A DNA stretch of 64,000 nucleotides, from positions 13,206,001 through 13,270,000 of the forward strand of contig NC_003284.9 in NCBI RefSeq assembly GCF_000002985.6, written 5' to 3'. Source of the stretch: Caenorhabditis elegans (Eukaryota > Nematoda > Chromadorea > Rhabditida > Rhabditidae). The notes beneath the pieces were generated by a model. The model did no database searches, was not told the DNA's origin, and saw only the letters and a list, made by a program, of their open reading frames with translations. How positions within the stretch are numbered: position 1 is the stretch's first letter; every line of letters starts with the position of its first letter. A program made the translations under genes and the position numbers. Shown in pieces: positions 1-64,000 of the stretch.

Positions 1-1332
1 CAGTTCTCGGTTTTTGGGCAATTTTTGGAGTCCCTTAAAATGTGAAATATAAAAAAGAGGCGTGAGATGTGAAGAAAAATGAAAAATGCGCGAAAAGTGT
101 ATGACAAGTGTGGCACGTCACTTTTGAGAAAGAAAAAATGTTGAACAATTTTATTGTTTTGTCTTTTTTCTATGCTGATGCGCCTCCTTCGTCTACTTTT
201 CCTTTTTTCTTATCCCTCAAAGACCTCCTTTTCTCCCTACTTTCGAAGTCCAACTCACAACGACACGCTATTGGAATGATCTTCATTCCCAGAGGAGATA
301 TGCAACCTACATTGCATTTCTATAGAGCTAACCAGGGTGCCCCCAATGGCATGATGAATTGTTTTTCAAGGACCCCACCGGAGACAAGCCTATTGAGCAA
401 CTCGGAAAGTTTCGGGCAAAGCAGAGATTTATTGAGTTTTGCAAAATTTTAAAGCTGTACATATAGATGAACTTTGTTGGCGTTTTTCACTTGAACTTTT
501 TGCACGAACGTGTGTTTTTTGAGTCCAACTAAATTTTGTGTATTGGACGCTTCCCACTTATAAGGAAAAACAGTTAAAATTTAAAATAGTTTTAATTAGG
601 GCATACTGTTCTTACCTGTCCTAGATCAAAGGTTACGAATCAAAAGTTGTATCTGTGAAAAATTATATAACGGTACTGTTTATCTATAAATATTGGGGTA
701 TTTCTAGGTACTTCTGACAAATTTGTGAATGTATACTTACATAGATTTTTTTATTAGTTGATAGTATATACGTTTTTGAAGCAGAAAATTTAAATAGTAA
801 AAATGAACTATTAACATATGTGTGAAATGTTCTAAAATACTTTTCTTCTTAAATATACATTTTCCCTTTGCAGCTTTATGAAAATTCCTGAAACTAAAAT
901 ATACTTGAAATGTGAAAACTGACACCTTGCTTCAACCCCTCCCCCCCCCCCCCCCATCTCTTCTCTTTTTTTGCTCGTCCGAAGTGCTAGAAAAGTTGTA
1001 AAAGGTACAATTGAATGCTCCATCCGTACGCATTTTTTTGTTATCTTGTTGCTCTGTTTTCTAATCTTTCACCGACAGGAAGCAAAAGAAGAGCAGAGCT
1101 CTCCGCGTCAGAAGTCGGATCTGATGGGAGCTGAAGCTTGAGCTCCCATTCAGTTCCGTTGTGAGCAAAAAGAGGAAAAAAGAAAAATTGAGAGAAAGAG
1201 AAACGAAAGAAATCTCAATGAAAGAGCGGGTGGGGGGTCCCACTAATATTTTGATAGGCACTCGTCAAAACGTCCGTTTTTCTTTTGTTTTAAAAAAAGG
1301 TTTTTAGGGCTTAACATTAAAGTTTGTAGCAT
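1..1332. other. Non-coding stretch, no supported gene
   Basis: AT-rich DNA with many short T- and A-tracts. The open frames here are low-complexity and lack a convincing start, codon pattern or splice context. The one notable element is the 15-nt C tract at 941-955, listed separately. The segment may hold distal regulatory DNA of a neighbouring gene, but I see no specific site. Confidence 0.5.
941..955. repeat. Poly-C tract (C15; G15 on the minus strand)
   Basis: An uninterrupted run of 15 C, preceded by CCCCT. Long G/C mononucleotide tracts are known C. elegans sites that form G-quadruplexes and are deleted in dog-1 (FANCJ-like helicase) mutants. That functional link is established for the class, not shown here. 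Confidence 0.9.
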
Positions 1333-2052
1333 ATGGACATTTGTAGCGTGGTCAAGTTGATTGTTGTAATTGTTGCCGGATTGTTTTGTGATTACGTATC
1401 ACAAGTTGCCCAGGTTGGTAAAAGACAGATTATATGTATTTTAAACTCAACTTCAGTCATTTCGAAATATTCTAGGGGATTTCTATATATTAAAAATTGT
1501 TTGAAAATATTTTGGGCTGCTTTTTTTCAATTAAAAACTGACAGAGCTGCGGTTTACCGGTATGCACCATTCTGAAAAACTGTGATAATATTGATATTTC
1601 CATATATAAGTCTATATAATAGGCGAGATATTAACAAAAGTTCAAAGGCAAATTTGAAGCATCTGTTTTTTTCAATTTAGTTTTTGATTTTTCTATTGCA
1701 AGCTCAATGAAAATTAAGCTACGCATTTCCAAAAACCTTTTCCTCAGTATGAACAAAATTGTTCATTTTTTACTTTTCTGATAACTCTAGTTAACAAAAA
1801 AAGAATACCACCATTAATTATAGCATTTGTACATGCAAGAAAGCTATCACTATTCCGTCGTACTTTATGTGCTCGTGCACAGAATGCGGCACGACTAGAA
1901 CAACGGGAGAAAAAAACGCGGGTCCCGCCACTAAAACACCTATCAAAACCGCTAAAGTCAGGCCAAGACCTCCCACTTCTTCTGCATTTTCTTCCCCGAT
2001 TTATTCCTCTACCACACGTACACCTCACCTAATTATGCATATTATTCGTTGA
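1333..2052 (+). CDS. Possible small secreted Cys/Thr/Pro-rich protein
   Basis: Unrecognised and tentative. The first exon (1333-1413) starts at ATG and encodes a signal-peptide-like stretch (MDICSVVKLIVVIVAGLFC, then DYVSQVAQ), followed by a possible donor GTTGGT. A second open stretch ending at a TGA at 2050-2052 encodes a Cys cluster (CTCKK, then CSCTEC) followed by a Thr/Pro/Ser-rich basic tail, which is typical of secreted worm proteins. The joint is the weak point. Phase 0 needs an acceptor at about 1803 (AAAAAAG|AATACC), which is a poor consensus. The better ATTATAG acceptor ending at 1823 would shift the frame. With the weak acceptor the product would be about 109 residues. The opposite strand is also open across 1744-2028, so coding is not certain. 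Confidence 0.3.
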
Positions 2053-5000
2053 CTTGTATCCTATTTTCTGAATGCTTATTATGAGAGGGAGTATTTTTCA
2101 AGAGTAAAGGTATGAGTATAAATTTTTAAAGATACTTCAGAACGCTGAAATTTTTTTGTGACCTTTTGAAAGGGCTTCTGAGAATATAAAACTAGAAAAG
2201 ATTAAGCATGCTTTCTACTTCCATTTCTGCTTGTCTTCCTAACATTAATTGAAAATTCATCGAAATTGAATAGAATATCAGTAGAGCCCCTTCCCTCGTT
2301 TCTTTTTTTTCTAATCTCTCCTTTTCCACTATTCTATTTTTTGAGACATAAAACATGTCATTTTGAAAGAAGTTGATATTGTCCTATACTTATTGTTATT
2401 CACTTTCATTTTTTCTAATTAAATTGGTTATATTGTTTGTTCTTGTTTTCGCGTGGCGCATGGTCATTAAAAGTTGGTGCAGCCTTTTTTTAACAGGCGA
2501 ATAATACAGCAAATTTAAGCATATTTTTATCGCTTACATTTTTTTTCGGGATGTGCATATATATTACCTCAAAAAAAATCATATAAGATTACTCCATCTT
2601 AAACTTGAAAATGCCAATGTTTCTGTAGCTTAGACCGATCTAAAGTGTTCCTACATCTTTTTCATGCAATTTTATATTTGTGTAACAAAAAGCAAGCTCA
2701 GTGTGTACAAATTTAGCTGATAGTGTGTAGTGCACCTTTGTGAAGCTTTTTGGTAAGTTTGCAGCCGATATTGAGAATTGCAACCTTACCGTCTATTGCC
2801 AAAATATTAGTTGACTGTCAATTTTAATAAATATACCGTAAAATACTTGAAAATAATTCAGAATCCTATTTGTGTATTTCAGCCGCTCGACATTTCATTT
2901 CAGAGTTTCCAAATTTTACTCTTAACTTTTCAGTATTTGATAAAGATTAGAACAACACGTTTGGAATTAACGAACAACCTGGAATTTTTTTCATTTTTTT
3001 TTCGAGTCCTTCTACAACATCGATTTTGGCTCTTGAAGTCGTCCTTCTCGTCGACGCCGCCGCCGCCGTGGCGTGGCCCGTCTCCTTTTTTCTTCTCCAA
3101 CGGCAATGGAAAACGGGGGAGAAAACTCCACAGCTCAGTGAGAAAACTGGAAAAAAGCGTAAGAAATTGAGAGAGGAAGGGAGAGAGAGTATGCAAAATT
3201 CCGCAACACGACACTTTAGAATCTTCCACGTCCAACCAGGTCCATTGGTCCCCTCCTCCTTTCAATCTATACCAAAAAAAAACTTTTGTGTATGTATGTA
3301 TGTGTATATGCTCCTTTATTCACTCTTCACAACTTGTTTCTTCCCCTTTTTTATTTCTTTTTTGTGCATGTGCGTGTGCTGCTTTAATATAATGTGTAAC
3401 TTCCTTGGCCCCATTGTCAGAAGTCCTTTCCCATTTCCGGTTTGTCAAAAAAAAATTTCACTCAATTTTTGTTCTCATACTACAGTACTTTGTGCCGCTA
3501 CCCGAAAATGTTTAGAAGACCGAGAGCAACTCTCCTACTTATTACTGCGGCGAAGCACACATATACTCGTTTTCTGAGGAGAAAAATCGTTTATACATAA
3601 TAGGTTCGCTTCTATTTTTCTTCTGATTAGTTAGTCTCGAGAGAGCAACGGGCGGCAAAACAACGAATAGGAATTGTTTTGAGGTGGTGGTCGAGGTTCA
3701 GACTTGAGCACTCTTTCCTTTCTTATTTTCCGCTAGGTTTTACTTTTTCCGCTCATGCGACGAGACTACTACAAATTGAAATTGAGAGCTGGAAGATGGG
3801 AACAATTTTCATGGTTCGGTCTTAAAAATCTGGTTTTCTGACTTGTTTCAAGAAAATACCTTTCTACGAAGAAAAGTAAATCAGGATATAATTTTCAGTT
3901 TTTCAATTAGTGATAGTTTGAAACTTGCAAGGGAATCGATTGCTTAGAGAGACAGTCAATTTGAAAACTTCCAAAAAATATTTGAAATGTTAAAATCAAT
4001 GCTCAAAAGTAAGATTCGAGCTTCACATAAAGCAAGATGCTTATGATTTTTTTTTAATTTTATAACTTTCGTACTATTTTAGTATTCAAAGTTAATAATT
4101 AAACAGATCAGGTTCCCCTTTAATGTTTGTTCACTAGATTTTCCGGTGTGATCTATCATTTGAGTCTTTTTTTTTATTCCGTAATGACTTCTCACATTGT
4201 TCCAACTCTGCTAGGTTGAACAAATTCGTTTTACAAGCACGGAGTACGTGTAGGTGCTTATTTAAAAAGTTTATGTAAGTACGTTGACCGTACCTTATCA
4301 CGCAATATTTTGTTTATTTATCTGAAATTTTCTGTGCAAATATAGCTAATGAAACGGAAAAAATTGAAGGATCAGAATAAGAAATAAGATGGGGAAGAAA
4401 AAAAATGCATATTCATTCTTATCTTTTTCACATTTCAATGCACACCACTAATTATGCAGCCGTTGTTTTCTTCTGCCAATGTCTTCATCTTTATCCGTTT
4501 TTTGTCATTCTTCATTTCTCTCCATCAGCTTTTGTGCAAATGCAGTGCATCACGTCATTCAGGGACAGAGCCACAGGAGACAGAAGAAAGGAAAAAGAAA
4601 AGGGGACAAAAAGGGACCCTCTTCTCTTCACTGGATGCGAAATTCAGAAGGAAAATGAGAGAAAAGGAAGGAAAAATAGTGTGCCAATGTGATGCTTCTT
4701 CTTTTTTTTTCTTTTTTCTTACTCCGTGTGGTTTTCGGGTATATATGTGGGGCTGTCTATGTCTTCATTTTCCCACTGCTCTCTGTCCACTCGCTCCACG
4801 TCCCCGGCTCCCTCTCTCGTTTTCTTCAATTGGCCATCAAAATTCGTGGAAGACGAAAGAAAAGAAAGAAAAGCGAGAGGAGGAATAAGAAAACGTGGAG
4901 TAAGCCAGGAGACCTCCTTCTCTCTTTATCTGTCTCTCTAGTATGCATTTTCTCGAGCAGGCTAGTAAATTTTTTTACTATTAGAAGGTGCCTCACATAG

Positions 5001-6389
5001 ATATTTCCCATTGTACTGAGTTATGGTTTTAATTGTTTCCAATGTTCTTGTGAAAGTAGTTTGGTTGAAATACGGAATTGAATTATCAAGATATTTAACG
5101 AGAATTGAACTGTTTTTTTTTTCGGCCATTTTCAGTAGATTTCATTGGATTTTCTTAGAATTTTTGTACCTTTTCATCTGAACACAGCTTTTTTCAAAAA
5201 TATATAATCGCGAAACGCGCTAGTTGGTTTTTGGATTGACTGACATCATCCCACTAGCGACAGGACAATTTTTAACCTAGAAACACTGATGGCACTTTTC
5301 GTAAGTTTTGTAAAACCTTGAGATTTCGGCAACAAAGCCGCCAATTCCCGTCTCCTGATTTGAAATTCATGCACTCTTCTTTGGTCCTGGCAGAGTTCAA
5401 CTCTAGTGTGAACTACAAGTTGAGTCCACCTGAACTTTTGCTCTTGCTCCATTCCTTTTTCGTTTTAAAATGTAGGTTCATACAATAGCTTCTTAATTAG
5501 AATTCAGGATGTCAGTAATAGATTCCTGTGAAAGACTCTGTCAAGATAATTTTTAGATTCTGAAAGAACATTCGGAATATAGATAAATTTGTATTACGCA
5601 TGTAGAAAATGTATACTTTAATTGCTATTAACTAGGGATTCTCTGATTTGCTGCATAAATATTCTTTTGGAGCTTTTATGTTAACTTTTTTCATATTTTA
5701 AACATTAAAAATGATATTTTCTTCAAATTATCGTCTTTTCATTAAAAAATTTGTTTAAGATGACCACAAATCAGAACAATAGGCCACGATATATGGGTAG
5801 GTTTGAATCGAACATTAAATTTGATAAAAAATACGATAGGTTTTACTGAATTTTTTTTTGACAGTTTCACAAATATAAAGTTTTAGTTTCAAAAAATGGG
5901 AAAAAAAATCATAAGAATCCCGAACTTTGCCTTAGTTGTTTTGTTTTCGTTTGCTTTGCATTTTCTTGTAAAAATCAAAAATTCTCACGGTAGCCTTTCA
6001 ATTATTAAAAATATTTAAAAGTCGCATTCAATTTTTCAAAATTTGAAAAAAAAATCCTCCAACAGCAAAACGCCATTCCCCTTTTTCTCCTTCAAGTTTC
6101 TCCCTTCCTTCGCCATTCCTTGTTCCCGACGCTTTTTCTTTTTTTTTCCAATGCATAATTAGAACGACCTGGCTGCCATCAACAGACGTTGTCGTCCGTC
6201 GTTCACTTCTATTTTCCACCACCTCCGGCTCCCCAGCTCCTGTTTTCCACATTTTTCGCACCCTTCCAATGTCCGAACAAGACATGTTTTCAAACAAAAA
6301 TTACTAGAACATCATCCATTCTCCATTTCTGCCCGTATTTTTCATCTCTTGTTTTCCCGTCATATCCTTACATCAAATTTTTTTTTCAG
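2053..6389. other. Long non-coding region upstream of unc-9
   Basis: About 4.3 kb with alternating purine and pyrimidine blocks, mainly around 3000-3580, 4400-4960 and 6040-6380. There is a GC-rich patch near 3045-3080 and a TATG/TGTA microsatellite near 3290-3310. Frames that open here are products of the biased composition. The region ends in a strong acceptor (T-tract then CAG at 6387-6389), so at least one upstream 5' untranslated exon or a trans-splice site probably lies at or before this point. It is the natural place for the unc-9 promoter, but I cannot name a binding site. Confidence 0.5.
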
Positions 6390-6431
6390 ATCGGAAAAGG
6401 CGCTACGGGCGCCGTCACGACATGACTTAGG
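6390..6431 (+). promoter_or_regulatory. unc-9 5' leader with GC hairpin and two-codon uORF
   Basis: The 42-nt leader between the splice acceptor and the start codon contains a GC-rich hairpin (GGCGC-TACGG-GCGCC, 6399-6413). It also contains an upstream ATG at 6422 followed by ACT and TAG. The mini-ORF ends at 6430, one base before the unc-9 ATG at 6432. The sequence elements are visible; a role in translation control is inferred. Confidence 0.6.
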
Positions 6432-9400
6432 ATGAGTATGCTATTGTATTATTTCGCGAGTGCTGTGAAGTCAATACAGTTTCACGTCGATGATGACATT
6501 ATTGACAAGCTTAACTACTATTACACCACAGCCATTATCACAGGTATTCTTTTCTTAAATAAAATGTATCAAACTTTTTGATGAAACATAGCATACTGGT
6601 TTACAAAAAAACACATGAAAGAGAACCGAAAAGGTTTAAAATGAAAATAAATCTTCATGAATTAGTACCCATTAACCAAGGACCAAGGACTTGCTCTCCC
6701 TTTCATTTTGTTACATTTTTGATCAAAGATGTTTCCAATCAAGCATGTGTTTCTGAACCGTTGGGAAGTATTGAAATAGAAAAAGTTTGAAATAAATGTT
6801 TTGAAGGAGCTTGAAATCAAAAAATCATTTGATAAAATAGACATTGAAAAAGAAATTCAACATTAATTATGGCAATTTTGAAGCCATAAAAAAACACGTC
6901 TCTAGTTCATATTATCTATCTCCCGTTCTCCCATATAAATGAATTTTTCTCCAATAATTTCTTAATTTTCAGTGTTCGCGATTCTCGTCTCTGCTAAACA
7001 GTATGTCGGTAAGACCAAACATTTTCTATCATATTCTCACTGTCAACAAACCTTTTCTAGGTTTTCCAATCCAATGTTGGGTACCTGCGACGTTCACCGA
7101 GCCCATGGAGCAGTACACGGAAAACTATTGTTGGGTTCAAAACACCTACTTTCTCCCTTTACACGACTACATTCCACATAACTATGCAGAACGTGAAAAT
7201 CGACAAATCGGGTTAGGCTCTGTTAATCTAAGAGTCTCATTAAAAAACGAACAATTTTTCAGGTATTATCAATGGGTTCCGTTTGTGTTAGCTCTTGAAG
7301 CTCTTCTTTTCTATGTGCCGACTATTGTATGGAGACTGCTCAGCTGGCAATCAGGTAGGTACTTCGATTGCAAAATAGAGTCTCCAATTTTACCAGTTAC
7401 TTTTTGTATTGTAAGTATTAAAATAATAAAACGTGTAGTGGATGCATTTTGCAATTTGAACGAATTTGCATTACCTAAAAATATATCCAGGAAGACACAT
7501 AAATATGTGACGTGAGGTCCGAAGCATCAGCCTACTACCAAATAGCAAAAAACAAAATTGTTGTTTTCAAGAAAAAAACGAAGAAAAAGCGTCAAGAACG
7601 GCGTGAAGAAGAAGAACAACAAAAATATCGCGGAATGAATGCGCGGGCCTTCGTCGATACTTTTCGCCTCAAGCGCTTCGAAGCTTTCCTCTCCTTCTCT
7701 CACCTCGAGGGAGTATACATAAATTTTCTTTTTTTTTGAAAGCTTCTTGCTTGTTGTTGTTTAGGACTAAAAATTTTTTAGGGAGCAAAAAAAAATAAAA
7801 TTCAGGAATTCTAATATATAAGCTAAATAGGCAAATTTCAGGAATTCATGTGCAGTCTCTGGTTCAAATGGCTTGTGACTCCAGATTGTTGGATTTGGAA
7901 TCGAGGAACAGAGCGTTGCAAACCATCGCAACAAATGTAGAAGAAGCGCTACACGTGAAACATCAAGTGGTATGAAAACTGTAAAACACAAGAGTACCCA
8001 ATACGCACAAAACATTCTAGCGTCTTTGAGTCGCCCTGCTGTGTACCTTCAAGCATAATCACAGCCAATAATATTAATAATAATAAGAATATATGTAAAC
8101 GTTTTTTACTTTTCTGATTTGCATTACTAACAGTTCAATTTTAACCAATTCAAGCTACATTCCGCAAAACATTCCGCAAAAAAAAAAATAGAGTTACCAG
8201 TTATCAATGATCGGGGTACACCTATTCTAGAGATAATCTGATTCAAAGCATTGAAGCTCCGTAAACCTAAGTTTTGAGATCTGAATTTTTGATGCTCCAC
8301 ACCCCTCTCGGAGAACTCCTTCAAAACTGAAAAAAAAACAACGATTTCTGAAAATTTTTGTTTATCATCAGATTTTTTCGGTTTTTCTTCTAATCTTATT
8401 ATTTTTAATTTTACAGATGTCCGGAAATCGTCTGAAACTGCTCAACTTGATTATTTGCACACGATCTTCCGGTGCTGCTGTCACGTTCCTCTATATCTCT
8501 GTCAAAATTCTGTACACCGTGAACATCGTCGGCCAAATCTTTCTACTGAACACGTTTCTCGGTAACCGTAGCAAATGGTACGGACTGCAAGTTCTCAACG
8601 ACTTGATGAACGGACGAGAATGGGAGGAGTCTGGTCATTTTCCACGTGTAACGTTATGTGACTTTGAAGTAAAAGTACTGGGAAACGTGCACCGACATAC
8701 AGTACAATGTGTACTTATGATTAACATGTTCAACGAGAAGATCTTTCTGTTCTTGTGGTTCTGGTACTTCCTTCTTGCCGGTGCTACTTTGTGCTCGCTT
8801 TTCTACTGGATCTACATTTCAGTGGTGCCAAGCAGGTATGTTGATCATGTTAAAAACATTTTAAACATGACGAAAAACAAATGTGCACCCATTTGTCTCA
8901 ATTAGCTTTTCAAAAAGTGAACGAAAGACTCATTCACGTAATGTTTTCACTGCAGGCAGCTCAACTTTGTTGGAAAGTATCTGACTGGAATCGAGGGATA
9001 TAAAATGGTGGATTCGCAATCACTACGACGTTTTGTATTTCACTTTTTAAGACAGGTAATTTAACCTTTGGAAAAACCGAAACAAAAAATGAAGTGCGGC
9101 GAAAAACAAAAGAACTTCATGTTCAAAAATTTTAAATATTGGAAAAAGCTCATGGAATTTAGAGTAAGATAGAACAAATGAAATTTTAGAGATTTCTAAG
9201 CAGATTTTTTAATATGACAGACTTCGCATATTAGATATGCACCCTTCTTCACGAATTGACAGCTTTCATTGATTTTTTGAAAAAAATTTCAATGACTGTG
9301 AAACTACAGAAATATAGAAAAGAAACATACCGTATTTCTTCTATCGCGAAGTCATACAATAGGTTTTAAATGAAATACGACTGGGCAAAATTAATGAAAG

Positions 9401-9827
9401 CTGCAGTGCTAACTTTTGAGCTAGTTGTTGTTTTACTCTTAAAAAAACAAAACTGCAATTAAAATTTCCAAGAGAAATTTTAACTGCAATCCTGTTAAAG
9501 ACGTATTTAAAACCACCGTGAGTTAGTAAAACAAATAATATACAGTAGTTAGAACTTTCCCGGTTCATAAGTTTTTGATATAACTATCAATAATGTCAAC
9601 CAAATTATACGTATCTTGAACACCAATTAATTTTATTAGATTTGCACTATTGTGAAAAAAAAAGAAATAACTTTTACACTGACCGAAATTAAACCCCATT
9701 TCAGGATGGTGTTTTCCTACTTCGTATGGTTGCAACTCACGCCGGAGAACTACCCTGTTACGAGCTTGCGAAAACGTTATGGAACAACTACTGTGACAAT
9801 AAAGAAGGAAAAATGCACGACGTGTGA
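6432..9827 (+). CDS. unc-9: UNC-9 innexin gap-junction subunit
   Basis: Innexin that forms gap junctions and hemichannels in neurons and body-wall muscle. In C. elegans it is needed for coordinated locomotion. Eight exons: 6432-6543, 6973-7008, 7061-7211, 7263-7354, 7842-7969, 8417-8835, 8956-9055 and 9705-9827, giving 386 residues, the usual innexin length. The N-terminal cytoplasmic stretch and first membrane segment are followed by extracellular loop 1 with paired Cys (QCWVP, ENYCWV). The innexin signature YYQWVPF opens TM2, loop 2 carries its Cys pair (TLCDFEV, HTVQCV), and TM4 contains the [11 protein letters not shown] stretch. I chose the ATG at 6432 because it follows the spliced leader; an in-frame Met lies two codons later. 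I recognise the protein sequence as UNC-9, and its asp-4 neighbour fits the known map. Confidence 0.96.
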
Positions 9828-11136
9828 CACACCCCAACTTCGTAGCTTTTTCAATTTCTTCTAACACCAGTTCTCAAATTTTGATCATGAAATCTCACTT
9901 TCGAAAATCATAGAATTGTCGTCAATGGGTGTAGTCGTCTTTAGCTGATATTCTCAATTTTCTGTTGCTAGAAAATATCGAATCATCAACTGCATTTAAA
10001 CATCCAGATCAATGGAAACTATTCACTTATCTTTTCCTCCTCATCATAATTCTCTTGAAAACCAAAACTAAACAATTTTGGAGGGTTTTAGAAGAGTGCC
10101 AAAACTTTTAAACTTTTGTATTGAATCAATTTTTAAATTTCTCAATTGAATACTTCAAAAAGTTGCTCAAAACTTTATCGATCCATTGTCATTTTCACCT
10201 CGAGCTTTTTGTCAATTTCACATTTAATTCAATTGTTTTCTAATTTTTTTTTTGTAAATTCTATTTACCAATTTCCAAATTTTCTATTATCAATTTATCA
10301 AAACTTTAATGACGCGGTTGTCTTTATGAATGTTCATAACTTTCAAATTATTATACCTAAATTTCCTCTAAAATTAACTCCCAAAAGTCTTTTGTAATTT
10401 TTTTCTCCAATTTTATTCCCTTTCCCCCCATCCTCCCACTTCTCCTTCCTTCTGTGGTTTCTTTCAAATGGCATCATGTCTTTTCAAATTACCTGGATTC
10501 ACGTTTGTAATATAGATAATTTTTGTCCTTCCCCCCAAACTCACTTGATACAAAAATTAACTTTCTCGCCCTGTAATTCATATTTCTTCCAGTTTGTCTT
10601 CATCATCCACCTGCCAATGTTCAGTTTTCACCAAAGTTTTGAAAACGGAACCCACAAACTTTGCCATATTTTATTGTGGATTTGGATTATTTAATATTAT
10701 TTGAAAATGAATAAAATAACAATTTTTCATTCTACTTCTCAGTAATTTTATAGTAGAGGAAAATAGCATACTTGCTTTGCAAATAAAAACAATTAAATAG
10801 AAAAGAAAAATGGCAAAATATATTTTTTTGAAAAACTATATAAAAACCGTCACAAAATTTACAGACATTTTGAAGGTTGTAAATTAATTAAGTTTTTGAA
10901 GAATGTTTAAATCTATTAGAATTCTTTACTTTTTTCACTGTCATTTTCGAAACAAACCTCACTTGCTCTGCAAAGACTAGAAGATCCAAAAACCAGGCTA
11001 TTCAAAAAAACATCACAAGATGTCACAATAGAGCTATTGGAATATTCGATCCCAGTTTCCGGGGAAACAGTTTGCAAACACCAACCATCCTACGCAACTC
11101 ATTTCTTCTTGTTTTGTGCTCGGTGTGTGGTCGAAT
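9828..11136. other. Intergenic, unc-9 3' side
   Basis: T-rich and C-rich DNA without a credible coding exon. The nearest AATAAA-like signal on the plus strand is near 10708, which would imply a long unc-9 3' untranslated region if used. Nothing else is recognisable. Confidence 0.45.
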
Positions 11137-12931
11137 ATGTCAAATAATAATAGTTCCACTAATTCTACTGACACAAACTCTACAACAACCACTACAACAA
11201 CTGCCGAACCAACTAATATCACTGATAACCTTTTACAAAGATGTTATGAAACAGTTTTATCAGATAACCAGAGCGATATAGTGAAGGTTTGAAATGTGTT
11301 TGAATACTTCCATTTATTTCTTTTTTTTTAATTTCAGTACCTTATGTATTTTTGTGGTGGCTGGATAATAGTATGGTGCTTAATAACTATATTGGTAAAT
11401 ATTTGCCATAAGTAAGTTATCTGATAGTATTTTTTCGAGTCGAGATTTGTAACATTTCAGGAATAAAGGGCACCAACGATATGTACACTTTTACGAAGAA
11501 CTTTCAATTATTCTCCTGGCAGTTTGCATGTGTATTCTTAACTTTGTATTCAATCATAAATCAGTGAGTAATTAACAAAATAAACTCAGAGAAGTTTGTA
11601 TATTTAGAATATCTGCAAATTTGTGGCGATTTTCAATCATTTTTTCATGTGCCTGACAGCTTCAATATTCTTTGCGGAAGCATTATTCGCATCGTCGTAA
11701 GTGAAATATTCTAATTATATTCACGTTTTTCAGTGTCAAATTTCAGAATGGTGCATGGAAAATCCGATAAAAACGGAAGTATTCCGTGGATTTTGTACTA
11801 CATCTTCCCGATTGTTCTTGCAATAGGACCAACGTTAGCGACATATTTTCCAGAGAAAAAATATTATGGAACAGCATATTTACAGTGGGACACTTTCAGA
11901 CTTTATAATAAACGTTATCGATTTCCAGCTGTTCTGCCATTTCCACTGTGGATATGCTTTGGGGGTTTGTGATTCCGGTATGGGTTATTTTAACGTTAGC
12001 TGGGCTGAAAGCGCAACTAGCGTGTATTGCATGCGACCGGCAACTACCATCTCAAGATATTTATCAATGCTATTGGGCGAGAAGATCAGTAAAATCATTG
12101 GTTTTGATTTCGCAGTATATATTCAGCATTTGGCTTATGATATTATTTGCTGCAGAACACCAGGTTCGGATACATTTGTGTTCTTCTATAGTTTTGAATA
12201 GAAAGAAATTTTTAAAAAAGTTACACTTTCGAAGTAAACTATAAAAACCATTCGTGAATTTTTAGATCATACGTATGAACAAACTGTTACTATTATGCAA
12301 AACGTCATTTTAATTTATTGCAATTATCAAACCGCTAATTGTTTTTGAGCCAGATATGCATGAAACTATGGCTTTAATAAAATTCAATTCAGAAACTCTA
12401 CTTGTTTATTCTGGTCACCTTCATGACACTCCTATTTGGACCAGCTCTTTTTGTTTGCCACACATATGGACATTTGAATGTAAGCAACTGATTTTTCATG
12501 CACAGTCTGTTTTTTTGCTTTTCAGACCTGTCAGAAGTGGGCTGGTTCGGGGTGTTTTGCTAGTTTATACGCTATGTGTCCACCGAAACCTTCAACATAT
12601 GAAAAAGATAAAGATGATGAAGAAGATGAGAAGATTGAAAATCCTCAGGAAAAAACACCTCTAGAAAATGAAGATGAAAATCCAGAAAAGCAACCTGGAG
12701 CTGGCGACTCGAAAGAGCCAGATGAGACATCAGGAAATAGTAGTCCGAAAAAATCAACACAAAGAGGAAAAGGACTGGTGAGTGTTGCTATCAATTTTGA
12801 TGTGTCTACTATATTTATTTTTCTAGGACCCCACAAAGCACACAGAGTCTCAAAAATTCTACTCATGGCTCACCGATTCGAGCAATAGCGGAAACAGTGG
12901 AGACATTTTGTTTCGTCCATCTGTTGCTTAG
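11137..12931 (+). CDS. Class B/adhesion-like seven-transmembrane receptor, orphan
   Basis: Nine exons: 11137-11286, 11338-11411, 11461-11563, 11608-11696, 11747-11884, 11929-12163, 12393-12479, 12526-12777 and 12827-12931, giving 410 residues. The order is a short Asn/Ser/Thr-rich N terminus with glycosylation sites, seven hydrophobic segments (roughly one per exon 2-7), then a hydrophilic Glu/Asp/Lys/Pro-rich tail. TM3 begins with a Cys (ICKFVAIFNHFFMCLTASIF), a Cys sits in loop 2 just before TM5 (LHCSAIS), and TM7 has LLFGPALFVC. All three are placed as in secretin/adhesion GPCRs. There is no GAIN/GPS or large ectodomain, so it is at most a stripped-down member of that fold. The 44-nt intron 11885-11928 is required to keep TM5 in frame. 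The gene is tail to tail with asp-4. Ligand and role are unknown. Confidence 0.8.
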
Positions 12932-13074
12932 TGGCGCTAAATGATCGCATTTTTCGATTATGTGCCTTCAATTGTGTTGATAGAAAAATATTTATTAAAC
13001 ATAAAGTGTTTTATAAAGCCAATGAATTAAAAATATTTTAAAAACCTGGATTTGTGAGAAAAATAACGTGTTGA

Positions 13075-15427
<2,353 letters not shown>

Positions 15428-17015
15428 CCTGACGATGAAACTAACTGAATGCCTCTTCCGATCTCAATTGTGCCTTTTCTTATCTCCCCTTTCTCTTCAT
15501 GATGACTCCGCCTTGTTTCTTTGCCGGCACAACAGCAGCTGCAAGGTCAACTGTCTCGTTGTTATTCCTCCAGCTGTCATGCATAATTATCGGAAAGTAA
15601 ATTCTAAACATTCAAAAAATGGCCTGACCGTTGTCAACGTGTCCGTCTGTACCGGTGAGATGACAAGTTTGAATGATAAGGGAATTGTGAAACTTTGTTC
15701 TGTTTCGATTTAGGGGAGAGAAAATGGGATAATTTCAAAACTCGGCCAAATCAAGATCCTATCTAATTTTGTCTTCAAGGTTGTTGTAGACAGTAATTGG
15801 GACTTTTGACGGAGTTTGAAAGACAGTTAGTCAATCACGCAATGGACTATGAAAAAAATTGCATGGCCACTTTTGAAATAAAACCAAAACGTTTGGAAGA
15901 CCAAGCAATTTTAATGTTAAACTGTTAAACATAGAAGACACAAAAGCTCTGTAAATTGAGGTTTTTTTGTGGATGGAAAATAGCGTGGATGCTGCCCGTT
16001 TTTTCCGTCTGATTTGTGAACAACAGTGTTTGAATGCTAAGGATAATATTGATTTAGGTTCATTCATCTTAAAACAACTATGATTGGGTTATAGCTTTAC
16101 AAAACAGATTCTACAATTGTTCAAGGGCTCCTATATCAAGTAGTTGCTTAAATTAAGCCTATAAAATATACAAGTTGCGTGGAAAACTTACAGGAGATTT
16201 AAAAATTGTTTTTGAAAAACTATATACAATTTTCGTATAACATTGTTGACATTTTTGTTCAATGTTCAATTTTCAGTTTTCATTAAAATTGTTGATGAAA
16301 TTATCATGTCCTAATGCAATGTCCTAATGCATACATAAAAAATTTTAGATGAAATGGATTAGCATGAAAAAAGCTATACAATAAAAACTATTATTGGAAA
16401 CAACCGGCACTGGATATATGAATATTATGTATCTTTTAATCACAACTCTCGAAAAAGTTATCCCCCCAAAGTCTGAAGAATTGAGCATAGTGAAACTTTA
16501 CTTAACTAACAAAATTGAAAAATAATATTCCACAAAAAAGGGCAAATTAAGGCAGATGAAAAAAAAAACTTTAAAAAAAAGCACACTATTAAATTTTCCA
16601 GATTTAGTAATCAGAACGCTGCATTCAATTCCGTCATGAAGTTTATAAACGTTTAGTTCTTTTAAAACCTAGTATTTTGCAATAAACACCAGAAATGTAC
16701 AAGTTCGGCCAAATTGGATGCAAAATCAGAAAAAATCGGAAATAAAAATCCGGTAATTTGGGGGCTCACCTCATATTCTGAAACAACGAGAACTTGATTT
16801 ACATATGGTTCTTTGATATTTAATTTTAAGCAATTTTTTAATTAGTAGTGACACTTTAGTTGTTTGTTTTGTTTTCCAACTATTCTTTTACATTCTTATA
16901 ACTTCAATTTTTCATTTATGAGGTTTGTAAAATAATTTATTCACAAATAAACTTGAATCAAAGTGTATAAATATATTCTTTCAAACATCTTCTTCACAAT
17001 ATGTGAAATTAAACA
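15428..17015. other. Intergenic between asp-4 and the SKR cluster
   Basis: The part next to asp-4 (15428-15720) is the likely promoter and has a GATA-type site at 15674-15680. The rest is AT-rich with no coding exon I can support. A minus-strand AATAAA at 16936-16941 probably belongs to the downstream SKR gene. Confidence 0.5.
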
Positions 17016-17537
17016 TCAATCAGAATCCGTTGTGAATGTCATTGCAGATGTTCCCTCTCCACCATTTGCCAACGCTTCCTCCATTTGTTCTTCATCTGAC
17101 CTGATTCCATAGATCTTGCGAATTTCTTCCGTGCTTTTTCCTCGAATCAATTCTGCTGCGGCTGCACACCCCATATTCATCAAATCTTCGACTCCAAGCG
17201 CATGAGAAGCATTGAGTAGTGCAAAAAGAACTCCCGATTCCACGTTGAAAAACTGCTTGTCCCATTCGGAAAAATCGTGGTAACGAATTTTGGAGTCTCG
17301 TCGGGCGAGCGGGTTGTCCTGATAATGGTAAAGCCACTCTATTACAGCTTGAACAATCGATGAGTGGAATGGAACGAGAATTGGATCTGCTCGTTCACAA
17401 TTTCTGTCGTTCACTCCATGGTCAATAAACTTCTGATTGATAAATGCACAAAATTTCATTGGTCCTCGTTCGACATTAAAAATTTGACCATCCTCTGACT
17501 TCAGTTTGTACAAGGGCGCAGATCGTGGTGTGGTCAT
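17016..17537 (-). CDS. skr-19: SKP1-related protein (probable SKR-19)
   Basis: Skp1 homologues bridge CUL-1 to F-box proteins in SCF ubiquitin ligases. One exon, 173 residues. The N-terminal POZ-like Skp1 domain starts with YKLKSEDGQIFNVERG. The helix region (IVQAVIEWLYHYQDNP) corresponds to the canonical VIxWCxxH segment, with Tyr where Cys is usual, and is followed by EWDKQFFNVESGVLFALLNA. The C-terminal F-box-binding part reads LGVEDLMNMGCAAAAELIRG, then KSTEEIRKIYGI. The terminal Trp-Cys of classical Skp1 is missing; an acidic, Gly/Thr-rich tail replaces it. The ATG follows a CCTTTAG acceptor by a few bases, which fits trans-splicing. First of three tandem SKR genes. The symbol is assigned from gene order next to asp-4, so skr-19 versus skr-20 is not certain. 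Confidence 0.8.
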   Translation of the reverse strand: MTTPRSAPLYKLKSEDGQIFNVERGPMKFCAFINQKFIDHGVNDRNCERADPILVPFHSSIVQAVIEWLYHYQDNPLARRDSKIRYHDFSEWDKQFFNVESGVLFALLNASHALGVEDLMNMGCAAAAELIRGKSTEEIRKIYGIRSDEEQMEEALANGGEGTSAMTFTTDSD

Positions 17538-18240
17538 GATGTGGAACTAAAGGTAATTGATTAAATAGTTTTGCAATTGTTTCAAAAATATTATTGAGTG
17601 GATTCAAACCACACAAAAATAAATATATAAATGAGATATCTTTAAAGTAATTTTTATTATTTATTTGGCGAATCATAGACCTGTGGAAAAGAGCTGGAAG
17701 AATACACTATGAATTTATTAAAGATGGAATGAAACGATTAAAAACTGGAATTGTAAAATTTTTTGAAGAAAAGTGAATGGCGTTGTGAGTCAAGTTGATC
17801 AAAGGCAAATTTTCTATATTACAAATCTACAGCGAAAGTTTTAAAATATAAATTGAACGAAGAAGCAGAGAAAATAAAATTGAATACAAGACGGTTGAAC
17901 ACGGGAAATTAGCATTAAATGTGGTGGTGGCTGAGAAGTATGGTGGTTGTATTTAAGTTTTTTTGTAGGGAATCGAGAAGAGAATTTTTGATTCAAACTT
18001 GAAAAATAAAGTTGCATTGTTTACAAAATTAGTATGGTTTTTGCATTTTTTCTGTAAAATATAAAAGACGAAGAATACTTTTGCTAAAATGTTGCCCAAA
18101 TTATCACAAAAATTTCAAAAATGGGCTCAACTTTGATCTTATGATTACATTTTTCTCACTTCAAATATTTACTGAAATGAAAACAAATAGTCTAAATTTT
18201 CCCATACCATACGAAACACCACACATCTGAAATGAAATTC
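17538..18240. other. Spacer between first and second SKR genes
   Basis: About 700 bp of AT-rich DNA. No coding exon or repeat is evident. Confidence 0.5.
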
Positions 18241-18708
18241 CTAAGCCGCTGCAGCCACCACTGGATATACTGGCTGCTCCTCCTCTTCATCATTCACCAA
18301 TCCGTCAATAATCTCTCTAGGATTTTGTCCGACGACACGGCAGCACATGGCGAAGAGACCAGGTACAGTAAAATCCCTCGCGGCTCGGATTATATCAAAG
18401 AGCATGTTGTGCCTCACCATCAGAAACGACGCATCCCAGTCAGGAATATCATTGGTTTCCGGTTCAGATTCGTCGTAGGGCGGGTCGTGCTTATGATGGT
18501 CGCACCACTCGATCACTTTCCTCATCACTGTCGCAGGGATTTCTAGTTGAATTGGCTGCAGTTGATCGGCAGGAATCAGGTCTAATCCAGCATTTCTAAA
18601 TAGGTCCTCAATCCGTCCTATCATTCCGATTGTTCGCCTATCTGCCAGAAATCTCTGCCCATCTGTTGACCGAAGTTTGTAGAGTATTACAGGTTCTTCA
18701 ACTTGCAT
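18241..18708 (-). CDS. skr-20: SKP1-related protein (probable SKR-20)
   Basis: Divergent Skp1 homologue, single exon, 155 residues. The open frame extends upstream to 18795, but that extension is a Tyr/Phe/Leu-rich intron translation. An ATTTCAG acceptor lies just before the ATG at 18706-18708, so I start there. The Skp1 features are VILYKLRSTDGQRFLADRR at the N terminus, VMRKVIEWCDHHKHDP with the canonical Cys, and IPDWDASFLMV. The C-terminal part (FTVPGLFAMCCRVVG, NPREIIDGL) is short and ends in Glu- then Ala-rich residues. The F-box-binding C terminus is thus truncated relative to Skp1, which may narrow partner choice. The plus-strand frame across this gene is an antisense shadow. The symbol rests on order in the cluster. 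Confidence 0.78.
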   Translation of the reverse strand: MQVEEPVILYKLRSTDGQRFLADRRTIGMIGRIEDLFRNAGLDLIPADQLQPIQLEIPATVMRKVIEWCDHHKHDPPYDESEPETNDIPDWDASFLMVRHNMLFDIIRAARDFTVPGLFAMCCRVVGQNPREIIDGLVNDEEEEQPVYPVVAAAA

Positions 18709-20133
18709 TACACTGAAATACTTGAAAATGTCTGTAGTAGAAAGAATGAAAAGAAGAAAAAAAATTAGCAAATAATAGTAATAGTCAGGATTCAAACTAT
18801 TTCCTTAAATTTTCTAGATGAAGTTCTATTTGTATGTAGTTTCTTGCAGAAGAAAAAACTAAATTAAATCGTTTGACAATAAAATTCAATGTGTAATAAT
18901 TTCTTTCGCACTTTTGCTTTAAAAAACGTAGCTGAAAATAAAGTTTTTTTATCCGATTCTTAGAACTATTACAATGTTAAACACAGAAATTTTTGGATCA
19001 ATAAAGTGTATGTCAAGAATATGATGGGTGACCACTAGTTGGTACAAAAAAAATGAAAAAAAAGTCACTGATAAGTCACGACAATCATTACTTTCTGTTG
19101 AACAGTTCAATTACATAGCACATTAGGAAAAACTGATTTGAAAATAGCGTTTCAAGAATGTATTATTTTACTAAAATGTTTGAAAATCAAGATTTCAAGA
19201 AAATCGATAAGTTTATGTGCGCTCCTCAAGCACACCTTCAGCACCAACGTCTTCCCCCGAAGGCTGGCAGACGACGCGTTTCTCTTCCACGGCCATTAGA
19301 AATATGGAAAGTCACGTGAACTCACACAACACAACTATCAAAAGGAAGAGTGTCATCAGATAAGAACCTAATATTTCATTACAGGAAAGGTCTGGAAAAA
19401 TTGATTTTTTTTTGTTTTCTTGTTCGGCTCACACGGTATTAGAACGACTAAATTATTCCTGTGAAAATAGCAAAAAAATTCGAATTCTAACTTCAAATTT
19501 GAAAGGGAAAATAAAATAACCAGTTTCCTCCTTTTTATGCTAGAAACTGACATATGAAACCTTTTTTCTTTTCATTCTTTCGAGAATGAATCAATCTTCC
19601 AACACACTACCTATTCCTGCAAGACAAGACCGCGACGCAGCCGCAACGCGCACTTATAAAGCTACCTCGAGCAAACAAAAAGAGAGTACGTTGTCATGGG
19701 TGATGAATGATGTCACTCAAGATTACTCCAACTCGGGGAAGGATTATTATCTGAATTTGAGGTGGAGCAGATGTTGCCCAACTGTCAGAAAAAATATATA
19801 TTCAGGAACAGGTGTTTAATGAGTAATTTTATTGGGAACTTGTTAGGGCATGAGATTAATTGGCTGAAAATAAAATATACAAAAAATATTAGAGGAATTA
19901 AAATGACAAATTATAGTTTTTAATTTACAAATTATACAACAAATGATTGATTGATTTTTTTTTCAAAAAGCCTGAGAGAACGTGTTAAATTGAGAATTTG
20001 GTTAGAAATGAAGGCTGAGATGAGGCAGGAAGGCAGTGAAAAGATTTAGTACAACAGTTTCGGGTTCAGATCGCATAGTAATTACATAGTTCGAGTCAAG
20101 TTCAGGAGGCACAGAAACATGGTATATCAAAAA
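18709..20133. other. Spacer between second and third SKR genes
   Basis: Mostly AT-rich. It contains a compact GC-richer patch at 19213-19296 (listed separately) and an AT-rich stretch without supported exons. The plus-strand frame near 19586-19819 has a plausible composition but no start or splice context that I trust. Confidence 0.45.
19213..19296 (-). other. Short GC-rich ORF, 27 codons, uncertain
   Basis: Begins ATG GCC GTG GAA GAG and ends TAA, encoding MAVEEKRVVCQPSGEDVGAE plus seven further residues. Base composition is clearly richer in G+C than the surrounding DNA, as expected of an exon, and the peptide is not low-complexity. It could be a small ORF, or a 5' exon of the SKR gene downstream on the same strand. 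I found no matching splice partner. Confidence 0.25.
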
Positions 20134-20664
20134 CTATGCAGCTGATATGGCTGGGATTTCAATTTCAACATCGTCTTCTTCATTTTCATCCACATCTACT
20201 TCCAATTCTAGGACATCTTCCAGACTGTCTTCCTCGTCCGATGGGCTCTCAACTCCTCCAACTCGTAGCATAAGCTTGACTTCATTTAGAGTTCTTCCGA
20301 GCATAATGGACACAGCTCTGCAGGCCACGTCCAATAGTCCTACAATTTCCAGACGAAAAGCCGCTTCAGCCAAATGGAGCAGAATCGCACTATTGGTGCG
20401 GATAAATTGAACATCCCAGGCGGTGAGAATTCGCTGGGCATGATCTTGATCCTCATTGCGATGATGGTAACACCATTCGATAATCTTCACGAGCACAAAG
20501 CTACAGATGCTGGTTTTGAGAGGATGCGGTTGTACGAGATTGTTCATTTGAGCCAACACAACAGAAAAGCACTTGGACTTTTGGATAAACCAGTCTTCAA
20601 CGGCAAAAACCTGACCGTCGCATGATTGAATTTTGAAAACTGGCTTGATCTGACCGATCACCAT
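20134..20664 (-). CDS. skr-21: SKP1-related protein (probable SKR-21)
   Basis: Skp1 homologue, single exon, 176 residues. The N terminus reads VFKIQSCDGQVFAVEDWFIQ. The conserved helix is VLVKIIEWCYHHRNEDQDH, followed by LTAWDVQFIRTNSAILLHLAEAA (given in part: AWDVQFIRTNSAILLHLAEA). The C-terminal segment is LLDVACRAVSIMLGRTLNEV, then KLMLRVGG. A long acidic tail (about 35 residues of Glu/Asp with Ser and Val) replaces the Skp1 terminal Trp-Cys. The ATG follows a TTCTAG acceptor by about a dozen bases. It is the third member of the local cluster and as diverged from the other two as they are from each other. The symbol is inferred from order. Confidence 0.78.
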   Translation of the reverse strand: MVIGQIKPVFKIQSCDGQVFAVEDWFIQKSKCFSVVLAQMNNLVQPHPLKTSICSFVLVKIIEWCYHHRNEDQDHAQRILTAWDVQFIRTNSAILLHLAEAAFRLEIVGLLDVACRAVSIMLGRTLNEVKLMLRVGGVESPSDEEDSLEDVLELEVDVDENEEDDVEIEIPAISAA

Positions 20665-22668
20665 TGGTAACTGTGCCTAGAATTGAGAAAATTAACAATT
20701 GACATACAAACTGCGAGAGTACAAAATAAAACAAGATTGCGTGGAAACATCATGAAAAATTATAGTAACTTCTGAGGTTCAAATCGAAGCTTCAAACTTC
20801 GACATCAATAAAATCAATAAAAAGACAAGTCAATAGAAGCTTATACCGGCCCAGACTACACGGAAAATCGATACTTGCCACGTTATCGTCCTCCTTCACC
20901 GCAACACACTATGTATGCATAATTAGTCTGCCTTTCCTCTATCTCTCTCTCTCTCCCTCACTATCTCTCTATTTTCTCTTTTCTCTTTTCTTATTGTTGC
21001 CTGACCTTTATAAGACCACCCACCCAATTGTTTGAGTACGGTTTGGGGTAAGAGACAAGAAGAAAACGTCTCGGATTCGTTGGTTTTGGGAGATAAAGAT
21101 TGTATTTCAAAATCCGGAACCGTTTTCTTTATATTAGAATTTGAATAAATCAAGAAATTTGACACAAAAAACAGCTGGATGAGTTGGAACACTATCTAAT
21201 ATGTATATAATTTTTTTAAATTGGATTTTCTACAAAATAGCTAGAAATTCTGAAACCAAAAATGTTCAAGATTTTTGAGCAACGCAGCAGAGAATAGTCG
21301 CAGAGAATGGAACAAAGCAAATGCATCACCAAAAACCAAAGGCATCTAGTGAACAATTTGTAAATAAGATTGTTACACAAGACTCTTCCCTCTCAAAAAC
21401 AATATTTTTAACGGAGATTCGGGCCAGAAAACATTGGCCAGAAAACACAAATTTTGAAACAATTAATATGAAATGAAAGAAAAATAAATGAATAAAAAAA
21501 TGACGACTTTATAGTTTGTACAGCTGACTTCTGCGTGGGCAATTAATTAATAATGAATCCAATTTTCTTTGACTAAATGATGCTCATTATTTTCTCATGC
21601 CAGATTACGTAGAAAGAATACGTTTTTGTTCCTTTGTCCGACAGATATAATTTTTTTGTTGGCAGACACTGTTATGAATGAGCATTCTTTTTATTTCTAA
21701 ACTGATGTACACAAGTGGTTGAAAAATTGAAAATTTAGTTTCTTTTTTCTTGATAAATCCATTTGAAACCTAGCTCAAAGATGAATTGAGTATGCAACGT
21801 TATCAATAGAAATATACACATCAAAAAGTTTAAAACAGGTGATCAAAAATCAAATGCTATTGTTTCAACAAACCAAATCAACTACCGTATTCTTAAAATT
21901 TAATCATTTGAACATTTGATCTCAAAACACCGCGGCAAGGCTGAGCGTGACGTCATAATTGTTTAATTGTGAAAACCGGTATGACGTCACAATTTATCAT
22001 AAATGGTATTAGAAAAAATAAAGAGTGAAAAGCAAAAATAAAAGTTTTTGAAGTAATCTATTTGTCTGTTCTCTTTGAAGATTTGTTATTTCGGCTTACC
22101 ATAAGTGACAAATTATAATGGTTGATTCGGTTAAGTTATACTAATATTACAGCAATATAATATTTAGGGCAATATGTTTGAAATTGCAAAATTAATGTGA
22201 GCAAGCCAACAAGCAATGAAAACGATAAAATTGAAGTTCTCAGTGTGAGAACTCTATTACCAATAAAATATTCTAGTTATCAACCATGATTCATGATTTC
22301 TCATATTTTTGTTTGTATTTAATAATACAGAGTTCTTATCATCAATTAATCTAAATCAAATTGTTTCAAATTAATGAATTAATTCTCGACTGTTCAAAAA
22401 CTTGCAACAATTGGATTAAGGAAAGCAAAAATTTCTATATTCGTCACTTTGAAAGTAAAAGTGGTGCTTAAAATCTGAAACGTTTTACCTGGGGCTTCTT
22501 AAATTAGGTAATTGAAATATTCATTCTGAAACACACTGAAATATAATTTGAAAGTGAGTGAACGTACTAAAATAAATTAAAACAAAATAAACCCAGACTT
22601 CTCGAAAAACACGTAGTTTTGATTGTTATAATGCAAATATATCTCAATCCTCTACAAAAATTTTCCCA
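20665..22668. other. Intergenic between SKR cluster and GT49 gene
   Basis: Contains a CT/GA-rich tract around 20935-20990 and the pair of inverted TGACGTCA sites at 21947-21990 (listed separately). I see no coding exon. Confidence 0.5.
21947..21990. promoter_or_regulatory. Inverted pair of CRE-like TGACGTCA sites
   Basis: GTGACGTCATA at 21947-21957 is repeated in inverted orientation as TATGACGTCAC at 21980-21990. Each contains the palindromic cAMP-response element TGACGTCA, bound by CREB/ATF bZIP proteins (CRH-1, ATFs in worms). They could also be the arms of a small foldback element. Function is inferred. Confidence 0.5.
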
Positions 22669-25600
22669 TCACATAATGAAATTCCCGCATTTTTTCAAAG
22701 TATTCGGATAAGCGTCGTCCATTTCTTTGACGTATCGATTGTAGGCTCTAAAATTGTAATTTTCATTATCAAAAAAAAATAAATAAATGAAAACTCACCT
22801 TGTTTTCCCGTATTTTTTTGAGTGTGCTATAACTGATTTAGAAAATCCTGTATCATCCAATTTGATTCCTTCGTGAACATTGAACACATGGGAAAGAAGA
22901 TTGAATGTGTAGTTTGCTCGGCATAGACTGTACACCTGAAACATTTTGTTACTACGCTTATTTATTTAAAGACCTGCAACAAACCAAGGACTGCATAACC
23001 TTAATTCTCGCCGGAAAATAATCAGCATTGTATAAATCATTGCGATGAAGAATCACTTGAACTTCCCATAAACTACTCCTAAACATTTTTGTGACTGAAA
23101 TAGACATTGCACAGAAAACTAACGAGTAAGGTATCTCCCAAGTGGTAATTCTGTCAGTATTATTGGAAACAGCAAACCAATGTGAAATATTTGCAATTTT
23201 ATGACCGCTGAAGAAAAACTTGTGGTGGAATTGGAAAACTCTGGAAATTTAAATAAGTTAGACAGAAGAAAAAATTGAAGTATACTTACTTTTTATTTTT
23301 TATTGATTCTTGCAACTGTTTGTGATCTCGGGGTATGGTCGTTTCATTTGTTTCAAATCGTCTGAATACAAACATTTAAATTACACGAAAACTCTCTATA
23401 CTTGGTTGTGTGTTTTTTTTTTGAAACGTGTTTATAGCAATTATATACCAACTAAAAACATAAACAAAATTTGCGAACTTGTCCGTATTTTAGTGGACGT
23501 AAATAAGTTTTTATTGGACTATCACCTTTTGTTGCACATTTTTGTAGTTTATTCGGATTTTTTCGTGAACTGAGTAAGAGTCCGTTCCAGTCAGTAGACT
23601 TACAAATTTGTCCACTTTCGTGCACCAATGGGCATATTAATTTATTGTTTTACTCTGTGCAATGAAGAATGGCAATTCCAATTAAAATAAAACTTTCTGC
23701 CGTTTTGATACTGACGATTTTGCAAAATTGGAGATTTCAGCAAGATTTAATATTTTTAATTAAAAAAAAACGCTATAAAAAACCATGAGAATTTTTCGAA
23801 GTATGGAAACTTTTGGGGCCACTTTTTTAAAATTATACGTATATAGGTACTTAACAAGTTTTATAAGTATAGTTTTAAAATGTTCTACTTTTCCTTCAAA
23901 GCAAATTTTATAGAGTACTAATTAAAGCAGGAGTACGGCAGTAGACGGCCAAGTGAAATTTCAAAAATTTCTTAAAAGTCGTCGATTAAAAAAACAATTT
24001 TTCTTCCAGTTGTTCCAGGTCGACAAATTAAAAAAATTGATGACAAATAGTTTTCACCATTTTTTGAATCGAATAAAAGATTTGAATAACAGACACCACG
24101 GTATTCTATAACACTTACTTTAGAAAAATATTTTTAATAGAAAAATATTTTTAAATTTGGACAATTTTTCTCAGCGTTTCGTACCACTTTTTTTCAGAAT
24201 TTTCAGAATTCTTTTTTTTAATTTTCAGGATTTTTTTTTAGAATAATATTTATAAAATTTACAAGGGAATAACGTTAACGTTAAAGGGTAGCTGAAATCA
24301 GTGGTTACAAAAATCTGTCTAGAGAATCTGCTATGGAGCTGCACATTGCGGAAACTCAATGTTTGAAAATTTCTTGTGTACTGTTGTTGTGATATTTATA
24401 TTCAAAAATGATATATTTTCCACGCGTGAAAAAGTAAAATGCATTTTTCAAAAAAAAATGAACAACAGTACATCCGAAATTATTAGACGCAAAGTCTCAG
24501 CGTTGGGCAGCTTCATGGCAGATTTTCGAGATAGATTATTGTATCTACTGATTTTAGTTATCGTCTATCGTCTTTGTGTTATGAAGAAACATTATTATTG
24601 TTATTATTTATATTATTATTATTACGAGTTTACGGCATTCCCTGGATAGTTAAACATTTAAAAATCCGCTGCCTTAAAATTTACTTTTCATTACATTGAA
24701 GATTCAAAATTCCTTTCGCTGATGGAGCAAATTTTTGGCTCTGATAAAAAAGGTGTAGTTTTATTACTGAATTCTTTTCTAACAACGATAAAAACTACAG
24801 ATGAAATTACACTTTAGTTGCAAACGTTCAACATTTTTACCGTTGCACTAAAAAATGGTAATAAAGAGAGCTAAGTTTTGAACTATATTTTAAGCGATGT
24901 ACTTTTTTATTCAAACCATTAAAACTCAGAAATCTAGAAAACTGTTTGAACTTAATAATCTTTAAAACTAAACAACTTTTCTAGTTATTCCGCTAGACAA
25001 ATTTTCCAAATGTATAGTTTTGTATGGAAAGTTCAAATCGGTATTTTTACTCACCTAACGACCAAAAGATTTTTGCTTGTCCCATCAATAACTTGATTTG
25101 CAATAGGTTTTATTTTCATTGCAAACCCCTCACTCATGACCATATCTCCGTCCGCAATAAAATGAATATCCGATTTGGCCCCTTGACGTGCAATGTTCCT
25201 CATCAAATTACTTGGATACAACTGAAATGGTCCACCCGCTGCTTGCCGATACTTATCACCTGCAAAAATGTAGTTAACTCATTTTATATTTTTGGCCAGT
25301 TTACGATTGTGCAGAAATTCCTTGCATTCACGGTTTGTCGGTGAAATTTTTATTTGAGGGCAGCTTCCCTGAAACGCCGATAAACGGAAGGCAAAGTGGA
25401 CCGTCACCTGAATAGAGAGTATTAGGTGATCAGTGAGCAACTGTTTCTAATCAGTTGACACATTTTTAAAAATCATATTCAGGGTATTTCACAACATATA
25501 CAAAAAAGGACGTTTAAGAAATATGTGCTAATATGAAAAAAAATAGTAAATTCTTTTCAATTTCTCTCCAAAATCTTAAATAGAGAAAACGTTTAAAAAC

Positions 25601-26321
25601 CCAAATTTTAGGATTATTGAATAATGCTCTCATGATAAAAAAAATGGAATCCAAATTTTGCTTCCCATGAATATTTTCAAATTTTGGCAGCTTGACGATC
25701 TATGTACAAAGTTTTGAGAAGAGAAATTATTTTACTGTGTTTTTTATTATTTTTATTATTCAATATTATAGATTTCATTGAAACTTTTATATGTATTAAA
25801 ATATTCCACAAATCACTACAATACCTTTTCACGAAACTTCTCATCACATCTATGAACTTCACTGATATATTCCAAAACTTGTCTCGAGTGAAAGTCAATA
25901 AACAATCCAAATGATATAGGACCATCCCAATTTAATGGTTTTTTCTCTATTGCTTTCATCATTTCCGAAGTTCCATGAACTGCTAATGTCACTGGTTCAA
26001 GACCGTCTTCTCGAAACCTAAAGTTTAGGTTTCGAGAGATTGTAGCAAGAAATGGACACTTACATGTTTGTCGCTTCCAAAAAGTTGTAGCCAACACAGT
26101 ATTCATCATTTTGCATTTCTGTGTCAATAAAACCATTTTCTAGTGATATTTTTCCATGTTTATCAAAAATAGTCTTGAGATTGTAGTTTCTCTGTAATTT
26201 GTTTTAATAAACGTCTCGAAGTATTTTTAACACTTACTTCTGAAAAACCAAAAATATAGAGGCAAATTGCAAATATTGAGAGAAAAATCCAGAATCGTGT
26301 TCGAGCGTGTGGGCGAATCAT
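22669..26321 (-). CDS. GT49 (LARGE/B4GAT1-like) glycosyltransferase
   Basis: Type II Golgi membrane glycosyltransferase. Ten exons from high to low: 26238-26321, 26064-26191, 25825-26017, 25305-25407, 25055-25259, 23290-23361, 23124-23240, 22985-23078, 22799-22935 and 22669-22747, giving 403 residues. A short basic N terminus is followed by a signal anchor (FWIFLSIFAICLYIFGF). The lumenal domain has PVTLAVHGTSEMM, LNWDGPISFGLF and EVHRCDEKF, all typical of GT49. Next come ARQGAKSDIHFIADGDMVMS with the metal-binding DGD near residue 206, then LHRNDLYNADYFPARIK and RANYTFNLLSHVFNVHEG. GT49 enzymes transfer glucuronic acid onto O-linked glycans. The acceptor here is unknown, and worms have many such paralogues. 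Intron 5 (about 1.7 kb, 23362-25054) is unusually long and holds no gene I can support. I do not know a gene name. Confidence 0.88.
26009..26037. repeat. Perfect 14-bp palindrome across a splice acceptor
   Basis: TCTCGAAACCTAAA at 26009-26022, one G, then its exact reverse complement at 26024-26037. The acceptor of GT49 exon 3 (exon edge at 26017) lies inside the left arm, and the 46-nt intron contains the right arm. A hairpin in the pre-mRNA would sequester the 3' splice site. Confidence 0.85.
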
Positions 26322-28277
26322 TGTGTGTCAAATATACCGATCATAAATTTGATTCTTAAAAATTTATCAATGAGATCAAATTGTATTTGACGTACCTCTA
26401 AAAACTGATAAGGATACTATAGATATGGTTAGGGCGGAAATTTTTTTTTTCATTTCTGAATGATCAGAACACACAAGTAGTAACAATAAAGTACCAATGT
26501 TTTCTCTATCAAAATTGCAATACCTATCAAACTTTACAGGATTTAAACATAATTTTTTTACTCGCTGTGGGATCTTTTATAGATTGAATGTTTAATTATG
26601 GGTTTACACAAAGAAAAATCCTAAAAAGTTTGTAACAATGAAACAAATTTACTCAAATACATGATATTAGAAACATTTAACCGAACGAGCGAAAAGTTCT
26701 TAGTTCATCAAATAGTTTATGGCTATTATAGAATGCTGAAAAAATACAGTAATACTACAGAAATTTAATAATAAAAATATAATATGTTTTAAAAACAAAG
26801 TAAAAAAAGTAGAAATACTGACTTTGACCTGGCAAACTTGACAAAAAGCACTATACAGCTAGTGGTGTTTTTATTCTATTTGCCAACAGAACACAGTCGC
26901 ATTTCCTGATAAATCCTTTCAAACATACATTGAATAGCCCAGAAATTGTCTAGAAATTGTATTTCCATATCAAAAAAGCATAAGTGTTCGGAAATCAAAC
27001 GAAGCTTACAATTTTATTTGGAAAACATTGCATATGTCTTGGTCGTTTGATACCACAATTGACAGTTGCTCCTCAGATTGGAAATTGTTAATTTATTTCT
27101 GGGAAGGATACTTTTTTTTAAAGTCATACTTATTACTAAAAATCTTGTAACTTGAACAAGTTGACGTTGAACAAAAAAACTGATAAAGGTGGGCTCAATG
27201 GAAATTAAGAAATCTCAATCATTAAAAAAATTGATCTCAAGTATATGTTTCGCTATTTGTGGTCAAAACATACGATGTTTTTTCTGAAAAGAAGGTATGC
27301 TTCTAAACATGTTGCAAATGTTTAAACACCTCAGAATTTTAAAGTGGATCTTTTTCAAAAGTTTCACATGACCTTGACTCCTCATTCATTTAAAACATTT
27401 AACTTTCCAAAACAGCAAGAAAAACGTTTAAATTGTTTAAAAAACTATTGTTTTGTAAAATACATGTCCAAAAATTTGAAAACAGAAATAATTATAGACA
27501 TTCCTTCCAAACCCTGAAAAGTGCATTGGCAATTCCCAGCTAATATAAGAAATGTCCAACTTGTTTACCGATAAAAATCAAAAATTGACAAAGAAATTGA
27601 ACACGAAAGTGGATTTAAATTCGTCAAAGCTCGATTCAAAACAAACTGATCATTGAAAATTAAAAGGCAGCGTTATAAAAAATGACATTTATTTCAAAAT
27701 ATTAGACCAACCGCTGAAAAGTTTTGAGCTGGAAGTGTACTAAAATTGTTATTAATGATACAAGAAACTATTTCATCATTTAATTTATAAACGAGAATCA
27801 GAAACTAGTTAATTGCCTAAAATGTATCAGCGACAAAGCTATATATTGAAAACCGAAAAAATGTTATAGATGAAATCAACTTGTTCCGTTACTATATCTT
27901 AGTTTCAGCCGAGGCTTAGTTTCGAAGCCTGCTTGCCGGTTCTCTAGAATCATTTCTTAAAAGCTGAAAAAGAAAACTGACGACTTCCGATTGAGAAACC
28001 AAAGAGACAAGGTTCTATTGTTGAAAATTTTGAATAGACTGTTCACATAGTGTGACTCATTTTTTATATTGGACTGTAAAAATAGGAACATTGAATTCGC
28101 AAAAAAAAGTTTATTGACAAAAGTCGATTATTAATCAAAAGTTAACACACGTTGAACGCCACAATTCAAAATTAATACTCATTCTTATAATTATGAAAAC
28201 AGGGAGATCGCAGGAAAAAGACAACGAATTAGATGGTAAGTCAACAGGGATTTCGAAAACTGATCGTAAAAAATTGA
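26322..28277. other. Intergenic, no gene seen
   Basis: About 2 kb of strongly AT-rich sequence with many stops in all frames. No coding exon, tRNA or clear repeat was seen. Confidence 0.55.
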
Positions 28278-28957
28278 TTACTCTTTAGCCACTTTCTTTC
28301 CTTTTGATTTTTTCTTCTTGTGACCGGTTTCCACATTGACTTTCTCTTCAGCACTACTGGGTTTTGGAACTATTATCACTCTGGTCTCTTTTCTCACATT
28401 CCAGCGTTTGTCTTGCTCTTCGTTCTTGATTATTTGATAAGCTGGTTGAGGAAGCTCTTTGGTACAGCCTGGTGAGCATTCACATTTTGCAAGTCCACCC
28501 GTTGGAATCGCGATATCTTCTGGCTGTGGTGCATCCGGAAAGACGTCGACGTGGGGCTTGATGGAAGCGTACTGAAAATTTATACGTTTGTTAATGTTTA
28601 TGTTCAAACACCACTTGAGCATTTTTATTTTAATCAATATTAACTCACCATTAAATCCACCATCTTTTTTAATTCGGGACTCAATTTGTTGTGCTCTTCA
28701 AGAACTGCCTTCTGCCGCATTTCTTCCTCCTCCTTCAATTTTTTCTCTTCTTCTTTTCTTTTTATGGCGTTAACATAGATACTGGCAGAAGCTGCCATTG
28801 CTGCGGCAAGCATCTTTTCAGCCAATTCAACTTTGTTACCGTTGCGCCCCGAAGATCGTACAACTAGGTCCATCGCAATTTTGCTGGCTACTGCGGCTTC
28901 CTGGATGAGTTGGTTGCTGGATTCCTCATCTTCAACAAAAACAGAAAACGAAGACAT
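28278..28957 (-). CDS. Unnamed Cys/Pro-module protein, family member A
   Basis: Family unknown to me. Two exons, 28649-28957 and 28278-28571, giving 200 residues. Exon 1 follows a GTTTCAG acceptor and encodes an Ala-rich helical stretch, then a Lys/Glu coiled-coil-like segment (AIKRKEEEKKLKEEEEMRQK), ending KKMVDLM. Exon 2 starts exactly at Tyr and carries the shared module: H-x-DVFP, then IAIPTGGLAKCECSPGCTKE and LPQPAYQII. It ends in a Lys-rich tail (HKKKKSKGKKVAKE) that looks nuclear-localising. The same exon junction (M|Y, phase 0) precedes the module in the genes at 31.4 and 32.8 kb. The CxCxxxC spacing plus the His could bind a metal, which is inference. Opposite strand to its paralogues. 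Confidence 0.8.
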
Positions 28958-31418
28958 TTGTGTTGGTGTGAAGAGTATCTGAAACAAAATAAAATAGATC
29001 GATGAAATACCAAAAAGAGTTGATAGAATTTTCCACGTAAAAAATGAGCATTCAAGAAGAGAGGAATAAGCAAAAGCAACACTGCTGGCACTGGCTCAAG
29101 ATCCACGTGTCAAACAAAACAAAACAAAACAAAACTGGAGTAATGCATTACCCGGTCTGTATACCTCTATCCCAATAGGTAAGTGGGCGTGGTACGCGAT
29201 CATCTATAAATGGGAAGGACCAACATTTACAGCGATGAACTGGAGATGAGGGACTCTTAAAGTGGATACCTGACGTAGATACTGTAAAATAGTGCAGATA
29301 TTGATTGGTTTTTGAACGTGACATCATTGCAACTACAACCTACTTTCCAGGCTTAAAAAAAAAAAAAAAAAAATAATAATAAAAAAAAAAAAAAAAAAAA
29401 AAATTGATACAATGTGCATAAAATTTAAATTTCAATGCAGTGTCAAGTCGTTTCAAAAAGGATAGCACTTTCCAAAAAGTGCCTTTCAGTGTAAGTTTAC
29501 TGTTACTTTAAAGGAAAACATGTACTGGAAATACTTTCCAGATAATTTTCTTTAACTTTCGATTTCACCTTAAACAAAAATTGAAAATTTTAATGAAAAC
29601 GTACATTTTACAAAGTTCAAAAATGCAAGACAAGAAATATCCAAAAAATATAACTCTGTGAAAATTTTTAATTTGATATAGCATGCCCAAATATCAGATC
29701 AGTGCCCGAAAATTGTTCTGGTTAAACTTTTGATTAGAAATAGAGTACTAGAAAAATATCCATGTTCTACTCGGAAAAACGCGTATAAAACCTAATAAAT
29801 TTGTGCACAAAAGCTGTTCAATCCCTTCTTTATATTCACTGAAAATTTGCAGCACGAGATTGTTCTCAGACTTGCACTCCTAACTGTTTTTCTGATGGGT
29901 GTTCGATTTTTACCGTGAATTAAATTTAGAAATAAACGGGTATGTAGTGGAAGATGGCAACTGAAAAACCTGGTGGCACCTGGGTTTTGAGTTAAATTCA
30001 TTTTCTGCAATATATGTACATTCAGCCTCTGAAAACTCATCCCAAACAATAAATATATGCCTTTCTCGTTTTTAGTGACGTCATGTTTGCCATAGGGCGA
30101 TTTCATCCAGTGTTCCAAGGTTGCCGTGCAAATCGATATTCATCCTGTTTTACAGCCACGTGGCGATGTTGCACTACGCAAAACGGCGCGCAAATGTACC
30201 AAGTGACGACGTGTTTTCCCTCATTCACATTTTCTTTGTTTGCCGTTTGCCTGTTTTTTCTCTTTATCCTCTTGCTCGCTGAATCAATTTTTTTAAAATA
30301 AAAATTTATGTTCTAAAGAAATATTGATATTACCGATGTAATTCATCAATTTTTTCTTCTTCCTTCCCCTAGATTTGACTTGCTCTCAGATTTATTCTGA
30401 ACATTGTTGAAACATTTTGTCTCTCTTTAAAATAACCTGAACTCCAACTTGTTTTTTTTCTCTAACAGGGCAAAACGGCAGTTTCAAGCAGCCTCAAATT
30501 ATGTCGTATTAAGAACCTAACTCATAATCTCCTCTATTCCTATTTAGCAAATGAAACTAGGTACATAATATTTCTCTGTTTTATTTAACGGCCCACAAAA
30601 CGGGACAAAAATCAAAATAAAAAACTGTCGGGTTGATTACGTCTTCAGATATGCGCGCAAGATATTTTCTCTAAATTTAGGGTTCCGGAAAAATGGTAGA
30701 ATCAGGGGATTATGGCATCGGGGGCAGTCAAAATTTGAGCAAAAACTCCAATTTCTGACATTTTTCCGCAATGCAGAATTGACAAAGAATATTCCGCGTA
30801 GGTTATTAGAGTCAGATTTGATGCGTCTGTTGTTCTGTATTATTAAAAATGGGCGCGGTCTATTTCCGACAATTTTACGTTCAGTAATTAAAATTCAACA
30901 CCTACTACTAACTTTATCACAAAAATCTAACCGGTTCCTTAAATTTTTTCTACGTGTTCCTTCTATTCTTCTTTACTTACTCCATAAATCATACGGCAAA
31001 AAGCTACACTTGTTTTCTCATCAATGAGGCAACCGTTTTTTGTAATTACTGATATTCTGCTCATCGCTTCGCCCGTCAAATTTTTTCCCGTCCGGGCGAT
31101 CACAGTCGCGCCCTATTGCAATCTTGGAGAGTGGAGAAGACGTTGTGTGTAGAGTGCGCAGAGAAAGAGAGCAAATCGAAGATAGCGTGCGAATAAGGGA
31201 GACGCAAAGAAATTTCACTGTTGAACTTGCATTCCTCGAGAAAAATTAAATTCCATTCTCTCAATGTTCCACGTTGAGTTTCTTTGACTACAGTTTTTGA
31301 TCAGTTAATTTTATTTCTGTGCCAAAAACTCTTTCGCATTTTTTCCGATTTTCGCTTTTTAAGTTTTTGATCGATCAACTTTAATAATCAAGTTTTTTTA
31401 CAGAACCGGAAAACAACA
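28958..31418. other. Intergenic between family members A and B
   Basis: Contains a long A-tract interrupted by TAATAAT (about 29349-29402). A GC-richer block at 30080-30210 and another at 31020-31210 with GAGACGCAAAG, a GAGACGCAG-like element, look like promoter DNA for the gene starting at 31419. No coding exon is supported. Confidence 0.5.
29349..29402. repeat. Compound poly-A tract
   Basis: Roughly 20 A, then TAATAAT, then about 23 A. Simple-sequence DNA, possibly the tail of an old retroposed copy, but no adjacent retroelement is visible. Confidence 0.8.
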
Positions 31419-32364
31419 ATGATGAATGGTGAAAGTGAACGCAAATTACACGAACTCCCAACCGAAGGTCGAATTGAACGCCGAGTTACTGAAGCTGCAG
31501 ACGAAGGAATCGCCGCTTTCGAGAAAAGAATGTACTATATGCTGGACAAAAGACCACACGGTGAAATTCCCACCAGACTTCTTCTTTGGCGCTTTGGAAT
31601 TATCGATGGATATAGTAGCTTGAATGAACACATGAGAGATATCAAAATCAGAGTGATCGAAAAGTGCGGACAATACCCTTGGGACTTTGATAAGCTCGTT
31701 TACGATAAAATCCGCAAGAAGGTAAGTTGTTAACACTATTTTACAAAAGCTAAAATACAGTAGAGATAGTTTGAAATATAATTTCCGAATAACTAGAAAC
31801 CAATTTGCAGTTCTTCGAAGGAGTGATTCCCATTTTCTATAAAATTGCGCGTTTTGCTGACATGCAACGCAATGATGGAATACCGATGGAATATGAGGAG
31901 GAGGACCCTATTGGAACAGGACTTGAATATTCTGAAAGAGCGGAAGGCGAATTCATCGAGCTCTACAACACTTGGTTTTTCCATGAAGATGTGGATGGTC
32001 AGCAACCAGGAAGAGAAGATTTCGACCCCGCTGCCGAACAGGAAAACTCGGAAGATCCTGAAGTTGTTGAACCGAAGAGTGTCGATCGCAATCTCGCGCT
32101 GTTCTTGGGCGAGATGGTTAGTACTTATTCGAAAAGTTGTATTTAATTTGTACTTATAATTTTCAGTATCTGACGATGCAGCCTCATACAGACGTCTACC
32201 CACCGGCTCCAAAGCCTGGAGACATTGTGATTCCAATTGGAGGTCTTGCCAAGTGCGAGTGCTCACCGGGTTGCACAAGAGAGCTTCCACAGCCAGCGTA
32301 CCGTATCATCGACGAAGCTGAACGTCGTTGGTTCCCAAAGGACAACAACAAGCTCCGCAAGTGA
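31419..32364 (+). CDS. Unnamed Cys/Pro-module protein, family member B
   Basis: Three exons, 31419-31721, 31811-32116 and 32167-32364, giving 268 residues, the longest of the family. The ATG lies about 15 nt after a TTTTTTACAG acceptor, and a second Met follows immediately. Exon 1 encodes a charged N-terminal domain (IAAFEKRMYYML; then IRVIEKCGQYPWDFDKLVYD, KIRKK). Exon 2 is acidic (YNTWFFHEDVDG). Exon 3 begins at Tyr after Met and holds the shared module: HTDVYP, IVIPIGGLAKCECSPGCTRE, LPQPAYRII. No domain I can name. The N-terminal domain resembles the whole of the small gene at 34.6 kb. Upstream DNA contains a GAGACGCAAAG element at about 31199-31209. Confidence 0.85.
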
Positions 32365-32843
32365 TGGGACATAATTGATTACCGTTTTATTTTTATTTAT
32401 TTGTTTTCTTGCCACCCGAACACGGTTTTAGTTTTATATACGAATGATCTTGTAAAAAATGCTGCCAATATCTTGGAGATCTTTGAACGCTTCGTTGCAC
32501 TCAATTTTTATTGAGCGGTGTATGCTTATTGTAAAGTTTCCCTTTCCTGCCAACTGTGCACGAGGACCATGCCAAGTGTGCGCGTGCGTATGCGTTGCGG
32601 TCCACCGTCTCTTATTCTTCGCCAAACTATCCAGCCGACAAAGAATCGATATGCAAACAGCCCTTGTCGGCTATCAACACGAACAATGCCACGATGTTAT
32701 TACATTTAGATGCATGCGGTGCTCTTTTGAAATAGTCACTTCATGATTCTATCACTAATTTAGTTTTTTTTCAATTGTTAATTTAACAGTTTTGTTTGTC
32801 ACACAGTTTATATCATTTCCAGATACCTCAGAAAGCTGCTCGA
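32365..32843. other. Intergenic between members B and C
   Basis: Short spacer with a GC-richer patch at 32540-32680. The patch has open frames but no splice or start context that I trust. Confidence 0.4.
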
Positions 32844-33948
32844 ATGTCAAAGTGCCCACAAGTTTCATCACTGGATCTAGAACTGACCACGAAGAAGGTT
32901 GAAAAAGTAGGTTGAAGGGAATGAACAATATTGTTTTAAAATATTGTTTAAAAAACTAGGTTTTTACAAAAAGATTTCAACCAAGTTATTAATAAGCCAT
33001 CAGATCTTGAGTGCCTAAAGTTCCGGCGCGCAAACATCACTTAACGGAGGGAACTGACTAGTCTCTCCACGCCGCATGCTCTTTCGCTGCAAATATTTTG
33101 TAGACGTTCTCATGAAATGATGGTTGCTTAATATTCAATTTTATTCAAAAATTGCACAATCTAACTTTAGACGTTTTGTTTCATTGATTGTAGAGGATGT
33201 TATCCCCTCTTGTTTTACTTCTGGAAAGTAAATTTCTGATGGAGCAAATATTTGAAGTCTTTCCTAGAATTCTAAAATACTAAATATTAACTTTCAAAAA
33301 TGTGTAATGTGTTTTAGTATATTTAGACGACAGCTTTAGACGACAGTTTCAACTGTAGTGAATTTTACCACAGTGTATATTACTGTCATGATGTAGAGAA
33401 ACATTTTGCATGTATTTTGTCACATGAAAATTCTACGACGCACTGTAATAGATAAGTACACGTCTTAAATAACAGTATGTATATGTATGTATTTTGCCAA
33501 AAACGAAATTTTCAAATTGAAATTCTGAGCAACATTATCAGGCTTGAAATTTCCTTAAACATTTTCTCTCTGAAATAAATATTATTGCAGTGCCCGACCA
33601 ACAACTCCGATTCTTTCGAGCAGACAGACGAGCCGCCGGTGCAAATGAGTGCAAAGCTGCGTGCTCTTGTTGAAAAAATGGTACGTTTATTGTTGGTCTA
33701 TCACATTTTTGTTTCACTTTCACAAAGAAATCTTTCAGTACTCCACTCAAGAAGAACACACGGATGTCTTCCCAGCGTCACCCAAAAAAGGAGAGATCGT
33801 TATCCCAACGGGAGGGCTTGCCAAATGCGTCTGTTCGCCAAACTGCAAAAAGGAGCTCCCACAACCGGCGTATCTCATTATTACAGAACATGATAACAAT
33901 CAGTGGATGCATTTGAAGAATAAAAATGCGAAAAAAGTTTACCATTAG
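32844..33948 (+). CDS. Unnamed Cys/Pro-module protein, family member C
   Basis: Three exons, 32844-32906, 33591-33680 and 33739-33948, giving 120 residues. The ATG follows a TTTCCAG acceptor by about 20 nt. The first two exons encode a short polar lead ending MSAKLRALVEKM. The third exon begins at Tyr and encodes HTDVFP, GEIVIPTGGLAKCVCSPNCK, then KELPQPAYLII and a basic end. This is close to the minimal form of the family: little more than the module plus a short helix-like lead that resembles the end of exon 1 of member A. Intron 1 is 684 nt, large for this gene size. An AATAAA at 34055-34060 fits the 3' end. Confidence 0.82.
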
Positions 33949-34622
33949 ATGCTATTGTCCTTTGCCCTATTCATTATTTCCTTTTATTCACGGGGTTTTC
34001 AAAAATGACTTGAATGTTTGGTTTTACACTCTGAAACTTAATTTTGAACGCATAAATAAAGTATTTTGAATTAAAAATTTTTTATTACATTATTGTATCG
34101 GATAAATGAATGTAACAATCAATAATATTACTTTTTCAACAAAAACTTTAAAAAAGCTGATCTAAAATTTCAAGTGTTCGAGCTTTAGATATGAATTCTC
34201 ACTTGATTCATTCAGACAAACTTAGAAAACGTTTTCCTCTTTGTGCTTAGAAGTGGCTTTTTTGAACTTTGAAAAATTTTTTTTTTTTAAGCGAAGTGTA
34301 GGGTTTTAACTTAATATATTGCTCAGAACAAATAAACCGCTGAAAATGTGTTAACATTATTTTTTTTATATATTGGCTTCGTTTTATTTTTGATTATATC
34401 ACGCTTTGTGCTATATAGCATTCTTGCTTCCATTAATCGTAAATGTAATAAATTCAAATTGATTCAAGTATATAGATTCTGGAAGTGTATAAAACGTACT
34501 GAAAAGAAAAACGGCGTGTGACTATCACAAGATTTATAACAAGAGCTAAATGTACTTCCTTTGATTTGTTGTATTCTTCTCAATTGTTCGAAAACCCATT
34601 ACTGATTATTATAATTACAGAC

Positions 34623-34916
34623 ATGAAAATGACAAACTCTCCAATTGAAAGAGAAACCTCAACGGCTATGAACACAAGTTCAAATAAGGGAGTCATCAGC
34701 TTCAAAAACAAAATGCACCGAGTTCTTCTTGCAGAAAGGAAAAAAGACAATCCGGTTGCTGACTATTCCAATCAACTTTGGTATTCCGAATCAAGAAAAT
34801 CACGGAACATTATCGAGAAGTTAATTGAACACCATCACGCGGAACTTCTAAAAAATATGGAAAACTACCCAATGGACTGTTTCAGAACAAAGCAAATGAA
34901 ACTAAGAAAGCAGTAA
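34623..34916 (+). CDS. Small gene related to member B's N-terminal domain
   Basis: Single exon, 97 residues, with ATG two bases after an AATTACAG acceptor. The open frame extends upstream to 34518, but that part is intron-like. The protein has FKNKMHRVLLAERKK, a polar middle, and MENYPMDCFRTKQMKLRKQ at the end. This matches the layout of member B exon 1 (FEKRMYYMLDKRP ... CGQYPWDFDKLVYDKIRKK): same order, similar spacing and the N/Q-YP-x-D core. The Cys/Pro module is absent. It could be a truncated duplicate, or an independent gene for the N-terminal domain alone. Confidence 0.65.
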   Translation: MKMTNSPIERETSTAMNTSSNKGVISFKNKMHRVLLAERKKDNPVADYSNQLWYSESRKSRNIIEKLIEHHHAELLKNMENYPMDCFRTKQMKLRKQ

Positions 34917-35108
34917 ATATTTGATGTATTTTACTTGATGATTTTCAAAGGATACATGCGCCGTTAAGTTTTGCTGAAACGTGTTCTAGAAGGATGCCAA
35001 AGCTGAATGCGGAAACAACAACAATTAGTCATCTGACATTTCTTTCATAAAATCATAAATCATCTAATCGCACAAATACACACAAATAGGACCAAATTTT
35101 GCTATCTT

Positions 35109-36278
35109 CTAGTAGACTTTGAGAGAACCTTGCAAGTAAGAATGATTGATGATTTCCTCCTCATCAAATGGAAATCCCTGTTTGATTGCGTTAAAGACTC
35201 CAGCGTAATTGAACTTCTCTGCATCACTGTCAACGATCACACAAGCCACCTTCAAAAGCCATGGAACACTACGAAGAAACCGAGATGGGTCAAGCTCCTG
35301 AAAAAGAAACGTGATTTTTATGTACTATTCTTGCTCACTCACAAAGATCATTTTCTGATGGCGGACTTCACTGACAGAGCCAATTTCGAGACTACTAATT
35401 CCACTGATTTTCAATCCAAGAAACATCAAACTAGAAAAGTCATCCTTCAAGTTCGGCACACCTCCCATCATTACATTCCAAGACACGTGACCGCATTCTT
35501 TAAAATTGACATCTCGCTGAGGACGATTCTTCACGTAATTTCCACGACGATTACGAAATTTCTTTCCAACCCCATAATCAATCAATTTGCATGGGGAAGC
35601 CTGTAAAAATAAAAATAATTTTAGAATAAGAATTTGATAACTTACCGGTGTGATTGTCTTGGCAAATAAAACATTATTCCAGTGAATATCACGATGGATA
35701 TATCCAAGAGAATGAATAGTTTGAAGAGATTTACCAACGGAAAGCATGATTTTCAAAACATTGGTCGGAGAAAATTTCTTTGGATCGTTGCGCTTACAAA
35801 CATCTCCCAGTGAATCTCCCTCTTTAGTCATTACTGAAAATATAGATCTGTTTTAAAAAGTTGCACAGTTGTAGAGCTTACCAAGGCATCCGAGAGTGGA
35901 GTCAACGACGAAATTATCGACTAAAGTTGGGAATCGCGACTTTTCGTTTGTACCCAGAGTTGAAATCCGCTGAAGAACTGTTCTCTCCAGCTTAAAGCAG
36001 TTTTCGCAGAAAATTGTTTCCAGATTTGAAGCTTTCAGCGCCAATGTTGAGTGACGCGAATCCGCATCTACGCAAGCAAACGCTGTGCCGTATTCTCCAG
36101 ACCCCAAGACTTCAACTATTTTGTAGTTTCGCAAGACGTCATCAACATAGGGGCACGCCTGAAATTATTTCATATTTTGGTTATTCAGTCAATTTACTAA
36201 AATTTTGCTAAACAAAAATGCCAATTTTTCATGGATTATAAGGGAATTTACATAAGAAAAAGCAACAAAACTCACCAT
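35109..36278 (-). CDS. Divergent casein kinase 1-family protein kinase
   Basis: Five exons from high to low: 36276-36278 (ATG only), 35882-36158, 35646-35833, 35343-35600 and 35109-35297, giving 304 residues. The start codon is the last three bases of exon 1, directly before GTGAG. Kinase features are YKIVEVLGSGEYGTAFACVD (Gly loop), LALKASN (catalytic Lys), LGYIHRDIHWNNVLF (catalytic loop; HWNN where CK1 has KPEN) and LIDYGVGKKF (DYG in place of DFG). Also present are a CK1-like segment FKECGHVSWNVMMGG and LKDDFSSLMFLG, the counterpart of the DDLESL motif. Lys, HRD Asp, Asn and the DYG Asp are all present, so activity is possible. C. elegans has a large expanded CK1/TTBK-like set, many of them germline genes; membership is inferred. 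Confidence 0.85.
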
Positions 36279-36569
36279 TATCAATAAAGCGACGACAGAT
36301 GTAAACAGAAGAAACTGATGATTTGACTTCGGAAAAGCTAAAATGATTCGAAAACTGAATTTCGGCGACAGATTGACTTCACGCTGACCTCACGTTGTGT
36401 GAATATTTCGAGTTTTATAAAAAATTAATTTAATTTGTTTTTTCCATGCTTTTTTCAGATTTTTTTCAAAATGGTCCGTCCGGTCTGCAAGCTTGAAGGC
36501 AGACAAAACTTTGTCTATATTTCCTGAAAATTGATGTCTGAAACTCGGATCTAGGTCAATTATATAATT

Positions 36570-38820
36570 TTTTATAGGATTGAGCTACATTGGTGTAACT
36601 TTGGATCTGTGGGTAATCGAATATGAGCTTTCAGATTTTCAGATTTTCACTTGATTATATAGGTCACGACCCAAGTTATTTTGAAAATTGAGCTACACGG
36701 CTGTAACTTTGGAGCTATGGGTAATCAAGTATGAGCTTTCAGATTTTCACATTTTCACTTGACAATATAGGTCACGACCCAAATTATTTTGAAAATTGAG
36801 CTACACGGCTGGAACTTTGGAACTATGGGTAATCAAGTATGAGCTTTCAGATTTTCAGATTTTCACTTGACAATATAGGTCACGACCCAAATTATTTTGA
36901 AAGGTGAGCTACACGGCTGTAACTTTGGAGCTATGGGTAATCGAATATGAGCTTTCCGATTTTCAGATTTTTACTTGATTTTATAGGTCACGACCCAAAT
37001 TATTTTGAAAGGTGAGCTACACGGCTGTAACTTTGGAACTATGGGTAATCAAGTATGAGCTTTCAGATTTTCACATTTTCACTTGATTATATAGGTCATG
37101 ACCCAAATTATTTTGAAAATTGAGCTACACGGCTGTAACTTTGGAACTATGGGTAATCAAGTATGAGCTTTCAGATTTTCACATTTTCACTTGACAATAT
37201 AGGTCACGACCCAAATTATTTTGAAAGGTGAGCTACACGGCTGTAACTTTGGAGCTATGGGTAATCAAGTATGAGCTTTCAGATTTTCACATTTTCACTT
37301 GACAATATAGGTCACGACCCAAATTATTTTGAAAGGTGAGCTACACGGCTGTAACTTTGGAGCTGTGGGTGATCGAGTATGAGCTTTCAGATTTTCACGT
37401 TTTCATTCAATTATATAGGTCACGACCCAAATTATTTAGAAAATTGAGCTACACGGCTGTAACTTTGGAGCCATGGGTAATCAAGTATGAGCTTTCAGAT
37501 TTTCAGATTTTTACTTGATTCTATAGGTCACGACCCAAATTATTTTGAAAATTGAGCTACACGGCTGTAACTTTGGAGCTATGGGTAATCGAATATGAGC
37601 TTTCCGATTTTCACATTCTTACTTTATTATATAGGTCACGACCCAAATTATTTTGAGAATTAAGCTATATGGATTTAACTTTGAAGCTATGGGTAATCAA
37701 GTATGAGCTTTCAGATTTTCACATTCTTACTTTATTATATAGGTCACGACCCAAATTATTTTGAAAATTGAGCTACACGGCTGTAACTTTGGAACTATGG
37801 GTAATCATGTATGAGCTTTCAGATTTTCACATTTTCACTTGACAATATAGGTCACGACCCAAATTATTTTGAAAGGTGAGCTACACGGCTGTAACTTTGG
37901 AACTATGGGTAATCAAGTATGAGCTTTCAGATTTTCACATTTTCACTTGACAATATAGGTCACGACCCAAATTATTTTGAAAGGTGAGCTACACGGCTGT
38001 AACTTTGGAGCCATGGGTAATCAAGTATGAGCTTTCAGATTTTCAGATTTTTACTTGATTTTATAGGTCACGACCCAAATTATTTTGAAAATTGAGCTAC
38101 ACGGCTGTAACTTTGGAGCTATGGGTAATCGAATATGAGCTTTCCGATTTTCACATTCTTACTTTATTATATAGGTCACGACCCAAATTATTTTGAGAAT
38201 TAAGCTATATGGATTTAACTTTGAAGCTATGGGTAATCAAGTATGAGCTTTCAGATTTTCAGATTTTCACTTGATTATATAGGTCATGACCCAAATTATT
38301 TTGAGAATTAAGCTATATGGATTTAACTTTGAAGCTATGGGTAATTGAGTATGAGCTTTCAGATTTTCAGATTTTCACTTGATTATATAGGTCATGACCC
38401 AAATTATTTTGAGAATTAAGCTATATGGATTTAACTTTGAAGCTATGGGTAATTGAGTACGAGCTTTCAGATTTTCACGTTTTCATTCAATTATATAGGT
38501 CACGACCCAAATTATTTTGCATCTTGAGCCGTATGGGTCTATCTTTGAAGTTAAGGGTAATTGAATTTGACTTTTCACATTTTCACACTTTCACGGTAAT
38601 AAATAGGCCACGAATTAATTTAGCTTGTAAATCAAGCTATAAGTCTTCAACTTTGGGGATACGGCTCATTAAGTGTGAGCTATCAGATTTTCACGTTTTC
38701 AAGTGGTTAAATATGTCAGTAACTTATTTATGTATTTTGGAACATGGGCTAAAGGTTTGTAATTTTCGAAACAAGGGCAATCGCAGATGAGCTTCCAGAT
38801 TCTCACGTTTTTTTAGATGA
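36570..38820. repeat. 108-bp tandem repeat array, about 19-21 units
   Basis: A unit of the type GAGCTACACGGCTGTAACTT ... GGTCACGACCCAAATTATTT recurs every 108 bp. Unit starts fall near 36583, 36691, 36799, 36907, 37015 and so on up to 38527, with two degenerate units after that. Divergence rises toward the 3' end. A two-unit block beginning near 37540 recurs near 38080, exactly 540 bp (5 units) later, with shared variants (ATTCTTACTTTATT, GAGAATTAAGCTATATGGAT). This indicates higher-order duplication. As 108 is a multiple of three, open frames cross several units; I regard them as by-products. Confidence 0.95.
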
Positions 38821-39114
38821 TTTTTTTCTTCTCAAACCCCTCTCTTCTCAAAGTTTGTATCCATATGTTTCTTAATGAAACATTTTATCTACAAATGTTC
38901 GCAGTTTATGATCGTTGTTGTATTGATTGTTGTATGATTTCCAGGAAAATTGCACGAAAGTCAATTCAAATGTTACTTTTTAGCCTGTTTCATTAAGAAT
39001 CTGCGCACAATTAAAAAAAGTGACTGTGAAAACTTCAGATGGTCTGGTTTTTTTTGAAATAATAGAAAAATATAGAAGAAAATCAACTTTGAGTTTCAAA
39101 TACAAATTATTTTA

Positions 39115-39271
39115 GAAAATGGAACAGTGACCGTGAAAGAGTGCAAATTCGACTTCCGGCATCTCTTTAAATACAAGAGAGGCTAAGCAAGATGAAATAA
39201 AAAAATTTGTTTTTGTCGACAGTGGCCGCCGACATAGGTTTGCACCTTTTCACGGTCACTCTTCCATTTTC
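39115..39271. repeat. Inverted repeat (foldback) upstream of hpl-1
   Basis: The left arm 39115-39147 (GAAAATGGAACAGTGACCGT...) and right arm 39239-39271 (TTTGCACCTTTTCACGGTCA...) are reverse complements over 33 bp with about three mismatches, separated by about 90 bp. A further GACATAGG / CCTATGTC pair lies at 39231-39238 and 39299-39306. It resembles a small MITE-like foldback. It ends about 155 bp before the hpl-1 ATG. Confidence 0.75.
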
Positions 39272-39427
39272 AAATCGAAAGACTTGTTGAAAACCCGGGC
39301 CTATGTCTCCCGCTTTTTTCCGTGCGCTGTACGCGTTTAGTCTGCAGTGCGGCACACTCTCTCACTCTCGTCTCCTCTTGTTTTTTTTCCACTATCGATT
39401 TTTGGTTTCAGGTGGTTTTTCGCCAAA

Positions 39428-40835
39428 ATGTCACGTCAAAACCCTGTCCGAAGCACTCGCGGGAATTCACTCAGAGCTCGGGAAGCTCAGCAGGCACAAG
39501 ATGCTCCGTTGTTTCAGGAAGTGAGTTTTTTTTAAATTTAAAATCGAGAAAAAATTGAAGGATCGGCAATATTAATGTGAAAAATATATTTCTAGTCCTC
39601 CAGCAACGTCTTCGTGGTGGAAAAAGTGTTGAATAAACGGTTGACGCGTGGCGGAAGCGAGTACTATATAAAATGGCAGGTTCGTACATTTTCGTCCTTA
39701 AAATGTTATTTGAACAATAATTTGTGCTTCAGGGATTCCCAGAGTCCGAGTGCAGTTGGGAGCCAATTGAGAACCTCCAGTGCGATAGGATGATTCAGGA
39801 ATACGAGAAGGAAGCGGCAAAGGTGAGATTTTTCAAATTTATTGAGATGAAAATACATAGTAACAAAATTGCAGCGCACAACACGCAAACGTCGATATTC
39901 CCCACAACCGTCGACTTCGTCTTCTGCAGAGCTCCAACCATCTACCAGCGATGAATGGGCTGGGAAAACACTGAAGACAATTATTGGAATCACCAAGGCA
40001 CCCGGAGAACTGCATTTCTTGTGCAAGTTCAGCGACGACTCTGTGCATTTGATTCCATTGAGAGAAGCCAATGTTCGGTAAATATTATCGTTTATAAAAA
40101 TTTTAGTTTTTCCCTCTAAAATTAGCGACAAAAAATAATTCGGATTTGAAAGAGTCTGAAAAAGATTTAGAATGTTACAAAATTGAAAAATATGGTGAAA
40201 GTCGAAAGCTTAATATTCCTGCAAGCCTGGATTTTTCATGTTTATTAAATTTTTGTTTTTTTCTGGTATTTGACAGAAAATAAACAGGGCAATACTATAA
40301 GTTTAAAGCAAATCAAAAAATCTAAAAATGCTCACAATCGACTCTTTAACGTACTGTTAAAGTATATAAATGCATCCTAAAATTCATGAAGCTCTGCGGA
40401 ACGAGCAAATTCGGCCTTCAATACGTGCTAGCAGAACAGCCAAAAATAATAGGTTATTTTTATAAATGGAAAATATGAAACCTCGAATTTCATGATGTAG
40501 TTAACATCTAAGAAAGTGCTTCTCGTACACTTAAAAGGCATTAGAAAAACTTGCCTTGAACGTAGTGTGATACTGTAATAAGTTGAGTCAAGATAAAACA
40601 TTTGTCACGGCAAAGTAACTCGCCCCAAAGAACCTAAGTTGGCGCTATTCACAAGTCGCAAGGGATTTCTTGCAATATTCAAAACTTTTTAAAATATCGC
40701 TACTGCAAAGTCATCAAAAATATTAGTTTTCAATAAAGTGTGATTTTCAGTTTTCCAAGTCAAGTCATCAAATTCTACGAAACCCGTCTTGTTCTTCAAG
40801 GAGTTTCGCCAACCATCCCAGGAGGAATGAGCTAA
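39428..40835 (+). CDS. hpl-1: HPL-1 heterochromatin protein 1 homologue
   Basis: HP1-family chromatin protein that binds H3K9 methylation and acts with HPL-2 in silencing and development. Five exons, 39428-39520, 39596-39679, 39733-39822, 39875-40077 and 40751-40835, giving 184 residues. A short basic N terminus precedes the chromodomain (VFVVEKVLNKRLTRGGSEYY, IKWQGFPESECSWEPIENL; cage aromatics Y/W present). A Lys/Arg/Ser hinge (RTTRKRRYSPQPSTSSS) follows, then the chromoshadow domain (KTIIGITKAPGELHFLCKFS, with FPSQVIKFYETRL at the end). The ATG is about 16 nt after a GGTTTCAG acceptor, suggesting trans-splicing. The last intron is 673 nt. A poly(A) signal TTTAATAAATT is present near 41025. 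I recognise the sequence. Confidence 0.96.
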
Positions 40836-42144
40836 TTTAATTTCAAAAATTATATCGCACCCTCTCCCCTTCCCATAATTTGATTGTTCTCTCAGTACGT
40901 TTCGTGAATTTTCTCGCTGAGATTTCGTTGATGAAGGACTTACTCTTTGTTCGCTTCCCATTTTTCTTAACAAATTTTTGAACTTTTTATATTAAATTTT
41001 TTCACATCATTTTGTTTTTTCCTTTAATAAATTATTTAAATATTTGCTTTAGAAACAATCCTTTACCAGATAAACGAAAACGCACATTCTTCTGATTTTA
41101 TGTTACCGTATCAGAAAAGAAAGATGTAGTTTCTATCTTCTCATCACGTGCTGGGATGCAAAAATGTGACAGGTTGATACATTAATACCGAAATAGTCAA
41201 TAATGACCACGCTACAACGTGTTTTACAACGAAAGTATTTCTTTAAGAATTTTGTTCAGTTTTTAACAACTCATAATTTTGCTTCTAAAACAAACCTTTC
41301 TGATAATCTGACGTTGTCTTGTAAATTGGCTAGTTGTCTGAAAGCGCAACATTTCCTGAAAAGTTTAAATTGTTTATTAGAACCGTTTGATCATATAATT
41401 ATTAGAGCACATTAAAAATATAAACACAGTTCTTTGTCCGTTTGAAAAAAAAATTTTGTTTGAATTGACTTATCAGATTTTTCACATTTTTAAAAAACTG
41501 ATTTTATGAAGCCTAAATTTTGCAAACCTGTTTTTGTCAGAACAGTTCATTTTTGTTTTATGAAGGTTTTTATGAAAGCTCATCCTTAATTATTCGTATG
41601 ATGAATATTTAAATTGTATTTTCAATTGACGTGATTGATTTTACTCGATTTCATTTGACAAACATTTAAAGAAAAACTTTATTTCGTACCACGAATGTCA
41701 TAAAATTTGGTTCCTACAAATAGTTATCAACATCACTGCGAAAAACGTGAGCCGTGTTGCTGTATCAATACTTTTAACCACTGGCAAGAAAGAGACCTGG
41801 TCACCTGAAACATATTGAACTGTAGTCTTTGCTACTTCTTATCAGAAATGTTGCGTTTTAAAACCCACTGCATTGACATAAAATGCCGGTCGGTGTGAAA
41901 TTCGAAGGAGTTATTCGAACCAAGTTAAACCCCTGAAATAATGATGTTTCGTCATCATTTCTTACTTCAAGTCTCACTTTGGTTTTCACTCTTCGCTGCC
42001 ATTAAAGTAATTTTTTTAAATTTTTTATTAATATTTATTGTATTTTTCCAATTATCAATGTTGTGTTACATTATTTTTGCAAGCAAAAACTAAGAAATCC
42101 GAATCACCCAATCTAATTTTGTATTTCTTTTGCTAAGTTGCATT
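40836..42144. other. Intergenic after hpl-1
   Basis: Holds the hpl-1 3' region and AT-rich DNA. Two minus-strand AATAAA motifs (42023-42039) probably belong to the gene at 42.1-43.2 kb. Nothing else is recognisable. Confidence 0.45.
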
Positions 42145-43223
42145 TTAATTAGAAATAAATTTATCATAACTCACCACAAAAGCCCCTTGCACAATGTCAC
42201 ATGGCTCTGACTGATTCCCGACTCCAGCTGTGATTGTTTTATTCTCCAATCTAGACCACCAATTCCACTTCGAAGAGCAATTTTCTCTATTCAAACCTAA
42301 CAGCATACTATGCTCTTGCTGTAATATGTGACTTATTTAAATTCACCGTTAACTTGAGACACTCACCGTGCGAATTCCGTATTGTATGTAAGAACCCAAA
42401 AGATCGACATTCGATAATACTGCCATTTGACAGGAAGATGCTAGAGAACAAGTATCTATTTATCGACGTAGATAATCTTTTGTACAAAGTCAGTTCAAGG
42501 ACAAGAATCAATGAACACGGAGTTTTTTTCAAACAATTTTCATGCAATAAAACCATTCCCTGATTTATATACATTTACTTCTGGGATTAATTTCTTGAAC
42601 CAAATAGAAAAATTTGACATATAAGCTAGACTCAGAAATCAAACGTCAAGCTGAAAAATCTAAAAGTTCAAGAGCTCAACGTTTCTAATCTCATTTTTCA
42701 CAATTACAAATTTTTAGTTACTTCCCCCTAATCCAATTTTCAAGTTTCAACACTCACGATGCAGCTTGCTAAACAAAAGTTCGCATCTTTCTGGGATTGT
42801 GTAGTTCCCCGAAGTATCCTGAACTCCCGCGTACATAGAGCACAACTGGTCAGCATAAAAGGTATTGACTCCGTCAGTTTCTCCAAATTGTTTGCACACC
42901 TTAATCAGTGGCTTTTTGATTTTTTTTTTAAAGATTTGACCAGATTTTTTTTTATTTTCTGAGTGTTTTTAGGGAATTTTTGAATAGGTAATTAGTTTTA
43001 CTTTTAAACATTTTATGATTCAGTCAGTTTCTCTTATTATTAGCTATTCTTCGGATCTTATAAAATCTATTATTGAAATTTCAAGCTCTATAAAATCAGC
43101 AATATTTGATAACACAATTCCCAATACCTGGCACAACGTATTATTTCCCGTACAATTGAAGCAGCTGCTAATTTGAAAGAATATTGATAAAATATGCAAC
43201 ACTAAGAAACTCGGCATCTTCAT
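42145..43223 (-). CDS. Probable secreted Cys-rich protein, unknown family
   Basis: Model of four exons from high to low: 43128-43223, 42758-42899, 42367-42455 (or 42367-42440) and 42145-42318, giving about 166 residues. Exon 1 encodes a signal peptide (FLVLHILSIFFQISS) and CFNCTGNNTLCQ. Exon 2 has VCKQFGETDG, QLCSMYAGV and IPERCELLF. Exon 3 has SSCQMAVLSNVDLLGSY. Exon 4 has LLGLNRENCSSKWNWWSRLE and NQSEPCDIVQGAFV. The Cys spacing and NXT/S sites suggest an extracellular, disulphide-bonded protein. Exon 4 has a faint C-type-lectin look (LGLNR ... W.WW) that I would not press. Phases match at every joint, and two alternative acceptors 15 nt apart for exon 3 both keep frame. The exon 2 acceptor (GATTAAG) is weak. 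No family recognised. Confidence 0.55.
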
Positions 43224-45975
43224 TGCAGATCTGAATGCTAAAATGCGGCTCAGGTCGAACTTCGATGAAAATATATAATTTAGTTTCAGCGTTACTCGGG
43301 CAACCAAATATTTTCCTCGCTATTCTAGGGAAACTCGATTATTCCTCCACGCATCATGCTCCAAAAGGTTGTTTCCTGTCCCCCACGTGTTTCTAGTAAA
43401 TCTACAGAACGTGTGTAGTTTGTTGCAATTGAAGCAGGGAATTGAACGTGATGATCTTTTTGGTATGATAGTGATATTACGATTGGGTACCTTAAAAAAA
43501 AAGAAGAAAGGCAACATATGACGTTTTTTTTGAGATTCCGATGAAAATTGAGGAAGTTGATCATAAAAAGTATTTCTCGGATACTCCAATTGTAATGTAA
43601 AACTTGAAGATCTGTGAGGAAACCACTTTTATTATATCATACCCATATTTTATAAAAAATTTAAGATTGCAGTAACGCATACAACAGAACTTACTTTCTT
43701 AATTTAGTATCTTGTTGGTGTCTCCTACTTTGCGCTCATTGAAATTATGGCTACCAATCAGCGGTAAGAAAAAATTAATGACAGCGTTTTATATGTGCGA
43801 CAAATACAATAAAAGTTAGACAAAAAAATCGTTTCTGGTCTTTGACAAATAAATTATCCTTATTGTTGTACGTGTCAATAGCGAAATTATTTCAATACAC
43901 TCAAAAAATTGATAGCTTTACGAGTTTTAATCTTGATAAATATAACCGAGTACCTTGTGTTTCAAATTTGTGCGAGTTGGGGTATGTCGTTTTCCGACAT
44001 GGTTGTTTATTCTTCAAAAATAATAATCTTGAACACGCTGAACATTTTGTAGTACGCTTACTAGTTTCACAAATTTACATTTCAGTTTTTTAAAAATATT
44101 AACTTTCAATATATTATACATGAAATTGAATTAGTTGAGGTTTCCGGTTTTTCTGTAACAGTTCGCGCCTTTTTCTTATTTCATCTTCTTATTTCATTCT
44201 CTTTCCACTTCCAAATTTCAATCCAAGAGGCACACTGGTGGTTTCCAATAGGTTTTGTTTACAAGTCAAGAAATTGCGTAGCGATAAAAAAGTGATGCGA
44301 ATAAAGTGGAAAAGGAGGGCGAGAGGGAGCGGGAGAAGCGGGTGGGAGCGTGCAACGCAACATTGTAGGTAGGCTGGTGTTTGTATTATAATGTGAGATG
44401 ATAGTTTCGCTTTTTGGTTTTTCTTTGTTGTTTCAGAGACGGAGAGGTTGTATCAGTTTTTGGTCATTCGTTGCGAGAAATGGGAAAACACGTGTGTGTG
44501 TGTGTGTATGTTTGTAGGCGGAGGATAAGTATGGGAAAATAGTATTCTCTACTGATGATCTTTGGTGTAAATTTAGTGTTTTTTTTTTGAGGAAAAACGA
44601 TAATTTAAATAGATTTTGCATTTTATTAGAATATCCACTGATTTTCTGTGAATTTTGGAAAAACAAAAGAAAATACCAATACATGTAGCGAATCAACTGA
44701 AACACACGTTTAGTGCCAATTGATATAATATTTAAGTCGATTAAAACATGTCTTTTGAATTGCAATTCGAATTTTGTTGCTTGAATAATTGTTATAATTG
44801 TTAGTTTTGATGAATTCAAAATTTTCATATCCATCATTAAAACAGTTCTTGTAAATTTTTGTAAAACATTTTCCAATTTAGTAAATTGTCATATGTATCT
44901 AGGTATTAATATTAGAACATACATATAAAGTAACGAGGCATGTTGGTTTTCAGTAGTTTTAAGTTTTTTGGAACAAAATGTTGTGAGAGTTTATGGCCCC
45001 AACAAAGTTAAAACTTTCTGAGACACCGTATAACAATTTTCCTGTGCCCTTTCTTACACTATTGTTAGGGTGATTGGGAGCAAATTCCCATGCATTGTTC
45101 AACGTTTAACGGTTTAAATGATTTTTGCTAAAGGTATACAAACGTTAATTGAACTTGTATCAGGTTTTAGCAGGAATATATCATTTCCTGAACAAATTTT
45201 GTATCAACCTTTGCTTAAGCTTTTCTGGGAAATGCCGCCAGTTTGAAGCATTCTAAGTTACTGAGATTCCTCATTTCTTGTATTCAATAGACAATTTAAA
45301 GTTTTATTAGCATGCTGTAGGTAGGTAGTAAGTCGGCAAAAACCTTTAGATTACCATCATTTTTTACTTTAGGGCACTCAAATTTGGCGATATAATCGAG
45401 ACCGCAAAGAATCAAAGATCGCGACATGATTTCTCGCATTGAGGTCACACATATTCCTAGAGTACCAGATTTGTCCTATTCATCTTACCACGAATGGACC
45501 TCATTTCTCCTCACGTTTTATCGTTCGCGTACTTCTTCCTTTTCTTGCCCTTCGTTGTCTCGTCCCCAACATTCATTCTCTGCCTCTCTTTAGTCCGGTT
45601 TGCTTGTCCTGTCAATAGCACGTGCAGTCTATTTTCTCTCTTTTCTACTCTGCCACTGCACCGTTTCACGTCTGTCACTCTCCGGCTCTTGTGTGGTCCA
45701 TCATTTGTACACGAAAGAAGGGGCACCTTTTCGCCGACCACCAACTGTTGTGAAAAGGAGACCAGATGAATTCATGTGCCCCGAGGGGAATTATGTTTAC
45801 GTAATTTTAAATTAAGTCTAATTACTATGGATTATGACCTGGATGAGCTCATAATATCAATACCGATTTTTATTGCAACCTTTTCTTTAGAACGAATGTT
45901 CTTCTTCATTGAAAGTTGTGAAATTTTATCCACATAAAAATTTCAAAAAATGTAATTTTCCAGAGAAGGCATTTG
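43224..45975. other. Intergenic upstream of the nuclear receptor
   Basis: Includes a minus-strand stretch (43320-43640) with open frames, one of which reads IPCFNCNKLHTFCRF and resembles the CFNCTGNNTLC of the neighbouring gene. It may be an old duplicate. Also present are a purine-rich block at 44310-44350, a GT repeat near 44492-44508 and pyrimidine-rich DNA at 45480-45740. I support no gene here. Confidence 0.4.
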
Positions 45976-48900
45976 ATGTATGCAACGAAGCTCAATCCTT
46001 CACACATTGAAATATTGAGCCATACAGGTATTCAAAGTTTTGATTTTTTTTTCGTTTTCTAATTGGCTAATAAGAAACAATATATAATTTTATACTTGTT
46101 CCGATTAACGCTCAAACTTAAAACTGAAAGAAGCTTCCATAAAAAACAATAGCCTTTAACTGAAATAATCAATTAAAAAAACTCAAAATAAAAATTTTAT
46201 GTCCGAATGACTAAGCATAAAACTTTTTAGAACAATGCGTGGTGTGTGGCGACGCGGCGGACGGGTTTCATTACGGTGTTCGATCGTGTCGAGGTTGCAA
46301 CGCGTTCTTTCGACGAGCGGTCACTTTCAACATGAGTTTCACATGCCGAAGAGGGGGTCGATGTCCTGTTGATAAAAGTGAGTATTTTTTCAAATCTTCT
46401 AAATTTCAAAAATTGAAAAAAAAAACGAATTCCGAATAGTTGTGATAACAGGCCTGTCATGAATAAGGTCAAGATTGTTGTTACGTGCAAAACTCTCTTC
46501 TACACATAAACACAAAATGTTTTATCAGATCGCTGACTGTTTCAGTTAGTTTCAATTGACTTTTTTTCCATTCCTTGAAGTACGAATAAAAACTGCAGAA
46601 AATTCACTACACTTTTTTTAAAAATAAAGATTTTAGAGATTATTTCAACTAATTAAAAAAAAAAGGCAGTAATAAAATTAATTCATCCAAAATTTGAAAT
46701 GACTTTCGATATTCTGAAATAGCAGGAACATTTGTGTTAGATGTGAACCAAACTAGTAAAACTAGGAAAAACCCCGCGAGTCATTTCAAAAATTGGATAA
46801 GTTGCGTTTTTTAGGTAAATTTATGAGGTAACATTTTTGAAAAATTAACATAAATGTATTTTGATTGTTTAAAATTTCACCTAAAGTTTTTGGTGATTTG
46901 GCAATTATTTTGATAACTTTTGACTTTCGAAAAATGCTTAATTTTAAAAACCTGGAGTGTTTAAACACATGGTTAAGAATGATAACTCGACCATAAAACG
47001 TTTTCGGCAAAATAAAAACTTAAAATCGGTAAAACCTAAATGATTTTTCATTTTTAATGTTAATAAAACAATTCAAACTATTCTTCTAACAGTTACTTTG
47101 TGGTATTTAAAATTTTTGCAATAAGAAGGTTATTTTAAGCATTTGCCCTAATGGTATCACTTTAACTTAGAATTACAAAGATGAAAACTCAATGTTTCTT
47201 AAAATTTTTGCATTGAACTAGTTTTCGGTATTCTAGGTAAAACAATGTTGCCAACAAAAATAAACGTGTTGCTTCAAAACCCAATATAGCAACACCCGAA
47301 GTGAAAGACACTCTCGCATCACTCGTGTTTTGTTGCCATGGAAATGAGCTATAGCTTCAATCTTATGATAGTTTCAATCAAAGCAATATGATTGGAAGTT
47401 TATTTAAACTCACTTTTTTTATTGGAAAAATTACGAATGGCTTGTTTTTAAACATTAATGTTTTCCAGATGCTCGTTGTGCTTGCCGAGCTTGCAGATTA
47501 GCCAAGTGTTACGCGGTTGGGATGGATAAAAAAGCAGTTCAACCAAAACGAGAAGTGCATACCTCCAATGGATCGTTCGATCAAAATGACCCCGATTATG
47601 ATCTTCGATTAGGCGGAACACGGGTATGATCTTCCTTTTGCAATTATTTTAAAAAACAGAAAGTGTTTTAGACGTCTCCAAGCTATGAGCTCAGCAGTGA
47701 TATGACCTCTCCTGGCTCCGCGTTCACACCATTGAATATAAATTTAGCAGTGAGTTGTTTTTTGTTATGGTTTATATATGATAAGAGACCGAAGTTTATT
47801 CTTTTACCTAATTGAAGTTATCCTTGATATATAAATTAATTTCTTGATTTCTTCAAATTTAACATCTATTATAAACGTTTCTTTAGGATTTCACACCAGC
47901 AATTCCTCCGTCACCACCTAGCGATAGCTCCCTGATAGTCAGACAAGTATACGATTTTATGGAACAAAAGCGGCGAAGGCGAGCAATGCTTTGTGGAAGT
48001 CTAGAAGAAATATTATCCGAGCAGGAAATGACGTTACGTCACCCTGCCACGTCAGAAGACTTCACGACAATATTTCAAGCCCAAATGGTTTTAATGTTCG
48101 AATGGGTTGAAAAGTTACCCGAGTTTCGGATGCTTTGTGATCACAATGATAAGGTATACACACATGTTTCTCTAATTATGTACAATTTAAATTCCAGACA
48201 AAACTTCTACGAGCATTTGCGCTCAAATACATGCTGTTAGACAATGTTTATCACACTTATGAACTTGGCTTTCGAGATCGGGTTAGTTGAAACTGAAGAT
48301 GTACATAACTGAGTAAAAATGTTTTTATTTTTAGTTAGTATTGGTCAACAACAATTATATTGTTCCCGGTGTACCGATTAATTTTAAAGGAAGTGATGTT
48401 GTGGATGAAAATCAAATGAGAGATATGTAAGTTTTTTTTTAACTTGTGAAAATCGTTTGGGAATTTAACTTTCATATTTGATAGATGAAATTTTCAAATG
48501 AACTTTTCATTCAATCAAACTTCATCTAGTCCAGCTATGTTAATGCTCTCATTGCAATTGCAACAGTTGCAACAAAGTATCAGATATTTTTTCAGCCTGT
48601 TTGCACGCATTTTTTTTCAAAATATAGTTTTTGATAAATACATTTTCTAAGCAACTTGGTTTAATGAGCTACAAAACTTGCATAATTCTTATTTGAATTG
48701 GCTAGATGTCTTTTTCGTCTCAAAATTGTTTTTTCAAATTGATGAATATATGAAATGGTTTAGCCAATTCCAATCCCATTTAATTCATATTATACATAGT
48801 TCCTCAGCTTACAGTTGCCAAATTTAACATTCAGGTCTTGTTAATAAAAGTTCTCATTTTACAGCCAACATTAATTACAATACTTTTTTTACAGAATGTT

Positions 48901-49999
48901 CGGCGAACCCATGCGTGCTCTAATCAATGAGCTGGTACTGCCGATTGGCAGTCAGAACATGTTATATGGAGAGATTATGACGATACGAAGAATTATGTTT
49001 TGGAATCCTGGAAACGTACAGCTATCTGAAATGGCAAAAGCGTTATCTGCCGAAGCATGCAACGTCGCTATGAAAGAATTGCAACAGTATTTAATATCTG
49101 AAGGAGTTGATGATATTGAAGCTCGGATCAAGTTTATACTTCTGTTGCTTCCATCGTTTACAGTGAGCTTTTTAGAGATAAATAGGAAAAGTTGCCAGCA
49201 TAAGTCTAAAAAAAAAATCTACACGGTCAGCTATCTTTCAAGTTAAAAAAACCATAGTTGTAATTACCGTATTTCCTCTATCAGTCTTGCAGCCTCTATT
49301 AGTCTGGCACCCCTATTAGTCTTGCACCACTGCGGGCCAATCGTATTGTCTGACCAGCAATAATTCGTAGAAACTTCAACAAATTCGTCATTTTTTGGTT
49401 ACATTAAACATGAAGGTGTTCAAATAATTGATAAAATCATTGAAAAGTAAATATTTTGTACTACTTAGACGGTTTCAAGACAAGTTTTGACGAGAATTGG
49501 TCAACTTTCCAATGTTATAAGGCAATTGAAAATTAGTCTTGCAGCCTCTAATAGTATTGCAGTTTCTATTAGTCTTGCACCCCTGCGGTTCGATTGAAAA
49601 TTAGTCTTGCATGCAAGACTAATAGAGGAAATACGGTAATTAAATATTTCCATGTTCCCAGTCGATTCAATAACGCCTTGAAAAATTAACCAATGCTAAA
49701 TTACACTAAATTAAAAAAAGAAATCATATATCAAATCAAACAATTTTACTACATTACCCACATAAAGCCCAAGATGAGCACATAAAGTTTTGCTCCGACC
49801 CCTCTAGGGACATTGTCTTTATTCAATGATGACTAAATATATGCAACTGAAATGTGTTTTTTTTTTTAGTTTCTTCATGGAATTTTTTATTTTGCAGACT
49901 CATCACAAGACAATGTACGAAATTGTGCGGTTAATTCCTTCTTTCGGGAAAATGAGTGATTGGAATCAATTTATGGACGATGTTCTCAGCGGAGTCTGA
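45976..49999 (+). CDS. Nuclear hormone receptor (C4 zinc fingers + LBD)
   Basis: Ligand-regulated transcription factor family. Nine exons: 45976-46027, 46231-46377, 47469-47623, 47672-47749, 47887-48153, 48198-48281, 48335-48426, 48895-49162 and 49898-49999, giving 414 residues. The DNA-binding domain starts near residue 20: QCVVCGDAADGFHYGVRSCR, with P-box CRGCNAFFRRAV (canonical receptors have CEGCKGFF). The second finger is CRRGGRCPVD, then CACRACRLAKCYAVGMD. A Ser/Pro-rich hinge follows. The ligand-binding domain has FTTIFQAQMVLMFEWVEKLP, the helix 3-5 signature region. The C terminus ends GKMSDWNQFMDDVLSGV, with no clear AF-2 core. The P-box places it among divergent nematode receptors. 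Introns 2 (1.09 kb) and 8 (735 nt) are long; intron 8 carries a MITE. I do not recall its number. Confidence 0.9.
49266..49640. mobile_element. TA-flanked MITE inside NHR intron 8
   Basis: The left end TACCGTATTTCCTCTATCAG (then TCTTGCAGCCTCTATTAGTC) and right end TGCAAGACTAATAGAGGAAA (then TACGGTA) form terminal inverted repeats. Internally the motif CTATTAGTCTTGCA recurs several times. The flanks read AAT-TACCG ... CGGTA-ATT, consistent with a TA target. No transposase frame. Looks like a Tc1/mariner-type non-autonomous element. Confidence 0.8.
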
Positions 50000-50747
50000 T
50001 TCATCTTGTTTCTTTAAATTTAAATTTTCCTGTTTGGAGTCCCCGCCAGACCGAGCTCTAAACCCCCGTCCTATTATTCAAAATTCATAAAAATTGTTGT
50101 GACTTTTTACACCATCGAATCAAATTCTTGTCAATTCTTGCTGATATTTTTCTATTCTTTCAACCACCTGAAATCAAACAAGTCAATTTATTCCATTTCT
50201 TTCAAATACATGCCATAGTCATGGTCCTTTGTTGTACATTACTGTTAAAAAAAATCAAATACGGAAATAAAAATATTGATCAGATGTCACAGTTGTACTG
50301 TTGTTCTGAAACTTTTTTATTGAGCAAGTTCTGGTAAATGTTAGCTATTAAAAACTTGAGTGCACTGATTAATTAGGATGTGAGTTTTTGGGTCTCAAAA
50401 AAAAACATTTTGTTGTTGCTTTGCATACAATGCCGGTTAAAGTGTTTTAACTCAAAATTTTCAACACTTTAAATTACTAAAATAAGTACCATTTGAAAAC
50501 AAATGAGTTTATTAGAAACTTGTAGCCATAAATCCATTGATTAAATTTTTTTCATTAAACGTTTAACGCAACTTTACCAAGCTTAGTACAAATAAAAAAG
50601 CGCCAATTGAGATTTAATTTAATTAAACTTTCAGTAATAAAAAAGGTCAAACATATCATTATAGAACGGTTTAAATAAACTTGATTTTTTGAAATTAAAA
50701 ATTTATTTTTGGTAATATGCGAAGTTCATGAAAAATATGGAGAAAAC
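50000..50747. other. NHR 3' region and AT-rich spacer
   Basis: Carries a plus-strand AATAAA at 50266-50271 that may terminate the nuclear receptor transcript. No coding exon is visible. Confidence 0.45.
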
Positions 50748-50972
50748 CTAAAATTGGTACTTGTGTATTACATGCCCTCATTTTCAAATTAAATTAAATT
50801 GTCATTAATTTCTCCAATTAAAATAAACGTGATATACATTATTCCTCTTTAGGCTTAGAAAATGTTATTTCCTAAGCCTAAAAATACAAATTGTGGTTCA
50901 CGTTTTCATTTTTCATGGCTTAAAAAATTACTATTAAAATGAGGGCATGTAATACACAAGTACCCTAAAATT
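50748..50972. mobile_element. hAT-type MITE with 8-bp target duplication
   Basis: The element 50756-50964 starts GGTACTTGTGTATTACATGC and ends with the reverse complement. Perfect inverted repeats extend about 29 bp (through CCCTCATTTT). It is flanked on both sides by CTAAAATT (50748-50755 and 50965-50972), an exact 8-bp target-site duplication as made by hAT transposases. An internal palindrome (TTTAGGCTTAGAAAATG... TTTCCTAAGCCTAAA) is present. No coding capacity. Confidence 0.88.
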
Positions 50973-51565
50973 TAACCCCATTTTCGAAAAAGATTTGGTT
51001 ATTTGAGCACAAGTGAAGTGGTTTCAAAATACTTCTCTAACTTACTCTTTCTTAAAAAAAAGACATTTTACGATTTTTTTTTGTGACTTTTGGAATTTAG
51101 TTACAGTCAATAAAATAATTAGTTTTGATTTACTTAATTAAATGAACTTAATGAATATAAACAATTAGAGCAAATACGGGACATCTTTTTGTAATATAGC
51201 GATAAGTTGTTGAGAATATATATATGTGCATTTATATGATTTGAAAGTTTTTCGAAAACTAATAAAGTTTTGGTAGCTCAATTCATACTAACTAATCATT
51301 AAAACATTCAATTAGATACATTGCAAAAATTATGGGCATACATATAAAGAAGTAAATCAAAATTTTCACTTTTAAGATAAGAAACTCAGAATACAACCAT
51401 TGATAACGATTAAGTTGAAAAAATAAGGTTGTAATCATATTTTTGTCTCATTAAATTTTTTTTCTCAGTTCTAGGTCACTTTAAAACTTGCACCGTTTTT
51501 TAAAGATTTTTTTTCAGTTTCCAATTTTCATCTGATTCTTCATAAATCTCTACCTCTTTTAATTT

Positions 51566-51882
51566 TTATTTAAACCTCAGTGAAGTGAAGTACTGTTCAA
51601 TTATAGTTTTATTCGATAAACCAAGTTTCTCACTACAAAAAACTTTTTTAAGAGCCGGGTGTCTGGTGAACTGCCAATCATCATCAAATCTATCTTTTGA
51701 CTTATCGTTTTTTTGATTGCCCTTTTTGCCCATTTTATGGTGCACGAAATCGTTTCTTCAAGTGATAAAAAAGATAATTTTATCTGATAAACCATCATTC
51801 TGGTCAATTTACCTCCGATAATACCCACCGAGACAGCTTGTTCCGCAACCGATTTCTGGTGAATAGGGACATTGTACCTTGA
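51566..51882 (-). CDS. Small-ORF candidate gene (55 codons or more)
   Basis: Minus-strand frame 51566-51733, ATG to TAA, encodes 55 residues: MGKKGNQKNDKSKDRFDDDW, QFTRHPALKKVF, CSEKLGLSNKTIIEQYF. The stop overlaps an AATAAA signal. The same frame can be extended upstream by splicing to 51813-51882 (acceptor TTACCCCAG, donor GTAAATT), which encodes CPYSPEIGCGTSCLGGYYRR. The phases fit, but the acceptor at 51756 (CTTGAAG) is weak, and no signal-peptide exon was found further up. The extended form would have four Cys. Either a short basic intracellular protein or a small secreted one; no family recognised. Confidence 0.4.
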
Positions 51883-53251
51883 CTGGGGTAAGTGAAAATA
51901 GATCTTTTTCACACTTATTTTTTTAGGTGAGATATCAAAGATATTGATAAGCACGCAAATTTTACATTATTGCTTGAGATAACTAATTTAAAAAATAAGA
52001 AAACCGTAAGTTATGGTGATGAAAGTTACACTTTTGATCAAAACTACTATTGTCACTTCTTTAAAAACTTTTTTTTGTTATAAGTTACACATTTTGTTTT
52101 CAAAGCTTTTCCAAACATTTGTTTTTGAATTTTGTAGTTTCAGTGACTTCATATCTTGATAATATTATTGCACAAGGTTTAGTCTAAACCCAATATATCT
52201 TTCTGAATCCTGATATTTTTTTGAATGTTTACACGGCTTATCGTTGAAAAAAAAAATTCGCTCGGGGCTGAAAACGATGCTGCAGATCCATTGTTTCCTA
52301 CAGGCTGTAAAACGATGCGTCATTTTTCAAATCTATTTTATGACACATAAAATGTATTTCTAGAAATCTCCAACCGGAAACTGAAAACTTTAATATCGCA
52401 AAAACAGGTGCACTTATAAGAATAAGAAACGGTTCCGATAAACGGATCACTTTTTTTTTCTGAACAAAAAATGAATCACACTTTTTCCGTTTCATTCTGG
52501 CTAACAATGCTAGGCTAATACTTGTAGAATGTTTAATCTAGACTAATGGAGAAAATTAGTAGCTACTAGTAGCGAAAAAAACTTCAGAATTCGAATCCAC
52601 GAGGATTATTTAAATAATTGTAAAACAAAATTTCTTATTAAAAAAGGTCATATTATGAAAATCGGATTATTAACATGGTGATCGTTTTTTCCGACTTTAG
52701 AACTAAAGCTTTTTTTTAATTCTTAATTAACTATCCTTTTTGAGAAAAACATACGCAAGTCAACGTTCTCAATTTGTTAAACAATGTAAGTGTTTACCAA
52801 GTTGCCAAAAGAGTTGTATACAATGGTTTTCAATCTTAAAAATACTTATACTTTTAAACTAAATTTCAATTTCTTCTTTGATTGAAAAATTTCTAAGTTT
52901 CCATTTTGATATCATAAAGTGATCAGTATTTTTTTTTTGTATTACGGGAATCACTTTGCCAGCCCCCCCCCCCCCCCCCATCCTTCAATGCCCTTCAACA
53001 GCTGACCTTTATGGAATAACGCAATAGTAACATAAATGTTGGCTAGCTGTTGCCTTAGGTGTTTCTAATTACATGTAATGAAAACGCCAATTCATATAAC
53101 CCCAATATGGTTTGCGACCTGTATAATATTCCTCAAACACATTTATCACTAACGTCAGTATCCAAAAATATTTTTTGTATCGTGTCGTCTTCTCCATCTG
53201 CCTTCCACCAGCTGCCAAAAATTCCTAAAATTTAATTCAATGTTTCAGAAA
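51883..53251. other. Intergenic with C17 tract
   Basis: AT-rich. The only distinctive element is the C tract at 52963-52979. The last 100 bp before 53252 end in a TGTTTCAG acceptor for the next gene. Confidence 0.45.
52963..52979. repeat. Poly-C tract (C17; G17 on the minus strand)
   Basis: An uninterrupted 17-nt C run, long enough to be a predicted DOG-1-dependent deletion site. Listed because its exact length is likely to vary between strains. Confidence 0.9.
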
Positions 53252-55038
53252 ATGATTGTTCGCCACCTCTACTTTTTGTTTTCATCCGTCACGTTGAGCT
53301 ATTCATTAATCGATTGTTCCCATGAAGATACATGTTTTGGTGAACCACCTGATTGCGATCCGAATACTTCTTGCACGACACTCTTCTATTTTGACGCTAC
53401 GGGAAACTTGCATCTCTATCTACGCAATTTCACCGACTCTAACGGTTACGCTGCATTTCCAGTTAATCGGCTACCGGAGGATATCACGGAGTATTTCATT
53501 TGTCTACCACACCAGGGAAAACGTGTAAGCGGGCATACCGAACTTGGCGAGTTAGTGCAAATTTCTGATAGGGTTAGTTTTTTTTTTTAATTAATTTTAA
53601 TTTTTGAATAACTTCATCTTTTTTTTCACTCTTCCATTTTGAACCTCACCTAAAACAAAACCATTCAATTTTTCTATTATTTTGAAATAATTAACGATTC
53701 TATTAAATTTCTGCGTACAACTTGATTTTTTGAATTTTTTAATTGCCAATTAGTACCCCGTCGCGAAGATGTCCGAAAATAAGTATGGTAGATCATAACT
53801 TAAAACAATACAGATACTATTTTCATTGATTTGATTGAGAAAATTCTCAAATCATTTATTTTCGAAAATATTTATTTACACTTCTACAGAAATAAGACTA
53901 CAATTAACTTATGATGTCACAGTACAAACAATAGCATTTAAGTTTTTTTCAAAATATAATTTTAGTGCAGCTTTACCGAACATTATTATCAAAATATCGG
54001 TTGGCTCAGTTTGAGAAAGCTCCAACAAATGTATCGTAACCAGTCATTCACTTTGGATTTTCTTATTAATGAATTATATAAAATTCCCTTGCAACTTGAG
54101 ACAAATGTATTTCTAGAATCTGACTGGCGTTGTGGAAAAACTTGACAACTACACCTTCCGATGTATGTTTAGTGCGTTCGAACTTCCCGACAATTTCCAG
54201 CAAGAGCAGGTCTTTTTTGTATCGAAAGACACTTACGATGAAATATTTGTGATCTTCGACGGAAAACAATTATACAACTTGGAAAATGAAATTGATTTTG
54301 ATGCATATTCGGATGACGAAGAACTAGTAGAAAACGTCATGGATGATATATTCACTTCGGATGATGAAAAAATAATGTCTGATGTCATTGGCAAACTTCC
54401 CCTTGTTACGGATAAAAAGGAAGACATTGAGTTTGAGGATACAGAACGTCGAATTCATTCTCGAAGTGTTCGAAAAAATTTTGTTAATGGAGAATATGTG
54501 GATCTTTCGGAGGAAGAAAAATTGGAATATAATGAAAATGAATATAGTGACTCTGAAAATGTTGAAGATGAAAGCGAAGAAGAAGTAGTAACTGTACAGG
54601 TTAGTTGAAAAAAGACCACATCATAAAAAATGTTTCGCATCTCGGTGCTTCTTACTTTTTTGAAACTTATTGCTCTACTGGAATACAGGAGAAAATAAAA
54701 CATACAATTGTACTTAAAATATTTCAGAGATTTCGCCGAATACCAAGACAACAAGAAAGAATGATTGAAATAAATGGGGAAGCTGATCACAAAATCAAAA
54801 TTGAAAGCTACAAGAAAAACAACGACTCCAAGAACATCGAAGGTAATGCAAATATACCATGGATTTATACATTTGTATTACTGCTTCTGTTGTTATAATA
54901 ATTTACACTGATAACTTGTTTTATTTAGATTTCAATGCTCCAACGGGTATTGACTTTGCTTTAGCATATTTTTTCTCCCATTTCCAAGGTAGAAAGATTC
55001 AATCCATTACCATGACTTGCAATGAATATTTTACTTGA
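53252..55038 (+). CDS. Secreted DOMON/FRRS1-like protein with acidic tail
   Basis: Model of four exons, 53252-53572, 54117-54599, 54728-54842 and 54929-55038, giving 342 residues. The ATG follows a TTTCAG acceptor by three bases. A signal peptide (MIVRHLYFLFSSVTLSYSL) precedes a Cys-rich start, HEDTCFGEPPDCDPNTSC, which resembles the KGC-x-P-x-C-x(n)-C opening of FRRS1-type DOMON domains. VEKLDNYTFRCMFSAFELPD matches the later NRVTCRF region. DOMON domains bind haem or sugars. Downstream lies a very acidic linker (SEEEKLEYNENEYSDSE, then DESEEEVV) and a basic segment. No cytochrome b561 membrane domain follows. The 3' end is unclear: reading through a weak GTAGAA donor at 54989 gives a TGA at 55036-55038, whereas splicing to 55113 would run the frame into the tRNA at 55203. 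Confidence 0.6.
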
Positions 55039-55202
55039 AATAATGAACACTAAAAAAATTGTGCAGTTTCTTGGTTTCTTTCGGAGCGTTTTAACAAACA
55101 TGAATTTTACAGTCAAGGCCTACATTCAACTATACAAAAGATCATACAGTTGTATTAGAAATAAAACACGCTTCAAAGTCATGCCAGGCTTTCCGTACAA
55201 CC

Positions 55203-55274
55203 GCCTCATTGGCTCAGTGGCAGAGCGTCTGTCTAGTAAACAGAAGGTCGCTGGTTCGATTCCAGCATGAGGCA
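55203..55274 (+). tRNA. tRNA-Thr (AGT)
   Basis: A 72-nt cloverleaf. The acceptor stem GCCTCAT pairs with ATGAGGC, the D arm is GCTC...GAGC, and the anticodon arm TCTGT-CTAGTAA-ACAGA has anticodon AGT. The T arm GCTGG-TTCGATT-CCAGC is followed by discriminator A. A and B box promoters are intact (GGCTCAGTGG, GGTTCGATTCC). No intron. The wobble A would be deaminated to inosine, reading ACU/ACC/ACA codons. Confidence 0.95.
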
Positions 55275-55376
55275 CCGAAATTTTTTGTTGACTTTTAACT
55301 CAAAATCGGTGTTCTGAAAAAAATTCTCTTATAACCCGTCACATTCTGCATATGAAATGAAAAGAAATGTAAAAAA

Positions 55377-55569
55377 TCATTTACTATATATAAAGCGCGT
55401 GTCCTTCTGTCCCTATGTAGTTTGATCTTTGATCAGAGCAACGAAATTTTGGGAAACCTTATGCTAAGTGCGCAGCAGACATCGATCGAGGTCCGCGAGA
55501 GACACCGTATATCTAATGTGCTTTCTCAAATAGTCGGGGGCCGCGCCGTAGGTGCGGTCCACGGCTGGT
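55377..55569 (+). mobile_element. Short non-autonomous Helitron-like fragment
   Basis: Begins TC at 55377, shortly followed by ACTATATATAAAGCGCGTGT. It ends CTGGT (the CTRRT class) at 55565-55569, directly after a GC-rich hairpin (GGCCGCGCC-GTA-GGTGCGGTCC, with one mismatch and one wobble pair). No terminal inverted repeat and no target duplication, as expected for rolling-circle elements. Composition is far more GC-rich than its flanks. The name is inferred from these end features. Confidence 0.6.
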
Positions 55570-56499
55570 ATAAATATAAAATACAAGTAGATATAGAAAG
55601 ATAAATGATTATTTAGCGCATACCTGTTGGTGTTGTTTAATTGGGTATTCATGGTTTGTTTCTGATGCCGTTTTTGGAGTATCCGTCCGCAATAGACCAC
55701 ATTCGTTTTTCGTTTTCTCGAATTATTTTCTACTACTTCAGCATCTCTATTCTGGAAAATACTTGGCACACTGACTTATAGTATCCTTTTTCTGCACAAA
55801 TTATTGTGCAAAATTGTTGTGCCCAAAAATATCAATTAGACACCAAAGACATGGTTTCTGTTTCAGACCTCCCAGTTTTTTACTTTTTCGTTTACAGTTC
55901 TGAATGTTTGTAGAATATTGTCTACACGATTTTTTGTTTTCTGAAAAAAAAATTATTTTTCATAATTTGTATGATGTTTATTTATTCCCTATAGATGTCA
56001 CAGTCTTTGGGGCGATTGGCGAACTGTGTCATGCTAGTTGGTAATAGTAACAGGAGAGACTAATGCAATGGTGGAGTGCACAGACATTGTGGCTGTCGGC
56101 ATACATACGCCGATGTGCCGAGTATCCCATCTGCCGCACACATCTTTTGAGTCTGTCGTCTCCATTTGTTCTCCACTCTTTATTCGTATTGAATTTATAT
56201 TAGTCGGTCGACATTTTTTTCTTTCTTATATAATTGTTCAAAAAATTTTTGAATATAAAATTTTTGAATAGCAGATATAGGAAATCTAGTCAAAATTTTA
56301 ATGTGCCCGGAAATAGAATTTCTAATTTAAAATGTTTCGCATTTTTACAATATTTTTTTCTTTATTTTCTTCTCTCTTATTTTATATATTTTAGTGGTTT
56401 GTCATTTTCATTCGATGTGAGCCCAAATTTCGTGTTTTTGGACCCATCAAATGACATTGTACCTCATTTTTTATTGAAATATTATTGGTCTTACAGGAC
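55570..56499. other. Intergenic before the BED-finger gene
   Basis: AT-rich spacer. A GC-richer patch at 56040-56150 is open on the plus strand but has no exon context. It ends in a TTACAG acceptor three bases before the next ATG. Confidence 0.45.
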
Positions 56500-58507
56500 A
56501 TGGTAAAATCACGAGTGTGGGACTATTTTCTGAAACTTCAAGATGGCCGCAACAAATGCAATTTATGCAACAAAATTTTGGCGAGAGGGAGTAGAGGTAT
56601 AAATTTTCTTTGTTTAAAATAGTGTTTTTAATAAACATTGTTCCAGGTTCAACACATAACCTTATCAGTCATTTGACGCGAGTTCACCCAAAAGAATATG
56701 TTCTTCAAGAAGAGCCACCAGTTATGATAGCTCAGGAGGATTCTTCGGAATTCAGTTTTCAAAGTAACAATATGAAGACTGAAGATTTCACAATGCAATC
56801 ATTTTTTGAACCAGAATTCATGAAACTGTATAATGATAACAATATCACCAAGTCTATTATGGAAATGATTTGCATGGATTCAATGCCAATGACGACGACT
56901 GATCGAGCAGGATTCAAGCGATTTATGACAAGTGTATGTCCGGATTATGAGTTGAAAAGTCCCTCATCAATGATATCATACGAGTTGCCAAAATTGTATC
57001 AAGAGTACGAAGACCAACTAAGAATGGAATTGAATTTGGCTGAGCACGTTGTTCTCTCTGTTGACATTTGGTCCGACAAAGGTTCGATACAGGAGATGAT
57101 TGGAGTTACTGGAAACTTTTTGAAAAACGAGAAAGTAGTTCGTCGTACAATTGGAGTTATCAACTATCAAAAGGACGTACACAACGGAGTCTATGTTGCT
57201 GCTGAACTTGATAACCTGATGGCCCGGTTCAATTTAAATGGAAAAGTAGAAGTTGTCTGCAGAGATTACAATTCAATTGTAGAAAATGCATGTGACCATT
57301 TGAAAATTTCTTCAGTTAATTGCTTCAATCAACAGCTACATTTGGCAGCTTGTGAGGCAAAATCAAAAATTGGACAAATAAACAGAGTTTTGTTGAACTG
57401 CAAGCTACTTGTCAAAAATTTGAAAAACAGTTCTGTCACCTGGCAAACATCAGAGAAAATCCAAAGTTTAATGGAAATTCCAAATTTGTGCCTCAATCAT
57501 TGCTCAGACGAATGTTGGTGTTTCTTGCAAGAATTCTTTGGGAGGGTCATAGAATGCCAACAAGTGATTGAAGAACTTCAAAAACTGCAATCGAGCGATT
57601 GGGACCTTATGAGAGATGTCGTGGAAATTCTGGCACCACTTAGCAAGTTTTCTAAATTATCAGAGGTAAATTTGCTACTATCATCATTACCCCTCTATGT
57701 TTTTTTTCCAGTCAAAAGAGTCGTCTGCTTCAGTGATCATTCCATACTGTGATTATCTTGTGAAAGCATACGAATCAACACAAAATCAGCCGGAAGCATT
57801 TTTGGCAGTTAAAGAACACATGGAAAGAGAGCTGCACAAATACACATCTTGCCAGTACTTGAAATTTTCCACTCTACTTGATCCGCGATATAAGGTATAA
57901 CTTTAAAATATGAGAACAAGATTTGTTAAGTTGTATATTTCAGGATTTATATACAAACGACAGTGACACTTCCAATTTGATAAAGGCCATTGAAACTGAA
58001 TTTGAAACGATGGATTACAAAAACAGAACATTTGAAGAGATTTCTTCAGAATTGTGTGGACCAGCTCCAAAATCTCAGAAACTTGATTTTGACGCTTATA
58101 TACAGGTATTTAAAACTCAAAACATAGTTAAGTTAACAAATAAATTGCAGGAAAAAATTAAATCTCGCGGCAAACATAACGCATTAACTGGTGAAAAATT
58201 GACCGTGAGAATGGAAGTGACTCGATATCTCTCAACAGCCGTTGAAGATGTAACGCCTAGAGATTTCTGGCTAAACGATGTGACAAAAGCTTCTTATCCA
58301 AGACTTGCCAAATTCGCTCGACGTTTTATAATTTGTCCGACGGGATCTAGTGCAGCCGAGAAACTATTTTCAACAGATCGAGCGACTATGGATGAGTACA
58401 GAAATACTTTGTCTGATGAAAATTTGAAAATGCTCATTTTTTTGAACAAAAATATTTCTTCAATGACTGATCTTGAATTTGAAACAGAGCGGGACCTACA
58501 TGACTAA
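56500..58507 (+). CDS. BED zinc-finger / hAT-dimerisation protein
   Basis: Probably a domesticated hAT transposase (ZBED/DREF-like). Five exons, 56500-56596, 56647-57665, 57712-57894, 57944-58105 and 58151-58507, giving 605 residues. The N-terminal BED finger reads VWDYFLKL, CNLCNKIL, STHNLISHLTRVHP (C-x2-C ... H-x5-H). The central RNase H-like region has VVLSVDIWSD (first Asp position), VVCRDYNSIV and CFNQQLHLAACEA. The C-terminal hAT dimerisation domain reads YPRLAKFARRFIICPTGSSA, then AEKLFSTDRATMDEYR. Introns, an intact frame and no terminal inverted repeats within view argue for a host gene, not a live transposon. The 45-nt intron 58106-58150 has no in-frame stop, so its retention would add 15 residues. 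An AATAAA at 58569-58574 fits the 3' end. It may be K09A11.1; I am not certain. Confidence 0.85.
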
Positions 58508-58682
58508 TTATTGATCTAATGATTTTATTTATTTGTTACTGAAAATTTCTGATTTTTTTTTGTTTTCCAATAAAAATCTTTATACTTTTTGTTGCAAATT
58601 TTGTGTCTTTAAACGATAGGGCAATAAAAACTAGCGTTGGAAAATACCATGAAAAAATAAATCGAAAAAATCAAAAAAGAAA

Positions 58683-58766
58683 TCCGTCGAACCGGATTCG
58701 AACCAGTGACCTAAGGATACCCGCTGACTCTACAGTCCTCCGCTCTACCAACTGAGCTATCGACGG
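58683..58766 (-). tRNA. tRNA-Tyr (GTA) with intron
   Basis: Minus-strand cloverleaf. The acceptor CCGTCGA pairs with TCGACGG, the D arm is GCTC...GAGC, and the anticodon stem GAGGA pairs with TCCTT. The loop CTGTAG carries anticodon GTA and is interrupted after position 37 by about 11 nt. The T arm is ACTGG-TTCGAAT-CCGGT. An intron at this site is normal for eukaryotic tRNA-Tyr and requires tRNA splicing endonuclease. Confidence 0.94.
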
Positions 58767-59080
58767 CATGTGAACATGCAACACGCTCTGCGTAAAAGTT
58801 CTTGCCCCTTCTCCCACTCTCTCTCTCTCTCTCTCTTTTGCTTTCGTGCGGAGAAGCATGAAAGATAGAGCGGAGAGAAGAAGCGTGAAAAGTGCCGGCG
58901 GCTTTCATGTGCTTGCTGACTAGAAAAGAGCAGTGGCTATTTTCTAGTTAGATAAATTGAATATTGTGAAAATGGTTTAATAAATGCACCACTGTACAAG
59001 AAAAAGCTTATTGAAATTCATCTTTAAAACTACATATATTATACATTGTTCATTTTTATTCAAAAACAAAGATCAGTAGT
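58767..59080. other. Spacer with GA/CT tract
   Basis: Holds a CT dinucleotide run near 58818-58838 (GA on the minus strand, just upstream of the tRNA) and the 3' region of the P450 gene, including a minus-strand AATAAA at 59055-59060. Confidence 0.5.
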
Positions 59081-61338
59081 TTAAAATTGAGGAATAATAT
59101 TACAAGTGTAAGGTTTAGCGGTTAAAACAACTCCCCAATCTGGAGTCAAGTCAATATTAGAAGTGGCAACAAACTCATACTTCTGAATTAGTGCACTGAA
59201 AATCAGGAATAGTTCCATTCTTGCAAGCCCTTCTCCAACACAGTTTCTTTTTCCAATACTAAAGGGGATCGTTTTTTCAAGAACAGCCTGAAATACAAGA
59301 CACATTTTTTAAAATTCAATTTCCTAATTCATGCTCTACCTTATCAAACGTTTTCCCATCGGATTGTAAGTAGCGGCTTGGATTGAATGTTTCTGGATCT
59401 TCAAACACTGTGTCATTTCTCATCACTGACCACAATTGCGCAAAAACTAATGAACCAGCTGGAACTCTGTTTCCGTGAATTTCAGTTTCCTCTTTGCCTG
59501 AAAATGCACAAGTTGACTTTGAAAAAAAAAACAGTATCCAAAAATGAACATCTTACACTGATGAGACCCCAAGAAAGGAATCATGTTAGAACATCGCTGC
59601 ACTTCATGGATCACTGCTTGAGTATATGGCATATTTGGTTTATCTGACATTGATGGCAAACGTGCTGTTCCAACATTGTCCAGTATTTCTTTTCTGACTT
59701 TATCTTGAACTTCTGGATATTTCATCATAAATGCCAAATGCCAGCGAAGAGAATTTGATGTGGTCTCCATGCCAGCTAACCAAAAATCGAGAACTGTTGC
59801 ACACAAGTTTGTAATACTGAAATAGTGATTATATTTAGTTTTAGAGAATAAGCAAATACAAACTCAAGTCCAGGATTTCCCGTTTGCTTCATCTGTTGCA
59901 TGTAAGCGTGGACAAAATTTTCAGGTTCACTCTCCCCATCGTATTTTTTCACTTGCGTAGCTACTTCTTCTTCGATAAATGTATGGTACTGAAAATCTCA
60001 CTCAATTTCTACTTAAGTAATAACTAATATAATTCAACTCACCGAAGATATATTATTTTTAATGTTGTGATATCCGATATCTCCAACTATCGGAACATGT
60101 TTCAACCATGGAAACGCAGAAACCAATAGTGGCATTTTTCCTTGAAGATGCCTCAGATGTTTATCGACAATTTTAACAAACGTCTTGAATTTCTCCGAGT
60201 CTTCATATTTGTAATGAAAACCGAACAGTGTTTCATTGATCACGTTTCCCACACAAAGTTGAATTGGCCAAAAAACGTCGACGTTTTTCTTATCATTAAT
60301 GTTTTCCAGTTGAATAAGCATTTCGTGAACCGAACGGATTACTTGTTCTTCCATCAAATTTCTCCCTAAACCAAAGTCACGAAGGATTTTCAAGGAAGTT
60401 CTTCTCTGAAGTCGCCAGTGGTCACCATCCGAGGCAAGAATACCAGTGTGATCGTGAACTGGCAGAAGGGTTTCCGGAGAACGGTGAGCTCGGTAAGTGA
60501 ATGTGTCACCTGAAGAACTTATACAGTTATACTTAAAGCGTTTAAATAATTGATGGAATATTGGAAAAGTTTGTAGTTTTTAATGGGTTAACCGGTATAA
60601 AGTAAAGCTTTCTACGAAAAATCTGTCAGTTTTGCAAAGCTTGAAAAATAGTCTTGCAGCCTCTTATAGTCTTGTAACTTCTATCAGTCTTGCACCCCTA
60701 CGGACCGATTGGAAATTAGTTTTGTTTGCAATACAAATAGAGTAAATACTGTAAATTATACCACAATTAAACAGTTGATAATTTACAACTTTTTTACTAC
60801 TCCCTATGCTGATTCAAAGTTTATTAACAGAAACCCCAATTTTTTTGAAAATAAACTGCTACAAACAATGTGTCTCTAGAGATATGTTTTTGTAACTTGA
60901 TTTTTTTTGTTGGAAAATGATCAAGTTTTTGTATTTTTTAAAATATTTTTAATTATATTCTATAATGTTTCATAAATTTATATTATTGAAACGTTGAGAT
61001 TTTTATTTTTAAATTTTATTTAAAACACACCTTGATTAACAAATGCATCTTTTATATGCTCATAATCAGTCAACACAATTGCCGGAAATGGAATCCATAT
61101 GGTAAAACATGGCCCATAGGTTTTAGATAAAACGTCAAAATACTTTTGAACATTGTCTGGAGGGAACTGAAATATTTTATTTAGAACAACTTTCCCCCTA
61201 TGCCACTGGACAAACCTGGTGAATATTACCAATGAATGGAAGAGGTAGTGGTCCTTTTGGATATTTACTCACTTTCCAGTAAAAATGAAAAACATAAAAA
61301 ATAATAAAAATTACAAAGGCTAAAATGAAGACTGACAT
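59081..61338 (-). CDS. cyp-14A1: Cytochrome P450, CYP14A-like (first of tandem pair)
   Basis: Microsomal monooxygenase of the nematode CYP2-like clan, likely in xenobiotic or lipid metabolism. Seven exons from high to low: 61216-61338, 61031-61166, 60043-60509, 59864-59988, 59557-59816, 59340-59497 and 59081-59287, giving 491 residues. An N-terminal membrane anchor (FILAFVIFIIFYVFHFYWK) precedes the proline-rich hinge YPKGPLPLPFIGN. The C helix has WRLQRR, the I helix DFWLAGMETTSNSLRW, the ExxR motif HEVQR, and the haem loop PFSIGKRNCVGEG, with the ligand Cys near residue 438. All key residues are intact. The 521-nt intron 2 contains a decayed copy of the MITE seen at 49.3 kb. CYP14A assignment and number come from the local map (hpl-1 and unc-9 neighbourhood) and are tentative. 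Confidence 0.85.
60640..60757. mobile_element. Decayed relative of the 49.3-kb MITE
   Basis: Contains TAGTCTTGCAGCCTCTTATA, then GTCTTGCACCCCTACGGACC, close to the internal repeats at 49284-49335 and 49530-49600. It ends with AATAGAGTAAATACTGTA, a degraded form of the AATAGAGGAAATACGGTA terminus. The left terminus is not recognisable. It lies in intron 2 of the first P450 gene. Confidence 0.65.
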
Positions 61339-61604
61339 TTTAACCTCTCAAATCTATTTCCCAATTGTCCCAAATAACTTCTCCCTGATTGTTTTATAAG
61401 GCCGTTCTAATATGATAACAATTGCGTCATTGTTGACAGACCAACCTTCACATTCAAAAGACACAATATGGTTTGTGAATGAGGGAATATTTGAACTAGA
61501 CTGTCGGGAAAATGAAACAATGAACTTGAATTTCTCAATGTATGAATCTCAAGAAATGAATAATAATTCAATCGTTTATTTACAGCGTTCAAGTGAAGTT
61601 GGGT

Positions 61605-63673
61605 TTAAGCAGCCTGAGGAACTAGCTCGCATATGTATGGCTTTGTGGTGAGGACTGCTCCGCAGACCGGTTTGACATCAATATTAGTTTTTGGAATGAA
61701 CTCGTATTTTTGGATCAATGCACTAAAAATCAAGAAGAGCTCCATGCGGGCCAATCCTTCTCCAACGCAATTTCGCTTTCCGACACTGAAGGGAATTGTT
61801 CGTTCTAATACAGACTGAAATAAAATTTTAATTGAACGAAATACTTCAACTATTGATTGTATTTTACCTTATTTATTGTTTTTCCATCGGCCATTAAATA
61901 TCTATCAGGGTTGAATTTAGAGCTCTCTTCGAAAACTGGGTCATTTTTCAGAACTGACCAAATTTGTGCAAATACAAGGGTACCAGTTGGTATTTTCTTC
62001 CCTTTAAGTAGAATGTCATCTCGGTCTGTAACAAATTGATCATACTGAATACAACAATTGTACACAAAGTTACTTGTATGAGTCCCAAGAATTGGTATCA
62101 TGTTTGAGCATCTTTGAACTTCATGGATGACTGCTTGAGTGTACGGCATATTTGGTTTGTCTGACATTGATGGTAATCTAGCAGTTCCTACATTATCAAG
62201 TATTTCCTTCCGGACTTTATCTTGAATTTCTGGATATTTCATCATGAATGCCAAATGCCAGCGGAGAGAGTTAGAAGTGGTTTCCATTCCAGCCAGCCAG
62301 AAATCGATAACTGATGCACATAGGTTGTTCATGCTGAAATTGAAAAATGTATCAAATGGATACGAACATTGAAAAAAAAGTAAACAATTTGGGATGGAAC
62401 GAGAATTCGACTCACTCAAGATTTGGATTTCCACTTTGTTTCATTTGTTGCATGTATGCATGCACAAAGTTTTCTGGTTCGCTTTCTCCATCATAATGTT
62501 TGATCTGGCTGGTCACTTCATCATTAATAAATTCTTGATACTGAAAATAAAATTATTCCCATTTTTTCGACTTATCTGTTTTTAAAATTTACCGACTGAA
62601 TGTTCTTTTTGATTCTGTGATATCCTAGCTCTCCAATTACTGGGAAATGTTTTAACCATGGGAAAGCTGACATGAGAAAGATCGTCTTTCCTTGTACGGT
62701 TTTCAAGTGCTTATCTAGAACTTTCACAAATGTCTCAAACTTCTTAGAATCCTCATATTTGTAATGGTAACTGAAGAGGCTCTCGTTGATGACATTTCCA
62801 ACACAAAGTTGAATCGGCCAAAACATGTCAACATTCTTCTTATCAGCAATACGCTCAAGTTGTGCAAGCATTTCGTGGACTGATCTCATGACTTGTTCTT
62901 CCATCAAATTTCTGCCTAAACCAAAGTCGCGAAGAATTTTCAAAGCAGTTCTTCTCTGAAATCTCCAATTGTCTCCATTCGAAAACAAGACTCCTGTGTT
63001 CAGGTGAGGCTGGAGCAAAGTTTCTGGTGGTCGATCAGCACGGTAAATAAAGGCGTCACCTGTAAATCGGTTAAGTTCATGAAAATGTCTAGAAAACAAA
63101 AGAAAATTGATCAATGCTTAATTTAGGGAATTCAGCATCGGAAAAAATCCCGTGCAAATTTAAAGTTGGACTTTTTTATTGAGGTGCATATTTTGAATAT
63201 AACAGAAGAATTCGATGGATATAAATTTAATAATATTTCTAATATTCAAATGATTAACATTTTGCCCTGCTAAAAATTGTTGTCACTTGAAAATGCAGCA
63301 TACCAGTGTGTAAAAAACACAAAACGTCATACTGTTTATAATTGCATTATAACTAAACACTTTTACCTTGTGTTACAAACGCTTCTTTTACGTGTTCGTA
63401 GTCTGTTAGAACGATTGCAGGGAGTGGTGTCCATAATGTGAAGCATGGCCCATAAGTTTTTGACAAGTCATCTAAGTACTCTTGGATGTTCTCGGAGGGA
63501 ATCTAAAAAGATAACGGGAAGTTATTTAACAACTATTTTAGCACGCAAACCTGCAAAATATTTCCAATGAATGGGAGTGGAAATGGCCCTTTCGGATATT
63601 TGCTCACTTTCCAGTAAAAATAGGCAATATAAACTGTGATAGAAACTAGAAAAGCAACTATCAGAATACTCAT
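61605..63673 (-). CDS. cyp-14A2: Cytochrome P450, CYP14A-like (second of tandem pair)
   Basis: Paralogue of the preceding gene, same strand, start codon to next stop separated by 266 bp. Seven exons from high to low: 63551-63673, 63367-63502, 62593-63059, 62416-62540, 62074-62333, 61868-62025 and 61605-61814, giving 492 residues. Exon lengths (123, 136, 467, 125, 260, 158) equal those of the neighbour, and only the last exon differs (210 against 207). Motifs are anchor LIVAFLVSITVYIAYFYWK, YPKGPFPLPFIGN, DFWLAGMETTSNSLRW, HEVQR, and a haem loop reading PFSVGKRNCVGEG. The C terminus is KPYICELVPQAA. Intact and presumably functional. The symbol is inferred from order. Confidence 0.85.
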
Positions 63674-64000
63674 TTTCGTTTCAATGAAAAGTCAATTGAT
63701 CAAACTCTTCAAGTTGTTCTTTTTATAACAGTTTTTGAATTGTTATCGCCGCGTCCACCGACAGTCACATATAATACTTTTACTACAAAGGCCGCGGCCA
63801 GAACAAAGATTTTACACGTGAAAGTGAAGATGGAAAAGATTAAATACAAAATGTCTATTAGTGTCAAAATAGGAACAACAGCTACAATTACTAATTGTTT
63901 GTTTGAAATTCACTAATTAGGTTAGAACACTGAATATTTTTATGACACTTTTGTGATGTTTGTAATACCAGAAATTTAAGATATTGTTTTGAATAAAGTC
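63674..64000. other. Upstream region of the second P450 gene
   Basis: Likely promoter of the minus-strand P450 gene. No coding exon. A TTATCG (CGATAA on the minus strand) GATA-type site at 63742-63747 is compatible with intestinal expression but is weak evidence. Confidence 0.4.

Follow-up and report, generated by a model that had tools for sequence, protein, structure and literature searches.

An uncatalogued C-terminal domain in a small, old gene family of Caenorhabditis elegans

The window analysed here, a stretch of 64,000 nucleotides of Caenorhabditis elegans DNA (C6:13206001-13270000, in a searched genome of 100,286,401 bases and 7 contigs), contains three genes, denoted A, B and C, at positions 28278-28957 (-), 31419-32364 (+) and 32844-33948 (+), respectively. 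Judging from the contig order, we take contig C6 to be chromosome X. The exon models yielded open proteins of 200 aa (A), 268 aa (B) and 120 aa (C), all ending in a common module; this module, proposed in the initial annotation, was confirmed by direct reading and translation.

Gene A consists of a first exon of 103 aa (28649..28957, -), obtained by direct translation and with a codon score that peaks in the predicted frame, and of a last exon (28278..28571, -; 97 aa plus stop, its tail being rich in Lys) that corresponds to the module, as indicated by translation, alignment and codon score. In gene B, exon 1 (31419..31721, +; translation, codon score) matched only gene B's own exons in the genome, exon 2 (31811..32116, +; translation, codon score, genome match) has FLGEM as its last residues and is followed by an intron between Met and Tyr, and exon 3 (32167..32364, +; translation, alignment, codon score) is the module, with 65 aa plus stop.

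The predicted start of gene C lies in exon 1 (32844..32906, +), read by translation, with an acceptor-like site 21 bases upstream; its codon score was the highest among the six frames, if narrowly so (0.15 vs 0.10). Exon 2 (33591..33680, +; translation, tail comparison, codon score) ends with MSAKLRALVEKM, which resembles the pre-intron segment of A and of the homologue D described below, and exon 3 (33739..33948, +; genome match, alignment, codon score) is the module, with 69 aa plus stop. All eight predicted exons of the three genes had the top codon score of six in the predicted frame, in a scoring scheme trained on just seven ORFs of the window.

The module exons of A, B and C are each preceded by a ttttcag or ctttcag acceptor, and the preceding exon ends in ATG|GT, in phase 0. 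Hence the module starts at the first base of an exon, right after a Met codon, exactly as first described. The sequence ATGGTGAGT occurs twice in the window (0.38 matches expected), one occurrence being the gene A donor, a result that carries no information. Genes B and C might form an operon. Between the stop of gene B and the first acceptor-like site of gene C there are 458 bases, and a search of this gap for AATAAA on the + strand found none. A search of the open-access literature by presumed gene names returned no papers on A, B or C.

When 10 ORFs of the window were scanned against Pfam, 6 matched a family (innexin, aspartic protease, Skp1-like, kinase, nuclear receptor and cytochrome P450). 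We assume that genes of the window on cosmids R12H7, K08H2 and K09A11 include unc-9, asp-4, skr genes, hpl-1 and cyp-14A. An HP1-like chromodomain exon (WEPIENLQC) was located by motif at about 39757 (+), ~6 kb from gene C; it probably belongs to hpl-1. Three similar Skp1-like ORFs (by eye) lie consecutively on the - strand at 17019-20676, and the one that was scanned matches Skp1, while two closely similar cytochrome P450 genes (one exon Pfam-scanned) are in tandem on the - strand at 59450-63117. Long open frames resembling a hAT-type transposase by eye occupy 56595-58504; the first of the two ORFs in this interval matched no Pfam family at E 0.001. There is a tRNA-Thr (AGT) at 55203-55276 and a second tRNA at 58683-58766, whose anticodon ARAGORN left unassigned. 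A small orphan ORF just downstream of C (34623-34916, 97 aa from Met) lacks the module and matched nothing in Pfam, searched at E up to 10. In an RNAi table, K08H2.5 stands beside kinases (PMC5913292), which agrees with the presence of a kinase at 35325-36164.

Alignment of the modules of A, B and C revealed 31 invariant columns, with identities to B of 57% (C) and 60% (A). The three motifs originally noted, Y-x5-H-x-DV-[FY]-P, IPxGGLAKCxCSPxC and [KR]ELPQPAY-x-II, are present in all three proteins. The core, read directly and placed by alignment, is GGLAKCECSPGC in both gene A (28464..28499, -) and gene B (32239..32274, +), and GGLAKCVCSPNC in gene C (33811..33846, +).

When the module of gene C was searched against the whole genome, it recovered, besides itself, gene B (E 6.8e-20), gene A (E 3.6e-17) and a further copy on contig C1 (E 1.0e-10); the likeness among the window's modules thus greatly exceeds chance. 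This copy belongs to a gene, denoted D, located on C1 at about 10375060-10379084 by searches with module and N-terminal queries, and modelled at about 689 aa; its module, used in turn as the query, found the same four places. The count of three is thus correct for the window and falls short of the genome total, which is at least four, as the search scores best candidates only.

The C-terminal module of D is 43% identical to that of C and is preceded by the same Met|Tyr intron. Where the window genes have ELPQPAY, D reads SLMEPAY, and their H-x-DV is replaced in D by HNYV. Consequently, of the two segments thought to be nearly invariant, the GGLAKCxCSPxC core stands and ELPQPAY is not family-wide. 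The four-copy alignment retains 21 invariant columns, including His7, Cys30, Cys32 and Cys36, and the pattern H-x-x-V-[FY]-P ... P-x-GGLA-x-C-x-C-S-x-x-C ... PAY is found in all four copies.

The animal sequence searched was the window's own genome. Scans of viral sequences listed 3 stretches with the module of C and 9 with a profile of the four modules, and scans of prokaryotic genomes listed 67 and 11, respectively; none of these was confirmed as encoding a relative.

Over the 48 columns of the core, all six pairs of copies showed much synonymous change (pS 0.78-1.01) vs little protein change (pN 0.16-0.39), which is an informal estimate from 48 codons. In the tails, pS was 0.45-1.06 and pN 0.45-0.67. 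Core dN was 0.18-0.27 among A, B and C, and 0.43-0.55 between these and D. Saturation of the core synonymous sites in the face of a conserved protein implies that the copies are old and constrained. It is hardly credible that A, B and C, or any of them, are pseudogenes in decay, given that their frames are open and their splice sites good, that protein change in the core is low where synonymous change is saturated, and that none of the eight exons scores better in a frame other than the predicted one.

In all four genes a phase-0 intron separates Met from Tyr where the module begins. Simple duplication would leave just such an intron at a shared codon. We compared the residues just upstream of this intron, where the initial annotation had seen unrelated N-terminal parts. 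The last 13 residues of A (KLSPELKKMVDLM) and D (KMSPELQKMVDMM) are identical at 10 positions, and D shows the segment SPEL-x-KMVD; the corresponding residues of C (QMSAKLRALVEKM) match D at 5/13 and A at 4/13 positions.

In ungapped comparisons of 14-residue pre-intron tails, the A-D pair ranked top of 54,540 window pairs, C-D top of 23,028 and A-C top of 3,420, bearing in mind that these window pairs overlap and are hence not independent. The tail of gene B was equalled or exceeded by fractions of 0.067 (against A), 0.028 (C) and 0.011 (D) in the same test. By gapped local alignment of the N-terminal parts, A-D scored 55, a value equalled in none of 300 shuffles; the A-C alignment was at chance level (189/300 shuffles as good), and the best C-D alignment (4/300 shuffles) falls elsewhere than the pre-intron tail. 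A four-way pre-intron score was reached by 0/20,000 random placements at every one of three lengths, whether or not the Met was included. Gene B by itself contributes nothing to this score, and its pre-intron residues were not significantly alike to the others, 30/196, 34/194 and 21/192 of the B windows doing just as well.

The claim of unrelated N-terminal parts therefore holds in part: the tails of A and, in ungapped comparison only, of C resemble that of D, and the tail of B does not. A consensus SPEL-x-KMV[DE]-x-M|Y can be written for A, D and, more weakly, C. That the conserved segment crosses the intron is clear for A and D and probable for C, and no sign of it is visible for B. If homology extends upstream of the intron in A, D and C, the intron would lie inside an older domain, a situation favouring duplication and divergence over the shuffling of a one-exon module.

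An exon-shuffling origin, in which unrelated host genes each received a copy of a single-exon module, had been put forward initially and is in our opinion distinctly unlikely. It would account for the module beginning at a phase-0 boundary and for the lack of matches of the A and B N-terminal parts to each other or elsewhere in the genome. Indeed, in genome searches covering the N-terminal parts of A, B and D, that of A matched itself only, that of B its own two exons only, and that of D (619 aa) gave eight matches, all of them D's own exons; when compared with the D N-terminal region, those of A and B showed no similarity beyond the pre-intron tail of A. However, A, C and D have residues in common upstream of the intron, so that the homology is not confined to the exon supposed to have moved. 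Moreover, the module is a last exon with its own stop, meaning that each move would have carried a 3' end too, and more steps are needed than for duplication followed by N-terminal divergence. Gene B, taken alone, is compatible with either duplication or shuffling.

Two resemblances suspected in the N-terminal parts were discarded. A helical pattern common to A, B and D was equalled by shuffled sequences in 988/1000 (B-D), 360/1000 (A-D) and 897/1000 (A-B) cases, and a PB1-like appearance, by eye, of the D N-terminal part found no counterpart in Pfam, which lists nothing at E up to 10.

Database searches agreed with the initial statement that no named domain fits the module: no Pfam or NCBIfam match rose above its cut-off and the PDB profile search came back empty. 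Of six proteins queried against Pfam with E allowed up to 10, two had a match, in both cases below cut-off, and D had none. For whole protein A the single match listed was GlxA (10.9 bits, E 0.76), whereas module A matched SAND_ULT1 (PF23292) over 31 residues (28-58) with 12.4 bits and E 0.22, the cut-off being 25 bits. NCBIfam matched none of the four modules. Among PDB sequences there was none for the module profile or for protein B, the one of the three window proteins used whole as a query; D gave five weak matches (best E 0.041), largely arising from an acidic stretch.

The sub-threshold SAND_ULT1 match raises the question of a diverged known domain, either zinc-binding or of the SAND-like DNA-binding type. 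We deem this very unlikely, since the match concerns only one of the four modules and about half the bits required, while SAND_ULT1 is not listed at E up to 10 for modules B, C and D or for whole A, and the PDB holds no sequence that the module profile matches. In its close C-x-C-x3-C next to predicted strands, the module resembles Cys clusters of the zinc-ribbon and post-SET type; it has, however, only three Cys and one His, with no above-cut-off Pfam family and no PDB chain match.

AlphaFold models of B and C were both built from the same three sequences, supplied as a three-row alignment, and were of low confidence (mean pLDDT 59.3 and 60.7, pTM 0.32 and 0.30, respectively). Both contain strands at 20-23 and 45-48, flanking the C-x-C-x3-C cluster. 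Searching PDB folds with the first of these models returned 4 matches with E from 5.0 to 9.7, which are meaningless.

The invariance of His7, Cys30, Cys32 and Cys36 is compatible with a possible metal site, and an HC3 zinc site would be the simplest use of those four residues. The predicted fold would then consist of beta strands around this site, the metal being probably zinc. The conserved core might instead be a linear docking motif or a lipidation site with no metal, its Cys residues serving for palmitoylation or as a binding surface. The low AlphaFold confidence, the single CxCx3C cluster and the short, Pro-rich character of the segment all point that way, yet conserved positions, including Gly-Gly, Pro and aromatics, spread over ~45 residues, which is long for a linear motif; overall, we consider this explanation possible though doubtful.

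The identity of D can be approached through its neighbours. To one side of it lie a zinc-finger gene that looks Sp-like by eye and a gene with a NEDD8-like motif; to the other lies a gene resembling, by eye, those for metabotropic glutamate receptors. There are small genes between, one of which appears similar to COX19, and a blmp-1-like gene (by eye) follows, in L023-L024. We assume F45H11.2 to be ned-8. A stretch of CRFADLPEI-type repeats near the blmp-1-like gene (L024, about 4600-6000, -), with open frames up to 1084 aa, is probably a minisatellite.

In the literature, F45H11.1 is described as an Sp-like homologue (PMC523228) and F45H11.4 as mgl-2 (PMC6478929), and blmp-1 is mapped between cosmids F45H11 and F37D6 (PMC4072510). 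Judging from these neighbours, D is probably F45H11.3, a gene named hpo-35 (PMC3048360). In that report, a screen found RNAi knock-down of hpo-35 to cause hypersensitivity to a pore-forming toxin, survival being 26% on Cry5B and 94% on HEPES; its Table 1 has hpo-35 as 'Unknown' with the orthologue column empty, which speaks against the COX19-like gene being F45H11.3. Elsewhere hpo-35 is listed among candidates for an interval that the text assigns to chromosome II, in conflict with the location of D on contig C1 (PMC7642933).

Taken together, the homology of the four modules, their shared intron position, their constrained core and the lack of any catalogued domain above cut-off define a domain absent from the catalogues and carried by a small and old family of worm genes. 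Exon shuffling has lost ground as an explanation. We tentatively propose, at somewhat under an even chance for the reading as a whole, that the C6 genes A, B and C are old duplicates within a family whose longest member found is D on C1, and that all four carry one conserved C-terminal domain, to which the upstream segment SPEL-x-KMV-x-x-M of A, D and C may belong. The domain would be intracellular, as no signal-like leader was seen by eye. A small conserved C-terminus on otherwise different proteins suggests that it docks to a common partner; with their differing N-terminal parts, A, B and C might act there as alternative adaptors or as competitors of D. If D is hpo-35, this partner would matter in the membrane-damage response. 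A bolder version, in which the module is a metal-binding docking domain of nematodes, as yet undescribed, that brings A, B, C and the pore-toxin-defence factor HPO-35 to one partner and the X-linked set are tissue-specific or dosage-sensitive competitors, seems to us rather unlikely.

A small conserved domain without a catalogue entry, present in four worm genes, is genetically easy to test. Should D not be hpo-35, this would be an ordinary lineage-specific gene family; if it is hpo-35, the domain may lead to a hitherto unknown branch of the defence against membrane damage.
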